The notes beneath the pieces are model-generated. The model saw only the letters and a list, made by a program, of their open reading frames with translations, had not been told where the DNA came from and did not search any database. DNA of 63,426 bases, from IMG/VR virus record IMGVR_UViG_3300027396_000028, positions 1-63,426 of that record; one strand, written 5' to 3'. The translations under genes were made by a program, and so were the position numbers. The DNA is from a virus. This document shows, piece by piece, positions 1 to 63,426 of the stretch (positions within the stretch are counted from its first letter, which is position 1; each line of letters starts with the position of its first letter).

Positions 1-11
1 ACTTTGAAGTC

Positions 12-197
12 ATGACTGGTCTCTTACAGGAACTAGGATGGCGCAAAGTCGTTCTCTCTCCCATGACGCACGAAAAAGGCGAAGCTATCGATCGTTGGGT
101 CAAAGACAACTGTAAAGACCGTGTACACACTATGGGTTTGGTTTGGGTTTTCGAAAACGACAAAGAAGCCAATTGGTTTACTCTAAAATGGGCGTAA
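12..197 (+). CDS. Small KWA-module protein 1, possibly 5'-truncated
   Basis: Unrecognised small phage protein. The frame stays open to the first bases of the window, so the gene may begin outside it. Its C-terminus (VFENDKEANWFTLKWA) carries a motif that recurs at the ends of four other small proteins in the first 2.2 kb: an aromatic/F pair, a polar stretch with D/E-A, then F-x-L-K-W-A. A W-x4-C element (WVKDNC) precedes it. The stop TAA is directly followed by the next ATG, suggesting translational coupling. No catalytic motif is visible. Confidence 0.6.
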   Translation: MTGLLQELGWRKVVLSPMTHEKGEAIDRWVKDNCKDRVHTMGLVWVFENDKEANWFTLKWA

Positions 198-587
198 ATG
201 AAAATACATCCTTGGCAAATAGATATGCTTGATAAAATGACAAAATACAAAGGGCGCGGCATGGTACAGGTAACTGGTAGACAGATCGGTAAAAGCATGG
301 TATCGGCATTAAACGCTGTCTTTCGTGATGTCTATTATCCACAGCTTACAGATATAGTGTTATCTGAAGGTAAAGTCTACGGTGCTAGATACTATACCGC
401 ACAGCCTATAGGCGGCAACTGGCACGAAATGACCGCATGGTGTTTAGAACATTTTGGTTCTTCTGGAAGCAACATGTGGGGAGAAGATAAGGCTCCCGAA
501 CCTGCTGAACGTTGGTATATGAATAATCGCAAGTTTTGGTTCCGCGATGAAATGGATCGTATGATTTTTGTGTTGAAGTGGAGATAA
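198..587 (+). CDS. KWA-module protein 2 with a terminase-like Walker A segment
   Basis: A 129-residue protein of unknown function. Residues about 15-33 (KYKGRGMVQVTGRQIGKSM) look like the Walker A region of phage large-terminase or helicase ATPases, but no Walker B or nuclease domain follows, so it cannot be a whole terminase. The C-terminal half ends in a divergent copy of the local module (KFWFRDEMDRMIFVLKWR), preceded by AWCLEHF. It starts immediately after the TAA of protein 1. Either a small fusion or a relic of a longer ATPase. Confidence 0.65.
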   Translation: MKIHPWQIDMLDKMTKYKGRGMVQVTGRQIGKSMVSALNAVFRDVYYPQLTDIVLSEGKVYGARYYTAQPIGGNWHEMTAWCLEHFGSSGSNMWGEDKAPEPAERWYMNNRKFWFRDEMDRMIFVLKWR

Positions 588-588
588 C

Positions 589-870
589 ATGAAAAAGAAA
601 AGGCTATTGACAGATAGAGAAGGACAGTATCAATTGCCTTTTGGAATGATCGGATTATCTTGGTCGCGAACACGAGAACATCCTATCACTTTAGAATGCC
701 AGGCTCTTTACGAAAACGGTGCCGTGACTATGACTGGACTTAGAGAAGAAACATTTGTAGAAATAGCCAACTGGTGTTCAGAACACAACTGCGGTAAACG
801 CATGGCTTGGAACCAATTTCAATTCAAAAGTGAAAAACAAGTAACTATGTTTTTGTTAAAATGGGCGTAA
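589..870 (+). CDS. Small KWA-module protein 3
   Basis: A 93-residue protein of unknown function. It has the paired elements seen in its neighbours: NWCSEHNC around the last third and QFQFKSEKQVTMFLLKWA at the C-terminus. A GGAG ribosome binding site lies inside the end of the previous gene. The codons for K-W-A plus stop (AAATGGGCGTAA) contain, out of frame, the ATG used by the next gene. Confidence 0.65.
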   Translation: MKKKRLLTDREGQYQLPFGMIGLSWSRTREHPITLECQALYENGAVTMTGLREETFVEIANWCSEHNCGKRMAWNQFQFKSEKQVTMFLLKWA

Positions 871-1112
871 AAGTAGCTGACATCAGATCTATACTATCTA
901 CACGATCTCGCGCCACGTTTCCTTATAGGATTAATTTTGATACTGTGGGTTACGAAACTTTGCCGAAGATGAACAAGTGGTGCGAAGAACAGTGTAAAGG
1001 ATTATGGAGAGCTCAATCAGTACATGCTCTTTACTGGCAGTTTGAAAATGATCACGATGCTACTATGTTTATGTTAAAATGGGCCAATGCTGAAGGGAAC
1101 AAAATAAAATGA
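861..1112 (+). CDS. Small KWA-module protein 4
   Basis: An 83-residue protein of unknown function. Its ATG lies within the K-W-A codons of the preceding gene in another frame. It has KWCEEQC and QFENDHDATMFMLKWA, the clearest copy of the module, followed by a short charged tail. It overlaps the next gene by 4 nt. Close resemblance to proteins 1 and 7 suggests tandem duplication. Confidence 0.65.
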   Translation: MGVKVADIRSILSTRSRATFPYRINFDTVGYETLPKMNKWCEEQCKGLWRAQSVHALYWQFENDHDATMFMLKWANAEGNKIK

Positions 1113-1600
1113 ATATCTATGTCGACATGGACGATGTTGTAGCCGATTGGTTTGGCTATGCTAGAGAATATCTTAACGAACCTTTGTTCAAGGACGGAGA
1201 CATACTGCCAGACGCTACTTGGCAAAAGCTCAAAGATGATCAACGCATGTATAGCAAACTACCAGTCAAGGAAGGAGCATACCAATTGATCAATTGGTTA
1301 ACTGCTTATGCTACAGAACATGCCTGTGGTCTATACTTCTTAACTGCTATCCCCAAAGGCAACGACATGCCTTGGGCGCCAACTGACAAAATATTTTGGG
1401 CTAACAAATATTTTCCACAAGTGCCTGTATTCTTGGGACCATACAGTTTCGACAAATGGGTTCGCTGCCAACCCGGAGATATCTTGATCGACGATCGCAA
1501 ATCTAACTGTGAAGATTGGAAACGTGCCGGAGGCAGGGCACACATGTATAGATCTTGGGAAGAATGTAAGCCATGGCTGGAAGAGACCCTTGGGGTGTAA
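1109..1600 (+). CDS. 5'(3')-deoxyribonucleotidase-like HAD phosphatase
   Basis: A 163-residue HAD-superfamily protein of the NT5C type, which dephosphorylates (deoxy)nucleoside monophosphates in the cytoplasm. The N-terminus YVDMDDVVADW contains the nucleophile and acid-base aspartates (DxD) followed by V. Near residue 130 LIDDRKSNCEDW supplies the metal-binding DD motif, and a Gly-rich turn follows (RAGGRAHMY). Length is about normal for phage members. Likely role in nucleotide salvage or pool control. It starts in a 4-nt overlap and its end overlaps the next start by 28 nt. Confidence 0.85.
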   Translation: MNIYVDMDDVVADWFGYAREYLNEPLFKDGDILPDATWQKLKDDQRMYSKLPVKEGAYQLINWLTAYATEHACGLYFLTAIPKGNDMPWAPTDKIFWANKYFPQVPVFLGPYSFDKWVRCQPGDILIDDRKSNCEDWKRAGGRAHMYRSWEECKPWLEETLGV

Positions 1601-1953
1601 GCGATAGGATGATCAACCATTGGCTACACGAATCGTGGTGTAGCCAAGATCCTGGCAGGATTCGATATCCTGTGATAAACAACTATATGCTTATAGATGA
1701 CAAACTGTACGAAGTAAAAGAAATCACAGTACATGAGTTTACCATGGGCGATGTAGAAGATCCTGATCTATATGCTGCCGAACCTTTATACAATTGGCAA
1801 AAAAGTGAACAAGGGCAATGGGTAATGAAAAATGCTCTCGAAACCCCCAGTTGGTACAGGATGACGGACCATGTAGCATTTGGATACAAGTATGCCATAC
1901 GTGCTAAATTCATAGGTCCAAAAATCACTGAGTGGTATCTTAAATTCAAATGA
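1573..1953 (+). CDS. Conserved phage protein, unknown function
   Basis: A 126-residue protein without a recognised domain. Notable features are HESWCSQDP near residue 20 and a long stretch rich in D/E and aromatics (EFTMGDVEDPDLYAAEP). The C-terminus ends TEWYLKFK, faintly like the KWA ends of its neighbours. ATG 1573 lies inside the previous gene; ATG 1609 is an alternative start. It overlaps the next gene by ATGA. Confidence 0.6.
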   Translation: MAGRDPWGVSDRMINHWLHESWCSQDPGRIRYPVINNYMLIDDKLYEVKEITVHEFTMGDVEDPDLYAAEPLYNWQKSEQGQWVMKNALETPSWYRMTDHVAFGYKYAIRAKFIGPKITEWYLKFK

Positions 1954-2183
1954 AAGTAGTTGCCTATGGTCAACTTAATCTTTTAGACGATCAACGACTG
2001 ATGTCGTTGCTCGATACATATCATCCAATAAAGTCTTTCGATGATCAATTTCCAGAAAAATTAGTTTGGTGTTTGGAACACTGTAATAGCAAATTTAGAG
2101 ATATCAAAGATGAAAATTATCGAATTTGGTATTTCCAAAATGAGCATGATGCTACTATGTTTGCTATGCGATGGGCTTCTTGA
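1950..2183 (+). CDS. Small KWA-module protein 5
   Basis: A 77-residue protein of unknown function, the fifth copy of the local module: VWCLEHC followed by WYFQNEHDATMFAMRWAS at the C-terminus. It starts in an ATGA overlap with the previous stop and is the last gene before a strong sigma70-type promoter, which overlaps its final codon and stop. Confidence 0.65.
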   Translation: MKVVAYGQLNLLDDQRLMSLLDTYHPIKSFDDQFPEKLVWCLEHCNSKFRDIKDENYRIWYFQNEHDATMFAMRWAS

Positions 2184-2208
2184 CTTTTCAATTTAGCTGT
2201 GCTATAAT
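2180..2208 (+). promoter_or_regulatory. Sigma70-type promoter
   Basis: TTGACT, 17-nt spacer, TATAAT, with an extended -10 (TGC before TATAAT). It is followed by AAGGAG and ATG 2232. Would be read by host RNA polymerase as an early promoter. Confidence 0.85.
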
Positions 2209-2231
2209 ATAGAACACTTAAAGGAGTCTAT

Positions 2232-2633
2232 ATGAAAATCGGTTTCAGTCTCGGTCGTTGTGTTCGTGACATCGTCGAAGGATATCTGTCTGTGGATGAT
2301 GTAGCATTTATCATAGCGGCTACAGCTATCGATGATGAAAAGCATCTAGTAGGTGTTATCAAAAATTATATGGGGCGCCCCGGATATCTATACGGGCTTG
2401 ACGAAGAAATCTGTTTAGATGTAGCACATCAGTTATGGTATGCTAATAAGATCCTACAGCCTCGCAAGCAAGGTATTATGCGACACATGCAACCTGAAAA
2501 CGCAATTTGGGTAGACATGTATCCTACACAACTAAGTGAAAACGAATCTGTCAAGAAAGCCTGGGACGCTTATCGTTTCATGTTACACATGACAGAAAAT
2601 GTTGATAACGAAGCTATGGAGGCATTCCAATAG
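2232..2633 (+). CDS. Conserved marine-phage protein, unknown function
   Basis: A 133-residue protein starting FSLGRCVRDIVEGY after the first residues, with LDVAHQLWYANKILQPRK in the middle and VKKAWDAYRFML near the C-terminus. I recognise the pattern from T4-like marine phages but know no function. The start has a strong AAGGAG site and lies directly downstream of the sigma70 promoter, so it is probably an early gene. The next gene starts in a TAGTG overlap. Confidence 0.75.
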   Translation: MKIGFSLGRCVRDIVEGYLSVDDVAFIIAATAIDDEKHLVGVIKNYMGRPGYLYGLDEEICLDVAHQLWYANKILQPRKQGIMRHMQPENAIWVDMYPTQLSENESVKKAWDAYRFMLHMTENVDNEAMEAFQ

Positions 2634-2890
2634 TGAAAGATAAATTACGAGAATTGTTAAAACATCTCAAACCTTCAAATCTAGATAAAGAAACTTTGCC
2701 CGTAGTGGTCATAGTTCTTGTCTGCGCAGGAATATTGTTGTTTAGCGATCTTGGTAAAGGCAGTACCAGAGTCTATGATTGTCGCCTAGCTGAAATCAGT
2801 CCAGACTTTCCACCAAAGGTCAGAGATGAGTGCCGCAAGCGTAGAATGGAATACCAAAAAAACAGTAACGAAAACGCACAAGGAATCTAA
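2633..2890 (+). CDS. Small single-pass membrane protein
   Basis: An 85-residue protein starting with GTG that overlaps the previous TAG. A basic N-terminus precedes a hydrophobic helix at about residues 22-41 (LPVVVIVLVCAGILLF), followed by a charged, Lys-rich tail with two cysteines (YDCRLAE and RDECRKRR). Predicted single transmembrane segment in the inner membrane. Function unknown. Confidence 0.6.
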   Translation: MKDKLRELLKHLKPSNLDKETLPVVVIVLVCAGILLFSDLGKGSTRVYDCRLAEISPDFPPKVRDECRKRRMEYQKNSNENAQGI

Positions 2891-2891
2891 T

Positions 2892-3149
2892 ATGTTTTTT
2901 AAAAGAAACCGAAAGGAAAATGTAATGACGTCAAATTCACAGCCTCCGACAAAAGAAACCCGAGAAGAATACTTTAGAGTAGGCGCCACTACAGATGGAC
3001 GTACCACTTTGACGTTGACAGATGGTACTACCAGCATGACGCTGACTATGAACCAACTAGCTTGTGAGCAGATGATTCGTATGATTAGAGCTACGTATGT
3101 CGAAGAGCAAAAAAATGAAGTAACCGAGGAAGCAAAGGAAGAAGCATGA
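2892..3149 (+). CDS. Small acidic-tailed phage protein
   Basis: Start chosen at ATG 2892, preceded by AAGGAAT; an upstream in-frame ATG at 2826 lies within the preceding gene and lacks a good site. The 85-residue product has a basic N-terminus, a Thr-rich middle (TTDGRTTLTLTDGTT) that looks like short beta strands, and a Glu-rich C-terminal tail. Function unknown. Confidence 0.6.
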   Translation: MFFKRNRKENVMTSNSQPPTKETREEYFRVGATTDGRTTLTLTDGTTSMTLTMNQLACEQMIRMIRATYVEEQKNEVTEEAKEEA

Positions 3150-3682
3150 TCACCCTCAAGCAATGGTTGGAAGTCTGTGACTATCGCATCACTGAAGGTA
3201 GCGATTACCAATGGCAATGTTTTGGCCCTACAGCCTATCGTCTAGATAGCTGGAACGGTGACCACGACGGACATACAGTCACTATCTTGTTTGATACTGC
3301 TACACAAGAAGTCTATCAAGTGGAAGCATTTGACTACAAGCGTGAACGTGCTTATCGTATGACCAATCCAGAATACCTCGAAGCGTTTGAAGCCGAATGT
3401 AAACAACGTGCCGTTATCGACGAAGCATGGGAACGCGACGACGGTACACCGGTCAAGTTCACCGATCTTGATGTTGAAGAAGATTGGATCGAAAAAGCCG
3501 TTGCTATCGTTAACGAAGAAGATTACGACACCCGAGTACAGGTGCCAGTTAACTTCACAGATGAAGAATTGCTTACTTATATGAAGATGGCTCATGAACG
3601 CGACATGACTTTTAACGAGTTTGTCGAACACGCACTCAAGTCAGCTATAGAGGCACATGATGAACTTACAGCAGATAATTGA
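3146..3682 (+). CDS. Conserved phage protein with a C-terminal RHH-like helix pair
   Basis: A 178-residue protein. The N-terminal two thirds are acidic and contain a beta-rich stretch (HTVTILFDTATQEVYQVEAF). The C-terminus, VPVNFTDEELLTYMKMAHER then MTFNEFVEHALKSAI, has the strand-helix-turn-helix look of small phage proteins distantly like ribbon-helix-helix folds. DNA binding is not demonstrated. It overlaps the previous stop by ATGA. Confidence 0.65.
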   Translation: MITLKQWLEVCDYRITEGSDYQWQCFGPTAYRLDSWNGDHDGHTVTILFDTATQEVYQVEAFDYKRERAYRMTNPEYLEAFEAECKQRAVIDEAWERDDGTPVKFTDLDVEEDWIEKAVAIVNEEDYDTRVQVPVNFTDEELLTYMKMAHERDMTFNEFVEHALKSAIEAHDELTADN

Positions 3683-3824
3683 TTCTATAGCATCTCTAAA
3701 CGATCAAGAATTGCTCGAGTTAGCTGAGGGTCTATTTAAATATGATCCTGTATTGGCAAGTGATCTAGAATTCTTGATACATGTCTGCCAAATGGACGAA
3801 ACTTTTTCTAAGGAAGATTTATGA
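3660..3824 (+). CDS. Small helical protein (54 aa)
   Basis: A short open frame filling the gap before the UDP-sugar dehydrogenase. It starts at the second ATG of ATGATG with AGAGG upstream and ends TGA inside the ATGA that starts the next gene. The product is acidic and helical (ELLELAEGLFKYDP, DLEFLIHVCQMDE). The overlap on both sides supports a real gene. Function unknown. Confidence 0.55.
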   Translation: MNLQQIIDSIASLNDQELLELAEGLFKYDPVLASDLEFLIHVCQMDETFSKEDL

Positions 3825-4573
3825 TAGTTGTTTTCGGCAAAGGTATAGTAGGTCAAGCCACAGGTCTTGTTTTTAACAAGGAAGTGTCTTATATAGATCC
3901 AGCATTTGGTTTATCTATCGATGATCTTAAACCATATAAACATGCTGTGATCACTGTGCCTACACCTGCGGCCGAACATGGACTAGATCATTCTGGTATA
4001 GTTAGATGTATCGACGAACTTAAACAAAAAGGGTTTGGTGGTATTGTGATCATACGTTCTACCTGCCAAACTGAGTTTCTTGCCAACATAAGCGATCATT
4101 ATCATTCTGTCGTTTATTGGCCAGAATTCTTACGTGAAGAAAATTACAAATATGAAGCCATCCATCCTAGTATCGTTGTGTTAGGTGGATCCAATCATAT
4201 GTGTCAGTCTGTTGAATCTCTGCTTAAAGAATATCAACATGGTACACGATCTAAATGGCATCTGACAGATATCGTAACTGCCAGTATCATAAAGCTAGGT
4301 TTGAACACAGCATTAGCAGCCAAAATAACCATGTTCAACAGCTTATATTCCATAGCAGAAAAAAATGAAGCAAATTGGAATGTAATACACGATGCTATCT
4401 GCGAAGATTGGCGTATCGGTTTTGGGCAAAGCGAAGTACCTGGGCCAGATGGCAAAGTCGGGTTCGGGGGTAAATGTCTACCAAAAGATGTAGCTACTAT
4501 GGCTAATATGGATGTGGACAACGTTTACCTTCAATCGATAATGTCGTATAATAAACTACTAAGGGATGAGTGA
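3821..4573 (+). CDS. Short UDP-glucose/GDP-mannose dehydrogenase-like protein
   Basis: A 250-residue Rossmann protein: GKGIVGQATG at residues 7-16 binds NAD, followed by VITVPTP, WPEFLREENY and the catalytic-cysteine motif GFGGKCLPKD with Cys219. The family oxidises nucleotide sugars to uronates and usually has about 400 residues. This copy stops soon after the catalytic Cys and lacks the C-terminal sugar-nucleotide-binding domain. Likely involved in sugar or capsule chemistry. Whether it is active without the last domain is unclear. Confidence 0.8.
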   Translation: MIVVFGKGIVGQATGLVFNKEVSYIDPAFGLSIDDLKPYKHAVITVPTPAAEHGLDHSGIVRCIDELKQKGFGGIVIIRSTCQTEFLANISDHYHSVVYWPEFLREENYKYEAIHPSIVVLGGSNHMCQSVESLLKEYQHGTRSKWHLTDIVTASIIKLGLNTALAAKITMFNSLYSIAEKNEANWNVIHDAICEDWRIGFGQSEVPGPDGKVGFGGKCLPKDVATMANMDVDNVYLQSIMSYNKLLRDE

Positions 4574-4938
4574 CTGAAATGATAACAGACGAAGTTATAG
4601 TAATTTTGGCGTTGTTAGCTATCAAGCACTTTTTGATAGATTTTGTTTTCCAAACTAACGAACAGGTAAAACAAAAAGGTGTATATGGTAATCTAGTGGG
4701 TATCACACATAGTTTCCAACACGGAGTTGGTACTATTATAGTTTTCCTGATCTATCTGAACTTTTGGTTTTCTCTAATCTTTGCTATTTTTGACAGTCTT
4801 ATACATTATCATATAGATTGGATTAAATCTAAATTCGGTGAAAAGGATATCACCAAAAAATCTTTTTGGATTTGGTTCGGCGGTGATCAACTTTTACACT
4901 GGATGACTTACATTTGGTTTATATGGATCTTACTCTAG
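4570..4938 (+). CDS. DUF3307-like integral membrane protein
   Basis: A 122-residue protein with about three hydrophobic segments. The conserved pattern is a His/Asp in the first helix (LAIKHFLIDFVFQT), a His pair in the middle (ITHSFQHGVGT) and H-Y-H-x-D-W plus a final GGDQLLHW. This His/Asp pattern fits the DUF3307 membrane family, whose function is unknown. GTG 4570 overlaps the previous TGA; ATG 4579 is an equally possible start. Confidence 0.7.
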   Translation: MTEMITDEVIVILALLAIKHFLIDFVFQTNEQVKQKGVYGNLVGITHSFQHGVGTIIVFLIYLNFWFSLIFAIFDSLIHYHIDWIKSKFGEKDITKKSFWIWFGGDQLLHWMTYIWFIWILL

Positions 4939-4959
4939 GCTAAGTAATACAAATACTAT

Positions 4960-5532
4960 ATGGAGCCAAGGTTGAAAAAATTCCACGAGTTCAACGCAGA
5001 AGATCGCATTGACCTCAAACTATTAGAGAATTCGATGTATTTCCTCACGGGCGAAATCGATGAAGAAACTATCACACCCGCTATCAAATGGATCACTTAC
5101 GAGAATCTCGAATCTAAAGACAAGGTTCTGACCCTTTATATAAATTCTACGGGTGGTGATCTGTATCAAGCATTTGCTCTAATAGATGTCATGCGCTCTA
5201 GTCCACATACGATTAGAACCGTCGCTATAGGTTGCGCCATGAGCGCAGCTTTCTTGATTTTTACCAGCGGTGATAGAGGACAGAGATACGTGTCCAAAAA
5301 TGCCAGTTTGATGTGTCATCAATTCACTGAAACTATGGATGCTAAATATCATGACCTTAAAGCCACTATGAGAGAAAATGATTTGTGTAATGACAAGATG
5401 CTAAACATTTTGAAAGAAGCTACAGGATTAGCACCTAGCGTGATAAAGAAGAAACTTCTAGCAGCCAGTGATGTATATCTCACAGTTGAAGAAGCAATTG
5501 GATTGAATATCGCAGATCATCTGTTGTCATAA
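4960..5532 (+). CDS. clpP: ClpP-like serine protease
   Basis: A 190-residue ClpP/SppA-fold protease. The substrate-binding strand [19 protein letters not shown], nucleophile Ser95 in [14 protein letters not shown], catalytic His120 in LMCHQF and Asp171 in [10 protein letters not shown] all align with the ClpP triad. ClpP forms a two-ring barrel that degrades proteins with a AAA+ partner. None is visible here, so it may use a host ClpX/ClpA or act as a prohead or shutoff protease. TTG 4972, with GGAG upstream, is an alternative start. It overlaps infA by one base. Confidence 0.88.
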
Positions 5533-5747
5533 TGGCTAAGCAAGATCTTATTACTGCCGAGGGGAAGGTCGTTGACGTTCTTCCGAATACGATGTTTAAG
5601 GTTCAGCTAAATGAGGGACCGAATATTATCGCTCATTTGAGCGGTAAGATGAGACAGAATAACATAAAGGTGTTATTGGGCGATGAAGTCAAAATAGAGC
5701 TTAGTGTATATGACCTCTCTAAAGGACGCATTATTTACAGAAAGTGA
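5532..5747 (+). CDS. infA: Translation initiation factor IF-1
   Basis: A 71-residue OB-fold protein matching bacterial IF-1 nearly end to end: [39 protein letters not shown] and [14 protein letters not shown]-1 binds the A site of the 30S subunit and works with IF-2 and IF-3 in start-site selection. The size is that of the host protein and key RNA-contacting positions look intact. It overlaps the ClpP stop (TAATG). Codons such as CCG, ACG and GAG are commoner than in neighbours, which may point to fairly recent acquisition from a bacterium. Confidence 0.93.
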
Positions 5748-6372
5748 TATCATTGATCCCTTTTGGGTGATACGATATCTCGAAAATCATGTTCCTCTAG
5801 AAAAGATCAGTGCTAAATCTCTGATACAGATCATACGCAGAATGAAGCGCCGCCATATGGTAGGCATCAAAGTAACTTATCGTAGAGTGTCAGGATTAAA
5901 GGATTGTTTTACCATACACGGATTCTACGAAAAAACTCATAAGAAATCTATAGAGCTACAGGTCTGCTGTTCTAGCGAAAAGAAAAAATTCAATCTCACA
6001 GAAAAACTACACAGGCTGTTGATCAACGAAATAGCCGATGCTCTGTGTCACGAGAGCATACATAGATATCAATTTCAATTTAAAGACTATCAAGAAAGCT
6101 GTATACACAACGGCACTGAAGAACAGATCTATTACAGCGATAAAGATGAAATGTTCTGTTTCGCTGTAAACATAGCTCACAATCTTTATAGGCAATACGG
6201 AATAGAGTCATTAAGACAGTTACAACATCTTACCGAAGCTGTTAAGTTTGATCCTTATCTAGCAGACTACTATAGCCTGTTTTCACACACTAAGATTTTT
6301 AATAAGGTAATTAAAATGGTATACCTTAACATTCTCGCCATAGACAGAGGAGAGATATGTCATAGACCATGA
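5710..6372 (+). CDS. HExxH metallopeptidase-like protein
   Basis: A 220-residue protein. [13 protein letters not shown] near residues 112-124 contains HExxH, the zinc-binding and catalytic motif of gluzincin-type peptidases, and an acidic stretch about 30 residues on ([11 protein letters not shown]) could give the third ligand. The N-terminus is basic ([10 protein letters not shown]). ATG 5710 lies inside infA in another frame; GTG 5704 is an alternative. It follows ClpP and IF-1 in one overlapping unit. Protease activity is inferred from the motif only. Confidence 0.6.
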
Positions 6373-7340
6373 TTAAAGAAATTCCATTCAACAACATAAA
6401 ACATTTCGGTCAAATCAATATGTTAGATCGCCCTTTATTCAACATCAGTTGGATACTAGGGCGTTTTTGTAACTACAAGTGTTCTTACTGTTGGCCATAT
6501 GCTAACAGTGATAAGTTAGATTTCCAAAGCATCGATGTTTATAAAAGAACAGTAGATGAAATCAAAAGACAGGCAAGGCTGAATGGTTTCAATGAATTCC
6601 ACTGGAGTTTCAGCGGAGGAGAACCTACGACTTTCAAACAGTTGTTGGAACTGACTAGACACCTCGACGAAATGGAAAGCAGCTATCAAAGCATACACAT
6701 GACTACTAATCTAAGTCCTAGCATCAACTGGTGGAAGTCTTGGGCTAACGCTGTGAGCATGTTACAAAGAAAAAGTATTACTGCCAGCTATCATGCTGAG
6801 TTTGCCAAAGAATCAGAGTTTGGAGACAAGTGTCTGAAGCTGATGGATGAGTTTGTGTACGTGACTGTAAATCAAGTCATGGTGCCAGAACAGTTTTTTG
6901 AACTTTATGAACGCTGCGAACGTTTACACAAGAGAGGAATCAATGTTACTCTTAAACCACAGAGCAACGAAACTGCTAGTGCCATCGTAGATGGATACAC
7001 GCCAGAGATGATCAACATAATGAAGCAGGGATTCCCACAGAAAGCATTTGATGAAAACATTTATCAGATAAGATTAAATGATGGTGGACAAGACTATCTA
7101 TTTGATCAAGCAGAAAGATTCAATGCGTTTGGATTTAATAGTTTTAAAGGATGGGACTGTAATAGCGGATATCAAAGTCTAGTAATAAGAGGTAACGAAG
7201 TCAGGCGAGGTTATAGCTGTAGAGAAGAACCGATTGGCACCCTAGACTCATTCCAATTGTTTGCCAAACCTATGCCCTGTGTTACTGAAAGATGCGTAAG
7301 TAGTGCTGACAGCAAGATACCAAAGATAAAAAATGTTTAA
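6369..7340 (+). CDS. Radical SAM protein
   Basis: A 323-residue radical SAM enzyme. Cys34-x3-Cys38-x2-Cys41 (CNYKCSYC) binds the [4Fe-4S] cluster that cleaves S-adenosylmethionine, and FSGGEPT supplies the GGEP motif. Late cysteines (WDCNSG, YSCREEP, MPCVTERCVSS) resemble a SPASM/twitch-type auxiliary site. Substrate unknown. Starts in an ATGA overlap and overlaps the next radical SAM gene by 8 nt. Related in layout to the enzyme at 13873. Confidence 0.85.
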   Translation: MIKEIPFNNIKHFGQINMLDRPLFNISWILGRFCNYKCSYCWPYANSDKLDFQSIDVYKRTVDEIKRQARLNGFNEFHWSFSGGEPTTFKQLLELTRHLDEMESSYQSIHMTTNLSPSINWWKSWANAVSMLQRKSITASYHAEFAKESEFGDKCLKLMDEFVYVTVNQVMVPEQFFELYERCERLHKRGINVTLKPQSNETASAIVDGYTPEMINIMKQGFPQKAFDENIYQIRLNDGGQDYLFDQAERFNAFGFNSFKGWDCNSGYQSLVIRGNEVRRGYSCREEPIGTLDSFQLFAKPMPCVTERCVSSADSKIPKIKNV

Positions 7341-8418
7341 GTTCGATCAACTGTATCAGATACACCTAGAGATATCAAATAACTGTCAAGCACGATGTCC
7401 TATGTGTGCTAGGAACAACCACGGAGGCTTGCCCAATCCTTTGCTGAGCAACAGTGAATGGACTCTCGATGACTACAGGAAAATAATGTCTAGCGAAGTA
7501 CTCTTCCAAATCAAGCGTATCTATTTCTGTGGTAACTTCGGCGATCCTATGCTCAATGATGAATTCATAGATATGGTTCGTTACACTGTCAGTGTCAATC
7601 CTAACATAGGTATAAGCGTACACACAAATGGAGGTGCTCGTAAGACCAGCTGGTGGCAGGATCTTGCGGTAGCACTACCTGTAGATCATATGGTACACTT
7701 TGGCATCGATGGTCTAGAAGATACTCATAGTCTACATCGTGTAGGAACAACATACGAGAACGTTATTAAAAATGCCACAGCATTTATACAGCGTGGTGGG
7801 AATGCCGAATGGACTTTCTTAGAATTTAAACACAACGAACATCAAGTAGAAGAATGCCAGCTTAGAGCAAAAGAACTGGGCTTTAAAAAGTTTGTTTTAA
7901 AATCTAGTTCTAGATTTGTAGGCGAACCCAAGTTTGATGTTTATGACAAGAATGGAAATACAACTCATGTCATTCATCCACCTACTAGCAGCAAGTTAAC
8001 TTATATCAGCAAAGAAGTCATAAACAACTATAAAAGCATGGTTAAGGAAGCTGAGATTTCCTGTCATGTTCAGAACATAAAAGAAATATACATAGACGCA
8101 CACAAAAAGATTATGCCCTGCTGCTGGTTAAGTTCTATTCCTGAAACTTATTATGATAACAAGTTCGTAGACAAAAGCATTGACGACGAAATTAAATCAC
8201 AATACAACAAGTTAGTTAACGACCTCGGTGGTCCGGATGCTATCGATGCATTTAATGGAATAAAGAATGTCGTTGAGTCTAATGCTTATCAAACTGTGTG
8301 GAACAAATATTGGACTGAGGAAAAACTGATCACTTGTGCTAGGATCTGTGGCAAGTTTAAAAATGTAAAACTTTCACAGCCAAACGATCAGTTTTTAGAA
8401 AATCATTCTTACGAATAA
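7333..8418 (+). CDS. Radical SAM/SPASM-like protein
   Basis: A 361-residue enzyme with Cys18-x3-Cys22-x2-Cys25 (NNCQARCPMC). FCGNFGDPMLN replaces the usual GGEP, and FGIDGLEDTHSLHR is typical of the SPASM group. C-terminal cysteines (ISCHV, MPCCWLSS, TCARICGKF) look like auxiliary Fe-S ligands. It is clearly a paralog of the convergent gene ending at 8409. Substrate unknown. The 3' ends of the two genes overlap by 10 nt. Confidence 0.85.
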   Translation: MFKFDQLYQIHLEISNNCQARCPMCARNNHGGLPNPLLSNSEWTLDDYRKIMSSEVLFQIKRIYFCGNFGDPMLNDEFIDMVRYTVSVNPNIGISVHTNGGARKTSWWQDLAVALPVDHMVHFGIDGLEDTHSLHRVGTTYENVIKNATAFIQRGGNAEWTFLEFKHNEHQVEECQLRAKELGFKKFVLKSSSRFVGEPKFDVYDKNGNTTHVIHPPTSSKLTYISKEVINNYKSMVKEAEISCHVQNIKEIYIDAHKKIMPCCWLSSIPETYYDNKFVDKSIDDEIKSQYNKLVNDLGGPDAIDAFNGIKNVVESNAYQTVWNKYWTEEKLITCARICGKFKNVKLSQPNDQFLENHSYE

Positions 8419-9440
8419 AATTTTTGTGAAATGCTCGATCCTGTTTTGCTCTTTCCACAAATCAAAGAGCACATAGGATTCCTACCTGCTTGTATAGTTT
8501 TGTTCCAATTTTCTTTTAACATCATATATGTTTTACTAGCAAATATAGAAAAAATATCTGCCTTGTAAAGACTGATATCATCTCTAGAAAAACTTTCTTT
8601 AGCTTTCGGAATCCAGTCATATTCATCTGGTAAAAAGTCATCTGGTAATAACATCAGGCTGGCAAGATGACAGCACGGATATACTAGTCCTTCGGCAGAA
8701 ATATAACAACTAGAATCGTTGATGGCTGCGCATGAAATATCTAACTCATCAAAATGTTTTTCTATCTTTGCTTTATTAGTAAAATCTAATATTGGAAAGT
8801 CGTGAGTATATCTAGGATCGTCGGCATATTCTATCTCTGTCTGAGGAGTCATTACGTTCCTATAAGTTATCTTGGTCTTGAACTCTTTGAATCCCATCTC
8901 TTTAGATAAAGCTTCTGCGTATTCTACTTGATGTTGATTATGCTTAAATGGTATGAACTGCCACGTCGCCGGTGCTCCAGAATCTATATAAAATTTGGCG
9001 TTCCTCATTACAGCAGCCCATTTAACATTTCTACGATAGATATGATTAGTATCTTCCATACCATCTATAGCGAAAGTCATCTTGCTATTCTGTCCTAATA
9101 ATTCTCCTAGCTCATACCACCATGTTTCTTTCTGTATTCCGCCGTTAGAAGAAATTTCTATAAACACGTCTGGGTTGGCATTCCTAAACCATCGTATGAC
9201 GTTAGGTAGATGAGGATTCATCGCTGGATCACCTGTCACTCCTGCGATATAGATATGCTCTAGATTTTTAGCAAATTCTTCCCCAAGACAGATTTCTAAA
9301 AATATAGTATCTAGATTTTTCTGGGCAAAGAAACTATGATCGCCACCTTTCATTTCTCTAACACACAGAGGACATCTAGCATTACAGAAAGAGGATACTT
9401 CAAATTCTATTTTTTTAACAGTATCTTTATAAAATGTCAT
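8409..9440 (-). CDS. Radical SAM/SPASM-like protein
   Basis: A 343-residue paralog of the enzyme at 7333: Cys19-x3-Cys23-x2-Cys26 (FCNARCPLC), IAGVTGDPAMNP, FAIDGMEDTNHIYRR, and C-terminal ISCAAIND, VYPCCHLAS and MCSLICGKSK. It is the second gene of a minus-strand pair, starting in a 4-nt overlap with the Asp/Asn-hydroxylase-like gene, and is read from the promoter at 10104. The facing arrangement of two paralogs suggests duplication with inversion. Confidence 0.85.
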   Translation of the reverse strand: MTFYKDTVKKIEFEVSSFCNARCPLCVREMKGGDHSFFAQKNLDTIFLEICLGEEFAKNLEHIYIAGVTGDPAMNPHLPNVIRWFRNANPDVFIEISSNGGIQKETWWYELGELLGQNSKMTFAIDGMEDTNHIYRRNVKWAAVMRNAKFYIDSGAPATWQFIPFKHNQHQVEYAEALSKEMGFKEFKTKITYRNVMTPQTEIEYADDPRYTHDFPILDFTNKAKIEKHFDELDISCAAINDSSCYISAEGLVYPCCHLASLMLLPDDFLPDEYDWIPKAKESFSRDDISLYKADIFSIFASKTYMMLKENWNKTIQAGRNPMCSLICGKSKTGSSISQKFYS

Positions 9441-10099
9441 GATATAAAAACTCTAAAACCTTTTGCTCTCAATTCTGCTACATAAGGATCTAAAACTTTT
9501 AGATCGCAGTTTATTAATGCTTCTCGCTCATTTACTTTCTCAAACCCCTGTATGATATTTTCTTTGATGGCTTTATTAAAAAATTTCATCACCACAGTGT
9601 ATGCTTCTTGCTTCCAATCAAAATCATTAGGTTCTATGCTTAACCTATGATAAGGTTCTTTTACAGCTGGCAAGGGGACACGTATGTTTAGATGTATACG
9701 ATCTCTGCCACCGTAGTTTGCTGCCACATGAGTATGGCTGGTGTCCATATACCATAACTGACCATCTACAGGTATGTGATACAGTTTCTGTTCGTCAAGG
9801 TCTATGAGATAGCAGTGTAGGTTAGTAGTGATAGCTAAATGTATCCTGTCGTCTGGATCACAATGAGCTGTGTAACTTTCTGCCGATTTTAATTTGAGTA
9901 GACGTGCTTCACCTATGTTGTCTAATGACTCTAATAGATCTCCCAAAGGTGTGCCTTTATATTCCTGTTTGACGGTATATGGTCCGTTTAAGATATTTCC
10001 AGTTGTTTCGTTTAGTTGTAATCTTTTTTCAAAATGAAGATTGTTGACCTGCTCTACTATAGGTCCAATATCAACGTTTTTTGGATATTTGGTAATCAT
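9437..10099 (-). CDS. Aspartyl/asparaginyl beta-hydroxylase-like oxygenase
   Basis: A 220-residue Fe(II)/2-oxoglutarate oxygenase. AHCDPDDRIHLAI holds His79 and Asp81 (HxD) plus the family R-x-H-L, and MDTSHTHVAANYGGRDRIHL supplies the distal His124 and 2-oxoglutarate Arg134. Family members hydroxylate Asp/Asn or free amino acids such as proline; the substrate here is unknown. The gene has no Shine-Dalgarno site: a TAAATA box ends 4 nt before its ATG. It forms an operon with the radical SAM gene at 8409. Confidence 0.8.
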   Translation of the reverse strand: MITKYPKNVDIGPIVEQVNNLHFEKRLQLNETTGNILNGPYTVKQEYKGTPLGDLLESLDNIGEARLLKLKSAESYTAHCDPDDRIHLAITTNLHCYLIDLDEQKLYHIPVDGQLWYMDTSHTHVAANYGGRDRIHLNIRVPLPAVKEPYHRLSIEPNDFDWKQEAYTVVMKFFNKAIKENIIQGFEKVNEREALINCDLKVLDPYVAELRAKGFRVFIS

Positions 10100-10103
10100 G
10101 AAA

Positions 10104-10110
10104 TATTTAT
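10104..10110 (-). promoter_or_regulatory. Late-type promoter box, leaderless arrangement
   Basis: Minus-strand ATAAATA followed by 4 nt (TTTC) and the ATG of the 9437-10099 gene. Resembles the T4 late box TATAAATA. No ribosome binding site lies between. Confidence 0.65.
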
Positions 10111-10127
10111 GTGCTACTTTAATGATG

Positions 10128-10133
10128 TAAATA
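10128..10133 (+). promoter_or_regulatory. Late-type promoter box, leaderless arrangement
   Basis: TAAATA, 5-nt spacer (GTTTC), then ATG 10139. Divergent to the box at 10104, so the two operons share a roughly 40-bp control region. The spacing decides in favour of ATG 10139 over in-frame ATGs at 10034 and 10109. Confidence 0.65.
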
Positions 10134-10138
10134 GTTTC

Positions 10139-11002
10139 ATGGATCGCTTAAAAGTAGCAGAGCAGTATGACGAAAGGTATCTAGAAATAGATAGGCCACA
10201 GCCGTTGTCTGACAATCGTATCGACGCTCTTATTTTAGAAGTGTTGAGCGGACGTATAGATAGAGATTTTAGTGATTCCATATTTCAAAAGTTCAAAGAC
10301 GAAACGACTGATTGGTTTTTGAAATCTTCATTAAACCATTTGACTGGGTTGGACACGTTTGCCAGAGTAGACATATGCTCTGGCTGTACACAGTTTATCG
10401 ACGACATCTATATGACTGGTGCGTTACAGGTGTTACGTGGAGATTACAAATACCATGAAAGATTGAATATAGCATATATCAAAGATGTAGGAGGTCTGAT
10501 ACCAGGGTTGCCGTTGATCATAGCTATGCCGTTTCCTCAAATAGGAGCGCCACACTTTGACATGGAGGAAATTTTACATGAGTGTAAAATTAAAAAAATT
10601 GAAGTACACATCGATGGCGCTTGGATCGGTTGCTGCCGTGATATTAATTTTGATTTTAGCAATAAAGTTATTAGATCCGTTGGCATCAGCCTTAGCAAAG
10701 GTCTTGGTCTCGGGTGGAACCGGGTAGCACTTCGTTGGAATAGATTTGATAATCAAGATAGCATATCTATCATGAATGACTTTGCTATGGTCAATAAAGC
10801 ACCTGTGATGATAGGATCACATTTCATAAAAAACTTACAGCCAGACTATCTCTGGAACACACACGGAGAGCGTTATCAAAGAGTATGTAACGACTTCGGT
10901 TTAGAGCCCACTAAGGCCATACACTTGGCTTTGAAAGATGGACGACCAGTGGGTGTAAGCCCACTGATAAGATTTTTGGAAAACAATAATGATAATACAT
11001 AA
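10139..11002 (+). CDS. PLP-dependent aminotransferase-fold protein
   Basis: A 287-residue protein with the C-terminal signature of fold-type I PLP enzymes: HIDGAW with Asp159 (pyridine-nitrogen contact), SLSKGLGLGWNR with Lys187 (Schiff base) and Arg195 (phosphate). It is shorter than usual aminotransferases, and the N-terminal part is divergent. It heads a six-gene overlapping operon with QueC-like, radical SAM and SGNH genes, so it may supply or process an amino group. Substrate unknown. Confidence 0.65.
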   Translation: MDRLKVAEQYDERYLEIDRPQPLSDNRIDALILEVLSGRIDRDFSDSIFQKFKDETTDWFLKSSLNHLTGLDTFARVDICSGCTQFIDDIYMTGALQVLRGDYKYHERLNIAYIKDVGGLIPGLPLIIAMPFPQIGAPHFDMEEILHECKIKKIEVHIDGAWIGCCRDINFDFSNKVIRSVGISLSKGLGLGWNRVALRWNRFDNQDSISIMNDFAMVNKAPVMIGSHFIKNLQPDYLWNTHGERYQRVCNDFGLEPTKAIHLALKDGRPVGVSPLIRFLENNNDNT

Positions 11003-11729
11003 TATCGACGGAGTCTTATTACCTTATGATCCAACTTGGAAAAATATAGCTGTTAGCATCAGTGGTGGTGCAGACAGCACTCTATTATCCTATCTAGTAT
11101 GCGATCTTATAGAAAAATACAAAGCACAAACTATAGTACATCATATCAGTCATGTACGTATGTGGAAAACTAGACCGTGGCAAGAAAGCGATGCTAGAGT
11201 CATACATGTAGAATTAAACAAGCGTTTTCCTAATGTTGTGTTTTCTAAAAGACATGTAAATTTTATAGCACCGGATATAGAATATGGAAACATAGGTGCT
11301 ATTGTAAAAGATGAATATGGAAAATATGTCAGTGGCGACAATGCTCAGATACGTGCGTTCTCTGAATACATATGCCATAAAGAAAATGTTGATGCCTATT
11401 ACAACGGAGTTACCCGTAATCCTAGAGGAATAGATCTAGGAGGTATGAAGGAAAGAGATATAGAACCCAACGAATCAAATAAACATCTAGAAATGATGGA
11501 ACACATGGGTCGTTGGGCATTACATCCTTTTAGATTTACAGAAAAATCTTGGGTAGTAAAACAGTATAGAAAATTAGGTATTATGGATCTGTTCGATCTC
11601 ACACGTAGCTGCGAAGGCGAGTTCGAAGGAATTGATTATAAAAATTATATATCAGGAGATACTGTACCAACGTGCGGTAAGTGTTTCTGGTGTAAAGAAC
11701 GGGAGTGGGCCATTGAACAATCAAAGTAA
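10989..11729 (+). CDS. PP-loop ATPase, QueC-like
   Basis: A 246-residue adenine-alpha-hydrolase protein. SISGGADSTLLS is the PP-loop that binds ATP pyrophosphate. The C-terminus has four cysteines, Cys208, 229, 232 and 235 (RSCEG then TCGKCFWC), matching the zinc site of QueC, which converts 7-carboxy-7-deazaguanine to preQ0. The spacing of the first Cys is longer than in E. coli QueC. A QueD homologue lies at 55283. Other PP-loop activities such as amide ligation are possible. Confidence 0.72.
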   Translation: MIIHNIDGVLLPYDPTWKNIAVSISGGADSTLLSYLVCDLIEKYKAQTIVHHISHVRMWKTRPWQESDARVIHVELNKRFPNVVFSKRHVNFIAPDIEYGNIGAIVKDEYGKYVSGDNAQIRAFSEYICHKENVDAYYNGVTRNPRGIDLGGMKERDIEPNESNKHLEMMEHMGRWALHPFRFTEKSWVVKQYRKLGIMDLFDLTRSCEGEFEGIDYKNYISGDTVPTCGKCFWCKEREWAIEQSK

Positions 11730-12978
11730 AACATTTTGTCTACATCCATTTACTGGATTAGCAACTAGTACAGACGGCTCTATATTGGTCTGTTGCCGTA
11801 GTCATCCTATAGGAAATATCAAAGATAATTCTCTAGAAGAAATATGGAACAACGATAAGATGCGTGAAATACGTAGAAAGGTCTTAAACGGAGAATGGCC
11901 TAGCGAATGTGCTTCATGTAAGTTAGACGAAGACAGCGGAGTTGAAAGCATGAGGCTTAGACATATTTCAGGAAGAATTCCTGAAACAAGATCTTTGTTA
12001 TATCCTAATGCTCTAGATGAGCTTGACGACGATCACAAGATGCCTTTTAAGATTCCAAGCATGGAGATTAAGCTGAATAATCTCTGTAATCTAAAATGTC
12101 GCATGTGCCATCCTATGGATAGTACAAGTTGGAACGATTGGGACCAAGTAGAAGAATTCTATAAAAAAGAAGGCAACTTTATGATCAATTTTATAGAAAA
12201 AAATAACCTTAAAAGAAAACCATATCTTAACTTCTACGAAGACAATCCTAACTGGTGGAACAGCTTTGAAAAGAATATACCTTACTTTGATCGTGTAGAG
12301 TTTGCGGGCGGCGAACCATTGATGGATCCTGAACACTATAAAATACTGTCAATGCTAAAACCCTACGGCAAAAATATCACTTTGAAATACGCTACCAACG
12401 GTACTACTCTAGGAATCAAGAGCGGAAACATATATGATTATTGGCCAAATTTTAAATCAGTGATGGTATCTATAAGCATGGACGGCATCGGAGATGTCTA
12501 CAATTATATCCGTGGTAATAGCGAGTGGCAACTTGTACTTGATAATATTAAACGTATACAGATGATGCCTAATATCAAACGCATCGTATGCTCAGCAGCA
12601 GTACAGGTCGGTAACGTGATGAAAATAGATCAGATGATAGAATTTTTACTCGACGATCTAGGAGTTGTTTATTGGAATAATTTTGTCAACCATCCTAATC
12701 TTTTATCAGCACAGGTACTTCCTGAACCGTTGAAAAAAATAGCAGCAGAAAGATTGATGGATATGAGAGATAAAGTACCAGGTTTTAAAATGGTACAGCA
12801 ATATCCTATTTTAAAAGATTTAACAATTAACCAGATCAACGGAATAATAAGTTATATGTATGCTAAGGATCTAAGTCATATGTGGAAGGACTGTGTGGAG
12901 TTTAATCATAGATTAGATACTAGTAGAAATCAAAAGAAATTTGAAGAAGTTAACGAGGATTTCCTACCCTATGTCTGA
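11713..12978 (+). CDS. Twitch-domain radical SAM protein
   Basis: A 421-residue protein if read from TTG 11713, preceded by GGAG; the frame stays open upstream to 11632. An N-terminal cysteine-rich twitch/SPASM-like segment (TFCLHPFTGLA, LVCCRSH, CASCKLDED) comes before the core cluster Cys125-x3-Cys129-x2-Cys132 (LCNLKCRMC) and FAGGEPLMDP. This N-terminal auxiliary domain is shared with the minus-strand paralog at 15509. Overlaps the QueC-like gene by 17 nt. Substrate unknown. Confidence 0.82.
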   Translation: MNNQSKTFCLHPFTGLATSTDGSILVCCRSHPIGNIKDNSLEEIWNNDKMREIRRKVLNGEWPSECASCKLDEDSGVESMRLRHISGRIPETRSLLYPNALDELDDDHKMPFKIPSMEIKLNNLCNLKCRMCHPMDSTSWNDWDQVEEFYKKEGNFMINFIEKNNLKRKPYLNFYEDNPNWWNSFEKNIPYFDRVEFAGGEPLMDPEHYKILSMLKPYGKNITLKYATNGTTLGIKSGNIYDYWPNFKSVMVSISMDGIGDVYNYIRGNSEWQLVLDNIKRIQMMPNIKRIVCSAAVQVGNVMKIDQMIEFLLDDLGVVYWNNFVNHPNLLSAQVLPEPLKKIAAERLMDMRDKVPGFKMVQQYPILKDLTINQINGIISYMYAKDLSHMWKDCVEFNHRLDTSRNQKKFEEVNEDFLPYV

Positions 12979-13876
12979 GATAGAAAATTTATTCCGTAAT
13001 GGGTTTGGTAACAACACTCTGAGAATAACACTAGACAACGGAATAGATTTATACTACCATCTGTTTGATAATCCTGTACAACATTGCTGGCAAGATTATT
13101 GGCAAAACATTCTAGTCGAAAATCTATCAATAGATTCTGAATTCGCTAATCAAGAACTAGCAAATTATGTAGATCAATTAAACAACTACCATTTGCGATT
13201 GGGGTTTGACAAAATTGATAACAGGCCTAGTAGAGAGTTGCTTAACGATTTACACAATCGTTTCGTAGAAAATAAAGATAATCCAGATTGGGATACTGTT
13301 AATAAATTAATACATAAGATAGAAAATAATTTAATTATAGATTGGAATTCGCAGATAAAATTTTATTGCGGTCAGATAAAGCCTTCAGTTCTTATAAAAC
13401 CCTATCATAAATTATTTTTATCAACAGAATTTAGTAACTGGGGAACACTGTATCTAGGATACGAAACTATAGGCAAAGACTGGGCAGACATAGCATTAGA
13501 TAATGATAACGGAAACGATCTAGCTGTACAAGATAGTATAGGTACAGAAACAGTCATGAGTTTTCAAACTCAAGCACCTTATGAAAAATTAATAGAAAAT
13601 CAATTTTACAAATGGTATATGAAAAACGACAGTTTTATGAATATACCTATAGACAATCTAAATAAATTATCATTAGGAAGATATCTATTAGGAAAGGTAA
13701 TCGTCACTGAAGCATTTTTAGATTATGAAAAGAATCCATTAGTATGGTATATGCCTAATCATAATATAAAACAAAAATGGAACAAAGATATACTTTCAAA
13801 AGCCAATAGCATTTCTAAGTTAGAATTTTTTAATTCTACTATGTTCTATGATACATTAGTTAAACATACAACATGA
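12971..13876 (+). CDS. Operon protein of unknown function
   Basis: A 301-residue protein rich in Asn, Asp, Leu and aromatics, with no motif I recognise. Read from ATG 12971; an in-frame ATG at 12941 lies deeper in the previous gene. Repeated W/Y-rich segments (HCWQDYWQNI, WGTLYLGYETIGKDWAD) suggest a globular, possibly substrate- or partner-binding protein. It sits between two radical SAM genes with 4-8 nt overlaps, so it may be a partner of them. Its base composition is more AT-rich than that of its neighbours. Confidence 0.65.
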   Translation: MSEIENLFRNGFGNNTLRITLDNGIDLYYHLFDNPVQHCWQDYWQNILVENLSIDSEFANQELANYVDQLNNYHLRLGFDKIDNRPSRELLNDLHNRFVENKDNPDWDTVNKLIHKIENNLIIDWNSQIKFYCGQIKPSVLIKPYHKLFLSTEFSNWGTLYLGYETIGKDWADIALDNDNGNDLAVQDSIGTETVMSFQTQAPYEKLIENQFYKWYMKNDSFMNIPIDNLNKLSLGRYLLGKVIVTEAFLDYEKNPLVWYMPNHNIKQKWNKDILSKANSISKLEFFNSTMFYDTLVKHTT

Positions 13877-14775
13877 AATCAATAACTAGTCGCTGGCCAC
13901 ACCAGGATCAATTAAAAGTAGAATGGAACATAGGTAAACGCTGTAACTATGATTGTTCATATTGTCCTGACAGTATACATGACAATTGGAGTCCGCATAC
14001 ATCTATTGATGTACTAGAAAAGACCGTGGATAAATTATCAGAGATTGGGCGTCCGCTACGATTAAGTCTTACTGGCGGAGAACCTTGCGTACATCCTGAC
14101 ATAGAAGATCTTTTTGAATATACTAAACGCAAAGGAGTTTTTTGGCTCAGCGTGACCACTAACGGTACTCGAGCTGCTCAGTGGTATATTGACAATTCGG
14201 AATTTTATCAACATCTTGTTATCAGTTTACATTTCGAGCATGACTGGCGCCGTGTGTTGAATACCATATATGAAATCAAACATTCAAGTAAATTACAATA
14301 CTTTGTCAATGTTATGGCCCACCACGACTATATGGACGATGTGAAGAAAGCTGTAGAATTCTTAGACGATAAAGATATCAAATATGCTATAAGACGCATA
14401 CGCTGGACTGAAGGTGACCATAATGTGTTTGACGACATGCGCTACGATGGAAAAGATCTCCAATGGATATTAAGCAAACAATCAACAGTGTCCCCGAATA
14501 CAATAATTCGAAATGATGATCAAACAGAAATACTTCACGCCAATGATGTCATAAAGCTACACTTAAATAAATTTAAAGGATGGTCATGTCAAGCAGGTAT
14601 AGAAAGTCTCATGATAAATTGGGACGGCGAAGTACACCGAGCAACTTGTAGAGTTGGAGGTAGTCTAGGTAATATATACAAAGATACTTTTACAGTACCT
14701 AGAGAACCGATTATATGTACTCGTGATTTCTGTACCTGCGCTGCCGACATACCTATTAGCAAGAATGAAAATTAA
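13873..14775 (+). CDS. Radical SAM protein
   Basis: A 300-residue enzyme with Cys24-x3-Cys28-x2-Cys31 (RCNYDCSYC), LSLTGGEPCVHPD and VTTNGTR. The C-terminal half has WSCQAG, HRATCRVGG and IICTRDFCTCAAD, a likely auxiliary Fe-S site. Same architecture as the enzyme at 6369. Substrate unknown. It overlaps both neighbours in the operon starting at 10139. Confidence 0.85.
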   Translation: MKSITSRWPHQDQLKVEWNIGKRCNYDCSYCPDSIHDNWSPHTSIDVLEKTVDKLSEIGRPLRLSLTGGEPCVHPDIEDLFEYTKRKGVFWLSVTTNGTRAAQWYIDNSEFYQHLVISLHFEHDWRRVLNTIYEIKHSSKLQYFVNVMAHHDYMDDVKKAVEFLDDKDIKYAIRRIRWTEGDHNVFDDMRYDGKDLQWILSKQSTVSPNTIIRNDDQTEILHANDVIKLHLNKFKGWSCQAGIESLMINWDGEVHRATCRVGGSLGNIYKDTFTVPREPIICTRDFCTCAADIPISKNEN

Positions 14776-15532
14776 AAATTTAGATCCGACAAAGTACAAA
14801 AGATTTTTTGCGTTCGGCTGTAGCTTTACCAGATACAAATGGGCTACATGGGCAGATATTATAGGACAGAATATTCCTTACTACGAAAACTGGGGTAGAC
14901 AGGGAGTAGGCAATCATTATATCTTTAATGCGGTATTAGAAGCAGACGCCAAGCACAACTTTGGTCCAGACGATCTAGTGATAATAATGTGGTCCCAGTT
15001 AGGGAGAGAAGATAGATATTTTGATAAGCGTTGGATCAGCCAAACTATATCTGAACTCACAGACTCCGAATCGAGAAAATATGCCATAGACACTAGAGCT
15101 CACCTAATACGAGACTTAGCTTACATTAAGTCGATACAGACTTTCTTAGAACATAAAAAATGTGATTACGCACATTTGGCTATGTATCCTTTAGTGTATC
15201 TTACAACTGACTTACCATTTGCTTTTTCAGCACCGGATATGATAAGAACGGAAATGCTGCTGTCAGCTTGGATCGATCTTCGAGTGAATAAACACATTGG
15301 TAAGAGTATAGAACACCCAGATGTAGTAGAATCTTATATAGACGTTTATACAAGTATAGAAAAAACTATATTAGAATGTTTTTCCTCTATGTATGTTCTA
15401 AAAAGAGAAAATAATGATCCACATCCCACGCCCGAAGAATTTGTCAAATACCTAGACAAATTATGGCCGGATAATAAATTAGAAAATAAAACTATCCCAG
15501 ATAGTTTATCACAGGCTCCACAGAGATTGTAA
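14765..15532 (+). CDS. SGNH-hydrolase-like protein
   Basis: A 255-residue protein from ATG 14765. FFAFGCSFTRYKWATW near the N-terminus resembles the GDS/GCS block with a nucleophilic Ser, NWGRQGVGNHY the second block, and NDPHPTPEEFVKYL near the C-terminus the D-x-H pair. Such enzymes hydrolyse or transfer esters on sugars or lipids. It closes the operon and converges on the minus-strand radical SAM gene, overlapping by 24 nt. Confidence 0.68.
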   Translation: MKIKNLDPTKYKRFFAFGCSFTRYKWATWADIIGQNIPYYENWGRQGVGNHYIFNAVLEADAKHNFGPDDLVIIMWSQLGREDRYFDKRWISQTISELTDSESRKYAIDTRAHLIRDLAYIKSIQTFLEHKKCDYAHLAMYPLVYLTTDLPFAFSAPDMIRTEMLLSAWIDLRVNKHIGKSIEHPDVVESYIDVYTSIEKTILECFSSMYVLKRENNDPHPTPEEFVKYLDKLWPDNKLENKTIPDSLSQAPQRL

Positions 15533-16900
15533 CTCCGGAAATATAGATAAAAATTCAGTTTGTCTTATTCTATCTAGATTTTTTATATATTCTCGAAAGT
15601 CAGGTAACAAATGCGTATGGTCTTCTGCTGTAACAAATTTTAATATAGCTTCCCAACGTTTCCACCCATAGGGATTGATATTCCAAAAGTCATCATCCTG
15701 CCTATAGTTATCCCATAACCAAGTTTTTAATTCTTCAAAACTATTACGCACTTCTTGTTTTTCATTCTCTGGTAATATCCGTGCGCTAAGATATGTAGGT
15801 ATGTATAACAGATGTAGATTGATTATTCCGCCGCCTGCTTCATATTCATCTAATTTAAATTTATTGATCTTTTTAAAATTTTGTGTCAATTTCCATTTGG
15901 CAAAATCTGCGATATGCTTGATGTTCAATATCTGTACAGCACAAGCTATATGTACGTGAATATTGTCTGGTGTATTATCTAGTAGTCTAAGACTACGTTC
16001 TACATCAGTCCATGCTGTAGGATATCTAATGTACGAATTCCGTTCACCTACAGCATCAATACTAAAAGCAAAACGCACCTGCTTGAATTTGGACCAAACA
16101 TCTATTATATCCTGATCTACTAGTATACCATTAGAGTTGTATCTTAATGTTATTTTATCAGCATAACCTCTTGCTATGATTTCATCCAAGAACTTACGAT
16201 GTTCCTTAATCATCAAGGGCTCGCCGCCGGCAAAATATAAGTGTCGTATGTTGGGTATCTGATCAAATATCTGTTCCCACAACTCAGGTCTTTCGTACCA
16301 ATAGTTATTAAACTCTTTACGATCCCAGTTGATTTGATGTAACACTGTCTTGCTACTAGTCATATTGACCAATTTGTCATAATCCTGTACCCAACGACTA
16401 CTGTCATGAGGACTACACATTACACATTTCAAATTACAAGTATGTCCTAATCTTAGATCTAGATATCTGATCACTGGAGGAATTTTACCATCAGGATCTG
16501 TATTATCTATAAGGTCATTAAAATCCAATCCTTCTTTATTCCATTCGTACAGTTCCCATAATCTTTTGCTAACTACACCATTAGATTCCTCTTCGAAACA
16601 TTTGGTACAACTTGCTGGAATTTTTCCTTCTAGCATGGTCTTACGAACACTACACATATATTCGTTGTTCAGCGCATCTAAAGGAAGCTCTCGACCAAAG
16701 TTAGCTGGCTGTCCGTTTTCTTTCTTTACCAACCCTACTGTATGATCACCTGTGGCCGCGCCTGATGCGTTAGTGACACAGCAGAGTCTAGCATCACCGT
16801 TTGGTCTTGTGGCTATGTGTATCCATGGCAACGCACAAAAAGTAGGAGTACCTGTGCGCTCTTCAACTAACTTTATATAATTTTGGATTTTATCTTTCAC
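15509..16900 (-). CDS. Twitch-domain radical SAM protein
   Basis: A 463-residue paralog of the 11713 protein. N-terminal cysteines 22, 40, 41, 98 and 101 (TFCALPW, RLCCVTN, CTKCFEE) form the auxiliary domain, and Cys155-x3-Cys159-x2-Cys162 (TCNLKCVMC) with FAGGEPLM forms the radical SAM core. The start is GTG 16900. A YEAGGGIINLHLLYIP insert distinguishes it. Substrate unknown. Confidence 0.83.
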   Translation of the reverse strand: MKDKIQNYIKLVEERTGTPTFCALPWIHIATRPNGDARLCCVTNASGAATGDHTVGLVKKENGQPANFGRELPLDALNNEYMCSVRKTMLEGKIPASCTKCFEEESNGVVSKRLWELYEWNKEGLDFNDLIDNTDPDGKIPPVIRYLDLRLGHTCNLKCVMCSPHDSSRWVQDYDKLVNMTSSKTVLHQINWDRKEFNNYWYERPELWEQIFDQIPNIRHLYFAGGEPLMIKEHRKFLDEIIARGYADKITLRYNSNGILVDQDIIDVWSKFKQVRFAFSIDAVGERNSYIRYPTAWTDVERSLRLLDNTPDNIHVHIACAVQILNIKHIADFAKWKLTQNFKKINKFKLDEYEAGGGIINLHLLYIPTYLSARILPENEKQEVRNSFEELKTWLWDNYRQDDDFWNINPYGWKRWEAILKFVTAEDHTHLLPDFREYIKNLDRIRQTEFLSIFPELQSLWSL

Positions 16901-16913
16901 TCTGTAGTTATCC

Positions 16914-16921
16914 TATAAATA
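16914..16921 (+). promoter_or_regulatory. Late promoter TATAAATA, leaderless arrangement
   Basis: Exact T4-type late box TATAAATA, followed by 4 nt (GTTC) and ATG 16926. No ribosome binding site lies between. Confidence 0.75.
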
Positions 16922-16925
16922 GTTC

Positions 16926-17603
16926 ATGAACACTAATAATTGGAAACCCTATTACAAACAAGCCGAAAAAGAAGGTGGTTCAATAACCACACAGATGTGC
17001 TATACTCCGTTAGTCAGCCCCGATGGAAAGACTTTCTGTATGGACTACAACTACCCTAGCCAATACCAGCTATCACAAGACAGGCTATGCTATAGAGAAG
17101 AGTTTGTCGAACTTATGTGGCAACGTGAAGTTGAATTCGTCAACCACGTGAGATACTATCAGTGGGCACCCGAACTTGTAGATATCGCCGATCATAAGAT
17201 ATTTTTTAAATGGTATGGCGGTACCGTCAACGATGTTATCTATGGTAGTAGAGATCTAGAAAATAGACATCCTACTTGGAGACGAGATATACTTCGTGTG
17301 ATCACCCAACAGTATAACGATGCTGGAATCATTAAACCAACAGTGTATCCACATAGTTATTATTATGATGGAATCGGAAATCTAAGAACTTTTGATTTTT
17401 ATAGCTGCGTTTATAAAACTGATGTCAAGATACCTTATGAAGATATCAAAGATCTAGTAAGTGATAATTCTAGATTTGACGAAGCATTAGAAGATGATCA
17501 AGTTAACGTAGAAACTATTTTTAAATCTGGATTGTTAAAATATTCTAAATGGCCTGATAATCTACAGGCTGTTTATGATGCTATTTTTAGTGCCAAAGAT
17601 TAA
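16926..17603 (+). CDS. Kinase-like fold protein A
   Basis: A 225-residue protein with an atypical kinase-like layout: an N-lobe strand region, ELVDIADHKIFFKWYGGTVNDVIY resembling the hinge, and YPHSYYYDGIGNLRTFDFYS where kinases have the catalytic loop and DF motif. The usual catalytic Asp is not obvious, so it may be a pseudokinase. It is paralogous to the 21423 protein. Monocistronic behind an exact late box, flanked by minus-strand genes. Confidence 0.55.
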   Translation: MNTNNWKPYYKQAEKEGGSITTQMCYTPLVSPDGKTFCMDYNYPSQYQLSQDRLCYREEFVELMWQREVEFVNHVRYYQWAPELVDIADHKIFFKWYGGTVNDVIYGSRDLENRHPTWRRDILRVITQQYNDAGIIKPTVYPHSYYYDGIGNLRTFDFYSCVYKTDVKIPYEDIKDLVSDNSRFDEALEDDQVNVETIFKSGLLKYSKWPDNLQAVYDAIFSAKD

Positions 17604-18138
17604 AAGTATATTTCGGTGTCAGCCCACAGTTGGCACCAGCATGCCATGATCTTCTTTCAGGCCAGCGAAATACATCTCCTTGCCTTCTGAGATATAGACA
17701 TTCATCTTCTACTATGAATATATGACCATGAGTAGGAGGTGAAATATGGCAATGGAATCTATCCATTCCTCTTCCTTCTTTTATTAATGTTTCCTCGTCA
17801 TCAGTGATATCCCAATGCCACGGAGCTACATCACCGGGTTTTACTCTACTGATCCAACAGTTAGTATAACCGTCAAGGCCTACAAAATCTATAAATTTCT
17901 CGACGATGTCTCGACTAAAATTTACTCCCGGAAGATACATATCCCATCTAGCATTGCCTCCCTCGTGAGCCATCTTGTATCCAGCATTCCTTAGTTGGCC
18001 TGCTACTTCTTCTACACCAGGAACAGCGTGTCCTACGTCATGCTTAGGACCTACATAAGCAGGTTCTTGGTTGGCTAGATCTTCTATGACTTTGTTCCAA
18101 TCTATTATCTCGGAACAGTTACCTACATATTTTACCAT
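17587..18138 (-). CDS. 2OG-Fe(II) oxygenase-like protein
   Basis: A 183-residue double-stranded beta-helix protein. APWHWDITDDE gives the HxD iron ligands, and the C-terminal RRSWHAGANCGLTPKYTFNLW gives the distal His. Resembles Asp/Asn-hydroxylase-type oxygenases of marine phages. Third gene of a minus-strand trio (19493 to 17587) with the SDR-like and oxygenase-like genes. Substrate unknown. Confidence 0.7.
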   Translation of the reverse strand: MVKYVGNCSEIIDWNKVIEDLANQEPAYVGPKHDVGHAVPGVEEVAGQLRNAGYKMAHEGGNARWDMYLPGVNFSRDIVEKFIDFVGLDGYTNCWISRVKPGDVAPWHWDITDDEETLIKEGRGMDRFHCHISPPTHGHIFIVEDECLYLRRQGDVFRWPERRSWHAGANCGLTPKYTFNLWH

Positions 18139-18690
18139 TTAAATCTCTCTAAAATCTAGGCTAGAAATATATGTGTTTGACTTGAGAACAAAATCTACTA
18201 TCTCAGTCATTTGTTTTTCTGTGCTGTATGGTTCATTAGATCTCTTGTCGGTTTTCATACCGTAATTAGCAAACCGTATCAATACGCTCTGAGGTTGCGG
18301 ACCGAAAGGAGTTTCTATTGATAATTCTGCGTGTATTTTTTCTAGACTTAATTTATGTCCTAGCATGAACATATCGACAGGAATCCTTTTTAATAAACTG
18401 AAAGGAGCAGCAGTAGCCAGTGTGCCAAAGCTGATTATCTTTCCTGGTTTATTATTTTCCTGCCAGAGTCTATATACTCCATAGAGTAGGTCGCATTGAG
18501 AATGTCCCACATTGGCCAGATTAATAAAGTGATCGCAATCTAAAGATAATGCTATAACTTTTTCAATATCGGCAGGATCGGTAAGATCAAAATTACTAGA
18601 ACGAGATATACCCACTATCTCGTGATCCTTATAAAACTCACAAAGTGCTCGTCCTACGCTAGAAGTATGTCCAGTCATTAACAGTTTCAT
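18139..18690 (-). CDS. SDR-family NAD(P)-dependent oxidoreductase-like protein
   Basis: A 183-residue short Rossmann protein. TGHTSSVGRAL is the dinucleotide-binding turn (TGxxxxxG), FINLANVGHSQ the N-[N/A]-A-G-like block, and LGHKLSLEKIHAEL carries a Lys in the catalytic helix, though no Tyr four residues before it. Shorter than typical SDRs (about 250). Abuts both neighbours on the minus strand. Substrate unknown. Confidence 0.65.
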   Translation of the reverse strand: MKLLMTGHTSSVGRALCEFYKDHEIVGISRSSNFDLTDPADIEKVIALSLDCDHFINLANVGHSQCDLLYGVYRLWQENNKPGKIISFGTLATAAPFSLLKRIPVDMFMLGHKLSLEKIHAELSIETPFGPQPQSVLIRFANYGMKTDKRSNEPYSTEKQMTEIVDFVLKSNTYISSLDFREI

Positions 18691-19493
18691 CAGTAGGCCT
18701 CTATATGATCTATGCCCAATTTCTTACGGAACTCGTCGGTAAATTTTCCATCTATTCTTAGACCATAACTCTGTTCCATTATGCGTTCACCGCCGTGCCA
18801 GTCAGTGTCGTTCCACCATGCTGCTCTTGTATTGAGATAGGTTTTGTTTTTTGTTTCTGGATCCCAAAGATAAAATGCTTTTTTAGTATTAGGACGTATG
18901 TGTATAAATTCATTCCTATGCGGCTTGATCACATTGATGCCATTAGCAGCATCTAGATCTCTATGCTCAAATGGAATGCCATCTGCTTCACAGTGAAAGA
19001 AAATAACACGACCTATATCAACAAAAATTTCTCCTACCATATTTTCTATCCAATTAACTACGTTAGGAAAATATTGTGCTTCGGGTGTTAGCTTTCTAGG
19101 TGCTGTTCTGTCATCCCATGAACCTTCTTCCCAAAGGAAATAATAGATATATGGATCATATGCCCCCATTGCCATTTTGATATATCTAGTGAATATATTA
19201 CGTTCTTGAAAATTTTTGAAATCTTTGGGCATCAGTTCTAAGCCTGCTTGTTTGATAGGATCGCTGTCAGGCAGATCGAGAAAGTCTTTCATGGCTTGAT
19301 AAATTGGTTTCCAGTTATGGACATAACTCATATTATCAAAAGTAAATCCAGGAGTCATCCATGTGCCTTCTTTGGCATGATGCCTAGCCAAAGCAAACCC
19401 TTTGTATATTTCGGGCTGTAACCGATCAAACTCTACCATATTTAGGTAAGGTTCTATATCTATATAAGGTTGATTATTAATTCCTCTGAGCAT
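18690..19493 (-). CDS. 2OG-Fe(II) oxygenase-like protein
   Basis: A 267-residue protein from ATG 19493; an upstream ATG at 19544 is rejected because the late box would lie inside the gene. PFEHRDLDAANG supplies an H-x-D, and TDWHGGERIMEQSYGLRIDG a distal His and Arg. It is the first gene of a minus-strand operon with the SDR-like and second oxygenase-like genes. Substrate unknown. Confidence 0.65.
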   Translation of the reverse strand: MLRGINNQPYIDIEPYLNMVEFDRLQPEIYKGFALARHHAKEGTWMTPGFTFDNMSYVHNWKPIYQAMKDFLDLPDSDPIKQAGLELMPKDFKNFQERNIFTRYIKMAMGAYDPYIYYFLWEEGSWDDRTAPRKLTPEAQYFPNVVNWIENMVGEIFVDIGRVIFFHCEADGIPFEHRDLDAANGINVIKPHRNEFIHIRPNTKKAFYLWDPETKNKTYLNTRAAWWNDTDWHGGERIMEQSYGLRIDGKFTDEFRKKLGIDHIEAY

Positions 19494-19498
19494 AAAAT

Positions 19499-19506
19499 TA
19501 TTTATA
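19499..19506 (-). promoter_or_regulatory. Late promoter TATAAATA, leaderless arrangement
   Basis: Minus-strand TATAAATA, then 5 nt (ATTTT) and the ATG at 19493. It pairs divergently with the box at 19526. Confidence 0.72.
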
Positions 19507-19525
19507 GGGTGGTTCCCAGCGGAGT

Positions 19526-19531
19526 TAAATA
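19526..19531 (+). promoter_or_regulatory. Late-type promoter box, leaderless arrangement
   Basis: TAAATA preceded by T, 4-nt spacer (TCTG), then ATG 19536. It sets the start of the downstream gene in place of the ATA/ATG choices further upstream. Confidence 0.6.
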
Positions 19532-19535
19532 TCTG

Positions 19536-20195
19536 ATGATACACGATGGTCGATACTATTTGGTAAGCACTGCCAGAAGTCTTAAACTGGACTTAAAAAT
19601 TCCGCATGAAGAAATGCTAAGTGAAGCCAAAGCACTGCGCGAACACTTCATAGAATACCGGGCCGATGGTGATCAATATAAAGGTTGGCACAGTTTACCT
19701 ATACACGGGCTAGGCGATGACAAACCCTATAGCTGGGAAGATTACGGCTACAAGACAGCTAACGCAGCCAGTGATGATATGAAATGGACTACATGGGCCA
19801 ATTTATGTCCGGTCACTGTGGCTTGGCTCAAGATGGTCTTTCCTAGCAAACGTTTTGGTCGGGTGAGGTTTATGTTACTAGAAGCCGGTGGCAGTATAGG
19901 TCTACATAAAGACACCGATCATAGCATATTGGAAATGGTAAACATAGCACTAAACAATCCGGAAGGGTGTGAATGGCATTGGGGTGATGGCAGTAGTCTA
20001 GACTTTTCACCAGGTGATGCTTATGCGGTCAATCTTAGCTACGAGCATCGAGTGATCAATAACAGTGGAATAGATAGGTATCATCTGATAGTACACCATC
20101 ATGATTCTACACCAGAATGGGTATCTATGATGAAGAAAGCATTAAAGGAACATGGCGAAAAAGGTGAGTTTCATCACAGTACGATGCTGTACTGA
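19536..20195 (+). CDS. Aspartyl/asparaginyl beta-hydroxylase-like oxygenase
   Basis: A 219-residue oxygenase. GSIGLHKDTDHSILEMVNIAL carries the first His with nearby Asp, and FSPGDAYAVNLSYEHRVINNSG then RYHLIVHH give the distal His and Arg-type block of the Asp/Asn-hydroxylase family. First gene of a four-gene plus-strand operon running to 22656. Its end overlaps the next gene by 44 nt. Substrate unknown. Confidence 0.75.
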   Translation: MIHDGRYYLVSTARSLKLDLKIPHEEMLSEAKALREHFIEYRADGDQYKGWHSLPIHGLGDDKPYSWEDYGYKTANAASDDMKWTTWANLCPVTVAWLKMVFPSKRFGRVRFMLLEAGGSIGLHKDTDHSILEMVNIALNNPEGCEWHWGDGSSLDFSPGDAYAVNLSYEHRVINNSGIDRYHLIVHHHDSTPEWVSMMKKALKEHGEKGEFHHSTMLY

Positions 20196-21426
20196 TGACG
20201 AGTGGTTGAACAACAAGATGCTCCAGATCACTAGATCGGGTCAGGAGCATCTGGTGAACGGAAGATATCCTACATATATCATTGACAACTATGACCAAAT
20301 CAACAACTACCTAGATGACGCCGATTGGCTATTTGTACAGACAGCAGGCGACTACATATTAGATTTTGATCACTTATGGACAAAGATACACTCCATACCT
20401 GACTATGTAGGACTTGTAGGACATCTAATCTGGGACCAAGGTGAATTTACTCCCTATCTAGAGGAACAGTGTTTTATTATAAACACCAAAGCTGTTAAAC
20501 ATCTAGATTTTAATTCATATATCGAAACAGGTAAAAACTTCATAAGAAGCGAAGATGACTTACATGAAGGTCATGCTCCTTTATGGTTAGCATTAGGAGA
20601 TCGTACAGAGATACGACATGGTAAGTTTGGAACCAAGCTGATGTCAGATATCTTAGAGAACGATTACTCTGTAGTAAATTTTGATCAGTCGTGGAGATAT
20701 TCTGACACGATCAAATTACCTATTAGACAAAATCCCTTGATAGAACAGCTGCCTACTAGAGGATATCTCTATCCGTATATAAAAACAGTGGCTTTTTCAG
20801 AAGCTCTAAAGTCTCTCAAGAGCAGCGATTATCTAGATCCAGCACAGCAGATAGCACTATCTGTGATCAACGAAACTATGAAGTTTAATTATATCAACGC
20901 CCTCTATTGGGATGATATCGTCAAAGACTACGACTGCGACTTAGTCATAGCACCTGCTAATGGGCTTATGGCTGAAACTTTGGCCTACTACAATCATGCC
21001 AAGAAGATTGTGATATACGATATTAATCCAAACAACATAGAATTCAAAAAATTTCTATATGAAAATTTTGATGGGCATGACTATGAACAATTTTATAAAA
21101 AATATGCCAAAGAAAGAAATCTCAAGATAGAACCCAATCATACTGTAGCGATAACCGATGAAATAAAATACCATAACAGAGAAGTGTTAGCCAATTGGGA
21201 TAAGATCAAGAAGATAGAAAAGACGTATATCAGTGGTGATCTATTTACGACATTGCCTTGGATACTTCCTCTTATAAGCAGCAAGACTATCATACACACT
21301 AGCACTATCTTAGGATACTATATCTTTTCCAATATACTACACGACCAAGAAGAGATAGATATGCGTGTAAGTGAACTATCAGCAGTTATAGAATCCACTG
21401 GAGCCGTTTGGTTAGGAGAAAGATGA
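20152..21426 (+). CDS. Two-domain protein, possible glycosyltransferase/methyltransferase-like
   Basis: A 424-residue protein of unknown function. The N-terminal half (ITVRCCTDDEW, DADWLFVQTAGDYILDF) resembles GT-A glycosyltransferase strands. The C-terminal half (LVIAPANGLMAETLAYYNHA, KKIVIYDINPNN) resembles the Rossmann core of methyltransferases. Neither catalytic site is clear. AAGGAA precedes the ATG, and the gene is embedded in an overlapping operon. Confidence 0.45.
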   Translation: MAKKVSFITVRCCTDDEWLNNKMLQITRSGQEHLVNGRYPTYIIDNYDQINNYLDDADWLFVQTAGDYILDFDHLWTKIHSIPDYVGLVGHLIWDQGEFTPYLEEQCFIINTKAVKHLDFNSYIETGKNFIRSEDDLHEGHAPLWLALGDRTEIRHGKFGTKLMSDILENDYSVVNFDQSWRYSDTIKLPIRQNPLIEQLPTRGYLYPYIKTVAFSEALKSLKSSDYLDPAQQIALSVINETMKFNYINALYWDDIVKDYDCDLVIAPANGLMAETLAYYNHAKKIVIYDINPNNIEFKKFLYENFDGHDYEQFYKKYAKERNLKIEPNHTVAITDEIKYHNREVLANWDKIKKIEKTYISGDLFTTLPWILPLISSKTIIHTSTILGYYIFSNILHDQEEIDMRVSELSAVIESTGAVWLGER

Positions 21427-22106
21427 AGTACGAATACTATTACAATCAGATGCCAGGGCAAGAACCTTGGCGCAACAATCTGATCTATACCAGCCTTATG
21501 AGCGAAGATGGTACTGTATTCGTACAATGGTACTATAATGATACTGCCTATCACCAAGGGCAGAATCAGGTAGTGGATCCCGAATTGATGGAAGAAAAAT
21601 GGCAACGTGAGCTAAAGTATCTACAGCTGATGCGAGCTTCGCACAGTCATCTGGTGCCAGAAATACTAGACATCGATTACAAGTATAGAAAAATCTATCT
21701 GCGTGTCAATGGCAACGACTTTTGGCAGCGTAAGCTAGACGTTGGCAGTTTCGATGCTGTGTTGCCCAATTGGCGTGAACAGATGTTGGAAATCATAGAC
21801 GCACACAAGAAGCTAAAATTACACAAATACAGCATGCATCCCAGCAGCTATTTCCTAGTCGACGGACAGTTGAAAAGCATCAACTACTTTTTTACCTATC
21901 ACGACAGCGAACCTTATATCAGCATAGCCGACGTAGAAAGCCATATCTATTCTACGAGACAGGAACAGATGAAGAAAGTGTTAGCTGAAAGCACGATTAG
22001 CTGGAACGATCCGCAACCCTGGACCACTTTCGATTGGCTGTGTTGGAACAGCTTTAGATCAGAATATCCAGCAGATTTCGTAGAGGAAGCATTAAAACAT
22101 GTTTAA
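21423..22106 (+). CDS. Kinase-like fold protein B
   Basis: A 227-residue paralog of the 16926 protein: LVPEILDIDYKYRKIYLRVNGNDF matches its hinge region, and MHPSSYFLVDGQLKSINYFF the position of the catalytic loop. ATG 21423 has AGGAGA upstream; GTG 21408 is less likely. A second copy in the same island suggests both serve the same pathway, perhaps phosphorylating or binding a small molecule. Confidence 0.55.
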   Translation: MKYEYYYNQMPGQEPWRNNLIYTSLMSEDGTVFVQWYYNDTAYHQGQNQVVDPELMEEKWQRELKYLQLMRASHSHLVPEILDIDYKYRKIYLRVNGNDFWQRKLDVGSFDAVLPNWREQMLEIIDAHKKLKLHKYSMHPSSYFLVDGQLKSINYFFTYHDSEPYISIADVESHIYSTRQEQMKKVLAESTISWNDPQPWTTFDWLCWNSFRSEYPADFVEEALKHV

Positions 22107-22656
22107 ACTCATACGCTGGAACCCCGATCTAGATCTTTCGGACTTTTACAGGCGAGCAGCAGCCAAAGGTTTTGAAAATAATTCCAATCAGCAGATCATG
22201 ATCGATTCTTTGAGCAAAGAAGAACGATGGGCCGCATGGATTTTATATTATAATGATCTAGCTGCTGGTGCTGTAGCTGCGCATTCTTTTCCTGAGATGG
22301 GAGAAAATGCTTATAGGATCTGCGCCAGGACTTGTGTACTATCTGATGATCTGCCTTTACATCATTTGAGAACCAAATGGGGAATCATACGGCATCAAAA
22401 CTACACCGCACAGTTTTTCATACCTGCCTGTATAGAATGGGCCGGTCGTGACAAAGATCTTTACATCACTAGCAATGAAAGCAAATCAGGTAGCCAAAGA
22501 CTGGTACATGAAATTTTTTGTCCTTTATTAGCCAAAAGTGGTGTACTTTCCAAAACAAAGGATATATACTATAGAGGTCTTACACAAACTGCTTGGCGTC
22601 TCGATGTTGAGCTGTTTTTTAAGCAACTAGATCAATTTGGTAGATGGGTGTTGTAA
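22099..22656 (+). CDS. Conserved marine-phage protein, possibly GNAT-like
   Basis: A 185-residue protein. ICARTCVLSDDLPLHHLRTK, then FFIPACIEWAGRDKDLYITSN is a pattern known to me from T4-like marine phages without a firm function; the alternating strand-helix layout could be an acetyltransferase-like fold. Last gene of the operon that starts at 19536. Overlaps its predecessor by 8 nt. Confidence 0.6.
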   Translation: MFKLIRWNPDLDLSDFYRRAAAKGFENNSNQQIMIDSLSKEERWAAWILYYNDLAAGAVAAHSFPEMGENAYRICARTCVLSDDLPLHHLRTKWGIIRHQNYTAQFFIPACIEWAGRDKDLYITSNESKSGSQRLVHEIFCPLLAKSGVLSKTKDIYYRGLTQTAWRLDVELFFKQLDQFGRWVL

Positions 22657-22691
22657 AAATGCAACAATTTTACCAAAAATGAATCTAGGGG

Positions 22692-22720
22692 TTGACAACG
22701 AGACTAAATAAACTTATACT
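22692..22720 (+). promoter_or_regulatory. Sigma70-type promoter
   Basis: TTGACA, 17-nt spacer, TATACT. The predicted start at about 22727 lies just before a perfect hairpin and a 49-codon gene, with an intrinsic terminator at 22941. Confidence 0.82.
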
Positions 22721-22728
22721 TGGACTAA

Positions 22729-22744
22729 CTGTTAGAAATAACAG
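22729..22744 (+). promoter_or_regulatory. 5'-end hairpin with GAAA tetraloop
   Basis: CTGTTA-GAAA-TAACAG, a perfect 6-bp stem placed at the expected 5' end of the transcript. Such terminal hairpins can protect mRNA from RNase E or RppH. A similar one sits at 31591. Confidence 0.55.
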
Positions 22745-22761
22745 AAAGGAAACTGAAGCAA

Positions 22762-22911
22762 ATGAAATCATCGACATTACATAGACAAATGATACAGAAA
22801 GCGCAATTGGGCGGCTTTAATGCCACCTATTGGCCCGTATGTTCAATTAGTCTCGCTAATGATCGTACACCAGAGCTACAGCCGGGGTCCACGAAGGATA
22901 CGATGATGTAA
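22762..22911 (+). CDS. Small protein (49 aa) on its own transcription unit
   Basis: A short ORF with AAAGGAAACTG upstream, a dedicated sigma70 promoter and a terminator. The product is basic at the N-terminus, with a central GGFNATYWPVCSISLAN stretch and an LQPGSTKDTMM end. The complete promo-ORF-terminator architecture supports a real early gene. Function unknown; no enzymatic motif. Confidence 0.6.
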   Translation: MKSSTLHRQMIQKAQLGGFNATYWPVCSISLANDRTPELQPGSTKDTMM

Positions 22912-22940
22912 CACAAATTACACATCAAGAATTCAAAGGA

Positions 22941-22968
22941 CCCCAGGATTAAAAACCCTGGGGTTTTT
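22941..22968 (+). terminator. Rho-independent terminator
   Basis: CCCCAGG, 9-nt loop, CCTGGGG, then a run of five T. Ends the 49-codon transcription unit. Confidence 0.85.
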
Positions 22969-22986
22969 GTTTATAAGGAATGAAGA

Positions 22987-23175
22987 ATGGAATGGAAATA
23001 CGAAAACATCGATCATAGCAAGCTCAATGATCGTATCGTCGAGCAAGCATATCATGGAACGCTTCCATCTGTTTTAAACGAGGAAAGTGTTCAGCGTATG
23101 ATCGCTGACAAGATTGAAAGAGCAAAACAGGAAAGAAACTGCTTAGTTAAGCTAGGTTACTTTACTGAGAACTAA
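22987..23175 (+). CDS. Small protein (62 aa)
   Basis: AAGGAATGAAG precedes the ATG. The product is charged and helical (MIADKIERAKQERNCLVKLG), with no recognised motif. It lies just after the terminator at 22941 and before a structured RNA region leading to the tRNA cluster, so it would depend on read-through or an unseen promoter. Confidence 0.5.
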   Translation: MEWKYENIDHSKLNDRIVEQAYHGTLPSVLNEESVQRMIADKIERAKQERNCLVKLGYFTEN

Positions 23176-23224
23176 AGTGTGTATAGGGAACGCGGCCCTG
23201 CTGGCACTATAAACATCGGCTATT

Positions 23225-23410
23225 AACGTGGGCGGCCTGGGGGATGAGAAGCCTGTGGCGGAAACGCAGGTGGTAAAAACCCAGTGTAGTTAAACACTCT
23301 CTCTTGCCTTTGAAACAGGCATGACAGCATAGCGGAGAGTGCTTAACTACCCACACCTACCCTTCTCCCCCTGACGGATAAAACGCATAGCGGCTGGAAT
23401 AGGTGTGGTA
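23225..23410 (+). ncRNA. Candidate structured RNA upstream of the tRNA cluster
   Basis: No ORF, and visibly GC-richer than the neighbours. Read by eye it holds a 16-bp arm with one mismatch (23286-23301 with 23335-23350) capped by a TGCCT/AGGCA hairpin, a perfect 9-bp stem (23351-23359 with 23400-23408), a GCG-GAAA-CGC hairpin near 23258, and a long pairing of 23240-23251 with 23362-23371 that would form a pseudoknot with the 9-bp stem. It does not match tmRNA, RNase P, SRP or 6S RNA motifs I know. Ends 9 nt before tRNA-Tyr. Confidence 0.55.
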
Positions 23411-23418
23411 CATAATTT

Positions 23419-23504
23419 GGAGGCGTGTGCCGAGCAGCGAAGGCAGCGGTCTGTAAAACCGTGACATAGAAACAGCGTAGGTGCGAGTCCTACCGCCTCC
23501 ACCA
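23419..23504 (+). tRNA. tRNA-Tyr (GUA)
   Basis: Acceptor GGAGGCG/CGCCTCC, discriminator A and encoded CCA. The anticodon loop CTGTAAA reads GUA, and a long variable arm is present, as expected for Tyr. The T-loop begins TGC instead of TTC. Confidence 0.9.
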
Positions 23505-23513
23505 TATTCACGC

Positions 23514-23519
23514 TAAATA
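23514..23519 (+). promoter_or_regulatory. Late-type promoter box
   Basis: CTAAATA 19 nt upstream of ATG 23539, with an AAGGAG ribosome binding site between. This is the leadered form, in contrast to the leaderless boxes. Confidence 0.45.
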
Positions 23520-23538
23520 TTAGGCAAGGAGAATGCCT

Positions 23539-23970
23539 ATGATAGCTACTAAATTTACTACGACTAACAATGATTCTAATTTTACAACCATCGACGAGTT
23601 CAGTGGGTGGTTAAGGGATCTTGTAGGAATAGAATATTTTAAAGAACTGACTTATATTAGGTCGGATGCGATCATAGACGGAATTGCTACTCCTGTAGGT
23701 AGTTATTATTGGGAAGCAGAAACAAAGAGTGCGATTTATATGGTCTTTCATCGAGATCTGCTTGACGCTAAATCCTTCCAATTAAATTACCTTTCTAATG
23801 ATATAGCACGTTCTGTAGAGCAGGCCGTCAAAGAACACGGTTGGTCTATTAAGATGGAATCACTATCAGCAGATCCTGATCCGGAAGTTAGCAATTTCCA
23901 AATCATAGATCATCCTACAAACGTAGAAAACATACGCCCTAGCAGAAGAACAGAAATTAGCGGCCCTTAA
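23539..23970 (+). CDS. Phage protein of unknown function (143 aa)
   Basis: Start ATG 23539 has AAGGAG at the right distance; ATG 23533 is too close to it. The product has an N-terminal helix (IDEFSGWLRDLVGIEYF), a beta-rich centre (GSYYWEAETKSAIYMVF) and a disordered tail (RPSRRTEISGP). No motif recognised. Its stop codon lies inside tRNA-Arg(UCG), a compact overlap. Confidence 0.6.
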   Translation: MIATKFTTTNNDSNFTTIDEFSGWLRDLVGIEYFKELTYIRSDAIIDGIATPVGSYYWEAETKSAIYMVFHRDLLDAKSFQLNYLSNDIARSVEQAVKEHGWSIKMESLSADPDPEVSNFQIIDHPTNVENIRPSRRTEISGP

Positions 23971-24038
23971 CTCAGCTGGACCAGAGTGCTTGTCTTCGAA
24001 ACAAGAAGTCGGGAGTTCGAATCTCTCAGGGCCGGCCA
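23961..24038 (+). tRNA. tRNA-Arg (UCG)
   Basis: Acceptor CGGCCCT/AGGGCCG, anticodon stem CTTGT/ACAAG with loop CTTCGAA, T-loop TTCGAAT, encoded CCA. The first 10 nt overlap the end of the preceding CDS. Confidence 0.92.
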
Positions 24039-24044
24039 ATCATT

Positions 24045-24118
24045 ATCGGACTGATGTAACGGCAGCATGACGGTCTCCAAAACCGTTCGTTGGGGTTCAA
24101 ATCCCTAGTCCGGTGCCA
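24045..24118 (+). tRNA. tRNA-Trp (CCA)
   Basis: Acceptor ATCGGAC/GTCCGGT, anticodon stem ACGGT/ACCGT with loop CTCCAAA, discriminator G and CCA encoded. Confidence 0.92.
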
Positions 24119-24121
24119 TTT

Positions 24122-24199
24122 ACCACTTTAGCTCAACTGGATAAGAGCACAACCTTGCGAAGGTTGAGGTTAGGGGTTCGAGTCCCTTAAGTGGTGCCA
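24122..24199 (+). tRNA. tRNA-Arg (GCG)
   Basis: Acceptor ACCACTT/AAGTGGT, loop TTGCGAA reading GCG for CGC/CGU codons. Bacteria normally use ACG edited to ICG for this box, so a G34 tRNA is uncommon. CCA encoded. The 3' end overlaps the minus-strand gene ending at 24187. Confidence 0.85.
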
Positions 24200-24612
24200 A
24201 AGATGTCTGGATGTGAAGGTTTAACTGTAACATTTATGACTTTGCTGACAAATTTAAAATGTCGGCTCAACGTATCAAATATTTCGATGTTAAGTGCTTG
24301 ACCTGCTCGGCTATAACTGTTACTGCCTATAGCACCATAGTAATCTATGTCAAGACCTTTGCGTCGACCATAGTCAGGAAATACACCACAAAGAAAGAGA
24401 CATTCGTCTCCTAAGCTCTTAGCATCATGTGAGTTTTTTATCCTATGATAAGTTTCTATGAAACTATCTTCGGGCATCCAGTTTGGACGATCGATATGGC
24501 TGGCGAGCAACATGACTACATATTGCTCGACGAACAACGGCAGCTCATACCCGTAACTATCTTTAGTTTGGTTAATGAGCAGCTTGAATGCTGAAACGTA
24601 TTCATCGCTCAT
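24187..24612 (-). CDS. Conserved phage protein of unknown function (141 aa)
   Basis: Start ATG 24612 chosen because a TAAATA box lies 5 nt upstream; the frame stays open further upstream through tRNA sequence and should be ignored. Contains YVVMLLASHIDRPNWMPEDS, LGDECLFLCGVFPDYGRRKG and YYGAIGSNSYSRAG, a conserved pattern I have seen in marine phages and bacteria without known function. The only minus-strand CDS of the tRNA cluster. Confidence 0.7.
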   Translation of the reverse strand: MSDEYVSAFKLLINQTKDSYGYELPLFVEQYVVMLLASHIDRPNWMPEDSFIETYHRIKNSHDAKSLGDECLFLCGVFPDYGRRKGLDIDYYGAIGSNSYSRAGQALNIEIFDTLSRHFKFVSKVINVTVKPSHPDIFGTT

Positions 24613-24617
24613 AATAA

Positions 24618-24624
24618 TATTTAT
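24618..24624 (-). promoter_or_regulatory. Late-type promoter box, leaderless arrangement
   Basis: Minus-strand ATAAATA, spacer TTATT, ATG at 24612. Embedded between two plus-strand tRNA genes. Confidence 0.65.
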
Positions 24625-24630
24625 TTCAGA

Positions 24631-24704
24631 GGTGTCTTTAGTGTAGTGGTAGCAAAGCTGACTGTGAATCAGCAGGCGAGGGTTCGATTCCCCAAGGCAC
24701 CCCA
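24631..24704 (+). tRNA. tRNA-His (GUG)
   Basis: Anticodon stem GCTGA/TCAGC with loop CTGTGAA. An extra 5' G (24631) faces discriminator C (24701), the G-1:C73 pair that marks tRNA-His. CCA encoded. The T-stem is imperfect. Confidence 0.85.
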
Positions 24705-24865
24705 TTTTAAGGGATAGACGATAGTTTAGAGTCCCTGCCAGTCTAGGCACAGTGGGGTTGACTGTGTTGACACTATAGTATGACTGAAGCCGGTATGTTA
24801 AACTTGACTATTCGAGACAATCTAGCGAGTCCTCCCAGGAGGATAGTTAGGCGCCCGACTTTTAT
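24705..24865 (+). other. Structured tRNA spacer, no gene
   Basis: No ORF or tRNA. Contains a 6-bp hairpin CACAGT/ACTGTG (24748-24766), AGGGA/TCCCT (24710-24736) and a palindrome TCCTCCCAGGAGGA near 24830. Purpose unknown; may guide processing of the tRNA precursor. Confidence 0.4.
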
Positions 24866-24943
24866 CTGTGTGTAATGTCAGCCCGGGAGACGGCCTGGTT
24901 TGGAGCCAGGAGGCCGTAGGTTCAAATCCTACCACACAGACCA
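24866..24943 (+). tRNA. tRNA-Pro (UGG), divergent
   Basis: Acceptor CTGTGTG/CACACAG, anticodon stem CCTGG/CCAGG with loop TTTGGAG, T-arm GTAGG/CCTAC, CCA encoded. The D-arm is weak (TGTC/GACG). A more canonical tRNA-Pro with the same anticodon lies at 32529. Confidence 0.75.
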
Positions 24944-24948
24944 AATAT

Positions 24949-25024
24949 GCCAGTTTAGCTGATGTGGTCATAGCGGTGGTCTGAAGAACCATTGAACTAG
25001 GTTCGATTCCTAGAGCTGGCACCA
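24949..25024 (+). tRNA. tRNA-Phe (GAA)
   Basis: Acceptor GCCAGTT/AGCTGGC, anticodon loop CTGAAGA, T-loop TTCGATT, CCA encoded. Confidence 0.9.
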
Positions 25025-25034
25025 AATTTTTTAG

Positions 25035-25062
25035 TTGACACGTTTTTTAGATGTGCTATATT
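25035..25062 (+). promoter_or_regulatory. Sigma70-type promoter
   Basis: TTGACA, 16-nt spacer, TATATT with extended TGC. Drives the tRNA run from 25080. Confidence 0.7.
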
Positions 25063-25079
25063 AGTATCATAACTGGCTA

Positions 25080-25154
25080 GGGCGTGTAGCTTAAAGGTGA
25101 AGCCGGCCGCTCATAACGGTCTTAGTGTGTGTTCGAGTCACACCGCGCCCACCA
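25080..25154 (+). tRNA. tRNA with CAU anticodon (Met or lysidine-type Ile)
   Basis: Acceptor GGGCGTG/CGCGCCC, anticodon stem GGCCG/CGGTC with loop CTCATAA, CCA encoded. The CAU anticodon alone does not separate elongator Met from the Ile2 type modified by TilS. Confidence 0.85.
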
Positions 25155-25169
25155 GTTATTAAAGTTTTT

Positions 25170-25268
25170 GCCCCTGTAGCTTAATGGTAAAGAAGCGAGC
25201 TTATACCTCGCCAAAGCACAGGCCAGATAAGCCTGAGTGTGCAGGTTCGAGTCCTGCCAGGGGCACCA
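25170..25268 (+). tRNA. Class II-type tRNA with UAU anticodon
   Basis: A 99-nt tRNA: acceptor GCCCCTG/CAGGGGC, anticodon stem GCGAG/CTCGC with loop CTTATAC reading UAU (Ile AUA). The variable region is about 29 nt with an AGGC/GCCT hairpin, as in Leu/Ser/Tyr tRNAs, which is not expected for tRNA-Ile. CCA encoded. Charging identity uncertain. Confidence 0.7.
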
Positions 25269-25273
25269 TATGC

Positions 25274-25349
25274 GGGCGTATAACTCAGTCGGTAGAGTAG
25301 CTGACTCTTAATCAGTTTGTCGTAGGTTCGATCCCTACTGCGCCTACCA
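25274..25349 (+). tRNA. tRNA-Lys (CUU)
   Basis: Acceptor GGGCGTA/TGCGCCT, anticodon stem GCTGA/TCAGT with loop CTCTTAA, CCA encoded. Complements the UUU tRNA-Lys at 27475. Confidence 0.85.
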
Positions 25350-25354
25350 AGTAT

Positions 25355-25430
25355 GCCGTCGTAGTGTTAGTGGCTAGCACGACTGTTTGTGGAGCAGTAG
25401 GAGTTGGATCGAAACCAACCGCCGGTACCA
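25355..25430 (+). tRNA. Divergent tRNA with GUG anticodon
   Basis: Acceptor GCCGTCG/CGCCGGT with one mismatch, anticodon stem ACTGT/GCAGT with loop TTGTGGA, T-loop ATCGAAA, discriminator A, CCA encoded. A second GUG tRNA, but without the G-1:C73 His identity pair. May be degenerate or differently charged. Confidence 0.6.
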
Positions 25431-25535
25431 TTTAAGCACTAGCCGTAAGGCCGGCGATAAGAAGGAAGCACGAGCATAGCTGTGTTTGCTTGGTCGGTGG
25501 ATTGGAACGACTCACTCTTTTCACTAGTGCCCTTT
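25431..25535 (+). other. Structured tRNA spacer closed by a 7-bp stem
   Basis: GCACTAG (25436-25442) pairs perfectly with CTAGTGC (25524-25530), enclosing about 80 nt with smaller hairpins such as GCC-GTAA-GGC. It spans most of the gap between two tRNAs. No ORF. Confidence 0.45.
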
Positions 25536-25613
25536 GCCCCTGTGGACAAATTGGTAAAGTCATCTCTCTCAAAAGGAGAAGTTCTCTCAGTTCGAATCTG
25601 AGCAGGGGTACCA
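25536..25613 (+). tRNA. tRNA-Leu-like (CAA) with short variable loop
   Basis: Acceptor GCCCCTG/CAGGGGT, Leu-like D-arm (GGACAAATTGGTAAAGTC), anticodon stem TCTCT/GGAGA with loop CTCAAAA, but a variable region of only about 6 nt where Leu tRNAs have a long arm. CCA encoded. Confidence 0.75.
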
Positions 25614-25615
25614 CT

Positions 25616-25623
25616 TATAAATA
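25616..25623 (+). promoter_or_regulatory. Late promoter TATAAATA, leaderless arrangement
   Basis: Exact TATAAATA, 5-nt spacer (GACTG), ATG 25629. Directly follows the CCA of tRNA-Leu(CAA). Confidence 0.75.
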
Positions 25624-25628
25624 GACTG

Positions 25629-27116
25629 ATGAAAGGTCTTATTTTTAATATTTTGGGTTCACCGACCCGAACGCTAGGCGCATATCGTATAGCTCATTGT
25701 CTCAGAGAAGAAGGTTGGGACATCGAAGTTATCGACTTCTGCGAAGTTTGGGAGTTAGATGAATTACAAGAGTTAGCAAAATCCCGGATCGACAAAGACA
25801 CTGTCTTTCTAGGATTTAGTTTTCTTTTCAGCAACATGTCTGAAAGATTTGAAAACTATATCAAATGGTTGAAAGTTACTTTCCCAGATGTATTGTTGAT
25901 TTCAGGAGGACAAGTAGCTGCTCAGTTTGATACTAGTTCTTTTGATTTACATATAAAAGGTTTCGGTGAACTAGCACTGTTAGAATTCCTTAGATGGTAC
26001 AAAGGCAACGGACCTAGACCGAGATTTGATTTGTTATCAAAAGGGTGTAAGCTCATAGATGCTAACAAACAGTATCCGGCATATCCAATGAAGAGTCTCA
26101 TGGTCAAGTATGAAGATAGAGATTTCATAGACTCAAACGAATGGTTGACTATAGAGTTTGCTCGAGGTTGTAAATTTAAATGTGACTTCTGTAACTTTCC
26201 AATCTTAGGAGTCAAGGGCGACTATAGCAGAGATGCCGAAGACGCTAGGATACAATTACAAGACAGCTATGATAGATTCGGAGTATCCAACTATCTCGTA
26301 TCAGATGAAACATTTAATGACCGAACTGAAAAGATCAGCAAGTTCGCTGATGTTGTAGAACAGCTTTCATTCCGACCTTGGTTCTCAGGATTCGTCAGGG
26401 CAGATTTATTGATATCTCGTCCTAGAGATAGAGAAGAACTGCTTAGGATGAATTTCCTAGGACAGTATTATGGTATAGAAAGTTTCAACAGAGATGCTGC
26501 CAGGATAGTTGGCAAAGGAATGGATCCTGAAAAGATCAAACAAGGGTTGATAGATATAAAAAATTATTATCATTCAAATGGTACAAAATTGTATCGAGGA
26601 TCTATTAGTTTGATCATAGGGTTAGCAAAAGAAAATAGAGAAAGCCTAGACAATACTATTAGATGGTTGACAGAGAATTGGAGTGGCGAATCATTCAGTC
26701 CGTTTGTATTAGAAGTGCCTATAGGTTCGTTCGATACAAAATCTTCGATAAGTTCAAACTATCAATCATATGGTTATAGATTGATGAAAGATTCTGATGT
26801 AAAACGCAGCGCAAACTTGAATGTCGGGTATGTTAGGAGAGAAACAGCTCTTAGTGAAGACTGTCTAAAATGGGAGCATGACGATCTTAACATAGTAGAA
26901 GCTACCCAGATACAGGATGAATGGTTAGAAGTTAGAGATAATCCTAACAATAAATTCACTGTAAACTGTTTTAGTTTAAGCGATGTCGGTAGACACTTAC
27001 CTATATCTGAAAAATTAAAACTGCCTCAAAAGGCAATCGACATGAGTACAGATTGGAATCATCCAGATTTCAAAGAACTGATGGCGAATTATAAGTTCAA
27101 AAAATTATCTTTGTGA
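25629..27116 (+). CDS. Radical SAM protein with N-terminal B12-binding-like domain
   Basis: A 495-residue protein. The first ~130 residues have the Rossmann strand pattern of cobalamin-binding BchE-type enzymes (ILGSPTRTLGAYRIA, TVFLGFSFLFSNMS, LLISGGQVAAQ), but no clear DxHxxG cobalamin loop, so B12 use is doubtful. The radical SAM core has Cys181-x3-Cys185-x2-Cys188 (RGCKFKCDFC) and YYGIESFNRDAARIVGKG. Single gene behind an exact late box, between two tRNA blocks. Substrate unknown. Confidence 0.8.
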   Translation: MKGLIFNILGSPTRTLGAYRIAHCLREEGWDIEVIDFCEVWELDELQELAKSRIDKDTVFLGFSFLFSNMSERFENYIKWLKVTFPDVLLISGGQVAAQFDTSSFDLHIKGFGELALLEFLRWYKGNGPRPRFDLLSKGCKLIDANKQYPAYPMKSLMVKYEDRDFIDSNEWLTIEFARGCKFKCDFCNFPILGVKGDYSRDAEDARIQLQDSYDRFGVSNYLVSDETFNDRTEKISKFADVVEQLSFRPWFSGFVRADLLISRPRDREELLRMNFLGQYYGIESFNRDAARIVGKGMDPEKIKQGLIDIKNYYHSNGTKLYRGSISLIIGLAKENRESLDNTIRWLTENWSGESFSPFVLEVPIGSFDTKSSISSNYQSYGYRLMKDSDVKRSANLNVGYVRRETALSEDCLKWEHDDLNIVEATQIQDEWLEVRDNPNNKFTVNCFSLSDVGRHLPISEKLKLPQKAIDMSTDWNHPDFKELMANYKFKKLSL

Positions 27117-27145
27117 TTGACAGCAGTCAGTTAATGTAGTACAAT
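27117..27145 (+). promoter_or_regulatory. Sigma70-type promoter for the second tRNA block
   Basis: TTGACA overlapping the stop of the previous gene, 17-nt spacer, TACAAT. About 12 nt downstream begins tRNA-Cys. Confidence 0.8.
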
Positions 27146-27157
27146 AATCAAACTTAG

Positions 27158-27235
27158 GGACAGGTGCCAGAGAGGTCCAATGGAACAGTCTGCAAAACTG
27201 TAAAGCCGTGGGTTCAAATCCCACCCTGTCCTCCA
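27158..27235 (+). tRNA. tRNA-Cys (GCA)
   Basis: Acceptor GGACAGG/CCTGTCC, anticodon stem ACAGT/ACTGT with loop CTGCAAA, discriminator T (U73 is a Cys identity element), CCA encoded. Confidence 0.9.
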
Positions 27236-27262
27236 CGTTGTTTGACAATCAAATCAGTTAAT

Positions 27263-27337
27263 GCTCCGGTCGTCTATCGGTCAGGACGCTGCCCTTTCAA
27301 GGCGGAAAGAGGGGTTCGACTCCCCTTCGGAGTACCA
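27263..27337 (+). tRNA. tRNA-Glu (UUC)
   Basis: Acceptor GCTCCGG/TCGGAGT, anticodon stem CTGCC/GGCGG with loop CTTTCAA, CCA encoded. Confidence 0.9.
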
Positions 27338-27343
27338 TTTAAT

Positions 27344-27419
27344 GCGGGCGTAGCTCAGTTGGTAGAGCATTACCTTGCCAAGGTAAATGTCGTCGGTTCG
27401 AACCCGATCGCCCGCTCCA
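27344..27419 (+). tRNA. tRNA-Gly (GCC)
   Basis: Acceptor GCGGGCG/CGCCCGC, anticodon stem TTACC/GGTAA with loop TTGCCAA, discriminator T, CCA encoded. Confidence 0.93.
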
Positions 27420-27442
27420 ATTTTTTAAAGGAGGAAACTATC

Positions 27443-27484
27443 ATGGGAGATGATGGTAAATCTGGTAAACGTTTGGGCCCTTAG
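27443..27484 (+). CDS. Possible 13-codon ORF with strong SD between tRNAs
   Basis: AAAGGAGG stands 8 nt before ATG 27443. The frame encodes MGDDGKSGKRLGP and its TAG lies inside tRNA-Lys(UUU). The start resembles that of the 32622 protein (MSDGGKGSKPRP), so it may be a truncated relic of that gene family or a regulatory mini-ORF. Coding status unproven. Confidence 0.35.
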   Translation: MGDDGKSGKRLGP

Positions 27485-27550
27485 CTCAGTAGGTAGAGCA
27501 GCGGACTTTTAATCCGTTGGTCGTGAGTTCGAATCTCACAGGGCCCACCA
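27475..27550 (+). tRNA. tRNA-Lys (UUU)
   Basis: Acceptor GGGCCCT/AGGGCCC, anticodon loop CTTTTAA, CCA encoded. Very canonical. Its first 10 nt overlap the mini-ORF at 27443. Confidence 0.95.
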
Positions 27551-27648
27551 TTACCATATTGAAATATACTGTAGCGGGTTCGCAAGTATGAGTCGCATTC
27601 TAAAGAGTGTCCTTGAACTGAATATAGTGTATTTCAATATGTTAATGG
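27548..27648 (+). other. Long-stem spacer RNA between tRNA-Lys and tRNA-Met
   Basis: The CCA end of tRNA-Lys starts a stem CCATTA (27548-27553) with TAATGG (27643-27648), one mismatch, then 16 bp including one G-U (27555-27570 with 27626-27641). The last two stem bases are the first two of the next tRNA. The enclosed 55 nt hold no ORF. Confidence 0.6.
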
Positions 27649-27722
27649 CAGTATAGCATAGCGGCTAATGCGGCACCTTCATACGGTGTATATCGTAGGT
27701 TCGAGTCCTACTACTGCTACCA
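27647..27722 (+). tRNA. tRNA with CAU anticodon
   Basis: Acceptor GGCAGTA/TACTGCT, anticodon stem GCACC/GGTGT with loop TTCATAC, T-arm GTAGG/CCTAC, CCA encoded. Second of three CAU tRNAs; a normal acceptor pair 1:72 (G-U) argues against an initiator. Confidence 0.87.
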
Positions 27723-27731
27723 TAAAAATTC

Positions 27732-27807
27732 GGGCCAGTAGCTCATCTGGGAGAGCGCCTCGTTTGCACCGAGGAGGTAGCGGGTTCAAGTCCTGTCTGG
27801 TCCACCA
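27732..27807 (+). tRNA. tRNA-Ala (UGC)
   Basis: Acceptor GGGCCAG/CTGGTCC; position 3:70 is G-U, the Ala identity pair. Anticodon loop TTTGCAC, CCA encoded. Confidence 0.94.
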
Positions 27808-27813
27808 TGTTAT

Positions 27814-27888
27814 GGCTCGTTCATATAGTGGCTATTATGCCTGCCTGTCTAGCAGGACATAGGGGTTCGATTCCCCTACGAGTCGCCA
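27814..27888 (+). tRNA. tRNA-Asp (GUC)
   Basis: Acceptor GGCTCGT/ACGAGTC, anticodon stem CCTGC/GCAGG with loop CTGTCTA, discriminator G, CCA encoded. Confidence 0.92.
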
Positions 27889-27895
27889 ACTCTAT

Positions 27896-27971
27896 TCCGG
27901 AGTAGCACAGAGGTAGTTGCAGCGGACTGTTAATCCGCGTGTCGTTGGTTCGATCCCAACCTCCGGAGCCA
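27896..27971 (+). tRNA. tRNA-Asn (GUU)
   Basis: Acceptor TCCGGAG/CTCCGGA, anticodon stem GCGGA/TCCGC with loop CTGTTAA, discriminator G, CCA encoded. Confidence 0.93.
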
Positions 27972-28197
27972 AGTTTTGAGAGTGTCAGCAAGAGAAAGAC
28001 ACGCTGGTTAGGTTTCTTCGAAGGACCGACCCAGTAGAAGGTGGCGGGTTCGATGCCCGGCGGATCGGAAGATCCGTGTACAAGGTGGCGTACTATCTGG
28101 TCCGGTATCCCGAGTGACGTACCGAGTCCCGCTAGCTAATCCGGAGAAGGGTGAATGGTAGCAATAACGATGGTGCTACAACTCTCAAATTCATTAT
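27972..28197 (+). ncRNA. Candidate structured RNA between tRNA-Asn and tRNA-Gln
   Basis: 226 nt without a gene. TTTGAGAGT (27975-27983) pairs perfectly with ACTCTCAAA (28181-28189), closing the region. Inside lie CGGATC-GGAA-GATCCG (28061-28076), a GTGTC/GACAC stem (27982-28002) competing with it, and GCGGGTTCGATGCCCG, which resembles a T-arm without the rest of a tRNA. No known RNA family recognised. Confidence 0.5.
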
Positions 28198-28272
28198 TGG
28201 GGAATCGTCTAATCGGTAGGACACCTGACTTTGACTCAGGCAGTATTGGTTCGAGTCCAGTTTCCCCAGCCA
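28198..28272 (+). tRNA. tRNA-Gln (UUG)
   Basis: Acceptor TGGGGAA/TTCCCCA, anticodon stem CCTGA/TCAGG with loop CTTTGAC, discriminator G, CCA encoded. Confidence 0.93.
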
Positions 28273-28273
28273 C

Positions 28274-28348
28274 ACCGGAGTAGCTCAGAGGTAGAGCAGC
28301 GGCCCGATAAGCCGTTGGTCGTTGGTTCAATTCCAACCTTCGGTACCA
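28274..28348 (+). tRNA. tRNA-Ile (GAU)
   Basis: Acceptor ACCGGAG/CTTCGGT, anticodon stem GCGGC/GCCGT with loop CCGATAA, CCA encoded. Confidence 0.92.
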
Positions 28349-28356
28349 GAATACGG

Positions 28357-28385
28357 TTGACACAGTCAACAAAAGACTACATAAT
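28357..28385 (+). promoter_or_regulatory. Sigma70-type promoter
   Basis: TTGACA, 17-nt spacer, CATAAT, 10 nt before tRNA-Leu(UAG). Confidence 0.7.
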
Positions 28386-28394
28386 ATAAACAAT

Positions 28395-28477
28395 GCCCCG
28401 ATGGTGGAATTGGTAGACACGCTGGTCTTAGAAGCCAGTACTTCGGTGTGCGAGTTCGAGTCTCGCTTGGGGCACCA
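28395..28477 (+). tRNA. tRNA-Leu (UAG)
   Basis: Acceptor GCCCCGA/TTGGGGC, anticodon stem CTGGT/GCCAG with loop CTTAGAA, normal long variable arm, CCA encoded. Confidence 0.94.
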
Positions 28478-28618
28478 TTAGTTAGTAGCATAGCTCGTCG
28501 GCCTACGATCAAGGCTAACCTTGTCCGAAGCGGGAAGCCTATGATACTAGTAACTGGTCTGTGTAACAGATCAACAATAGGTAGCAAGAGGATAGTAAAC
28601 TATGCTACTAACTAATGG
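28475..28618 (+). ncRNA. Structured RNA closed by a perfect 19-bp stem
   Basis: CCATTAGTTAGTAGCATAG (28475-28493) is perfectly complementary to 28600-28618. The first three stem bases are the CCA of tRNA-Leu(UAG). The enclosed 106 nt contain CAAGG-CTAA-CCTTG, CCTAT/ATAGG and GGTCTG/CAGATC hairpins. No ORF. A perfect stem of this length in a phage spacer suggests a selected RNA. Confidence 0.65.
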
Positions 28619-28628
28619 TGAAAGTTTA

Positions 28629-28703
28629 GGGTGATTAGCTCAGTGGTAGAGCGCCTCGTTTACACCGAGGATGTCGGGAGTTCGACCCTCTCATCACCCA
28701 CCA
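28629..28703 (+). tRNA. tRNA-Val (UAC)
   Basis: Acceptor GGGTGAT/ATCACCC, anticodon stem CCTCG/CGAGG with loop TTTACAC, CCA encoded. Confidence 0.94.
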
Positions 28704-28708
28704 ATTAT

Positions 28709-28798
28709 GGAAGTGTGGTCGAGTCTGGTTTATGGCAACGGTCTTGAAAACCGTCGAACCGAAAGGTTCCGTGAGTTCGAATCTCACCGCTTCCGCCA
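28709..28798 (+). tRNA. tRNA-Ser (UGA)
   Basis: Acceptor GGAAGTG/CGCTTCC, anticodon stem ACGGT/ACCGT with loop CTTGAAA, long variable arm with GAACC-GAAA-GGTTC, discriminator G, CCA encoded. Confidence 0.95.
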
Positions 28799-28801
28799 TA
28801 T

Positions 28802-28807
28802 TAAATA
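28802..28807 (+). promoter_or_regulatory. Late-type promoter box, leaderless arrangement
   Basis: TTAAATA ending 5 nt (GTATC) before ATG 28813, 4 nt after the CCA of tRNA-Ser. Supports ATG 28813 over ATG 28732, which lies inside the tRNA. Confidence 0.6.
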
Positions 28808-28812
28808 GTATC

Positions 28813-29601
28813 ATGAAAGCTATAAAGATACTGATCTGCGGACTGCCAGGAGCAGGTAAAACAACACTGGCTAAAGCATTACAATCTAGATTAGGTGATA
28901 CCGAACACCTAGAAGCAGATGCTGTTAGAAAACGGTTTGATGATTGGGACTTCAGTGAAGAAGGACGAATCAGGCAAAGCTTCAGGATGAAACTGCTGTC
29001 AGATGAAAGCGAAGCACGTTACGTGATCGCCGACTTCATAGCACCTCTAGAAGCTACTAGAAAAAACTATTCAGCAGATTGGACCATTTGGGTTGACACT
29101 ATCCGCGAAGGCAGATATGAAGATACCAACAAGATGTTCCAAGAACCAGACATATATGATTTCCGTATCACTGAACAAGATGCTGAAAAATGGGCAGCGT
29201 TTATCTCTGATCATATATTGGCCGATCGCAGACGTCCTGTATGGAATAATCGCAAAGAAACTGTACAGATGTTAGGTCGTTGGCAACCATGGCATGATGG
29301 GCATCGTGCTCTATTCGAAAGAGCGTTGGCCAAGACTGGTCAAGTCTGTATCATGGTGCGTGATTGCCAAGGTTGGAATGATAGTAATCCGTTCAACTTC
29401 TACGATGTGGCTAGATTTATCAAGAGAGATCTAGATCCTTTGTATCAAGGTCAATTCCAAATCGTGCTTGTGCCTAATATCGTGAACATCACGTATGGTA
29501 GGGATGTAGGTTACAAGATCGAACAAGAACATTTTGATCAATCTATCACTGATATCTCTGCTACAAAGATAAGAGAATCGTTGAATATCAAGAAGGATTG
29601 A
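28813..29601 (+). CDS. Bifunctional P-loop kinase (APS-kinase-like) / nucleotidyltransferase
   Basis: A 262-residue fusion. Residues 1-145: Walker A GLPGAGKTTLA and LEADAVRKRF plus DFSEEGRIRQSFRM, the layout of adenylylsulfate kinases. Residues 150-262: MLGRWQPWHDGHRALF (the G-x-x-x-P-x-H-x-G-H signature of NMN/cytidylyltransferases) and ISATKIRESL (the ISxTxIR signature). It may activate a small molecule by phosphorylation and nucleotidyl transfer. A sulfotransferase follows one base later, making a PAPS link possible but unproven. Confidence 0.78.
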   Translation: MKAIKILICGLPGAGKTTLAKALQSRLGDTEHLEADAVRKRFDDWDFSEEGRIRQSFRMKLLSDESEARYVIADFIAPLEATRKNYSADWTIWVDTIREGRYEDTNKMFQEPDIYDFRITEQDAEKWAAFISDHILADRRRPVWNNRKETVQMLGRWQPWHDGHRALFERALAKTGQVCIMVRDCQGWNDSNPFNFYDVARFIKRDLDPLYQGQFQIVLVPNIVNITYGRDVGYKIEQEHFDQSITDISATKIRESLNIKKD

Positions 29602-29602
29602 T

Positions 29603-30244
29603 ATGAGTAGCGTTGTTGTTACAGGTGAAAAGAACATAGCGTTCGTACACAATCCCAAAGTGGCTGGTATGAGTATCAAGAGTTGGTTGATATCTAACAG
29701 AAAGAACAGCACGTATCAAGAATTTGATCTCAAAGTAACGTTCAATGATCTAAAAAACACAGTAGACAATTTGCCATTTAGCTTTAGCATAGTTAGAAAC
29801 CCTTGGGACCGCATGGTCAGTGGTTACTATGAACTGCGTAGATGGTATGATAATCCAGGAAAAGCCAGCCAAGACAATTTAAATTTTGTCCGAGACTATT
29901 TTAATAGATCTCCGTTTCCATCTTTCGATCAGTTTATGAACGAATTTCCACAAGACGAAATGTGGTCTGTGTTATATCCTATGCTGTCTCCATATCCTCC
30001 TACATGGCCTAAAGGTGCCGTGACACAGAAGCAGTATGTTGACGGTGTAAATTTGATATTGCGATATGAAAATATCGAAGAAGATTTCAAACAGATACAA
30101 AAGATCTATGATTGTGATGTGCCATTGCCCATGATCAATACTTCCGAAAATAATGACTATAGATCATACTACAACGATAGGACTAAAGCCATAGTAGCTG
30201 CGTTCTTCCAAGAAGACATAGACACATTCAGATACAGTTTCTAA
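29603..30244 (+). CDS. Sulfotransferase-family protein
   Basis: A 213-residue protein. AFVHNPKVAGMSIKSWL matches the 5'-phosphosulfate-binding loop (HxPKxxGxS), and FSIVRNPWDRMVSGYYE the 3'-phosphate block (RNPxDRxxSxY). Members transfer sulfate from PAPS to carbohydrates. AAGGA lies before the ATG. The C-terminus (NDYRSYYNDRTKAIVAAFF) is also typical. Possible role in modifying surface sugars of host or virion. Confidence 0.83.
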   Translation: MSSVVVTGEKNIAFVHNPKVAGMSIKSWLISNRKNSTYQEFDLKVTFNDLKNTVDNLPFSFSIVRNPWDRMVSGYYELRRWYDNPGKASQDNLNFVRDYFNRSPFPSFDQFMNEFPQDEMWSVLYPMLSPYPPTWPKGAVTQKQYVDGVNLILRYENIEEDFKQIQKIYDCDVPLPMINTSENNDYRSYYNDRTKAIVAAFFQEDIDTFRYSF

Positions 30245-30305
30245 AATCTTATACCACGATAAGTATCATTGTTCCGCAGTGCGGTAAAAAACAAGGAGGA
30301 CTATC

Positions 30306-30725
30306 ATGAGTATCATGGACTTTATCCATAAGATAGAACAAGTCAGTGAAACTGCTGCTAGAAGACTGTCTCATCGTGCTTTACACGCGGCCGCAACTGT
30401 CTATAGTGATGCTAAAGAATTAGCCGACAAGTCGGCCAAGGACGTAGACAAAGCCAAGGCCAAACTAGAAGATGCCATGAAGAAGGCATATCAACACGCC
30501 GATGCTGCCCATTCAGCCGCAGTCGACGCATATGAAAAAGCCAATGCTGAAGCACAAAGATTGGCACAAGAAGTCGAAGACGCTGCTTTCGAAGCAGCAA
30601 ATAAACTGAATGCTCTTATCAATGCTGGGTTACAACCTATTCCCGGCAAAGAAGAGAAAAAAGAAGAACCAGAACCTTATTCTAGAGCAAATGCTGTAGA
30701 CAAAGATTCTGTTTCAGTGTTATAA
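30306..30725 (+). CDS. Ala-rich coiled-coil protein
   Basis: A 139-residue protein with strong AAGGAGG upstream. Residues about 15-105 are a continuous Ala/Lys/Glu/Asp-rich helix (DKAKAKLEDAMKKA, EAQRLAQEVEDAAF) of coiled-coil or LEA-like character, followed by an acidic, Pro-containing tail. No catalytic motif. Could be structural or chaperone-like. Its last codons overlap the promoter of tRNA-Ser(GCU). Confidence 0.65.
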   Translation: MSIMDFIHKIEQVSETAARRLSHRALHAAATVYSDAKELADKSAKDVDKAKAKLEDAMKKAYQHADAAHSAAVDAYEKANAEAQRLAQEVEDAAFEAANKLNALINAGLQPIPGKEEKKEEPEPYSRANAVDKDSVSVL

Positions 30726-30726
30726 T
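30697..30726 (+). promoter_or_regulatory. Probable sigma70-type promoter
   Basis: TAGACA, 18-nt spacer, TATAAT, 8 nt before tRNA-Ser(GCU) and overlapping the stop of the preceding gene. Confidence 0.55.
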
Positions 30727-30734
30727 AGAACATT

Positions 30735-30826
30735 GGTGAGGTGGATGAGAGGCTTAAATCAGCAGTTTGCTAAACTGTCGTAGGCAGAAATGTCTACCGC
30801 GGGTTCGAATCCCGCCCTCACCGCCA
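30735..30826 (+). tRNA. tRNA-Ser (GCU)
   Basis: Acceptor GGTGAGG/CCTCACC, anticodon stem GCAGT/ACTGT with loop TTGCTAA, long variable arm, discriminator G, CCA encoded. Confidence 0.94.
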
Positions 30827-30849
30827 AGTTCAAATATAAGTAAGAATAC

Positions 30850-30925
30850 GCTGCTTTAGCTCAGCCGGTAGAGCAACTGCCTTGTAAGCAGTAGGTCGTC
30901 AGTTCGAATCCGACAAGCAGCACCA
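30850..30925 (+). tRNA. tRNA-Thr (UGU)
   Basis: Acceptor GCTGCTT/AAGCAGC, anticodon stem ACTGC/GCAGT with loop CTTGTAA, CCA encoded. Confidence 0.94.
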
Positions 30926-30939
30926 TAATAAGGCAATAG

Positions 30940-31557
30940 ATGAAATACGCTTATATCAATCCAACTGTGATAGCTGTAGACGACCTGCCAGCAGATGTCT
31001 TTGCCTATCTCAAGAACATGGTAGATACAGCGCATCAAATGACTCAGTTCAACGATGCTGGAGATCAATCCATTAGCATTAGAGGCGGTCAACAGATACA
31101 GCTATTGCCTAACGACTTTGGTCAGGATGTCACTGTATTGAAAAGTTTCGTGGAACAACGATGCTATGATTACATGGATACACTGACTAGACAATCGGGT
31201 AAACCTGATCTAGTCAATCTTGAACCAGAACTTGTGAGTGCCTGGACTATCAGACAAACAGCTGGTAACTATCAGGCCTTACATACACATAACGCACATA
31301 TCAGCGGCAACATCTACATAGATGTTCCAGACCTAGATCCAGGAAGTCAATCTTCAGATGCCAATCTAGAATTTAGATTTCCTGTGGTCAAGGATCCCAG
31401 CAAGTTTACTTTTATAGATCAATTGAGATTTTCTCCGCGACCCATGATGATGGTCATGTTTCCTAGCTATCTTCCACATACAGTATACCCGTGGAATGGA
31501 CAAGGACACAGAACTATTTTGGCATGGGACGTGAAATTAAAGCCAAAAATGGCTTGA
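30940..31557 (+). CDS. 2OG-Fe(II) oxygenase (phage TIGR02466-like)
   Basis: A 205-residue protein. YQALHTHNAHISGNIYIDVP carries the first iron-binding His pair region, and MMMVMFPSYLPHTVYPWNGQGHRTILAWDV the distal His and the 2-oxoglutarate Arg. Frequent in T4-like marine phages; substrate unknown. AAGG precedes the ATG. The stop overlaps the next sigma70 -35 box. Confidence 0.82.
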   Translation: MKYAYINPTVIAVDDLPADVFAYLKNMVDTAHQMTQFNDAGDQSISIRGGQQIQLLPNDFGQDVTVLKSFVEQRCYDYMDTLTRQSGKPDLVNLEPELVSAWTIRQTAGNYQALHTHNAHISGNIYIDVPDLDPGSQSSDANLEFRFPVVKDPSKFTFIDQLRFSPRPMMMVMFPSYLPHTVYPWNGQGHRTILAWDVKLKPKMA

Positions 31558-31582
31558 CAGCATACACAAAATATCGTATTAT
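31554..31582 (+). promoter_or_regulatory. Sigma70-type promoter
   Basis: TTGACA, 17-nt spacer, TATTAT. Expected start near 31589, directly before a GAAA-capped hairpin and a 283-nt leader. Confidence 0.75.
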
Positions 31583-31588
31583 AGAGTT

Positions 31589-31871
31589 GTTGCGTAGGAA
31601 ACTGCGCAGCCGGCGAGGTAAAGGGTAGATGAGGATAGACAATCGTTCGGCTTCATGCCGAGCTCCAATACTGGCAAACAGTCTTGAAAACTGTCCGTGC
31701 TTGTGTGTTCCGATACCAAAATAGAATGTCTGTTGATAGTCGGAAATAAGCAGGCCTCTGTGCTATGTACATTGAGGTTTGTCAAAGGCGTTATCGTTGA
31801 TCCGCCCCTGTCAGTTGTCCGGTCTATTACTTGACCTTTTACCAACCCGTTATTAATCAAAGGAAAAAGAA
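31589..31871 (+). ncRNA. Long structured leader before the 31872 gene
   Basis: 283 nt with no ORF. Begins with TGCGTAG-GAAA-CTGCGCA (31591-31608). Further hairpins are TCGGC/GCCGA near 31648, an anticodon-arm-like ACAGT-CTTGAAA-ACTGT (31678-31694, same loop as tRNA-Ser UGA), TTCCGA/TCGGAA (31708-31745) and GGCG/CGCC near 31788-31806. It looks like a cis-regulatory RNA or a degenerated tRNA, possibly processed. Confidence 0.5.
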
Positions 31872-32444
31872 ATGAACATCACTCTACGCAAGGCAAACGC
31901 ACTACAAACAGCAATCAATGATGCTATCCGTAGCATCAAGGTCGAAACTTCGATCGAACTGAACGAATTCCAAGATGTAGCAGCAGAATTGAAAGCTGCC
32001 AATGACCAACTGTTTGCCAGCGATGCTCGTAGACAGAAGTTGCTGTTGGCTCTTTACAACATCCGCGGTCTAGTAGCCGCAGCCAACGCTACTAATGACA
32101 TCGATCTCAACCTAACCAAGGCTGCGTTCATCGACAAGCGCATCGGCCAGTTGGAAGAAATGGCTAACCAAAAGCCAGTGACTGATGTCGCTGTGCTCAC
32201 AGGCAAGCTGGAAAAGATCAAGAATGACAAGGGCGAACATCGTAGCCGCATTTACGGCTACAGCGATACTGTCGCTACTTCTGTGCTCAGCCAGGAACAG
32301 ATCGACAAGGTCAAGGCTGAGATCTTGAATCTCAAGAAGCAGAAGCAAAAGATCAACGATTCTATCTTGGAAGCTAACATCAAGACAGAAATTCCGTTGA
32401 GCGACGATGTCGCAGAAACATTGAAAGTAGAAAATCTACTGTAA
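31872..32444 (+). CDS. Conserved helical phage protein
   Basis: A 190-residue, largely helical protein (ITLRKANALQTAINDAIRS, AKAEILNLKKQKQKINDSIL). The N-terminal pattern recurs in phage and bacterial proteins of unknown function. AAAGGAAAAAG precedes the ATG. It is the sole gene behind the long structured leader, so its expression may be controlled after transcription. The codons look highly biased, suggesting strong expression. Confidence 0.65.
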   Translation: MNITLRKANALQTAINDAIRSIKVETSIELNEFQDVAAELKAANDQLFASDARRQKLLLALYNIRGLVAAANATNDIDLNLTKAAFIDKRIGQLEEMANQKPVTDVAVLTGKLEKIKNDKGEHRSRIYGYSDTVATSVLSQEQIDKVKAEILNLKKQKQKINDSILEANIKTEIPLSDDVAETLKVENLL

Positions 32445-32450
32445 GTTTAT

Positions 32451-32525
32451 AGCAGGGTAGAGAAGCAGTAACTCACCAGGTTCATACCCTGGAGATCGGT
32501 GGTGCGATTCCACCCCCTGCAACCA
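32451..32525 (+). tRNA. Initiator-like tRNA (CAU)
   Basis: Acceptor AGCAGGG/CCCTGCA with an A1-A72 mismatch, as initiator tRNAs lack the 1:72 pair. The 3' end CTGCAACCA matches that of bacterial tRNA-fMet, and the GAG/CTC D-stem likewise. Anticodon stem CCAGG/CCTGG has two rather than three G-C pairs next to the loop TTCATAC. The T-loop is TGCGATT, so position 55 is G. Confidence 0.72.
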
Positions 32526-32528
32526 GTT

Positions 32529-32605
32529 TCGGAGTGTAGCGCAGCCTGGTAGCGCAACTGGTTTGGGACCAGTGGGTCGGGAGTTCGAATCTCTCCACTC
32601 CGACC
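32529..32605 (+). tRNA. tRNA-Pro (UGG)
   Basis: Acceptor CGGAGTG/CACTCCG, anticodon stem ACTGG/CCAGT with loop TTTGGGA, T-loop TTCGAAT, CCA encoded. Canonical, unlike the copy at 24866. Boundaries within about 1-2 nt. Confidence 0.93.
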
Positions 32606-32621
32606 ATTTATTGAGGTATAT

Positions 32622-32969
32622 ATGAGTGACGGCGGCAAAGGTAGTAAACCAAGACCATTTAGTGTTGATCAAAAGACATTCGATAATAACTGGGATAATA
32701 TCTTTAACAGAAAAAAGAAAACAGACGCAGAACTGTTTGATGAAGCTGTCATGAAAGATGAATACTACGATTTGGAGAATGAAATGCAGATGCCTGTAGA
32801 AGAAAACGCAGATGAAATTGGTAAATGTGGTTGTGGTCGCAGCCCCACTGGTAAGTGTATCGGTTGGCATGGACTGACCGAAGAAGACTATCGAGTCAAG
32901 CTAGCAGAATGGGAAGAAAAGAAACTAAGCGATCGCAAAGTCGCAGCCAGCTATATCAAAGAAGATTAA
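32622..32969 (+). CDS. Phage 'GGKGSxPRP' family protein with Cys-rich motif
   Basis: A 115-residue protein. The start MSDGGKGSKPRPFSV followed by NNWDNIF is a common phage motif of unknown role. The middle is acidic. KCGCGRSPTGKCIGWHGLTEE contains three Cys and a His that could bind metal. GAGG upstream of ATG. The gene lies between tRNAs. Function unknown. Confidence 0.72.
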   Translation: MSDGGKGSKPRPFSVDQKTFDNNWDNIFNRKKKTDAELFDEAVMKDEYYDLENEMQMPVEENADEIGKCGCGRSPTGKCIGWHGLTEEDYRVKLAEWEEKKLSDRKVAASYIKED

Positions 32970-32976
32970 TAAAAAT

Positions 32977-33052
32977 GCGGGTGTAACTCAGTTGGTAGAG
33001 TGATAGCCTTCCAAGCTATATGTCGCGAGTTCGAACCTCGTCGCCCGCTCCA
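32977..33052 (+). tRNA. tRNA-Gly (UCC)
   Basis: Acceptor GCGGGTG/CGCCCGC, anticodon stem ATAGC/GCTAT with loop CTTCCAA, discriminator T, CCA encoded. Confidence 0.94.
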
Positions 33053-33063
33053 GGATTTTTTCT

Positions 33064-33633
33064 ATGATACCGGTCATCGATAGTAACGACATCTTTAAGA
33101 CATATGATTTCAGTTCTGTCATAACACAACAGGATGTCGATCAGGCTATTTCTAGTATCGAGCGTGTCATAGCAGATGGTAACTATTTTGAAAATAGTCC
33201 CAAGTTCCAAACCAAAGAAAACATATTCCAAAGACCAGAATCCTGTTGGTTGAAGTTTCGTATGAGCTTTATATTCAGTGTGTTCATGTATCTAGGACGT
33301 GAAGCAAAGATATCAAATATGATGGCTTGGTCATTTATGACCAATCTACACGGTGCCGAGGATCGAGATAAACTTTGGCATCATCATCACCATAAAACAA
33401 ATACTAACATGCTCAGTGGCATAATGTATCTTCATATACCCGACGATGTTACCAATCGGGATACCTGCGGAACAGAAATGGCTCCAAACGGTCTAGAATC
33501 AGATGACAGACTGTTTATTAGACCATATAATTATACTTGGTTGATATATCCAAGCAGGATATGGCACCGCCCGGGAATAGTACAGAGTAACAACTATAGA
33601 TTCGTATTAGCAGGAGATATCGAATACAGTTAA
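33064..33633 (+). CDS. 2OG-Fe(II) oxygenase-like protein
   Basis: A 189-residue protein. LWHHHHHKTNTNMLSGIMYL provides several candidate iron-binding His, and WLIYPSRIWHRPGIVQSNNYRF the distal His and Arg. Matches the phage oxygenase layout of strand-HxH-strand-H-R. AGGA lies before the ATG. Flanked by tRNAs on both sides. Substrate unknown. Confidence 0.72.
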   Translation: MIPVIDSNDIFKTYDFSSVITQQDVDQAISSIERVIADGNYFENSPKFQTKENIFQRPESCWLKFRMSFIFSVFMYLGREAKISNMMAWSFMTNLHGAEDRDKLWHHHHHKTNTNMLSGIMYLHIPDDVTNRDTCGTEMAPNGLESDDRLFIRPYNYTWLIYPSRIWHRPGIVQSNNYRFVLAGDIEYS

Positions 33634-33639
33634 AAACAT

Positions 33640-33717
33640 CTGCCCGTAGCTCAGCCGGATTAGAGCAACAGCCTTCTAAGCTGTGGGTCGGGGGTTCGAA
33701 TCCCTCCGGGCAGGCCA
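33640..33717 (+). tRNA. tRNA-Arg (UCU)
   Basis: Acceptor CTGCCCG/CGGGCAG, anticodon stem ACAGC/GCTGT with loop CTTCTAA, discriminator G, CCA encoded. Confidence 0.94.
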
Positions 33718-33720
33718 CTA

Positions 33721-33796
33721 CTCTCCGTAGTTCAACAGGATAGAACAAGACACTCCTAAGGTTTAGATGGCTGTTCGAGTCAGCCCGGGGAGGCCA
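33721..33796 (+). tRNA. tRNA-Arg (CCU)
   Basis: Acceptor CTCTCCG/CGGGGAG, anticodon loop CTCCTAA, discriminator G, CCA encoded. The anticodon stem (AGACA/GGTTT) has a mismatch next to the loop. Confidence 0.83.
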
Positions 33797-33799
33797 AAT

Positions 33800-33882
33800 G
33801 CGAGCGTGGAGAAATCGGTAAACTCAGGAGACTTAAAATCTCCCGCTTCGGCTTGTGGGTTCGAGTCCCACCGCTCGCACCA
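33800..33882 (+). tRNA. tRNA-Leu (UAA)
   Basis: Acceptor GCGAGCG/CGCTCGC, anticodon stem GGAGA/TCTCC with loop CTTAAAA, normal long variable arm (GCTTCGGC), CCA encoded. Confidence 0.94.
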
Positions 33883-33885
33883 AAG

Positions 33886-33959
33886 GCTCCTATAGTTAAG
33901 TGGTATAACACATCCTTGGTAAGGATGAATTACAAGTTCAATTCTTGTTGGGAGCACCA
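33886..33959 (+). tRNA. tRNA-Thr (GGU)
   Basis: Acceptor GCTCCTA/TGGGAGC, anticodon stem CATCC/GGATG with loop TTGGTAA, T-arm ACAAG/CTTGT, CCA encoded. Confidence 0.92.
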
Positions 33960-34034
33960 TCTTTATCTGTATGTTTTTAAAGGTATTTGTCCAAAATAAG
34001 TAATAAGTTGGCCTTTAAAAACATGGAGGTTATT

Positions 34035-34538
34035 ATGAGAAACATAGCAATAGTCTGTGTTGCCCTGTTATTAGGTGGCTGTCAGACTACAACACAAGCA
34101 GCTAGACCCTACATGGAAGAAGCACATCGTATGGAGGGCATGGATGCTAAAACTAATCGTAAAGAACTCAAGCATTATATGAATTCGGCCAGAACAGGCA
34201 CCGTAGATCCTTTACATATTCCTTGGTGTGCTGGTTGGGCAAATGCCGTATTACAGAATAATGGAGTACAAGGAACTCATAGTCTAATGGCTCGCAGTTT
34301 CTTGAAATGGGGTCATCCTACACATAATCCACAAGAAGGCGACATCGTGGTTCTGCGTAGAGGTCGAGCCGAATGGAGTGGTCATGTGGGATTCTTCAAA
34401 GGATATGAAGTAGTCGATGGCGTCACTTATGTCAAGGTATTGGGAGGCAATACTGACAAGAGTGTCGCGATCGGATACTTTCCGACTAATTATGTCCTAG
34501 CATTTAGAGCACCAAATTATTCTCCCAAAATGAATTAG
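34035..34538 (+). CDS. Lipoprotein with CHAP/NlpC-like peptidase domain
   Basis: A 167-residue protein from ATG 34035 (GGAGG upstream; the frame opens earlier but without a site). Residues 1-16 are a lipoprotein signal with lipobox LLGGC. The mature part has IPWCAGWANAVLQ with nucleophile Cys65, SFLKWGHP, GDIVVLRRG and SGHVGFFKGY with His117, then VLGGN. This is the TIGR02594-type cysteine peptidase pattern used in peptidoglycan hydrolysis. Membrane-anchored lysis or entry enzyme is likely. The stop overlaps tRNA-Leu(GAG). Confidence 0.83.
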   Translation: MRNIAIVCVALLLGGCQTTTQAARPYMEEAHRMEGMDAKTNRKELKHYMNSARTGTVDPLHIPWCAGWANAVLQNNGVQGTHSLMARSFLKWGHPTHNPQEGDIVVLRRGRAEWSGHVGFFKGYEVVDGVTYVKVLGGNTDKSVAIGYFPTNYVLAFRAPNYSPKMN

Positions 34539-34614
34539 CCCTGGTGGCGGAATCGGTATACGCACTACGTTGAGGTCGTAGGTTTTGCGGGTTCGAATCC
34601 CGCCTAGGGCACCA
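34538..34614 (+). tRNA. tRNA-Leu-like (GAG) with short variable loop
   Basis: Acceptor GCCCTGG/CTAGGGC, Leu-type D-arm (GGCGGAATCGGTATACGC), anticodon stem CTACG/CGTAG with loop TTGAGGT, but only 5 nt of variable loop. CCA encoded. Second Leu tRNA here without the class II arm. Confidence 0.82.
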
Positions 34615-34615
34615 C

Positions 34616-34644
34616 TTGACTTTTCGATCGTTTTTGTGTATAAT
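34616..34644 (+). promoter_or_regulatory. Sigma70-type promoter
   Basis: TTGACT, 17-nt spacer, TATAAT, just after tRNA-Leu(GAG) and before AAGGA and ATG 34674. Starts the early operon. Confidence 0.85.
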
Positions 34645-34673
34645 AAACACATGTTCAATTCTTAAGGACTTTT

Positions 34674-34934
34674 ATGAATCGCGATGAGCATTTTGAGTAT
34701 AACAATGAAGAAGAAGCTGAGATCGCACAGATCAACAGCTTAGTGATGAATATGAACGCAGAGAGAGCACTGCGTGACAAATTGGAAAAGCAACGTTCGC
34801 AACCTTCCGCTGAGTTCTGCGAAGGCTGTGGCGATGAAATTCCAGAACCGCGTAGATTGGCTATACCTGGTGTCACACACTGCGTATACTGCCAAGATCG
34901 AAATGAACGACTGAGCAAACTAACTGCTAAATGA
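34674..34934 (+). CDS. DksA/TraR-type C4 zinc-finger protein
   Basis: An 86-residue protein of the short TraR type. SAEFCEGCGDEIPEPRRLAIPG and HCVYCQDR form the four-Cys zinc finger with the family's IPE-x-R-R. TraR proteins enter the RNA polymerase secondary channel and alter promoter response without ppGpp. The N-terminal acidic helix contains E/D tips. First gene after a strong sigma70 promoter, fitting an early regulator of host transcription. Confidence 0.87.
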   Translation: MNRDEHFEYNNEEEAEIAQINSLVMNMNAERALRDKLEKQRSQPSAEFCEGCGDEIPEPRRLAIPGVTHCVYCQDRNERLSKLTAK

Positions 34935-34945
34935 AAGGGGCCGTC

Positions 34946-35395
34946 ATGGCTAGAGAACGTGCGAAATTGAGCGAAAAGGAAGAACGAATCCTGATCCAAA
35001 GTCAGTTGATGGGTCTTACTACTGCTAACATGATCCGTATCGGTAATCGCCTGCGAGCCATTGATATCGAACGCGAGCAAAAAGAACTGATCAATCGTCT
35101 GATGGAAGGACGTTCTTATAGCAAGCAGACCAATGGTTGGAAAATCGTTGATCAAGATGGTGTGAACTATGAGTTCAACAAGATCAAACTCAAGCGCAAG
35201 ACCAACTATTACGAATCAGCATGGGCTTGGGAAGTCACTATCACTAAGCCAGGTACTAGATTCGTGCCCAAGAAATTGGAGAAAGTTTCTCGCTACAACG
35301 GCAATTACGATGATCCTCCTCAGCGTCTCTGCCCTGACAACAGCAAGGAACTATTTGGAGTATTGAAAGTTTTAAACAACGTAAGGATCTCATGA
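34946..35395 (+). CDS. Phage protein of unknown function (149 aa)
   Basis: ATG 34946 is preceded by AAAGGGG; an in-frame ATG at 34931 overlaps the previous stop. Basic helical N-terminal half (REQKELINRLMEGR) and beta-rich C-terminal half (AWAWEVTITKPGTRFVPKK). No motif recognised. Belongs to the early operon from 34616. Confidence 0.58.
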   Translation: MARERAKLSEKEERILIQSQLMGLTTANMIRIGNRLRAIDIEREQKELINRLMEGRSYSKQTNGWKIVDQDGVNYEFNKIKLKRKTNYYESAWAWEVTITKPGTRFVPKKLEKVSRYNGNYDDPPQRLCPDNSKELFGVLKVLNNVRIS

Positions 35396-35604
35396 TGAAA
35401 GTCTTAGACGTTAGGTGGTTTAGTGGTGGTCATGTGGTAGGCATCGTTCGAGTCGATGTTCCATATGAAGGTATCAAATATTACATAGGTTCAGGAAACG
35501 GTGACGACGAAGCTGTGGATATCGAATACATCTCTGCGTATGGCGCTACATTTCCTAGCGATGTAGGAGATATTTTATTTGGAATAAAAAATGAACAAGA
35601 ATAA
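35395..35604 (+). CDS. Small beta-rich protein (69 aa)
   Basis: AAGGAT is better spaced from ATG 35395 than from ATG 35392. The product reads VLDVRWFSGGHVVGIVRVDV then YYIGSGNGDDEAVDIEYI, alternating strands, with no motif I recognise. Overlaps the previous stop and the next small ORF. Confidence 0.55.
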   Translation: MKVLDVRWFSGGHVVGIVRVDVPYEGIKYYIGSGNGDDEAVDIEYISAYGATFPSDVGDILFGIKNEQE

Positions 35605-35683
35605 ACTGTATTGTGTGACTTGTTTTGGACCCTTCGCTCGTTTCCGGCAGAACGGTGTGTGGCACGTGAATCATAGGTGCTGA
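35591..35683 (+). CDS. Very small Cys/His-rich protein (30 aa)
   Basis: Short frame starting in the end of the previous gene: LYCVTCFGPFARF and WHVNHRC. Two CxxC cysteines plus H-x3-H-x-C would suit a single zinc site. It fills the gap to 35685 with tight overlaps, supporting expression. Function unknown. Confidence 0.42.
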   Translation: MNKNKLYCVTCFGPFARFRQNGVWHVNHRC

Positions 35684-35684
35684 A

Positions 35685-35900
35685 ATGACTATAGAAGATT
35701 TACAACATATTTTTCAGCCTCAGATTGACGAAGGCACAACCAAACTCTACTATATGTTAGTAGACGCATTTACGCCTGACTCAGGTATTACTGGTACGGT
35801 GTTGCGACACGATGTAAACGATCTCGAATCTCTGTTACCCATGCTGGACTGTTTTCAATACGCTGGAACTAGAGCAAGAATGCCAAGGTTTAGAAAATGA
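35685..35900 (+). CDS. Small acidic protein (71 aa)
   Basis: ATG one base after the preceding TGA. Product contains IEDLQHIFQPQIDEG, YYMLVDAFTPDSGITG and LLPMLDCFQYAG. No recognised motif. Part of the same early operon. Confidence 0.55.
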   Translation: MTIEDLQHIFQPQIDEGTTKLYYMLVDAFTPDSGITGTVLRHDVNDLESLLPMLDCFQYAGTRARMPRFRK

Positions 35901-35909
35901 CGCCAGAAT

Positions 35910-35972
35910 ATGGCGGCAGGTAGGTCGACAGCGGCACGGCTGATTAAAGAACATTTCGGAGTTGAAGAATGA
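35910..35972 (+). CDS. Possible 20-codon ORF
   Basis: MAAGRSTAARLIKEHFGVEE, ending in an ATGA overlap with the next gene. Fills the gap between two genes with a helical, basic-then-acidic peptide. Coding status uncertain. Confidence 0.3.
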   Translation: MAAGRSTAARLIKEHFGVEE

Positions 35973-36532
35973 AACCGTGGATACAGAACGTAAGCCTTAG
36001 CGATGTCCGTAAGGGATTCCACATCGACGCTGGTATCAATTCTATGTTGATCCAGATCGTAGATCCCGGTATGGAGTTTCCTACACCTTCTTATCAATTC
36101 CGCGAGGTCCATCAATTTGAATTCTTGGATGTCGAAGAAAAAGATGAGGTCTTGGAAGAAGCCATGCGATGCTCGCATGAGCAGGCAGCTGAACTAGTAC
36201 GACTGCTAGAACATGCGATGGAACAGCATATGAATGTAGTTGTCCATTGTGTAGCCGGAGTCTGTCGTTCGGGTGCTGTCTGTGAAATCGGTGTCATGAT
36301 GGGCTTCCGAGACACAGAAGCTTTCCGTAGCCCTAATCTTCTAGTCAAGCATCGCATGATGAAACAGTTAGGTTGGACCTACGACGAGAATGAACCTCAT
36401 ACCATCAATGGTTATACTACTGATGCGGGGATCGTTCTTCCTAAGACCATAGACTGGGATACTGATAACGAAAAGGTCTTTACACTAGCGGCAGAACGTC
36501 GTGAGCGTAGACAGCGTGAAGGCGATATTTAA
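35969..36532 (+). CDS. Protein tyrosine/dual-specificity phosphatase-like protein
   Basis: A 187-residue protein. NVVVHCVAGVCRSGAVCEIG contains the phosphatase P-loop HCxxGxxR with Cys94 and Arg100. The family dephosphorylates phosphotyrosine or other phosphoesters through a Cys intermediate. The C-terminal tail is acidic then Arg-rich (AAERRERRQREGDI). Possible role in reprogramming host signalling or RNA 5' ends; substrate unknown. Confidence 0.8.
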   Translation: MKPWIQNVSLSDVRKGFHIDAGINSMLIQIVDPGMEFPTPSYQFREVHQFEFLDVEEKDEVLEEAMRCSHEQAAELVRLLEHAMEQHMNVVVHCVAGVCRSGAVCEIGVMMGFRDTEAFRSPNLLVKHRMMKQLGWTYDENEPHTINGYTTDAGIVLPKTIDWDTDNEKVFTLAAERRERRQREGDI

Positions 36533-36571
36533 ACTGTGGCTTTTTTACAACAGCCCTGTAACCTATTTTGG

Positions 36572-36600
36572 TTGACAGGGTTTCTTTTTGGTGCTACAAT
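36572..36600 (+). promoter_or_regulatory. Sigma70-type promoter
   Basis: TTGACA, 17-nt spacer, TACAAT with extended TGC. Precedes ATG 36636. Confidence 0.83.
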
Positions 36601-36635
36601 AGACAAAGAATGAAAGTAAAAGAAAGAGGGCGAGT

Positions 36636-37070
36636 ATGTCAGTATTCAAAGATTTGATCGGAAAAAGAATCAACGGAGTGTTCGTTGGTAACGAAAACTG
36701 GAGCCTTGTGTTCCGTACGACCGATGGTAAGTTCTATCGTTACGACACTAGAAATGATTGCTGTAACAGTGTGTGGGTAAATCATATCACTGGTGTCGAC
36801 TGTGTGGGTAAAGGCGACTCCTTTGACATCATCAAAGGTGCTCTTGTTATCGACACCGAAGACAAAGGATGGGGTGAGAACCGAAGCGACGACGAAGACG
36901 GTTACGAAGTCATCCAAGATGGCTTCTGGACTATCAAGACCGACCGAGGTTATATCGATATCGAAGTTCGTAACAGCCACAATGGTTACTACGGCGGCGA
37001 CATCGAGTTCCAAGAAAACGAAGGTGTTTCAGATATCGACAACTTCAAACAAGTATTAGAAGATTTTTAA
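36636..37070 (+). CDS. Phage DUF7448-like protein
   Basis: A 144-residue protein: LIGKRINGVFV, LVFRTTDGKFYRYDTRNDCCNSVWVNHI and GYYGGDIEFQENE. The 'DGxxYR...DCC.SV.V..I' pattern occurs in many phages; function unknown. First gene of the unit containing the metallophosphoesterase and P-loop kinase, so the three may act together. Confidence 0.7.
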   Translation: MSVFKDLIGKRINGVFVGNENWSLVFRTTDGKFYRYDTRNDCCNSVWVNHITGVDCVGKGDSFDIIKGALVIDTEDKGWGENRSDDEDGYEVIQDGFWTIKTDRGYIDIEVRNSHNGYYGGDIEFQENEGVSDIDNFKQVLEDF

Positions 37071-37084
37071 GAAAGGAGGGCACA

Positions 37085-37690
37085 ATGCCTAGTGTATTTT
37101 TAGTTAGCGATACGCACTTTGGTCACGCAGGTGTGTGCCGCTTCACACGTAACGACGGTGTTACAAAGTTGCGTCCATGGACTGATCCAGACGAAATGGA
37201 TGAAGCTATGGTCAAGGCTTGGAACGAACGTGTCAAGCCCACGGACAAGGTCTATCATTTAGGCGACGTGGTTATAAACCGCAAGGCAATGAAGACATTG
37301 GCTCGGTTGAACGGTGACAAGGTCTTGATCCGTGGTAACCACGATATCTTCCGTGACGACGAGTACAGACAGTACTTCCGTGAGTTACGAGCATATCATG
37401 TTATGAACGGGATGATCTTAAGCCATATTCCTGTACACAGTGACAGCTTGGGACGTTTTGGTGTTAACATTCACGGACACTTACACGCAAACCGCGTTAA
37501 GAAAGCTCGTGGCGTTGATGCTCGCACAGGAGAAATCTTGTACAGCGAGGAAAACGATGTTCGTTATCATTGCGTCTGCGTAGAACAGACTCCGGACTTT
37601 GCGCCTATATTGTTTGAAGATGTTATCAAGAACATCGAAGCAGAAGGTGGAAGTGTTGGATTTCGAAACGGCAACGGTCCGGAGATGTAA
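37085..37690 (+). CDS. Calcineurin-like metallophosphoesterase
   Basis: A 201-residue protein with the full motif set: SDTHFGH near residue 8, YHLGDVV, IRGNHD and IHGHLHANR. Two metals are expected. Family members cleave phosphomonoesters or diesters, including nucleic acid and nucleotide substrates. AAGGAGG precedes the ATG; the stop overlaps the next ATG (TAATG). Confidence 0.9.
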   Translation: MPSVFLVSDTHFGHAGVCRFTRNDGVTKLRPWTDPDEMDEAMVKAWNERVKPTDKVYHLGDVVINRKAMKTLARLNGDKVLIRGNHDIFRDDEYRQYFRELRAYHVMNGMILSHIPVHSDSLGRFGVNIHGHLHANRVKKARGVDARTGEILYSEENDVRYHCVCVEQTPDFAPILFEDVIKNIEAEGGSVGFRNGNGPEM

Positions 37691-38154
37691 TGCCAAAATG
37701 TTATCAACTTATCGGAGTCCCAGGTAGTGGAAAATCTACCTGGGTTTCCAATCAAGAGTGGGCCAAAGATTGTAGTATTGTATCCACCGATGCATGGGTA
37801 GAAGATTACGCAAAACGAATGGGAAAAACTTATTCAGAAGTTTTTACTGAATACATGCCTGTAGCAGTAAAGCTAATGGCTGATCATGTTGTCAAATGCC
37901 GTCAAGATGGTATAGATATTATTTGGGATCAGACTAGTACTACTGTCAAAAGTCGTGCCCGAAAATTCAATATGTTGCCAGAATATGAGCATATTGCTGT
38001 AGTATTCCGTACACCCGAGCATACAGAACTCATGCGTCGGCTGATGAGTCGACCTGGTAAAGAAATTCCCGAACACGTTATTACTAGCATGATCGACGGA
38101 TGGGAAGATCCAACTGAGGAAGAAGGATTTAAAGAAATTTGGTACGCTCAATAA
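37690..38154 (+). CDS. P-loop kinase (polynucleotide-kinase-like domain)
   Basis: A 154-residue protein. LIGVPGSGKSTWV is Walker A, SIVSTDAWVEDYAK follows with the Asp seen in T4 PNK-type kinases, DIIWDQTSTTVKSRAR is the Walker B-like strand and adjacent Arg, and MRRLMSRPG lies in the lid. With the phosphatase-type enzyme upstream it resembles a split 5'-kinase/phosphatase pair for RNA or DNA end repair, but the substrate is unproven. An intrinsic terminator follows. Confidence 0.82.
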   Translation: MPKCYQLIGVPGSGKSTWVSNQEWAKDCSIVSTDAWVEDYAKRMGKTYSEVFTEYMPVAVKLMADHVVKCRQDGIDIIWDQTSTTVKSRARKFNMLPEYEHIAVVFRTPEHTELMRRLMSRPGKEIPEHVITSMIDGWEDPTEEEGFKEIWYAQ

Positions 38155-38179
38155 AAGGACCCTAGGGTCCTTTTTTTTT
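38155..38179 (+). terminator. Rho-independent terminator
   Basis: AGGACC-CTAG-GGTCCT stem-loop followed by about nine T. Closes the 36636-38154 unit. Confidence 0.88.
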
Positions 38180-38199
38180 GACTTTTTTTTGGAAATCAA

Positions 38200-38215
38200 T
38201 AAATACGCATATAAT
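38200..38215 (+). promoter_or_regulatory. Mixed late/sigma70-like promoter
   Basis: TAAATA at 38200-38205 and TATAAT at 38210-38215, with TTGACT at 38178. The -35/-10 spacing is not ideal for either. Ahead of GGAG and ATG 38230. Confidence 0.4.
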
Positions 38216-38229
38216 CCTGGAGAAATAAA

Positions 38230-38781
38230 ATGCTGCTTGGCCTTGATGACCTCAGGTTTAATCAAGAATGGTTAGACCTTTTGAAAAATGATCCCGTACA
38301 TCCCGATATACCTATACATGATCGTTTGATCGATGGTCGAACTGTGTTTGCTTTCGCACCAGAAGGCACTCCGGTAGCTATGGTCTGTGCCAAACTATCA
38401 GATCATATTAACAAATCAATGACTGATATCCTTAGCCCTAGCCAACAGAAAATGGTAGCTATGTTCTATACCGTATTCCGTTTGCCTGGAGCAGCAGGCA
38501 GTGTCGGAGCCGATATCATCAATCAGGCTATCGCATACTGTAAATCTCAAGGTGTAGAACAACTTTACACTCTAAGCCCAATCCCTAGCCTCAGGAAAAA
38601 TTTCGTCGAAATGCCCACAGAAGAAGAAATTAGAGAATACATACAAGCTCGTAAAGATCCTGTAGCTCGTTTCCATTTGGGCAATGGTGCTCGTTTAGCT
38701 GGTGTTAATTTCGCAGCCGATTCTAGTCCAAAACGTTTGGAAGAAAGCTGGGGGATTATGGTGAACTACGATTATTCTTAG
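38230..38781 (+). CDS. Malonyl-CoA decarboxylase-like GNAT-fold protein
   Basis: A 183-residue protein matching the catalytic C-terminal part of malonyl-CoA decarboxylase: LYTLSPIPSLRKNF with Ser116, then RKDPVARFHLGNGARLAG with His149, and SWGIMVNYDY at the end. Full enzymes have about 400-490 residues and convert malonyl-CoA to acetyl-CoA. Here only the GNAT-fold domain is kept. It could change acyl-CoA pools or have become another acyl-CoA enzyme. Confidence 0.78.
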   Translation: MLLGLDDLRFNQEWLDLLKNDPVHPDIPIHDRLIDGRTVFAFAPEGTPVAMVCAKLSDHINKSMTDILSPSQQKMVAMFYTVFRLPGAAGSVGADIINQAIAYCKSQGVEQLYTLSPIPSLRKNFVEMPTEEEIREYIQARKDPVARFHLGNGARLAGVNFAADSSPKRLEESWGIMVNYDYS

Positions 38782-38802
38782 CTCGTTTTAAATTTTGGCG
38801 TG

Positions 38803-38831
38803 TGCTATACTAAATCATACCTCAGATAAAT
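38803..38831 (+). promoter_or_regulatory. Extended -10 promoter plus late-type box
   Basis: TGC-TATACT (38803-38811) without a clear -35, then GATAAATA ending at 38831, upstream of ATG 38866. Confidence 0.45.
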
Positions 38832-38865
38832 AACTTTGGACGGAGCGTCCTTGATTGGTGGATTT

Positions 38866-39510
38866 ATGCGCAAACGTATAGCTCTTTTTCTCAGCCACCC
38901 AAAATGTTCGATTCAATGCGGCAACGGCATGATCAGGGCCCTAAGCCCACATTACGATTTCAAAATTTTCAGCAAACACAGTCTAGAAGATGACTTCTTC
39001 GACGATGTCGATATAATCGCCATGCCCGGAGGCATAGGTGATTCCGACAGCTTCTTCAAACTTTTCAAAGAAAACGGTGAACGAGTCAAAGAATTTATAG
39101 ACAACGGCGGATATTATTTGGGCATATGTATGGGCGCCTATTGGGCTGGCAGCAGATATTTTGATATACTAGAAGATGTAGATGCTGAACAATATATCAC
39201 ACGCCCAAACACAGACACAAGAAGGCCTCACCCAAAAAATATGCCCGTAGTTTGGAACGGTCAAAAAACCAATATGTATTTCTACGATGGCTGCGCACTA
39301 GTAGGCAATAGAAATAAATTCCAAACCATAGCCACATACAGCAACGGTGATCCTATGGCTATCATACAAAATCGTATAGGAGTCATCGGGTGTCACCCTG
39401 AAAGCGAACCACACTGGTTTGAATTACAGAGCTGGATGAAAGGCAAATATCATAACGGTGTTCATCACCAATTACTGCTTGATTTTGTTGACAGGCTAAC
39501 TAACAGATAG
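38866..39510 (+). CDS. Glutamine-amidotransferase-like protein (BPL_N type)
   Basis: A 214-residue class I GATase fold. IIAMPGGIGDSDSFF and YYLGICMGAYWAGS with Cys88 form the nucleophile elbow, and VIGCHPESEPHW carries the His-x-Glu pair. The pattern fits the N-terminal domain family of biotin-protein ligases, whose role is unclear. ATG 38866 chosen; ATG 38836 lacks a site. Substrate unknown. Confidence 0.75.
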   Translation: MRKRIALFLSHPKCSIQCGNGMIRALSPHYDFKIFSKHSLEDDFFDDVDIIAMPGGIGDSDSFFKLFKENGERVKEFIDNGGYYLGICMGAYWAGSRYFDILEDVDAEQYITRPNTDTRRPHPKNMPVVWNGQKTNMYFYDGCALVGNRNKFQTIATYSNGDPMAIIQNRIGVIGCHPESEPHWFELQSWMKGKYHNGVHHQLLLDFVDRLTNR

Positions 39511-39544
39511 TACACTAGTCTAATAAAGTTACAAAGGTTTTATT

Positions 39545-39769
39545 ATGGACATGAATTCACTGGCTGTTTGGTTAGCCGGTTGCGTACTGTTTTCGTTAGG
39601 CGTAGTTGTTATCATGGCGGCTGTTATCGTCATTAATAATTTGATCCACAGATTTTGGAAACCAGTTACATTTTTCTATACACAACACGGATTATTTCCT
39701 ACAGTAAGATTTGTTACACAAGAAGAACTGATACAAATAGAACAGGAAAAGGAAAAGAAAAATGTCTAA
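39545..39769 (+). CDS. Small membrane protein (74 aa)
   Basis: A long hydrophobic helix at residues 5-34 (LAVWLAGCVLFSLGVVVIMA and beyond), followed by a charged C-terminus ending EKEKKN. Predicted inner-membrane single-pass protein. AAAGG lies before the ATG. Function unknown; a holin-like role cannot be excluded. Confidence 0.55.
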   Translation: MDMNSLAVWLAGCVLFSLGVVVIMAAVIVINNLIHRFWKPVTFFYTQHGLFPTVRFVTQEELIQIEQEKEKKNV

Positions 39770-39983
39770 CCTAATATGGAATTCAACACTAGACAGCATA
39801 TATGATTGTGAAGTTACCAGGATCGACGAACGTACTGGTCTGCTCAAGGTAACTAATAGTGAGTCCAAGTCTGTACTTTTAGAAAAAACCGTAGGTCTCA
39901 GTTACGGTTCAATATTTGGTCCAGATGTAGAAGATGTCGCGATTTGGCAAGAACTAGCCGTCAAAGCCGTAGACAGCCAATAA
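39762..39983 (+). CDS. Small protein (73 aa)
   Basis: Overlaps the membrane-protein gene by 8 nt with AAAGGAAAAG upstream. Beta-rich, with no recognised motif (IYDCEVTRIDERTGLLKVTN). A 9-bp inverted repeat, CGTTATTGA/TCAATAACG, follows the stop. Confidence 0.55.
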   Translation: MSNLIWNSTLDSIYDCEVTRIDERTGLLKVTNSESKSVLLEKTVGLSYGSIFGPDVEDVAIWQELAVKAVDSQ

Positions 39984-39984
39984 T

Positions 39985-40008
39985 ACGTTATTGATTTTTT
40001 CAATAACG
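39985..40008 (+). terminator. Inverted repeat, possible terminator
   Basis: CGTTATTGA, T-rich loop, TCAATAACG directly after a stop codon. No T tract follows, so termination would be weak or Rho-assisted. Confidence 0.4.
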
Positions 40009-40037
40009 CTCATAGAAATATTTTTAGAAAAAACCTA

Positions 40038-40067
40038 TTGATTTAGGTTTTTAATAGACTATATAAT
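40038..40067 (+). promoter_or_regulatory. Sigma70-type promoter
   Basis: TTGATT, 18-nt spacer, TATAAT, ahead of the AhpC-type gene (AAGGAG, ATG 40120). Confidence 0.65.
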
Positions 40068-40119
40068 AACTGTATAGAGCAAAAGTTCTATCAGGTTTTA
40101 ACACACACAAGGAGAAAAT

Positions 40120-40659
40120 ATGAAAACCGTTGGTAATAAACTAGACCCATTTGTGATCACTGGCGTCAAGCCTGGTCAACCCGAAGATGCTTTCTTCGAT
40201 ATCACACACGAATCATTTCCAGGCAAGTGGAAAGTAATCGTGTATTACCCAAAGGACTTTACATTCGTATGTCCTACTGAAATCGTAGCCTACGACAAAT
40301 TGTCTAAAGATTTCGAAGACCGTGATGCTGTATTGCTAACTGGTTCAACAGACAATGAGTTCTGTAAGGTAGCTTGGCAGAACGCACACGAAGATCTCAA
40401 GAAGATTACTCACACACAGTTTGCTGATACACAGCGTGGCGAAAACAGTTTGATCGAACAGCTTGGTGTATTTTATGCTCCAGCAGGTGCCGCACTTCGT
40501 GCCACTTTCATTGTTGATCCAAACAATGAGATCCAACACGTTACTGTTAACAACTTGAACGTTGGTCGTAGCCCAGAGGAAACTCTACGTATCCTCGACG
40601 CTCTCCAAACTGGCGAGTTGTGCGCATGTAATCGTAAGGTTGGTGGCGAAACTCTTTAA
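40120..40659 (+). CDS. ahpC: Peroxiredoxin, AhpC type
   Basis: A 179-residue 2-Cys peroxiredoxin. DFTFVCPTE holds the peroxidatic Cys51, and GELCACNRKVGGETL at the C-terminus the resolving Cys168/170 in the C-x-C form of actinobacterial AhpC, which works with AhpD. It reduces hydrogen peroxide and organic or lipid peroxides in the cytoplasm. An AhpD-like gene lies two genes downstream, supporting a functional pair. Starts an operon behind its own promoter. Confidence 0.92.
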   Translation: MKTVGNKLDPFVITGVKPGQPEDAFFDITHESFPGKWKVIVYYPKDFTFVCPTEIVAYDKLSKDFEDRDAVLLTGSTDNEFCKVAWQNAHEDLKKITHTQFADTQRGENSLIEQLGVFYAPAGAALRATFIVDPNNEIQHVTVNNLNVGRSPEETLRILDALQTGELCACNRKVGGETL

Positions 40660-40669
40660 TAGGTGAACC

Positions 40670-41077
40670 ATGCTTGAGTGTTTGATATTAGGTGACAGCA
40701 TAGCAGTAGGTACTATCCAGGCTAGACCTGGTTGTGTTGAAATGGCCAAAGGTGGCATCAACAGTTGGCAATGGAACAAACAATTCAGCGATCGTCCGGC
40801 ACTGGACGGAATGGAATATAAGTTTGTTGTGATCAGTCTAGGTTCGAACGATCACAAAGGTGTCAACACAGAAAAGGAAATACTTGCTATCAGAGAAAAG
40901 GTAATCGCTAAACACGTTTACTGGATCCTTCCTGCTATCAAACCAGATGTACAAGCGATCGTACAAAAGGTTGCGGGTAGGTATGGCGATACTGTCCTAC
41001 CGATCCGCACTCTTTCTAAAGACGGCGTACATCCTACAGGCAAAGGTTACAAAGAAATAGCAGAGACACTAAAATGA
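40670..41077 (+). CDS. SGNH/GDSL hydrolase-like protein
   Basis: A 135-residue small SGNH fold with all four blocks: LGDSIAVGT (Ser), KGGINSWQW (Gly), SLGSNDHKG (Asn) and DGVHPTGKGYKEIA (Asp-x2-His). Likely an esterase or lipase acting on small esters or cell-wall acyl groups. Located between AhpC and AhpD in one operon, which hints at handling peroxidised lipids, but that is a guess. Confidence 0.82.
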   Translation: MLECLILGDSIAVGTIQARPGCVEMAKGGINSWQWNKQFSDRPALDGMEYKFVVISLGSNDHKGVNTEKEILAIREKVIAKHVYWILPAIKPDVQAIVQKVAGRYGDTVLPIRTLSKDGVHPTGKGYKEIAETLK

Positions 41078-41589
41078 CAACATGGGTAGATCAAATCAAA
41101 GAGGCATTGCCAGATTATGCCAAAGACACTAGACTTAATCTGGACGCGGTTATTAATCGCAGCACATTGGATCCAATCGAGGCAAACGGTTGCGCACTCG
41201 CCGCAGCCATGGCTACCGGCAATGGAAAGCTGGTTACATTCATTCAGTCTGGGATTGAAGACACTGTTGAGCGCGATGCTGCGTTGACTGCTGCCGCTAT
41301 CATGGCACAGAATAACGTATGGTATCCATATGTTGAAATGGCTGATGATGCAAACCTCAAAGGTTTGCCAGCACAGCTACGCATGAATGCTATTGCCAGC
41401 CACGGCGGTACTACCAAGGCTCGTTTTGAATCATATAGCCTTGCTGCCAGTATCGTAGGCAAATGTCATTTCTGCGTCAAGGCGCACTATGAAACACTCA
41501 AGAAGGAAGGCTACACAGTAGAACAACTTCGAGACATAGGACGCATTGCCGCAGTAATTACATCAGTGGCAAGAGTATTAAATTCATGA
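41074..41589 (+). CDS. ahpD: AhpD-like alkylhydroperoxidase
   Basis: A 171-residue carboxymuconolactone-decarboxylase-fold protein. GKCHFCVKAHYETLKKEGYT gives Cys131-x2-Cys134 and His138, the AhpD redox site, in a helical background. AhpD recycles oxidised AhpC using lipoylated dehydrogenase components, and has weak peroxidase activity. Co-operonic with an AhpC carrying the matching C-x-C tail. Confidence 0.88.
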   Translation: MTTWVDQIKEALPDYAKDTRLNLDAVINRSTLDPIEANGCALAAAMATGNGKLVTFIQSGIEDTVERDAALTAAAIMAQNNVWYPYVEMADDANLKGLPAQLRMNAIASHGGTTKARFESYSLAASIVGKCHFCVKAHYETLKKEGYTVEQLRDIGRIAAVITSVARVLNS

Positions 41590-41780
41590 ATGTAAAACGT
41601 ATCAGAGTCTATAAAAGCACAGGGAGAAGTCCGGACTATATAAGTGTAGGAAAAAGTTGGCCTACATATGGTCCGGGCCAGACCCCGCCTAAAGAATCTC
41701 GCACAGACGAAGACTTTCGCCTGGAGCAAGAACGAATCGCTAGAGCAATTGAACAGGCTAAGAGCGGTTTGGTAAGATAA
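41586..41780 (+). CDS. Small basic protein (64 aa)
   Basis: Starts in an ATGA overlap with ahpD. Basic N-terminus (VKRIRVYKSTGRSPDY), Gly/Pro-rich middle and a charged helix at the end (DFRLEQERIARAIEQAKSG). No motif recognised. The stop codon overlaps a GATAAATA box. Confidence 0.52.
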   Translation: MNVKRIRVYKSTGRSPDYISVGKSWPTYGPGQTPPKESRTDEDFRLEQERIARAIEQAKSGLVR

Positions 41781-41813
41781 ATAGTTGGACTAGATTTACA
41801 GTCACACTATAAT
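41777..41813 (+). promoter_or_regulatory. Dual promoter: late-type box plus sigma70-type
   Basis: GATAAATA (41776-41783) followed by TTGGAC, 17-nt spacer, TATAAT (41785-41813). Ahead of the outer-membrane protein gene, which could thus be read early and late. Confidence 0.62.
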
Positions 41814-41820
41814 ACATTAC

Positions 41821-41880
41821 TCCATAGCAATACTGCTATGCGTGTCAATATTCTATAGTCAAGGACTATAGCAACTAGAG
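41821..41880 (+). promoter_or_regulatory. Hairpin leader of the outer-membrane protein gene
   Basis: Two perfect hairpins: CATAGCA-ATAC-TGCTATG and CTATAGTC-AAG-GACTATAG, followed by AGAGGAAGT and ATG 41889. Probably stabilise the mRNA or control translation. Confidence 0.5.
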
Positions 41881-41888
41881 GAAGTAAA

Positions 41889-42566
41889 ATGAAGAAAACT
41901 TTACTACTGTCTGCGGTAGCAGTTATCGCACTGGCGTCTGCCGGTATCGCTGCTGATCTACCAAAGAAGAAGAAGACTGAGCCTGCTGCGGCTGCTCCAG
42001 TCGTATCAGCAGTGCCTACTGAAAAACCAGTACAAGTAGCCAGTGCTGATACCACTATCGCTCTTGGATTCGGAATGGAATCTAATGACGGTGTTTACGA
42101 CACCGCTAACAAGTATGCCTATAAGGTAGCTGTTGAGCGTAACATCGGCGGTGGTGCGTTTGTTGGTGGTAATTTCCAAACCAGCCAAACACAACCAAAC
42201 AATGGTGCTATCAAGCAGAACATCGAAGTCATCGGCGGCTACAAGCTGCCAATGGGTCCTGTATCTGTCAAGGGAAGTTTAGGTGTCGGTGAACGTTATA
42301 CCGATGGCAATAACTTTTCTTACTATGTTGCTCGTGCTGGCGCAGACTATAAGCTGACCGACTCGATCACATTGAACGCTGCTCAATATCGTTATCGTAA
42401 TGCGTTCGACACTACCAACAACTATCAGAGCCACCAAATCGGCACTGGTATGACTTTCAACTACACGCAGAATCAGGCCATCTATGCCAATGTCTACCGT
42501 AACCTAGACAGCGGTTTCAATGTCACTGACAATGGTGTAGAAATGGGACTTAAGGTTTCTTTCTAA
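41889..42566 (+). CDS. Outer-membrane beta-barrel protein
   Basis: A 225-residue protein with a clear Sec signal peptide (KKTLLLSAVAVIALASAGIA, cleavage near AADLP) and a Pro/Ala-rich linker, then about eight amphipathic strands ending in F (MGLKVSF), the BAM recognition signal. The AADLP start after the signal is common in alphaproteobacterial porins. In a phage it may mask receptors, exclude superinfection or alter permeability. Probably host-derived. Confidence 0.82.
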   Translation: MKKTLLLSAVAVIALASAGIAADLPKKKKTEPAAAAPVVSAVPTEKPVQVASADTTIALGFGMESNDGVYDTANKYAYKVAVERNIGGGAFVGGNFQTSQTQPNNGAIKQNIEVIGGYKLPMGPVSVKGSLGVGERYTDGNNFSYYVARAGADYKLTDSITLNAAQYRYRNAFDTTNNYQSHQIGTGMTFNYTQNQAIYANVYRNLDSGFNVTDNGVEMGLKVSF

Positions 42567-42572
42567 TTAACT

Positions 42573-42600
42573 GAAATAGCGGCGAGAGTCGCTATTTCCT
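42573..42600 (+). terminator. Probable Rho-independent terminator
   Basis: GAAATAGCG, 8-nt loop, CGCTATTTC, a perfect 9-bp stem followed by a short T-rich stretch. Confidence 0.65.
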
Positions 42601-42700
42601 TTATATCATTTTCATGATTTTCACTATGTTTTTGAAGTTGGTTTTCCTGTAATATTACGATACATACTGTACACAAGTATGTTTCATAAAGGAGAATATT

Positions 42701-42772
42701 ATGTGGACCAAACCAGAAGCAGTTGAAATGCGATATGGTTTCGAAATCACTATGTACGTGATGAATCGATAA
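42701..42772 (+). CDS. pqqA: PqqA-like PQQ precursor peptide
   Basis: A 23-codon gene with AAGGAG 6 nt upstream and its own terminator. The peptide begins MWTKPEAVEMRYGFEITMY and continues for four residues. It has the PqqA hallmarks: W near the start, P5, and G-x-E-x-T-x-Y with Glu15 and Tyr19 at the E-x3-Y spacing that PqqE cross-links to build pyrroloquinoline quinone. Length equals that of bacterial PqqA. No PqqB-E genes are visible, so it would feed host enzymes. Function is inferred from motif identity. Confidence 0.85.
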   Translation: MWTKPEAVEMRYGFEITMYVMNR

Positions 42773-42780
42773 CCAAAAAA

Positions 42781-42808
42781 GGCCCTAAGCGATTAGGGCT
42801 TTTTTTTG
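42781..42808 (+). terminator. Rho-independent terminator after pqqA
   Basis: GGCCCTAA-GCGA-TTAGGGCT with GNRA loop, followed by eight T; an A run precedes it, so it may work in both directions. Confidence 0.9.
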
Positions 42809-42820
42809 ACTAAAATACCG

Positions 42821-42849
42821 TTGTACTTTAAATACTTTCCTGCTATACT
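42821..42849 (+). promoter_or_regulatory. Sigma70-type promoter for the tRNA-like gene
   Basis: TTGTAC, 17-nt spacer, TATACT with extended TGC, 7 nt before the tRNA-like gene. Confidence 0.62.
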
Positions 42850-42855
42850 AAATTT

Positions 42856-42966
42856 GTGGCCGTGAGTGGAATATGGCAGACCTCCAATCCGTTGTGAAAC
42901 GCATTCGGGAAAGGGACACAGGCATAGCCGCCGTCTTTGTAGGTTCGAATCCTACCGGCCACACCA
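42856..42966 (+). tRNA. tRNA-like gene without recognisable anticodon arm (111 nt)
   Basis: Perfect 7-bp acceptor GTGGCCG/CGGCCAC, discriminator A, encoded CCA and a canonical T-arm GTAGG-TTCGAAT-CCTAC. The 5' part (TGAGTGGAATATGGCAGACC) resembles a Leu-type D-arm. I find no 5-bp stem with 7-nt loop in the ~55 nt between, though GGC-ATA-GCC and CGTT-GTGA-AACG hairpins exist. It may be a tRNA with an insertion or a tRNA mimic. Confidence 0.6.
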
Positions 42967-43007
42967 ATTACTACTATAAGTAGATACACATAACTTAAGG
43001 AAAAATT

Positions 43008-43199
43008 ATGTCAACAGTAAATCAAATCACAGAAGCAGTAACAGCATGGAAAGCAGAAGATGACAAGTTCACCGCAGGCAATGGTGCCGCAGGTACTCGT
43101 GCTCGCAAGGCACTAGCAGAACTTAGCAAGTTGATCAAGGCACGCCGTAACGAAATCACGGCAGAAAAGAACGCCCGCAAAGAAGCTAAGGCAAAGTAA
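43008..43199 (+). CDS. Histone H1/Hc1-like small basic protein
   Basis: A 63-residue protein: GNGAAGTRARKALAELSKLI then KARRNEITAEKNARKEAKAK. The G-x-x-A-A-G-T-R-A-R-K-A-L pattern with a Lys-rich tail is that of bacterial Hc1-type histone-like proteins, which bind DNA. AAGGAA precedes the ATG. Might compact or shield phage DNA. Confidence 0.72.
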   Translation: MSTVNQITEAVTAWKAEDDKFTAGNGAAGTRARKALAELSKLIKARRNEITAEKNARKEAKAK

Positions 43200-43209
43200 A
43201 CAAGACGAC

Positions 43210-43626
43210 ATGAGCACATGTTACCCAAATACTATCACAGTCGGTAGTGGTGCTACCGGTAGCACTACCTACACTACTGCTGGTGCTACTGTCGGAGGTA
43301 TTACTACTATACCGATTGGAAATGTTACTATAGGTAGTGGTAATAGCCCTTACACGTATAGTAGCGGAACAACATGGACTACTTCTCCTATCTATACCAC
43401 TGGCAGTAATGGTAGTTCAATAAAGGTAACAGGCGATGCCGAGTTTGATGGCGATGTAAAAATCAAAGGTCATAGTCTGATGAAACTTTTAGAAAAGATG
43501 GAAGACCGTCTAGCTATTTTAATGGATCCTGATCCAGAGAAATTAGAAAAATTCGCAGCATTAAAAAAGGCTTACGAGAATTACAAATTGCTAGAAAAAC
43601 TTTGCCAAGAAGAAAAAGATAAGTGA
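43210..43626 (+). CDS. Probable virion-associated protein
   Basis: A 138-residue protein. The first 65 residues are Gly/Ser/Thr repeats (VGSGATGSTTYTTAGATVGG) as in fibre-type proteins, then IKVTGDAEFDGDVKIKGHSL, as in virion proteins of marine T4-like phages, and a helical end with LKKAYENYKLLEKLC. The same AYE-type end occurs in the 44179 and 57369 proteins. Precise role unknown. Confidence 0.65.
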   Translation: MSTCYPNTITVGSGATGSTTYTTAGATVGGITTIPIGNVTIGSGNSPYTYSSGTTWTTSPIYTTGSNGSSIKVTGDAEFDGDVKIKGHSLMKLLEKMEDRLAILMDPDPEKLEKFAALKKAYENYKLLEKLCQEEKDK

Positions 43627-44192
43627 TGTTATTAAGAGTCTATGATGATCTGATACCTCAACACTTACAGGATTATCTAGAGATGATCTGTTTAGGTAAG
43701 TCAGGTGATCAGCTCATACATCCCGCAGTAGATTTTAGATGTAAGTACGAAACCACAGCAAAGGAAGATGAACGATCTTATGCTCCGCTGAGTTTCGTAC
43801 ACATCCTTAAATCGAGCACAGCGACTTCTACTCACATGGATAACTTCGGTCTAGTGCCCATGGCAGTTTGCCAAGAAAATAATCTTATCATAAACAGTAT
43901 ACCTGTAGCAAGAGTTTTTATAACATTGCCATACGATACAGAATTAGATCATTATGCTCCGCATGTAGATTATCCTGGTGAGCATACTGTGGTAATTTAC
44001 TACGTCAACGACGCAGATGGCGATACTGTGTTCTTTGATCAATCAGGTAAAAACATCATCAAACGTGTCAGCCCAAAGAAAGGAAGAGTCGTGATCTTCG
44101 ATGGCCGTATACTACACGGAGGTGGTATACCTAAGAAAGGCCCTCGTTGTATCGTAAACTACGATCTACACACTTCAAATGGAAAAAGATAA
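43626..44192 (+). CDS. 2OG-Fe(II) oxygenase (prolyl-hydroxylase-like)
   Basis: A 188-residue protein from ATG 43626 (GTG 43623 overlaps the previous stop). HYAPHVDYPGEHTVVIYYVN supplies H-x-D, GDTVFFDQSG the following strand, GRVVIFDGRILHGGGIP the distal His, and PRCIVNYDL the 2-oxoglutarate Arg. Frequent beside structural genes in marine T4-like phages; protein or small-molecule substrate unknown. Confidence 0.83.
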   Translation: MLLRVYDDLIPQHLQDYLEMICLGKSGDQLIHPAVDFRCKYETTAKEDERSYAPLSFVHILKSSTATSTHMDNFGLVPMAVCQENNLIINSIPVARVFITLPYDTELDHYAPHVDYPGEHTVVIYYVNDADGDTVFFDQSGKNIIKRVSPKKGRVVIFDGRILHGGGIPKKGPRCIVNYDLHTSNGKR

Positions 44193-44559
44193 ACTGAGAA
44201 AATTCTGCGAACATTACGAAGTTCAAATCTTGAACGATCAGAATCGCACACAGAGATATAGGCGTCCTAATTTTTTCGCATATCCGCTCGATGCCGATGT
44301 TATCGATATCGCTTCGGAATTTTATGAAGAAAGATTGTACACAGTACAGATTCCCGAAAGCCGTTTAAAGACTCTAGTAGAAATGGAAGAAATGTTTTTC
44401 CGTGCTAGAGAACACGGACAGGGCAAAGACATGTTCGATATGCTGATGGAAAAAGAACGTGAAGAAAGAAATTTTAGGAATACAAACGAAGCTGTCAAAA
44501 AAGCCTACGAACAGTATTCCATGCTATTGAATCTAGCAGGATATCAAAGAAAGATATGA
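44179..44559 (+). CDS. Conserved phage protein with AYE-type C-terminus
   Basis: A 126-residue protein: PLDADVIDIASEFYEERLY, VQIPESRLKTLVEMEEMFF, then a Glu/Arg-rich helix and AVKKAYEQYSMLLNLAGY at the end. The C-terminal helix matches those of the 43210 and 57369 proteins. It sits between two oxygenase genes with overlaps on both sides. Function unknown. Confidence 0.65.
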   Translation: MEKDKLRKFCEHYEVQILNDQNRTQRYRRPNFFAYPLDADVIDIASEFYEERLYTVQIPESRLKTLVEMEEMFFRAREHGQGKDMFDMLMEKEREERNFRNTNEAVKKAYEQYSMLLNLAGYQRKI

Positions 44560-45131
44560 CTCCACAGGCTCTTTTCCCAACAGTAGTAGCTACATCTGAT
44601 TTTAGCAAAGATTTAGATATTCCTGTGCTTTTAAAAATTATAGAAAGACAAAAAACTAACCCACATAGTCTAGTCGACGAATCACCTAGTAGTTATGGTA
44701 CATATATCAATGTGTTAGATGACATCAAACTAGAAGGTTTGAAAAAAAGAATACAGGTAGAAGTCGACAACTATACCGAACTGCTGGGACTTAGAAAAGT
44801 AAAGATAACTGGATCGTGGTTTAATATTCTAGGACAGGGAGGTAGAGTCAATGCTCACAGACATGAGTTGAGTGTGATATCAGGTGCCTTTTATGTCAAG
44901 GCAGATCCTGGTAGTGTTGGATTAAGATTACACAGTCCGCTGGCTCCTATGCGTATGTATGAATTCGCAGAAAAGGTGAATGACATCAACAGCAATTTTT
45001 GGGTGATGCCCTGTTACACTGGACAACTGGTTTTATTTCCTAGTTGGTTAGAACATAGCACACTTCCAAACCAAACTGAATCTAGAATAACGGTCAGTTT
45101 TAACACCAAATATATCAAAGAAATAGGTTGA
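44556..45131 (+). CDS. 2OG-Fe(II) oxygenase (TIGR02466-like)
   Basis: A 191-residue protein. VNAHRHELSVISGAFYVKAD gives the first His region, and LVLFPSWLEHSTLPNQTESRITVSFN the distal His and Arg, exactly the TIGR02466 layout. Paralogous to the 30940 protein. The stop overlaps the next promoter. Substrate unknown. Confidence 0.85.
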   Translation: MTPQALFPTVVATSDFSKDLDIPVLLKIIERQKTNPHSLVDESPSSYGTYINVLDDIKLEGLKKRIQVEVDNYTELLGLRKVKITGSWFNILGQGGRVNAHRHELSVISGAFYVKADPGSVGLRLHSPLAPMRMYEFAEKVNDINSNFWVMPCYTGQLVLFPSWLEHSTLPNQTESRITVSFNTKYIKEIG

Positions 45132-45156
45132 CAGTATAAGTAATTTGCTCTATAAT
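45128..45156 (+). promoter_or_regulatory. Sigma70-type promoter
   Basis: TTGACA, 17-nt spacer, TATAAT, ahead of AAAGGA and ATG 45181. Overlaps the preceding stop codon. Confidence 0.85.
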
Positions 45157-45180
45157 CTAAATTAGATAAAGGACTCAAAG

Positions 45181-45996
45181 ATGCGTAACTATTGGACCTG
45201 TTCAAAATTTGCTGATTGGCTTCGTGGTACTATGAAGCCATCTGCCGAAACTTCTAAAGGTTGGGCTACTTGGAAAAAGGAAGCCAAAGCCAAGCATCCT
45301 GTCCGCTATTGGATTGCCGAAGAAGGTCTCGATTACATCCAAGATGTTTGGATGTTTGTTCCTGATAGGATTAATGATGTCCGCTATTATATCAACAACC
45401 GTTGGATTACTCGTACTCATTGCCTCACTGCTCATGGTCGTGATATCAAACCTGGTAGTTGGTGTGATGTGGGTAATCGCTTTTTGCCATGTCTCTTTAA
45501 TGAACTTGTTGACTTCGTCGAAATCGAACTAGCATGGTCTAATTGTCTTTGGAGCGATGAAGCACGTAAAAAGTATAGCTATCCTTGGTGGCGTCGATGG
45601 TATCGCAACTGGCGCTGTGAAGAAGCTGCCATGGAGTATCTCAATTGGGCCAAAACATTAACCAACGCAGAGTTTTTGGACGAAGATAAGAAGCATGAAG
45701 CTGTTCCTACAGCACAAGCAGAAGCCGCAAAGGAAATCGAAATCCTTTATAAATGGTGGAAGTACGAACGTCCACAACGTCCAGATCCATATGATGTCAG
45801 CGGTTGGTCAGCTATCTGCGAACGTCGTCGTGTAAAGTATCCCGACGAAATTTTTCCAGAAGATGAGAACAAAAAGGAAAAAGCTGAATCTCGCAAAGCA
45901 CTTGACGTATTACACAAATTAGAACGCAAATACGAACAAGAAGATGAAGCGATGATGATCCGTTTAATTAAAATCCGTCAAAGCCTATGGACTTAA
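45181..45996 (+). CDS. Conserved Trp-rich phage protein (271 aa)
   Basis: Very Trp-rich, especially residues 135-200 (YSYPWWRRWYRNWRCEEAAM, ILYKWWKYERPQRPDPYD). The N-terminus WTCSKFADWLRG and the TCSxFADxLRG style are known from other large phages, without function. The C-terminus is charged and helical. First gene of an early operon running to about 48114. Confidence 0.65.
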   Translation: MRNYWTCSKFADWLRGTMKPSAETSKGWATWKKEAKAKHPVRYWIAEEGLDYIQDVWMFVPDRINDVRYYINNRWITRTHCLTAHGRDIKPGSWCDVGNRFLPCLFNELVDFVEIELAWSNCLWSDEARKKYSYPWWRRWYRNWRCEEAAMEYLNWAKTLTNAEFLDEDKKHEAVPTAQAEAAKEIEILYKWWKYERPQRPDPYDVSGWSAICERRRVKYPDEIFPEDENKKEKAESRKALDVLHKLERKYEQEDEAMMIRLIKIRQSLWT

Positions 45997-46178
45997 CTGA
46001 AAAGAAAAAACCTTCATTCTTCAGACTTTGGGTACATCAATTTTATATGGCCAATTGCGAAGAACATGACGTGTTCAACGAACCAAAATTAACTATGAGC
46101 CAATATTGGCAAATGTATAAATGGTTCGTTAGAAGTAAATTCAGAGACCAACAACTAAAGGTTAGAAACAATGGATGA
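45987..46178 (+). CDS. Small aromatic-rich protein (63 aa)
   Basis: Overlaps the previous gene by 10 nt. FFRLWVHQFYMANCEEHD and SQYWQMYKWFVRSKFRDQ; no known motif. In operon with 45181. Function unknown. Confidence 0.55.
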   Translation: MDLTEKKKPSFFRLWVHQFYMANCEEHDVFNEPKLTMSQYWQMYKWFVRSKFRDQQLKVRNNG

Positions 46179-46389
46179 TAAATTAGAAAATGTCTATGTT
46201 GAATATTTGAAATTCACAGACAAAATGGCTGGAGAATATTCTGCCATGGCTATCGCAGGTGTCATGATGGCACAGGCTTTGAGCATCTATAAGACTGCGT
46301 TAAAACCAGACGAGTTTGACAGCATGGTAGAAAACATCGTAAACTGTAAAGACAAAGTGAAAACATTCGCAGGACCTATTTTACAATGA
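46171..46389 (+). CDS. Small helical phage protein (72 aa)
   Basis: Overlaps the previous gene by 8 nt. All-helical pattern (YSAMAIAGVMMAQALSIYKT, EFDSMVENIVNCKDKVKTF), conserved among marine phages to my recollection. Function unknown. Confidence 0.6.
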   Translation: MDDKLENVYVEYLKFTDKMAGEYSAMAIAGVMMAQALSIYKTALKPDEFDSMVENIVNCKDKVKTFAGPILQ

Positions 46390-46637
46390 CCGAAGAAAAG
46401 AAAATGAAAGTGGAATTTGCTCCCGGTGCTTTTGATGGATTCGAAGGCACACAAGAAGAACTTGACGAGTTGATCGCAGAAGTCAAAGCCATGTTCGAAG
46501 GCAAGACTCGTGAAGAAATCGAATCTATGGGTCGTCCAATGGATGATGACCTCTTTGATGACATGAGCGAAGAAGAACAGATTCGCCTTATGAGGTCGTT
46601 AGGATTTGATGATCTACCACCGAGGAATCTACAATGA
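46386..46637 (+). CDS. Small acidic protein (83 aa)
   Basis: Starts in an ATGA overlap. Strongly acidic (GTQEELDELIAEVKAMFEG, DDDLFDDMSEEEQIRLMRSL). Could be a nucleic-acid mimic or inhibitor, but no family is recognised. Confidence 0.58.
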   Translation: MTEEKKMKVEFAPGAFDGFEGTQEELDELIAEVKAMFEGKTREEIESMGRPMDDDLFDDMSEEEQIRLMRSLGFDDLPPRNLQ

Positions 46638-47107
46638 AAGCACAAAAGCCAGCTGAAGGTATTTTGATCAACAGAGATTACGGTGATGCTAAAAACTACA
46701 CCGTAACCTGCGAGTGCGGGGACAGCGATCATTCTCATCACATCTGGGTTGAATCCGAAGATACTGGCGTCACTGTTCATACTCATACAGAACAAACTAC
46801 CGATTACTGGTCACAAAAATTAGAAACTCGTTATGATATCAATAACGAAATCTATCAGAATATACATTGGTTCTTCGTTGGACTGTTTAATGATTGGTAT
46901 CGTCGATTTAAACTAGTATGGCAAGTATTGACTAAAGGTCATATCAAATATCAGGCTACTATCATCATGACTGAACAACAGGCATTGAACTACGCAGAAA
47001 CACTTAAATCTGCTGTAGCAGATGTAAAAGAATTTAAAAAACAAAGACAATCTAAAAAGGAAAACGTTGAAGCTGTAAGAGCAGCTAGCGAACAAGATTG
47101 CGTCTGA
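46634..47107 (+). CDS. Phage protein with N-terminal CxC-type motif
   Basis: A 157-residue protein. YTVTCECGDSDHSHHIWVES contains two Cys and several His that could bind zinc. The middle has HWFFVGLFNDWYRRFKLVWQ and a basic, helical end follows. The 'C-x-CG-x2-DH' pattern is common in phage hypotheticals. Starts in an ATGA overlap. Function unknown. Confidence 0.62.
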   Translation: MKAQKPAEGILINRDYGDAKNYTVTCECGDSDHSHHIWVESEDTGVTVHTHTEQTTDYWSQKLETRYDINNEIYQNIHWFFVGLFNDWYRRFKLVWQVLTKGHIKYQATIIMTEQQALNYAETLKSAVADVKEFKKQRQSKKENVEAVRAASEQDCV

Positions 47108-47109
47108 TC

Positions 47110-47634
47110 ATGAGTGACCCAAGCAAGAGCCCGCATAGGCATACCTTCCAAAAAGATGGTTATATCAAACGTATGGAAGAAAAGGGAGAAAAGCCTAACG
47201 AAGCTTATCTAGATTACTTCCAACAAATCTTAGAAGATCATAAGCACAAGTTTGACGATCCAGAAAGCCGTGTCAACAACATGGAATACGATCTCCTAAC
47301 CACTGATTGGATTTTAGAAAAAGCTCGTGCTAGCGAAACTTATTCTCAAAATCTTTATGCTGCCATGTGTAATAATGATTTCCAAAAACTAGATGTACTG
47401 CCAATCCTAAAAGAACAGTCTTGGAGTTGCTCATGGAGGTATGCGGGCGGCATCATCGCAGACATGCGACAGCAAGGAGATTACATTGACTGGTACTGTT
47501 CTGGTATCGGTGATGGTCTGGGTAATGGTGACGAAGATGGCACAAAAGGATATGTGGCAGAAAGCGTAGTAACTGATGAAATCAAGGAGGATCTGAAAAA
47601 GCTAGGATGGGTTGTCCTAGATAACGATGACTGA
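47110..47634 (+). CDS. Conserved phage protein (174 aa)
   Basis: ATG 47110 chosen (TTG 47098 is upstream in frame). Contains ILKEQSWSCSWRYAGGIIAD then DYIDWYCSGIG and YVAESVVTDEIKEDLKKLGW, a pattern seen in other phage genomes without known function. In the 45181 operon. Confidence 0.62.
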   Translation: MSDPSKSPHRHTFQKDGYIKRMEEKGEKPNEAYLDYFQQILEDHKHKFDDPESRVNNMEYDLLTTDWILEKARASETYSQNLYAAMCNNDFQKLDVLPILKEQSWSCSWRYAGGIIADMRQQGDYIDWYCSGIGDGLGNGDEDGTKGYVAESVVTDEIKEDLKKLGWVVLDNDD

Positions 47635-47962
47635 TATGATTATCGACGACGGTTACAGAAAGCATGTGTTGGAAAGATTGCGAGCCAACATTAAAGCTAT
47701 AAGAAATATCGCAGAAGATTCCCTAGAGGGAGAACTATTGATAGGCATTTATGCTGTAGGAGATGTCATCCAAGCTGGAAGTTTTGATGAATCTAGCGAA
47801 GTAGAATTGCTATTTCATATCGATGGTGATGGTGAAATGGACCCTTATCTCTCAGATCAACTTCAAATTGATTTGGAATTAAATCCAGTCAGTGATTTGG
47901 AAAGCATCAAAGCTATCGTTTGGAGAGGTCCTATCGAAGAAGATACAGTGAGGTTGTATTGA
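47627..47962 (+). CDS. Small acidic protein, faintly nucleotidyltransferase-like
   Basis: A 111-residue protein. AVGDVIQAGSFDESSEVELLFHID loosely recalls the G-S-x-D-x-D-x-D core of minimal nucleotidyltransferases, but the catalytic Asp pair is replaced by Glu and the match is weak. Overlaps the previous gene by 8 nt. Function uncertain. Confidence 0.5.
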   Translation: MTDMIIDDGYRKHVLERLRANIKAIRNIAEDSLEGELLIGIYAVGDVIQAGSFDESSEVELLFHIDGDGEMDPYLSDQLQIDLELNPVSDLESIKAIVWRGPIEEDTVRLY

Positions 47963-48114
47963 AATTTTGGAGACTTTGGGCTAAAGCATTAGGTGAAAAA
48001 TCGGGCAAGACAGACAAAGAAGCCGATATAGTAGCCTTGATTAGGACTTTAATAATATTATGCTATATAATTACCAATGCTTTTATCATAGCAGGGGTCA
48101 TACGCCATTGGTAG
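47959..48114 (+). CDS. Small membrane protein with TTG start (51 aa)
   Basis: TTG 47959 overlaps the previous TGA and is preceded by GAGG. The product begins KFWRLWAKALGEKSGKTDKE and has one hydrophobic helix (LIRTLIILCYIITNAFIIAG) ending IRHW. I recognise similar short proteins in marine T4-like phages, which supports the non-ATG start. Function unknown. Confidence 0.62.
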   Translation: MKFWRLWAKALGEKSGKTDKEADIVALIRTLIILCYIITNAFIIAGVIRHW

Positions 48115-48117
48115 TGG

Positions 48118-48146
48118 TTGACAGCACTATCATTTGAGCATATAAT
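48118..48146 (+). promoter_or_regulatory. Sigma70-type promoter, consensus
   Basis: TTGACA, 17-nt spacer, TATAAT: a perfect match to the bacterial consensus. Ahead of AGGAGC and ATG 48181. Confidence 0.9.
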
Positions 48147-48180
48147 AATAGTATTGTTAAACACAGCATAGGAGCAATAG

Positions 48181-49389
48181 ATGGCCGTTACTAAAGCCAA
48201 ACCCAAAAAAGTTGTCGTATCAGCCGGCACACGTCGAGGTGCCAATCCTGATCCAAAGTGGACCGATTGGGAAAAGATGACTGGCGAACAGTATCACCGT
48301 TTTCGCCGTAACGCTGTAGCCTATTACTATGCCGAATACAAGACCGCAGATCTTCTTCCTGATCTGTATGCGTGGATGAAAGAAAACAAATACTCGTCAG
48401 AAGATATCCGTATGGCAAAAGCAGCCAATGGATTCAATCTAACACAGGCTGCTATAATCGCTCGTTGTCTGCGTACTGGTATGCCAGACTTCAACGAGAA
48501 AGAAGCCAAGCATTGGGAAGAACTTCCAGGCACCATGGGCGAACTTAAACCTGTAACTATTTTTCTCCGGGAGCGTATCGCAGATGCTATTGAACGCGGT
48601 CGTGACGTCAAAGAACCCGAAGAAGAAAAGAAAGAAGTTTCTACTGCGCCTCAGCCTAGCATCCAAGATCGATTGCGTGAAGCTGCGTTTAAGATGACCG
48701 AGGAAATCGAAGATGCTCACGAAAGCTTCTTGATGGATCCTGAAGGGTTTGACCCCAAGGCTATCAAGATCGTTAACCTACTCAAGGGCAAAGAGTGTAA
48801 AGGTGCTCATGCTCGTGTGATCAAAGAAATCTATCAACGCCCGTTCGACGAAGTCGTTGAAGCTATGGCAGGCAAAGACGAGCAGCTGAAAGAAGGATAT
48901 GCTTGGTTAGGCAAAAAGAATATCAAGAAGCTTCATGATTTTTACCAAGAGATCATCAGTGCTTGTGATATGCTACAGCAAGAAGGCAAAGTCAATCGCA
49001 AGCCACGTGTCAAGAAGGCTGTGCCTAAGGACAAGTTGGTCGCTAAGATGAAGTACAAAAAGACTGACGACCAGCTCAAACTAGTGTCTATCAATCCTGC
49101 GGATATCATTGGTAGTCAAGAAGTTTGGGTGTTCAACACCAAGACTCGCAAGTTGGGCAAATATGTAGCGGCAGCTTACAATGATCTGCGTGTCAAAGGT
49201 ACGACCATCATCGGGTTCGATGAGAACAAGAGCGTACAAAAAACTCTGCGTAAACCCGAAGAACAGTTGAAAGAGTTTAAGGCAGCAGGCAAGGTAGCAC
49301 TGCGCAAGTTCTTGGAAGATATCAAGGCTGTGGACATCAAGCTCAACGGACGTATCAACGAAGACACTATCCTGCTTAAGGTAGCTTAA
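48181..49389 (+). CDS. Conserved large phage protein (402 aa)
   Basis: Charged protein with a basic, disordered start (TKAKPKKVVVSAGTRRG). Residues 30-130 are helical, followed by a Glu/Lys linker, then TDDQLKLVSINPADIIGSQE, VWVFNTKTRKLGKYVAA and KVALRKFLEDI. The last part resembles a family conserved in T4-like marine phages. Driven by a consensus promoter, so probably abundant early. Function unknown. Converges on the fibre gene with a 4-nt overlap. Confidence 0.68.
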   Translation: MAVTKAKPKKVVVSAGTRRGANPDPKWTDWEKMTGEQYHRFRRNAVAYYYAEYKTADLLPDLYAWMKENKYSSEDIRMAKAANGFNLTQAAIIARCLRTGMPDFNEKEAKHWEELPGTMGELKPVTIFLRERIADAIERGRDVKEPEEEKKEVSTAPQPSIQDRLREAAFKMTEEIEDAHESFLMDPEGFDPKAIKIVNLLKGKECKGAHARVIKEIYQRPFDEVVEAMAGKDEQLKEGYAWLGKKNIKKLHDFYQEIISACDMLQQEGKVNRKPRVKKAVPKDKLVAKMKYKKTDDQLKLVSINPADIIGSQEVWVFNTKTRKLGKYVAAAYNDLRVKGTTIIGFDENKSVQKTLRKPEEQLKEFKAAGKVALRKFLEDIKAVDIKLNGRINEDTILLKVA

Positions 49390-52300
49390 ACTGCTGAACC
49401 AGCTATGGTGCCGTTGGCATTAAACACGGTAACCATAGCTGTACCACTAGTGGCTGCTAGAGTTATTGTACTAGCACTGACTTGACCTACAGCATTGGCT
49501 CCTACAAAACTTCCTGCCATCGCTACGTTGGCAAAACCAGAAGCAGTAGTGCTAGCTGTAATCGTGATAGCCTTAGTAGCTGCGTTAGTATTTCTTAGAT
49601 AGATCCTGACTTCTCTACCGGCTGTAAGATTACTGATATTGATAGTTCTTGCTGTACCAGATGCGCTCTGGACATAAGCATAGAAAGTCGTTGTCGAAGC
49701 ATCAACCGTAGCATCGGCATCAGAAGTCGAACTAGAATTGCCATAAGTTGGTGAAACTAATGTTGGGTTTGATCCCAATACAACGTTGCCGGTACCTGTT
49801 GTTGACAACACACTGAGGGTGCCATCACCACCTGAAGTAGTTACGATACCATTCGAAGTCAAACTACCAAGTTTCTTGTTAGTTAGACTTTCTGATCCTG
49901 CTAGTGTGGCCAATGTACCCGTAGTTGGCAGTGTTACACTTGTAGATGCTGTAGTCGTTAAGGTAAGAGCAAAATTACCAGATGTAGTTAGATTATTGGC
50001 AATATCGATATTGCCAGCTAGTTTAACTGTTCGAGCAGCATTTACGACATCTAGTGTCAATGTCCTACCTGCGGTTAACGCTGTCGAACTAGTCGCAGCT
50101 ATCGTTAGATCAAAAGCAGCACTAGTATCGCGTAAGGCAAACGTTCCTACATTCGTGATGCTAGTTGAAGTGCCGCTGATAGTAGGACTGGTTCCGAGAA
50201 CAACACTACCGCTACCTGTGGTTGCTGTTACACTTAATGTACCATCTCCGCCAGATGTAGTCACAATACCGTTTGAAGTTAGGCTTCCTAGTTTCTTGTT
50301 TGTAAGACTTTCAGATCCTGCTAGTGTGGCTAGGGTGCCAGTTGTAGGCAATGTGACGTTTGTAGTGTTTGTTGTTGTCAGTGTAAGAGCAAAGTTTCCA
50401 CTAGTTGTAAGAGCGTTAGCAGTTGTTAGGTTTCCGCCTAAATCAATATTGCCGTTTAATTTAACTGTGCGGTCGGCATTAATAACGTCAACTGTTAGAG
50501 AACGTCCTGCCGTTAACGCTGTAGAACTTGTAGGAATAACTGATAAGTCAAACGCAGCACTTGTATCTTTTACTTTTAGTGTAGTGAAACGACCTGCTGC
50601 CGCGGTCGTTACACCAATGCTCATATTATTGATTGTACCAGCTGTGGCAGGATTTACTGTCACAGTACCTGTGCCTGTGGGACTAAATGTCACATTTAAA
50701 TTTGCTGGACTTGCTGTCAATGCGTTATTAACAGTTGTTGTACCTGTAGCAGCACCGATGCTTACTGTAGTGGCTGCTCCAAAGGCATTAACTGTTGTCG
50801 CTGTGGTATTCAACAGATTAAACGAAGTTTGGTCTGTGGTTATATCACCACCTTTGACCTGTAGATCAAGGTCTACTACAAGATTGTTATTGATATTTGT
50901 CGTACCACTAGAATTTCCAATCTCTATAGTCGTTCCAACTGTAGCAAGATTAACTGTTGACGCTGCGCCAAAGGCATTGATCGTAGTAGCATCAGTGTTC
51001 AACAAATTGAATGTAAGTGCGTTAGTGGTTAGATCGCCACCTTTGATCTGTAGATCTTGGTTGATCACTACATCACTTCTAAATGTAGTTGTACCGCCAG
51101 CTGTTGAGAACGTCAATGTAGTGGCTGCGCCAAATGCCTGGACTGTTGTTGCTGTGCCATCGATTAAATTAAACGAAGTTTGGTTAGTGGTTATATCGCC
51201 ACCTTTAACCTGTAGATCACCATTTATAACAACGTTGTCATTTTTGATCGTTAATGTTCCTGCTCCTCCCGACGCACCAATGTCAATCGTAGTAGCTGCG
51301 CCAAACAGGTTTCCAGTCACTGCATTAGTATTAAACACAGACACTGTGCCTGTCGATGTTGTCGTGATAGATGGCGATGAACCATTTAGATTCAATGATG
51401 TAGCATTCGTTCCGGTAATTGTAGGATTGCCAATAGTCAGCGTTCCGCTGTTGGCTCCTATGTTAACTGCCGTAGCCGCTCCAAATAGATTACCGGTAAG
51501 AGCATTAGTATTGAATACTGAAGCAGTACCTGTGCTAGTAGTACTGACACTAGGATTTGCTCCGTTCATATTGAACGTGCTCAGGTTAGGAGTGGTCAGT
51601 GTAGGATTGTTGATATTGAAAGTGCCTGTTGCTGCTCCCATCGTTATGGTAGTAGCAGAACCACCTATATTCAATGTAGTAGCTGTAGTATTGATCAGAT
51701 TAAACGAAGTCTGATCGGTCTTTAATGTAGTAGCTCTTAGCTCTAAAGCACCTGTTCCGTTTAGATCTATAACTATATCATCATTGGAATTAGTACCTAT
51801 GATGTTATTTTCAAAAATCCTTAGACCATTAGTGTCAACACGACTGTTAAGATAGATAGTGCCGCCACTGCTGCCCAATGTCAGTGTCTGATTGTCAGTG
51901 TCGGTGGTCAACATGGTAACACCAGTTACAGGCGCAGGATTGAATGAAACTCTTATCCTATAACTAACATTGCCAGTATTGCCAGTCCAATCAATGATTA
52001 TCCTATAATTTACTGCTCCATTATAAACTTCTGAATATATGTTACTGATTTGATAACTTTGTAAAGCCACCACACCGCTGGCGCTGTCTAGATTTGACCA
52101 AATCAATGTGCTAGGATCTTGCCTTTGTAGTACGACAGATCCTGATACTATACTATCTAATACTTTATAAACAGCGGTATAATCTAGCATACCGTCACCG
52201 GCTGCTGTGAAGTTGATAGTAACAGTCCTAGCAGCCGACGAGCTTTGTGTTTCATCGGGACTGAGCAATAGTGGATTGCCAATGGTACCAGTACCTGTAA

Positions 52301-53075
52301 CGTTGTCACCAGCACTGATTGTGATACCAGATAGCCCGCCGTCGCTGCTTTCGATATCAGCGACTACTAAATTTTTTACATAAATGGTATTGCTGGTTAT
52401 GTTGCCTCTAGTAGTCACAGACTGTAGATTGTCAGTTTCTGTAACACCGAAACTTTCGAATTTTAATTCTTGTGGGCCGCCGCGTGTGATAGAAATACCA
52501 CGCACAGGAGTTATAGTGATGCTTTGATTAGCACCTGCTGTGCTGCTAAGGTTGATATCTGTAGTTGCTAAAGGAACAGTCATGCTGTATTCAGCAGAGT
52601 TAATGTTCACAGATCCTGTATCTTGATCGATACCGTTGACAAACATACCAGCACCTAAAGTTATGTTTAGGCTGTCTCTGACACTTTTGGCTTCCAGGGT
52701 AGATCCAACAACAGGCAGTGTAGGATGGAAAAATCTCACAGTCCTAAAGGTGTCTATATAGGCTGTATCATAAGGAAAAGTATAATCAGCTACTAGCAAA
52801 TGATTCGACCCAGATCCAACTGACAGCAGATCTATAGGAACGATTTCCCTAGCATTTTGCTCAGTGGTTGCCAGTTTAAATGTGTTGGCTGTGAGATAGA
52901 TAATGTAATACTTGTGTCCGTCTACTAATCCGCCTATACTGGTTCCGCCACCGTTATAATATATAACACCTTGATAATTATTGAATCCGTGGCTGTTCTT
53001 TGTAATTACGTCTGTACCAATGTTAACCGCTGTAGCAGGGTTAAACGTTATCGGGCTAGTTGAAATCGCTGGCAT
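49386..53075 (-). CDS. Giant tail-fibre/adhesin-type structural protein (1229 aa)
   Basis: A Thr/Ser/Asn/Gly-rich beta-repeat protein. It contains many repeats of the form DLQVKGGDITTNQTSFNL then TATTVNAFGAATTVSIG, and a longer repeat, present twice, built around LATLAGSESLTNKKLGSLTS and GIVTTSGGDGTLSV. The N-terminus (FNPATAVNIGTDVITKNSHG) is unlike it. The composition fits trimeric beta-solenoid fibres that contact host cells. Minus strand, opposite to most structural genes. AAGGAC lies before ATG 53075. Confidence 0.82.
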   Translation of the reverse strand: MPAISTSPITFNPATAVNIGTDVITKNSHGFNNYQGVIYYNGGGTSIGGLVDGHKYYIIYLTANTFKLATTEQNAREIVPIDLLSVGSGSNHLLVADYTFPYDTAYIDTFRTVRFFHPTLPVVGSTLEAKSVRDSLNITLGAGMFVNGIDQDTGSVNINSAEYSMTVPLATTDINLSSTAGANQSITITPVRGISITRGGPQELKFESFGVTETDNLQSVTTRGNITSNTIYVKNLVVADIESSDGGLSGITISAGDNVTGTGTIGNPLLLSPDETQSSSAARTVTINFTAAGDGMLDYTAVYKVLDSIVSGSVVLQRQDPSTLIWSNLDSASGVVALQSYQISNIYSEVYNGAVNYRIIIDWTGNTGNVSYRIRVSFNPAPVTGVTMLTTDTDNQTLTLGSSGGTIYLNSRVDTNGLRIFENNIIGTNSNDDIVIDLNGTGALELRATTLKTDQTSFNLINTTATTLNIGGSATTITMGAATGTFNINNPTLTTPNLSTFNMNGANPSVSTTSTGTASVFNTNALTGNLFGAATAVNIGANSGTLTIGNPTITGTNATSLNLNGSSPSITTTSTGTVSVFNTNAVTGNLFGAATTIDIGASGGAGTLTIKNDNVVINGDLQVKGGDITTNQTSFNLIDGTATTVQAFGAATTLTFSTAGGTTTFRSDVVINQDLQIKGGDLTTNALTFNLLNTDATTINAFGAASTVNLATVGTTIEIGNSSGTTNINNNLVVDLDLQVKGGDITTDQTSFNLLNTTATTVNAFGAATTVSIGAATGTTTVNNALTASPANLNVTFSPTGTGTVTVNPATAGTINNMSIGVTTAAAGRFTTLKVKDTSAAFDLSVIPTSSTALTAGRSLTVDVINADRTVKLNGNIDLGGNLTTANALTTSGNFALTLTTTNTTNVTLPTTGTLATLAGSESLTNKKLGSLTSNGIVTTSGGDGTLSVTATTGSGSVVLGTSPTISGTSTSITNVGTFALRDTSAAFDLTIAATSSTALTAGRTLTLDVVNAARTVKLAGNIDIANNLTTSGNFALTLTTTASTSVTLPTTGTLATLAGSESLTNKKLGSLTSNGIVTTSGGDGTLSVLSTTGTGNVVLGSNPTLVSPTYGNSSSTSDADATVDASTTTFYAYVQSASGTARTINISNLTAGREVRIYLRNTNAATKAITITASTTASGFANVAMAGSFVGANAVGQVSASTITLAATSGTAMVTVFNANGTIAGSAV

Positions 53076-53095
53076 TATCCTGTCCTTTTACCAAG

Positions 53096-53101
53096 TATTT
53101 A
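53096..53101 (-). promoter_or_regulatory. Late-type promoter box, leadered
   Basis: Minus-strand AATAAATA with TAAATA ending 20 nt before ATG 53075; an AAGGAC ribosome binding site lies between. Confidence 0.55.
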
Positions 53102-53116
53102 TTGTTTTTGACAAAG

Positions 53117-53124
53117 GATAAATA
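53117..53124 (+). promoter_or_regulatory. Late-type promoter box, near-leaderless
   Basis: GATAAATA ending 8 nt before ATG 53133. Divergent with the box at 53096. Confidence 0.6.
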
Positions 53125-53132
53125 TTCGTACT

Positions 53133-54575
53133 ATGGAACAAACCAACATTGATCAAATACTCGGTGGCTTGGCTGATGAGCTAAAAGCCATTTCTGCTGC
53201 TAACAAAGTCACTGCGCCCGGAGAAATACTAGCTGTTATTGAACAGAATCTAGCTAGTCTTTTCAGGAATGTACCCTACGGTTCATTGAGCGGAGACCAC
53301 ATAGAAGGCGGAAAAATCAAAAATTTCAGCAGCTCTGGTATAAGAGATTCTGCTACAAAAACTGTTCTGACTATCGACGACACAGGAATCAAAACTAGAA
53401 ATGCCAGCATCGACAACGTTGATTCCAATCTAAATGTATCTAAAACATTGACTGCCAACGAGCTAGTAGTAGTCAACGATCTCACAGTATCAGGCATTTT
53501 AAGAGCCAATTTAGAAGTAGACTACAAAAAAATACTCAATCAGATTCCGCAAAGAGCCTTTACAGGCGATATGATCGCAGGCGGTACTATAAGAAACTTT
53601 GCTAGTACCGGTATACGAGATGTAGCTACTAGTCCAAAGATCGTAGTCCAAGATGATGCTGTAGCGATAGAAGCACTCAAGACTCCTTTAATCAAAGGCG
53701 ATGTCGCTGTAGAAAACTCACTCACAGTCAAAGATGCCAGGATTACTGGCACACTTACTGCTGAAGTAATTACTGTAAAAGAATTAAGAACTGATATCAG
53801 GATTGAAAGATCTACACCATTAGAATTCGTAGAGACAGCAGACAGTCCTATCATAGGAAAAGGGCTAGTTTGGAAAAGCGGTAAGAGTCCTAAACAACTG
53901 ATATTAAAAGATCAAGAAACTATTTGGTCTTCACAAAATATAGATCTAGCACAAGAACGTTCTTACATGATAGACAGTGTGTCTGTGCTGAGTGTAAAAG
54001 AACTTGGGCCCACAGTTTCCAAGAGCAGACTCAAAGAAGTCGGCAATCTTAATAAACTAACAGTGTTGGGAGATGTAAACTTCAATGATGTATTCGTTTA
54101 CAATTCTGTCAGCGATAGGATTGGTATAGGCATAGAACAAGGACACAGCAAGCTATCTGTATTCGAGCATAATGTAGAAATCATGGTAGGCACTAAAGAT
54201 CAAAGCAAGGCTGTGATCGGAACTTTTGCCAGCAATGAATTACATCTAGTCACAGATGATACTTCAAGGATCGTGATTGACGGCTCTGGTAATACCACAG
54301 TGGGCGATGCCAATAATCCAAAACAGGTCAAGATATTTGGCAAGGTTAGTATAGGTATCAAGAATCCAGATCCTTCAGTTTCACTACATGTCGACGGACC
54401 TATCAGGATCGCAGATCGACTACAGTCATATGGTTCAGCAGCACCTATCTATGGTACTTACAAGAAAGGTGATATTGTTTGGAATTCAGAACCTGCTATC
54501 AATCAACCCATAGGTTGGGTATGTGTAGCAGACGGTAGCCCTGGTATCTGGGCCAAGTTTGGTATGATCGGATAA
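53133..54575 (+). CDS. Fibre- or baseplate-type structural protein (480 aa)
   Basis: Helical N-terminus (IDQILGGLADELKAISAANK), then two copies of a unit (SLSGDHIEGGKIKNFSSSGI and AFTGDMIAGGTIRNFASTGI) followed by beta-helical repeats (NLNVSKTLTANELVVVNDLT). C-terminal part ends with GWVCVADGSPGIWAKFGMIG, as in tail-fibre or spike tips. Divergent from the giant fibre. Likely virion component. Confidence 0.75.
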   Translation: MEQTNIDQILGGLADELKAISAANKVTAPGEILAVIEQNLASLFRNVPYGSLSGDHIEGGKIKNFSSSGIRDSATKTVLTIDDTGIKTRNASIDNVDSNLNVSKTLTANELVVVNDLTVSGILRANLEVDYKKILNQIPQRAFTGDMIAGGTIRNFASTGIRDVATSPKIVVQDDAVAIEALKTPLIKGDVAVENSLTVKDARITGTLTAEVITVKELRTDIRIERSTPLEFVETADSPIIGKGLVWKSGKSPKQLILKDQETIWSSQNIDLAQERSYMIDSVSVLSVKELGPTVSKSRLKEVGNLNKLTVLGDVNFNDVFVYNSVSDRIGIGIEQGHSKLSVFEHNVEIMVGTKDQSKAVIGTFASNELHLVTDDTSRIVIDGSGNTTVGDANNPKQVKIFGKVSIGIKNPDPSVSLHVDGPIRIADRLQSYGSAAPIYGTYKKGDIVWNSEPAINQPIGWVCVADGSPGIWAKFGMIG

Positions 54576-54577
54576 AG

Positions 54578-55168
54578 ATGCCAGTCCTAGCGATAGGAAA
54601 CGGTGAAAGCCGAACAAACATAGATCTAACACCGTATACTAAAAAATATCTCACAGTAGGTTGTAATGCTCTGATCAGAGACTACGATGTCGATCATCTG
54701 GTCTGTGTAGATCGAAGAATGGTCACGGAAGCAGTAGCATTAAACAAACAATGTCGCATCTATACTAGACCAGATTGGATCGATCAATTTCAATCATATC
54801 CCCAAGTAACTACGGTACCCAAATTGCCTTATAAAGGTGATCAAAGAGCAGACGAGCCATTCCAATGGGGTAGTGGACCTTATGCTATATTGCTAGCTGC
54901 CAATCTATGTACAGACACAGTATACATGATGTCTTTTGATCTATATGGAAAAGTAGACAAGGTCAACAACGTGTACAAAGGTACATCCAATTATGTCAAA
55001 GACGATTCTCATGCTATAGATCCTAGTTATTGGATACATCAAACCAAAAAAGTATTCGAAAGTTTTCCAGAGTTAACATTTGTGATAGTCAACGATGATG
55101 ATTGGCCTAATCCATTAGAATGGCGACTGCCCAATGTGGAACTAATCAGTTTTAAAGATTTCTCTTGA
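54578..55168 (+). CDS. DUF115-like Rossmann protein
   Basis: A 196-residue protein. VLAIGNGESRTNIDL near the N-terminus, VGCNALIRDYDVDHLVCVD and WGSGPYAILLAANL fit the DUF115/MptE-like family, of which some members transfer pyrophosphate or sugars. Common in marine phages near structural genes and glycosyltransferases. Substrate unknown. Confidence 0.62.
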   Translation: MPVLAIGNGESRTNIDLTPYTKKYLTVGCNALIRDYDVDHLVCVDRRMVTEAVALNKQCRIYTRPDWIDQFQSYPQVTTVPKLPYKGDQRADEPFQWGSGPYAILLAANLCTDTVYMMSFDLYGKVDKVNNVYKGTSNYVKDDSHAIDPSYWIHQTKKVFESFPELTFVIVNDDDWPNPLEWRLPNVELISFKDFS

Positions 55169-55174
55169 CCATGT

Positions 55175-55182
55175 TATAAATA
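55175..55182 (+). promoter_or_regulatory. Late promoter TATAAATA with long leader
   Basis: Exact TATAAATA about 100 nt upstream of the queD start. A second TAAATA at 55232-55237 could give a shorter mRNA. Confidence 0.65.
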
Positions 55183-55186
55183 TCCT

Positions 55187-55282
55187 GTAACATTATTAAA
55201 TGTTACGAGGACTAAGACGCTCACCCCTCTTTAAATACTCTGCGTGTCATCAAACTTGCTCATTTGTTACAGGAGACTAGAG
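55187..55282 (+). promoter_or_regulatory. Structured leader upstream of queD
   Basis: A perfect GTAACAT-TATTAA-ATGTTAC hairpin (55187-55206), then GAGG (55207-55210) pairing CCTC (55226-55229), whose loop segment ACGC (55217-55220) can pair GCGT (55242-55245) as an H-type pseudoknot. GGAG and ATG follow. Its position before a deazapurine-pathway gene makes a riboswitch conceivable; it does not match the preQ1-I consensus well. Confidence 0.35.
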
Positions 55283-55822
55283 ATGGCAAAATATTACTCA
55301 ACAAAAACTTACGGCAATGACAGAGGGCTGTCATGCTGTTTTAGACAATGGCGTTCAACACATAGCCATTGTTCACTATTACACGGTTACTCTATCGGAA
55401 TCAAACTGATTTTTGAAAGTGAAACCCTAGATGATCGCAATTGGGTCATGGACTTTGGAGGTCTAAAGGCATTCAAAGAATGGTCAGAATTTATGTTTGA
55501 TCATACCTTGGTAGTCGCCCATGATGATCCTCATCTTGAAAAATTTCAAACGCTAGCAGAATTGGGTTTGAATGATGTAGGAGGGATCTGCGATCTACGT
55601 GTAGTCGACGGAGTCGGTTGTGAAAAGTTTGCCGAATTGGCATACAAAACAATGGACGATATCTTGAAAACGTTCCAAGCAGGTAAAGTTTGGCGTTACA
55701 CTGATCATAGAAACAATTACCTAAAAGCGTTCGAACCTCGCTATCCTGTAGGCAGCGGTGTGAGGATCAAGAGCGCAGAAGTATTCGAACACGCAGGTAA
55801 TTCCGCGATCTACGAAGGTTAA
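55283..55822 (+). CDS. queD: 6-carboxytetrahydropterin synthase (QueD/PTPS-like)
   Basis: A 179-residue T-fold enzyme from ATG 55283 (CAGGAG upstream; GTG 55244 rejected). SHCSLLHGYSIGIKLIFE carries the zinc His residues, NWVMDFGGLKAF the strand-turn, FDHTLVVAHDD the catalytic His region, and RIKSAEVFEHAGNSAIY the Glu substrate anchor. QueD makes 6-carboxytetrahydropterin for preQ0. Larger than typical QueD (about 120), with an insert near residues 90-110. Confidence 0.85.
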   Translation: MAKYYSTKTYGNDRGLSCCFRQWRSTHSHCSLLHGYSIGIKLIFESETLDDRNWVMDFGGLKAFKEWSEFMFDHTLVVAHDDPHLEKFQTLAELGLNDVGGICDLRVVDGVGCEKFAELAYKTMDDILKTFQAGKVWRYTDHRNNYLKAFEPRYPVGSGVRIKSAEVFEHAGNSAIYEG

Positions 55823-55824
55823 TC

Positions 55825-56523
55825 ATGCTCAATGTGATCTGTTTAAAACACGGAACCAAGTACAGTTCCGATTATGTAAACAGATTGTATAACATGATCG
55901 AGAGGCATCTAACGGTGCCTCATCGTTTTGTCTGCTTCACAGACGATCCTTCAAATCTAAACACAGCTATCGAAATACGTATGCTGCCAGACAATCACCT
56001 ACAAGGTTGGTGGTGGAAACCATATGTATTCAAAAAAGATCATTTTCCAGAAGGAGATACTTGCTTCTTTATAGATCTAGATATGGTCATTGTACGAAAC
56101 ATCGATCATTTGATTTCCTATAGGTCAGGAGATTTTGTAGGACTGAGAGACCCTGGTCGTGTGTTTAGGAGAGATTATCAAAAATTAGGCAGCGCAGTCA
56201 TGCGTTGGCCAGCAGGAAAATTTTCTAATATATGGGATGATTTTGTAGTCAAATTTGAAACTATCTGCGCTAGACTACACGGAGATCAAGATTGGATATA
56301 TGATCTACACAAAAATAACATTTACTTCTATCCAGACGAATGGATCAAAAGTTATAAATGGGAAGTACGAACTAGGGATGAAATTTTAGGCTTCGGTAAG
56401 AATTCAAAATTTAAATTCGTATCTAATCCCAAAGTTTTAAAAGAAACTGCTGTGTTGGCCTTCCACGGGTATCCTATGGTACACGAAGTTCAAGATCCTA
56501 TTATCGTAGACAATTGGAGATAG
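55825..56523 (+). CDS. Glycosyltransferase, GT-A fold
   Basis: A 232-residue protein: LYNMIERHLTVPHRFVCFTD, LQGWWWKPYVFK, and CFFIDLDMVIVRNIDHLI with the D-x-D metal motif, then HGDQDWIYD. Pattern of small phage glycosyltransferases that move a sugar from a nucleotide donor. Starts 2 nt after queD. Its 3' end overlaps the convergent gene by 34 nt. Acceptor unknown. Confidence 0.8.
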   Translation: MLNVICLKHGTKYSSDYVNRLYNMIERHLTVPHRFVCFTDDPSNLNTAIEIRMLPDNHLQGWWWKPYVFKKDHFPEGDTCFFIDLDMVIVRNIDHLISYRSGDFVGLRDPGRVFRRDYQKLGSAVMRWPAGKFSNIWDDFVVKFETICARLHGDQDWIYDLHKNNIYFYPDEWIKSYKWEVRTRDEILGFGKNSKFKFVSNPKVLKETAVLAFHGYPMVHEVQDPIIVDNWR

Positions 56524-57323
56524 GGCGAAAGCAGGCTCTGAGGAATGCCTTCTCTCATTTCATCTTCAGTCCATTCACACCAACAAATATCATTAGCCCA
56601 TTGTTCTCTATCCAATCTTGGTAGATTTTCGATCAAAGAAATATCAGTAGCAGAAACAGGTGCTGCCAAACTGCTTCTATCTACTATAGCCGGAACTCCT
56701 GCTATAACAGATTCGATACCAGGATTGCTATTATGGTTAATAACACAATAGGCATCCAGAAGTTCTTGTTGGAAAGGTTTAGAATCGTCAACTTCCACTC
56801 CACTAACCGCAAACTTAAATCTAGGATGTTGGCGCAACACTATATTCCTGTCTGTATACTTTCGAACTTCTTCTATTATATTTTTGGTCCAGGTAATAGG
56901 ATCAGGCTGACCTGCCCACTGTTGGCTGTGTGCGTGTTGAGAACATATGATTATCTTTCCGTCATTGTTCTTCCAAGGCTGTAGTTCTATTCCTAATTTC
57001 TTTCTACGTGTCGAATCTTTTGGACCTTGTACAAAATAGTGTCCTGCGTTTATGCCGTTGACTCCTATCTTCCAAGTGATATCTCTTTTCAGTCCGCCGA
57101 TTTCCAAAACTACTACCGGCTTGTTTTGGGCTCTATATGAATCAAAAACAGCTTTGTTGAATCTCATACGACCATACCAAAGCACACTCCAGATAACGGC
57201 TACGTCACCGTCTCCGGAATTATAAACGACTTCGTGTCGAAATTTTTTCAAACCTCGAGCAAAGGATTCGAATATGGGCGGACTATTCATGGCCCCGAAA
57301 TTGGTGTAGAGATCAAATTTCAT
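56490..57323 (-). CDS. GT-B-type glycosyltransferase-like protein
   Basis: A 277-residue protein. N-terminal FDLYTNFGAMNSPPIFESFA and VAVIWSVLWYGRM, then KIIICSQHAHSQQW, RNIVLRQHPRFK and VINHNSNPGIESVIAGVPAI. The H-P-R and N-S-x-x-G-I-E-S-x-x-x-G-x-P blocks resemble nucleotide-sugar binding in capsule-type GT-B enzymes. Minus strand within a plus-strand region. Substrate unknown. Confidence 0.7.
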   Translation of the reverse strand: MKFDLYTNFGAMNSPPIFESFARGLKKFRHEVVYNSGDGDVAVIWSVLWYGRMRFNKAVFDSYRAQNKPVVVLEIGGLKRDITWKIGVNGINAGHYFVQGPKDSTRRKKLGIELQPWKNNDGKIIICSQHAHSQQWAGQPDPITWTKNIIEEVRKYTDRNIVLRQHPRFKFAVSGVEVDDSKPFQQELLDAYCVINHNSNPGIESVIAGVPAIVDRSSLAAPVSATDISLIENLPRLDREQWANDICWCEWTEDEMREGIPQSLLSPYLQLSTIIGS

Positions 57324-57333
57324 ACTGTATATA

Positions 57334-57362
57334 TTGACTTATAGCTCTGTTGATAGTATAAT
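57334..57362 (+). promoter_or_regulatory. Sigma70-type promoter, leaderless arrangement
   Basis: TTGACT, 17-nt spacer, TATAAT. ATG 57369 lies 7 nt after the -10 box, where transcription should start, so this mRNA is probably leaderless as well. Confidence 0.8.
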
Positions 57363-57368
57363 AAGACT

Positions 57369-57830
57369 ATGACTAAGACTATCTTCTATAAAAAAGTAGG
57401 ACGCCGTTATGTTCCGGTTTCGGAATATGACAGCGAATATTTGGATAGCTTTCCAAAAGGAAATCATTTGGTCAGTGTATATCCGGGAGGTTCTAGTCGA
57501 AGATTCAATATCAATCCAAACTACGCTGCTATGATCGCAGCAGGCCGAATTGCCGAAGATGCTATCAGTCGTGCTGTCTATCAAGCGACAGAAGTCCGAC
57601 CAAAACGCAAAGCTATGACCCAGGCAGAAATAGATGCTTGGAACAATCTTATCAAAGTATGGGGAGAAGAAGCTCGTGGCCTTGTTCACCCATCTGCTAG
57701 AGAAGTTGCTGAAGTCGGAGTCGCTGCTATGGTAGAAGAAGCTGAAAAACTTTTACAAAACGAAAGTGTTCGCAAGGCATATGAACATTTTATGCTAATG
57801 TGCGAACTTACCAAGGATAAAAATGACTAA
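57369..57830 (+). CDS. Conserved phage protein with AYE-type C-terminus
   Basis: A 153-residue protein: IFYKKVGRRYVPVSEYDSEY, FPKGNHLVSVYPGG, a helical middle, and SVRKAYEHFMLMCELTKD at the end. The front resembles short phage proteins of unknown role; the end matches the helix shared with the 43210 and 44179 proteins. No Shine-Dalgarno site before ATG. Confidence 0.65.
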   Translation: MTKTIFYKKVGRRYVPVSEYDSEYLDSFPKGNHLVSVYPGGSSRRFNINPNYAAMIAAGRIAEDAISRAVYQATEVRPKRKAMTQAEIDAWNNLIKVWGEEARGLVHPSAREVAEVGVAAMVEEAEKLLQNESVRKAYEHFMLMCELTKDKND

Positions 57831-58233
57831 GATTGGTTTTACTTGCTCTACGTTTGATCTGTTCCACGCAGGTCATGTGATGATGCTAGAAGAAGCTAAA
57901 ACAAAATGCGATTATCTAATTGTGGGATTACAGACCGATCCCACACTAGATCGGCCACACAAGAATAAACCTGTACAAGGTGTATTTGAAAGGTGGGTAC
58001 AGCTTAATGGCTGTAAGCATGTGGATCAGATCGTTCCATATGCTACAGAACAAGAGCTCTACGATATCTTGAATTCTTTTCCTATTGATGTTAGAATATT
58101 AGGAGAAGAATACATAGACAAAGATTTTACTGGCAGCGGTCTACCGATGGAATATCATTTCAATAGACGCAGGCACAGTTTTTCCACAACCGAATTAAGA
58201 CAGCGTGTAGTTGACGCAGAAAGCAACAAATGA
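57823..58233 (+). CDS. Glycerol-3-phosphate cytidylyltransferase-like protein
   Basis: A 136-residue TagD-type nucleotidyltransferase. FTCSTFDLFHAGHVMMLEEA has the HxGH signature, YLIVGLQTDP the next strand, LGEEYIDKDFTG the central block and RRRHSFSTTELRQRV the R-x3-S-[ST]-T motif. Makes CDP-alcohols from CTP for phospholipid or cell-wall polymers. Overlaps both neighbours by 4-8 nt. Confidence 0.88.
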   Translation: MTKIGFTCSTFDLFHAGHVMMLEEAKTKCDYLIVGLQTDPTLDRPHKNKPVQGVFERWVQLNGCKHVDQIVPYATEQELYDILNSFPIDVRILGEEYIDKDFTGSGLPMEYHFNRRRHSFSTTELRQRVVDAESNK

Positions 58234-59258
58234 CTAAACGTATAGGGTTTGCCTGTAAATGGATCGACGGTCCTAGCCAAATCGACGGCATCAAACAGAA
58301 GGACGACTGTAAGCAGTACAATACAGGTAGCACCACTGTGGCATGGTTAAATAGACAGACGAGAGAAGTAGCAGAACAAAAGCTATGGGATCTAGCTAAT
58401 GCTAATATCGAAGCTACTCGTAAACTTGTCGAACGTGTAGGAGAATTACCCGATGAACTCCGTATGGTCCGCCTTAGCAGTGATATTCTTCCTGTCTACA
58501 CTGAGCCTAGCTGGTCTTACTATTATCGTCAGCCTGATGTCCGCTTACATCTTGAAAGAGCCTTTTCGAGTGTGGGCGATCTGGGACGCAGTCGGGGGGT
58601 ACGCCTTAGCTTTCACCCTGGTCAATTTTGTGTGTTGGCTAGTGATAATGATGACGTTGTTAGTCGCTCTATAGAGGAGTTCGAATATCATGTGGACATG
58701 GCTCGCTGGATGGGATATGGCAAAACGTTTCAAGACTTTAAAATCAATGTTCATATCGCAGGCCGACAAGGCCCAATGGGAATACGTGCTGCGTTGGCTA
58801 GGATGACTCCCGAGGCCCGTAACACGCTAACTATCGAAAATGATGAAATGACTTGGGGCATAGAAGACAGCATCGAGCTAGTCAACGATTGTGCCCTTGT
58901 ACTAGATATACATCATCATTGGGTAAACTCAGGAGAATATATCGATGCTAATGACGACCGTGTTAAAAGGATTATTGATAGCTGGCGGGGTGCTAGCCGC
59001 CCTGTGCTTCATTACTCTGTCAGCCGTGAAGATATATTGGTTGGACACGACATGTATACCCTTCCTGATATGGCCCAACTGCTGAGCCAAGGATACAAAA
59101 AACAAAAACTCAGAGCTCATTCTAACTTTTACTGGAATCAACCAGCAAACGAATGGGCTCTGAGTTTCCGAGACAACTTCGATATCATGTGCGAGAGCAA
59201 AGCTAAAAATCTAGCTAGTTTCGCACTATACGAAGAAGCGCAACAGTTAGGCTGCTGA
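58230..59258 (+). CDS. uvsE: UV damage endonuclease (UVDE/UvsE)
   Basis: A 342-residue TIM-barrel nuclease. LSFHPGQFCVLAS, FKINVHIAGRQG, LTIENDEMTWG, ALVLDIHHHWVNSG and LRAHSNFYWN supply the His/Glu/Asp metal ligands of the UVDE family. It nicks DNA 5' of UV photoproducts to start excision repair. Useful for a surface-ocean phage. Same operon as the cytidylyltransferase, overlapping by 4 nt. Confidence 0.93.
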   Translation: MTKRIGFACKWIDGPSQIDGIKQKDDCKQYNTGSTTVAWLNRQTREVAEQKLWDLANANIEATRKLVERVGELPDELRMVRLSSDILPVYTEPSWSYYYRQPDVRLHLERAFSSVGDLGRSRGVRLSFHPGQFCVLASDNDDVVSRSIEEFEYHVDMARWMGYGKTFQDFKINVHIAGRQGPMGIRAALARMTPEARNTLTIENDEMTWGIEDSIELVNDCALVLDIHHHWVNSGEYIDANDDRVKRIIDSWRGASRPVLHYSVSREDILVGHDMYTLPDMAQLLSQGYKKQKLRAHSNFYWNQPANEWALSFRDNFDIMCESKAKNLASFALYEEAQQLGC

Positions 59259-59516
59259 TTTTGGTTTACGGCCGCGTTTAGGCGTTCCTTCTTTCTTCTG
59301 AGCAGGCTTCTTAGCAGGAGCCTTTTTCTTTGGAGTAGGAATGCTCTTTACAGCAGCTTCTGTAGCAGCTTCAGCTACGCTAACTGGTGGTTCAACTTTA
59401 TATGGGGCTACTGGTGTAGAATTAGCTACAGCTACCGCAGAACTATCTGTAGTAGGACTGCCTGCCGGTAATACAGTTGTACCAAACCCAAAAAGCTGTT
59501 TTAGAAATTTAATCAT
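59247..59516 (-). CDS. Lys/Pro/Ala-rich protein with AT-hook-like tail
   Basis: An 89-residue protein. A hydrophobic N-terminus (IKFLKQLFGFG) is followed by a low-complexity Ala/Pro/Val region and a basic end KKKAPAKKPAQKKEGTPKRG, finishing with RKPK. KRGRKPK resembles an AT-hook or histone H1 tail, so DNA binding is possible. AAGGAG lies before ATG. Its stop overlaps the end of uvsE. Confidence 0.65.
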   Translation of the reverse strand: MIKFLKQLFGFGTTVLPAGSPTTDSSAVAVANSTPVAPYKVEPPVSVAEAATEAAVKSIPTPKKKAPAKKPAQKKEGTPKRGRKPKSAA

Positions 59517-59534
59517 GTTAATCTCCTTACAGCC

Positions 59535-59540
59535 TATTTA
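59535..59540 (-). promoter_or_regulatory. Late-type promoter box, leadered
   Basis: Minus-strand CTAAATA 18 nt before ATG 59516, with AAGGAG between. Divergent with the box at 59546. Confidence 0.5.
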
Positions 59541-59545
59541 GCTGG

Positions 59546-59551
59546 TAAATA
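59546..59551 (+). promoter_or_regulatory. Late-type promoter box, leaderless arrangement
   Basis: GTAAATA, 5-nt spacer (TAGTC), ATG 59557. No ribosome binding site. Confidence 0.62.
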
Positions 59552-59556
59552 TAGTC

Positions 59557-60114
59557 ATGAAGGACATAAAGACCTATATCAATTTAATAGAAGTAGCAGA
59601 CAAACAGCTCAGGCAAGAGCCACTGCCTTATAAAAGAACCGAGCTAGATCCTGTTTTGAGTGAAAAAACTCTGGATTATCATTATGGTAAGCTAGCTAAA
59701 GCCTACGTAGAACGTTACAATAAAGGTGAAGGTGATTCAGATTTTAATAAAGGCGGAGCAGTACTACATAACATTTATTTTTCACAGCTAAAGCCGCCCG
59801 GTGGTGCTAATCGCCCATTCGGTGCTAGTGAAGAACTTATAGAAAGAAAATACAAATCGTTCGACAGTTTTAAAGAAGAATTTTTAAAAACTGCTATGAC
59901 TATACAGGGCAGCGGTTGGGTGTTTATGGACAGACAAGGTGAAATAAAGACTATAAAAAATCATAATATCACCGGTGATCCTACTAGGATAGCACTGTTA
60001 GTAGATTGGTGGGAACACGCTTGGGCATTAGATTACCAAGCAGACAAAGACAAATATATGAATAACTTTTGGCGCATAATAGATTGGGCCATAGTAAATG
60101 ATAGATTACAATAA
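59557..60114 (+). CDS. Fe/Mn superoxide dismutase
   Basis: A 185-residue SOD. LDYHYGKLAKAYV holds His42, GGAVLHNIYFSQL His71, and VDWWEHAWALDY Asp150 and His154, the four metal ligands. It converts superoxide to oxygen and peroxide, which the phage AhpC/AhpD could remove. QGSGWVFMD replaces the usual GSGW-x-WL. Iron or manganese preference is not readable. First gene before the Fe-S genes. Confidence 0.92.
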   Translation: MKDIKTYINLIEVADKQLRQEPLPYKRTELDPVLSEKTLDYHYGKLAKAYVERYNKGEGDSDFNKGGAVLHNIYFSQLKPPGGANRPFGASEELIERKYKSFDSFKEEFLKTAMTIQGSGWVFMDRQGEIKTIKNHNITGDPTRIALLVDWWEHAWALDYQADKDKYMNNFWRIIDWAIVNDRLQ

Positions 60115-60130
60115 CTAAAGGAGACCAAAC

Positions 60131-60247
60131 ATGTTAGAAACAGTATTTTGGATTTTAGTAGGTGCATTCGTGGGCTGGCATATTCCACAGCCATCTTGGG
60201 CTAAGGCTTTGGAAGATAAAGTCAAAGGTTTTTTTATTAAGGACTAA
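60131..60247 (+). CDS. Very small membrane protein (38 aa)
   Basis: AAGGAG precedes ATG 60131. ETVFWILVGAFVGWHIPQPS is a single hydrophobic helix and EDKVKGFFIKD the charged end. It fills the space between SOD and iscU. Function unknown. Confidence 0.52.
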   Translation: MLETVFWILVGAFVGWHIPQPSWAKALEDKVKGFFIKD

Positions 60248-60249
60248 TC

Positions 60250-60669
60250 GTGGCATATAGCAACCAGGTTATTGATCATTATGAAAACCCCCGCAATGTG
60301 GGTAGTCTTGATAAGTCTGATCCTACCGTTGGTACTGGTATGGTTGGGGCACCTGCTTGCGGCGATGTGATGAAACTTCAAATAAAGGTAGATGAAAATG
60401 GAATCATCGAAGACGCAAAGTTTAAAACCTACGGGTGCGGTTCGGCGATTGCGAGTAGCTCGCTCGTTACCGAATGGCTTAAAGGTAAGACGCTCGACCA
60501 AGCGGGTACGATTAAAAATTCGGCTATCGCAGCAGAACTCGCTTTGCCCCCCGTCAAGATCCACTGCTCTATCCTCGCAGAAGATGCTATTAAATCAGCC
60601 ATTGAAGATTATCGTAGAAAGCAAAGAGAAACTGAATTAAATGATAACACTGTCGGAACTAGCAGCTGA
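60250..60669 (+). CDS. iscU: Fe-S cluster scaffold IscU
   Basis: A 139-residue IscU with all cluster ligands: [13 protein letters not shown] (Cys37, Asp39), [11 protein letters not shown] (Cys63) and [16 protein letters not shown] (Cys106), including the LPPVK motif recognised by HscA. IscU assembles [2Fe-2S] clusters from IscS sulfur. GTG start at 60250. The codons (CCC, CTC, TCG, GCG, ACG) stand out against the neighbours, suggesting recent acquisition from a bacterium. Overlaps iscA by 29 nt. Confidence 0.95.
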
Positions 60670-60961
60670 AAAAGTAAAGACACAGTTAGAACGCAGAGGC
60701 AAAGGATTGGGCATAAGAGTAGGAGTAAAAAACTCCGGATGTTCAGGTCTTGCTTATGTTTTAGAATATGTCGACACTCCAAACGAGCATGATGACGTTT
60801 GGCAAAGCAATGGTGTTAACATTTACACAGATAAGAAATCTCTAGTGTACCTGCTAGGTTTAGAAATGGATTGGATCAAAAACGGACTTAACGAAGGGTT
60901 TGATTTTAAAAACCCCAACGAAACTGCTCGCTGCGGGTGTGGGGAAAGTTTCAAAGTATAG
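60641..60961 (+). CDS. A-type Fe-S carrier protein (IscA/ErpA-like)
   Basis: A 106-residue protein. [17 protein letters not shown] holds the first Cys, and [11 protein letters not shown] the C-x-C pair at the end, the three ligands of A-type carriers. It passes clusters to apo-enzymes. Encoded in one unit with iscU, so the phage has a minimal scaffold-carrier pair to serve its many Fe-S radical SAM enzymes (inference). Confidence 0.93.
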
Positions 60962-61055
60962 AACACCTACCTTAGGACGTTATCGTTACATAGGTGTGCC
61001 CGGCTGCTGGGCGAGGATGATAGTAGGAGTCGTGCCCGAGGGCATCCTTAAGTGA
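60962..61055 (+). other. Structured 3' region after iscA
   Basis: ACACCTA/TAGGTGT, GCCCGGCTGCTGGGC and AGGATG/CATCCT with an inner TGCCC-GA-GGGCA hairpin, one after another in about 90 nt without ORF. No T tract, so not a simple terminator. May be an mRNA 3' structure or a small RNA. Confidence 0.45.
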
Positions 61056-61058
61056 GCA

Positions 61059-61346
61059 TTAATATTTGCTAACAGGTAACAGACTGCTAGCGGGCATGTC
61101 CCATATCTTTTTCCTATCTACTCCTTTTTTCTGTGCGAAACGTTTAACATCGCACTTTGAGCAGCAATGGAAATAATTGTTACTTAGACGCCTATGGTCT
61201 ATGTGTTTTAGATCTCTTTCAAATTCTTCATCACAACTGTCGCAACGGAATACCGCCACAGTCTTTTCTCTCGTATAGACATGATCCTTACCTAGCTTGC
61301 TAGGTCTAGTGTATTCTGTGGTACGTGTCAGTTGTTTCAAGTACAT
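61059..61346 (-). CDS. C4-type zinc-binding phage protein
   Basis: A 95-residue protein: VAVFRCDSCDEEFERDLKHI with one CxxC, NNYFHCCSKCDVKRFAQKKG with the second, and IWDMPASSLLPVSKY at the end. The pattern is conserved in marine T4-like phages, and the two CxxC knuckles with DH between resemble zinc-ribbon or HNH-adjacent domains. No Shine-Dalgarno site; a TAAATA box lies 4 nt before ATG. Confidence 0.78.
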   Translation of the reverse strand: MYLKQLTRTTEYTRPSKLGKDHVYTREKTVAVFRCDSCDEEFERDLKHIDHRRLSNNYFHCCSKCDVKRFAQKKGVDRKKIWDMPASSLLPVSKY

Positions 61347-61350
61347 AAGA

Positions 61351-61356
61351 TATTTA
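61351..61356 (-). promoter_or_regulatory. Late-type promoter box, leaderless arrangement
   Basis: Minus-strand GTAAATA, 4-nt spacer (TCTT), ATG 61346. Divergent with the box at 61381. Confidence 0.62.
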
Positions 61357-61380
61357 CATTCGGCTTATAGAATTTTGGGC

Positions 61381-61386
61381 TAAATA
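61381..61386 (+). promoter_or_regulatory. Late-type promoter box, leadered
   Basis: CTAAATATTAG, 32 nt upstream of ATG 61419, with CCGGAG between. Same octamer context as at 23514. Confidence 0.5.
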
Positions 61387-61418
61387 TTAGGAGCAAGTAG
61401 CTTTTTCCGGAGTTTATA

Positions 61419-63426
61419 ATGGCTAGACAAGAGATTAATATTGGTATCGAAGGCAATGACGGTACCGGCGACAGTATTCGTGACAGTTTTAAGAAAGTCA
61501 ACGAAAATTTCACAGAACTATATGCTATTCTAGGACAAGAAGGTAAACTGTCCTTTACTGGGCTATCTGACACACCTAGCCAGATACGCCTAGCTGATTC
61601 AAATAAAATACTGGTCGTTGATGGTGTAACTGAAGAAATTGTTTTTAAAGAACTAGTAGGTGATGCTACTCTAGTTATCAACCAAGTAGATCCAGGAGTT
61701 ATCCGTTTTAGTTCTCTAGCTTCTGCGTTGATCAACGATGCCACTCCAACACTTGCTGCCAACTTAAACTCTAATTTCAAACGTCTAACAAATCTTAGTC
61801 CAGCTCAATTAGATACAGATGCTGCTACAAAAGGATATGTAGACGGAAAATTATCTCTAGCTGGCGTAAATGCTAGAGATCCAAACACTAATGCTATTAG
61901 GACAGAATGGGGAACTATGACTGGTCCGCTGATCCTAAGCAGAAATCCTATACAAAGCGATGATGCCAACTACAATGGGTTAATCGCTGCTACAAAATCT
62001 TATGTAGATGGCAAAACATTTACCAGTGCTAATAACATCTTTGTTGCTAAAAATGGTAGCGACAATAGAACAGATATTCCAGAAAACCAAAGAGGACGTT
62101 CTTGGTCAGCTGCCTATGCTACTGTTAGCTATGCTGCTCAAGTAGCAGAGCAGATCATTAACAGTGCTCCATTTGAACTAGGTCCTTATAGAAAGAAACT
62201 TACCTACGATTTTGGTACCAAGAATTCAACACTTTATTCGTTTGCTGCTTCTCCCTTGTCAGGAGTAGGTGCTACAGCAGTAGCAAGGATGGGCGTCGAT
62301 TCTTTCACTATCCCTATCGTAGGAACTGGGTACGAACTCGGAGATGTGTTAACGCTATCTGGAGGTACTCCTGTTATTCCAGCACAGGTGCGTGTAGAAG
62401 CCAAAGATATCACAGGCGGCATTACTCAACTTTCTATCGTAGAAGCAGGTGTCTATAGCGCATTACCTGATAATATAACCAATATCACTCTCGTAGGAGG
62501 AACCGGTAACGGTGCTAGGATATCGGCTACCTGGAAAGTCAGTAGCATCATAGTTACTAATGGAGGTAGCAATTACGGTTCTGCTTCTGCCATATTCTCA
62601 GGAGGATCTCCTACATTAGGAGCAGAAGCCACTCCTATAGAAGTAGGTGGAGTTATCAAGGATGTGAATATCGTAAGCAATGGTTCTGGATATACATCTA
62701 TTCCAACTATCGATATCTATCTACCAAGAATAACCATAACTACAGAAAATCTAGGTTCCGACTTTGACAACGATCTATCAGATGGTCAACTATTACGAGG
62801 ATTAACTTCAGGTGCTGTAGCTAGAATCGTTAACTTTGCTGCCGAAATAGATAATCTAGGCAACGAAATATTTGATATACAAACACTTACTGGTAATCTT
62901 CTTGTAGGAGAAGAAATAGAATACGGCCAAGCTACCAAGAACGTACAAGTTACTATTGAAGTAGAAAGTGGTATCTATTACGAACATTTTCCTATACGTC
63001 TAGCAGCTAACGTTTCTATCAAAGGAACAGAATTTAGACGTGTCCAGATCAGACCAAAACCAGGAATCAGCAGATCCCCTTGGGCTAGATTATATTTCCG
63101 TAGAGATCCTATCATCGACGGAATCCGTGTCTCGACCACAGAATACGGTTATCACTATCTAACAGATCCGCTGGACTACTCAAGCACTCCCAAGAATAAC
63201 GACGAAATGGATGTGTTCTTAGCCAATGACGCTGTTGTTGTACGTAACATGAGTGTTCAAGGTCACGGCGGATTCATGATGGTACTTGACCCCGAAGGTC
63301 AGATATCTGCCAAGTCACCATACATGCAAGTTGGATCAAGTTTTACTGGCAGCACTAATGCCAAGAGATTTGCTGGTGGACAATACGTCGATGGATTCGT
63401 AGCTAACATGCCCGGTGTGCTACTAG
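61419..63426 (+). CDS. Tail-fibre/virion structural protein, 3' end outside the window
   Basis: Open frame of at least 669 codons running off the right edge. It starts MARQEINIGIEGNDGTGDSI then RDSFKKVNENFTELYAILG, the characteristic N-terminus of fibre-type proteins in marine T4-like phages, which attaches them to the virion. Repeated units follow (QLDTDAATKGYVDGKL and NGLIAATKSYVDGKTF) and then NIFVAKNGSDNRTDIP and Gly/Ser-rich strands. CCGGAG lies before ATG. Probably a long host-contacting fibre or baseplate appendage. Confidence 0.85.
   Translation, partial: MARQEINIGIEGNDGTGDSIRDSFKKVNENFTELYAILGQEGKLSFTGLSDTPSQIRLADSNKILVVDGVTEEIVFKELVGDATLVINQVDPGVIRFSSLASALINDATPTLAANLNSNFKRLTNLSPAQLDTDAATKGYVDGKLSLAGVNARDPNTNAIRTEWGTMTGPLILSRNPIQSDDANYNGLIAATKSYVDGKTFTSANNIFVAKNGSDNRTDIPENQRGRSWSAAYATVSYAAQVAEQIINSAPFELGPYRKKLTYDFGTKNSTLYSFAASPLSGVGATAVARMGVDSFTIPIVGTGYELGDVLTLSGGTPVIPAQVRVEAKDITGGITQLSIVEAGVYSALPDNITNITLVGGTGNGARISATWKVSSIIVTNGGSNYGSASAIFSGGSPTLGAEATPIEVGGVIKDVNIVSNGSGYTSIPTIDIYLPRITITTENLGSDFDNDLSDGQLLRGLTSGAVARIVNFAAEIDNLGNEIFDIQTLTGNLLVGEEIEYGQATKNVQVTIEVESGIYYEHFPIRLAANVSIKGTEFRRVQIRPKPGISRSPWARLYFRRDPIIDGIRVSTTEYGYHYLTDPLDYSSTPKNNDEMDVFLANDAVVVRNMSVQGHGGFMMVLDPEGQISAKSPYMQVGSSFTGSTNAKRFAGGQYVDGFVANMPGVLL

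Follow-up and report, generated by a model that had tools for sequence, protein, structure and literature searches.

Methanol dehydrogenase uses PQQ as its cofactor, and PqqA, the peptide precursor of PQQ, is consumed once per cofactor molecule. This distinguishes it from cyanophage psbA, with which the phage renews only the component of the host energy system that is exhausted first, but which encodes a protein that turns over. In Methylorubrum, PqqA comprises 29 residues, of which Glu16 and Tyr20 are joined by PqqE (PMC10906245). According to PMC4109929, Methylophilaceae tend to carry several pqqA together with a single copy of the other pqq genes, and a PQQ-producing strain with five pqqA copies, two of them expressed far above the rest, has been described (PMC9851590). 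The nearest viral precedent was published in 2020 from Lake Baikal, where the representative of the viral population VP_266 was described as encoding PqqA and methanol dehydrogenase was assigned to two populations (PMC7678222). Phage pqqA is thus already known as a gene type, and the possibility of a first report, left open by the original prediction, falls away. Its spread in phages, its unannotated state and the stem-loop described below were not found in the literature searched on phages and PQQ. A search for PQQ terms returned no mention of phage pqqA in four papers on OM43 phages (PMC9004378, PMC8024684, PMC8163748, and PMC10580990) and no PQQ term in a paper that recovered methylophages (PMC13037479). 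A PqqA-annotated peptide family described as co-expressed with bacterial defence systems (PMC11118758) is a different matter.

The stretch of viral DNA analysed here (63,426 bases; hereafter the window) contains pqqA on the plus strand at 42701-42772, consisting of 23 codons plus a stop and encoding MWTKPEAVEMRYGFEITMYVMNR. The peptide scored above the cut-off of two curated family models, PF08042 (Pfam PqqA; 35.6 bits, cut-off 21.1, E 8.8e-9 for a single protein) and TIGR02107 (NCBIfam, equivalog model; 34.6 bits, cut-off 20, E 1.2e-8 for a single protein), and judged by these scores the match is far beyond chance. It has W2, P5, and G13-F-E15-I-T17-M-Y19, with E15 and Y19 in the E-x3-Y spacing, and the short length (23 residues) typical of PqqA. 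The open reading frame, its length, its frame and the invariant residues were therefore all as originally claimed, and the sequence confirms the ORF as a phage-borne PqqA. A profile search of the whole viral record returned exactly one PqqA, and no PHROG family was found for the peptide. As a host-like metabolic gene within a viral genome, it has the character of an auxiliary metabolic gene. A Shine-Dalgarno sequence, AAGGAG, was read at 42689-42694 (plus strand), 6 nt before the ATG, and a terminator-like stem-loop with a U-run follows the gene at 42775-42806 (plus strand; fold -17.2 kcal/mol, z -4.1); the pattern scan placed the latter stem-loop on the minus strand only.

In common with PqqA of the Methylophilaceae (PF08042/TIGR02107), the peptide has its length, the Trp and Pro near the start and the G-x-E-x-T-x-Y core, and those bacteria likewise have stand-alone copies outside the pqq operon. 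The window copy differs in being virus-borne and without pqqE; it reads PEAVEMRYGFEITMYVMNR, whereas PAATEMRFGFEVTMYVMNK is the most frequent version in the host loci fetched by pattern. The usual pqqB-E neighbourhood, which is not a defining feature, is absent around the window gene. When Acinetobacter PqqB, PqqC, PqqD and the adjoining radical SAM protein were used as tblastn queries (E up to 1e-5), none of 240 viral loci was matched (160 obtained with pqqA patterns and 80 with ahpD), and the window was also unmatched, in agreement with the prediction that it holds no other pqq gene. The same four queries matched 23, 21, 19, and 16 of 130 host loci, respectively, each of which was 8 kb or less. 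The PqqE cut-off was exceeded in none of 50 records with viral pqqA, selected mainly for length among the 120 listed, and in none of 14 ahpD-linked viral pqqA records. Weak matches of the PqqE profile to radical SAM proteins, far under the cut-off, occurred in 3 of the 50 and 1 of the 14 records, as well as in all 14 control genomes. The missing pqqB-E genes do not exclude membership in the PqqA family, because stand-alone pqqA is normal in Methylophilaceae.

On the host side, a set of 150 genomes from the Methylophilaceae, the family of strain LSUCC0665, included 149 with PqqA, with a median of 4 copies and two or more copies in 141 genomes. PqqE was above the cut-off in 140 of the 150, with two copies in 5; the other 10 genomes, whose completeness is not given, had no PqqE above the cut-off. 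Since these bacteria have several pqqA and usually one pqqE, it appears to be only the consumable whose dose they raise, a dose to which phages would add.

A first PqqA query matched 12 of 50,697 phage records by tblastn, and Acinetobacter PqqA as a second query returned the same 12. Two of these are contigs named Acinetobacter phage MD-2021a; setting them aside leaves 10 phage records. Nine of the 10 named phages infect Methylophilales or Methylophilaceae, namely the Methylophilales phages MEP401, MEP402, MEP301, Venkman and four Melnitz variants, and the Methylophilaceae phage P19250A. The tenth is the spring-water phage MW202481, for which no host is recorded. All 10 records lack a pqqA annotation for the gene, which bears out the expectation that it is easily missed; in one Melnitz variant and in MW202481, an ORF on the opposite strand is annotated in its place. 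MEP431-434, which are Methylophilales phages in the NCBI taxonomy, were not among the matches, and since the collection may not hold them, no claim is made that all Methylophilales phages have pqqA. The pattern scan of IMG/VR found at least 120 viral contigs with pqqA, and among the matches listed the ORF was 23-25 aa long in 120 of 120. The locus L063 carries a peptide of a different type, together with PhoH-like, ssDNA-binding, baseplate and tail-tube proteins; the differing types of viral PqqA suggest several acquisitions.

That the viral contigs are mislabelled host DNA was weighed against these records. One contig named Acinetobacter phage MD-2021a (CAKLQF020000010.1; L008) speaks for it, since this pqqA-bearing contig looks chromosomal: its pqqA is directly followed by pqqB, pqqC, pqqD and a radical SAM gene, and the contig also has a polyphosphate kinase. 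However, the carriers include phage isolates with complete genomes, for which mislabelling is excluded, the 240 viral loci lacked pqqB-E by tblastn, and the loci L063, L022, and L028 also carry genes for phage structure or replication. As an account of the viral contigs, mislabelling is accordingly hardly credible. L022 also encodes a phage ssDNA-binding protein, and its pqqA is separated by about 10 bases from the preceding gene for a 414-aa protein with a CxxCH haem motif (300-1544); this protein had no Pfam, PDB or PHROG match, and it could be a partner of a PQQ enzyme.

Conservation of the two cross-linked residues had been named beforehand as one point on which the prediction could fail. 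Glu15 and Tyr19 were both kept in 120 of the 120 viral contigs among the matches listed, and the search pattern had left codons 15 and 19 free. The uncorrected pN/pS was 0.20 over 13 sequences (the window, the ahpD-linked loci, L015 and L046) and 0.21 over 160 distinct viral pqqA sequences; at the viral codons outside the fixed positions of the pattern it was 0.26 and 0.28, and these figures are fairer because selection by pattern favours conservation. The corresponding uncorrected value across 115 distinct host pqqA sequences was 0.12. As estimated from these ratios, viral pqqA is under purifying selection. The idea that the gene is a neutral passenger, recently acquired from a host and unused, draws on the many near-identical pqqA copies scattered in the hosts and on 4 pqqA nucleotide sequences that are identical between viral and host loci. 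Against this stand the purifying selection and the retention of Glu and Tyr noted above, the ribosome site and terminator-like stem that the gene has for itself in the window, and its presence in different phage families, the Zobellviridae and Kyanoviridae. A passenger role is therefore improbable.

Among the 50 viral pqqA records, chosen as above, a PQQ-dependent alcohol dehydrogenase accompanied pqqA in only 1, and this counts against a role in PQQ supply; none was found in 33 ahpD records, 14 with pqqA and 19 without. The single positive is a 72-kb viral record (L061/L300) that carries pqqA and a 624-aa methanol dehydrogenase (L300, 700-2574), which is closest to solved XoxF enzymes (6oc5). 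In the phage collection, the L300 dehydrogenase matched only two Acinetobacter contigs, at 25% identity. VP_266, as described in PMC7678222, resembles the present case in its phage-borne pqqA, in the prediction of a methylotroph virus and in the role proposed, but it comprised one gene in one population, whose representative also had methanol dehydrogenase. In contrast, the pqqA found here is widespread, unannotated in named records and mostly without a dehydrogenase.

A segment of 10,513 bases (L302) identical to window positions 36074-46586 comes from a viral contig of 169,155 bases. This relative has one PqqA by profile search and no PQQ alcohol dehydrogenase, and its best PqqE profile score was 25.2 bits, compared with a cut-off of 381. 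No DNA-level match to the segment was found in the phage collection. The window itself contains seven radical-SAM-like ORFs, at 6369-16900 and 25629-27116, two of which are above the cut-off for twitch-domain radical SAM proteins. No PqqE model was listed for any of the seven, although for one ORF only the best 25 of 40 families were given. On the scores of the 169-kb relative (25.2 and 17.9 bits vs 381), PqqE was rejected as an identity for the radical SAM proteins of the window.

These ORFs (6.4-27.1 kb) bear on the idea that the peptide does not serve as a substrate but acts on PqqD, PqqE or another radical SAM enzyme as a decoy or regulator, or that viral radical SAM proteins might modify it. 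The authors of PMC7678222 tied the radical SAM proteins of their methylotroph viruses to PQQ synthesis; the profile does not identify the radical SAM proteins in the window's relative as PqqE, with the two scores given above. Both cross-linked residues are also kept, which a decoy would not need. We regard the decoy as unlikely and favour the substrate.

Our main reading, to which we assign a probability of about 0.75, is that viral pqqA is a functional precursor gene, an auxiliary metabolic gene by which the phage feeds only the consumable PQQ precursor to the host pathway. During infection, the 23-residue peptide would be translated from a short phage mRNA and bound by host PqqD, and host PqqE would cross-link Glu15 and Tyr19. 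PQQ would then be completed by a host protease, PqqB and PqqC and could load methanol dehydrogenase or another quinoprotein. Since each PQQ takes up one peptide, it would suffice for the phage to replenish the substrate as long as the host enzymes last, and for the same reason the substrate would be exhausted first once host transcription stops. The consumable-substrate idea fits the observations because pqqA travels without pqqE and because the hosts hold several pqqA but usually one pqqE. The presence of closely similar genes in methylotroph viruses suggests that such viruses keep host methanol metabolism supplied. On this reading, the window virus would infect a PQQ-making methylotroph, and expression of the gene, processing by host enzymes, a rise in PQQ and a benefit to the phage would all follow, as would higher PQQ or dehydrogenase activity during infection. 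The interpretation first put forward, in which the phage raises the supply of the substrate of the host pathway, is overall supported.

Against this reading, a host that already has multiple pqqA copies may have no shortage of PqqA. Overexpression of pqqB alone in Gluconobacter raised PQQ more than that of pqqA, as cited in PMC7936290, and the host of an OM43 phage was cultured with PQQ as a medium supplement (PMC9004378), the one context in which that paper names PQQ. A different benefit can be imagined, in which the phage raises PQQ so that the outer-membrane PQQ receptor is occupied and competing phages are blocked; PQQ is described as blocking a PqqU-dependent phage from infecting E. coli (PMC12124388). 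We consider receptor blocking very unlikely as the function of the gene. To our knowledge, no use of a PQQ receptor has been found in these phages.

Upstream of the window gene, a stem-loop was found at 42662-42682 (plus strand; 7-bp arms ACATACT/AGTATGT and a 7-nt loop; fold -9.1 kcal/mol, z -2.55). A -10-like box, TAATAT, was read at 42650-42655 (plus strand), 6 nt before the stem-loop, with which the mRNA may begin. A promoter before pqqA is only tentative because there is no convincing -35 sequence, and a sigma-70 scan found no plus-strand promoter directly upstream of the gene. The pattern scan placed another terminator-like stem-loop after the upstream gene at 42573-42598 (plus strand); with terminator-like stem-loops on both sides, pqqA may be its own transcription unit. 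The upstream element TGATTTTCAGTATG was not enriched in the window (10 found vs 12.1 expected). Rfam matches across pqqA were all under the gathering score, and only a tRNA match 3' of the gene reached its own.

The upstream stem-loop is a frequent feature of viral pqqA. Of 108 viral genes, 46 had an inverted repeat (arms of at least 6 bp) 5' of the ribosome site, compared with 111 of 1035 other ORFs of at least 80 aa with a ribosome site from the same loci, which were not deduplicated or verified as genes (Fisher p 3.5e-15). The 108 were obtained from 177 by removing upstream sequences 60% or more alike, and the figure before deduplication was 79/177. Dinucleotide shuffles gave a mean of 15.15 and a maximum of 22 stem-loops, compared with 46/107 in the real sequences. 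Among sequences with a -10-like box, the stem-loop occurred in 52 of 111 viral pqqA (not deduplicated) and in 36 of 214 controls. The spacing from the box to the start of the stem was 3-7 nt in 18 of 21 viral pqqA vs 3 of 12 controls, a position about where the predicted transcription start would be expected; 25 of the 46 viral pqqA with a stem-loop had no recognisable -10-like box. For host pqqA, the stem-loop was found in 21 of 91, compared with 34 of 272 controls, and where a box preceded the gene there was no excess (10/63 vs 7/44).

The stem sequences vary among phages (ACATACT/AGTATGT, GTGGAA/TTCCAC, and GTTAGAA/TTCTAAC), which points to a structure rather than one DNA operator, and the classes of stem were not brought into register by automatic alignment. 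The z values of 8 single folds ranged from -3.03 to -0.85, so not every stem-loop is striking alone. A stem at the 5' end slows the decay of some bacterial mRNAs, and by analogy pqqA mRNA may be stabilised by the stem-loop preceding its ribosome site. Because the controls include operon-internal ORFs, the element could also be general to the promoters of these phages.

A wider proposal can be put forward tentatively, at somewhat less than even odds. Stand-alone pqqA would be a hidden and repeatedly acquired hallmark of methylotroph viruses, which would supply the substrate only, often from a short mRNA with a predicted 5' stem-loop; PQQ would thereby remain available, and methanol oxidation would continue, after host transcription has been shut down. 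OM43-type methylotrophs are described as connecting algal methanol to carbon release (PMC9004378), and if carriage of the PQQ precursor is routine among their phages, the step from methanol to carbon release would be a direct target of infection. The system would also offer a clean test case of a phage steering a pathway through its consumable alone, and phage-host pairs are already in culture.

The surroundings of pqqA were compared among viral loci. The window encodes an AhpC-like peroxiredoxin at 40120-40659 (plus strand), followed by an AhpD-like protein at 41074-41589 (plus strand), both upstream of pqqA. Of the 80 best-matching ahpD loci, 14 had pqqA downstream of ahpD on the same strand; one of the 14 is the window's own virus, and three pairs share the peptide and the printed upstream letters. 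The distance from the end of the ahpD match to the start of pqqA was within 330 bases in 10 of the 14 and about 1.1 kb in the window. Without pqqA, ahpD was found in 66 of the best 80 loci, as judged from their flanks, and in 19 of 33 records searched whole; the frequency of such cases makes the link a local tendency and not a rule. Relatives of AhpD were confirmed in at least 597 viral stretches, and the protein is therefore common in viruses. An origin of an ahpC-ahpD-pqqA cassette from the host was rejected, since AhpD matched none of the 130 host loci and AhpC matched 1, at 33% identity. The porin-like neighbour, used as a query without a positive control, matched none of 274 genomes.

The window also encodes proteins related to a head maturation protease and to tail fibres, together with 33 predicted tRNAs. 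Just 3' of pqqA, a tRNA-like sequence of 108 nt lies at 42856-42963 (plus strand; Rfam tRNA 29.7 bits, gathering score 29); it is unusually long and was not called by ARAGORN, and it may represent a degenerate tRNA or one that carries an insertion. At 43008-43199 and 59557-60961, the window encodes a histone H1-like Hc1 protein, an iron/manganese superoxide dismutase and proteins resembling NifU/IscU and IscA, and the virus thus combines several redox and iron-sulphur genes.
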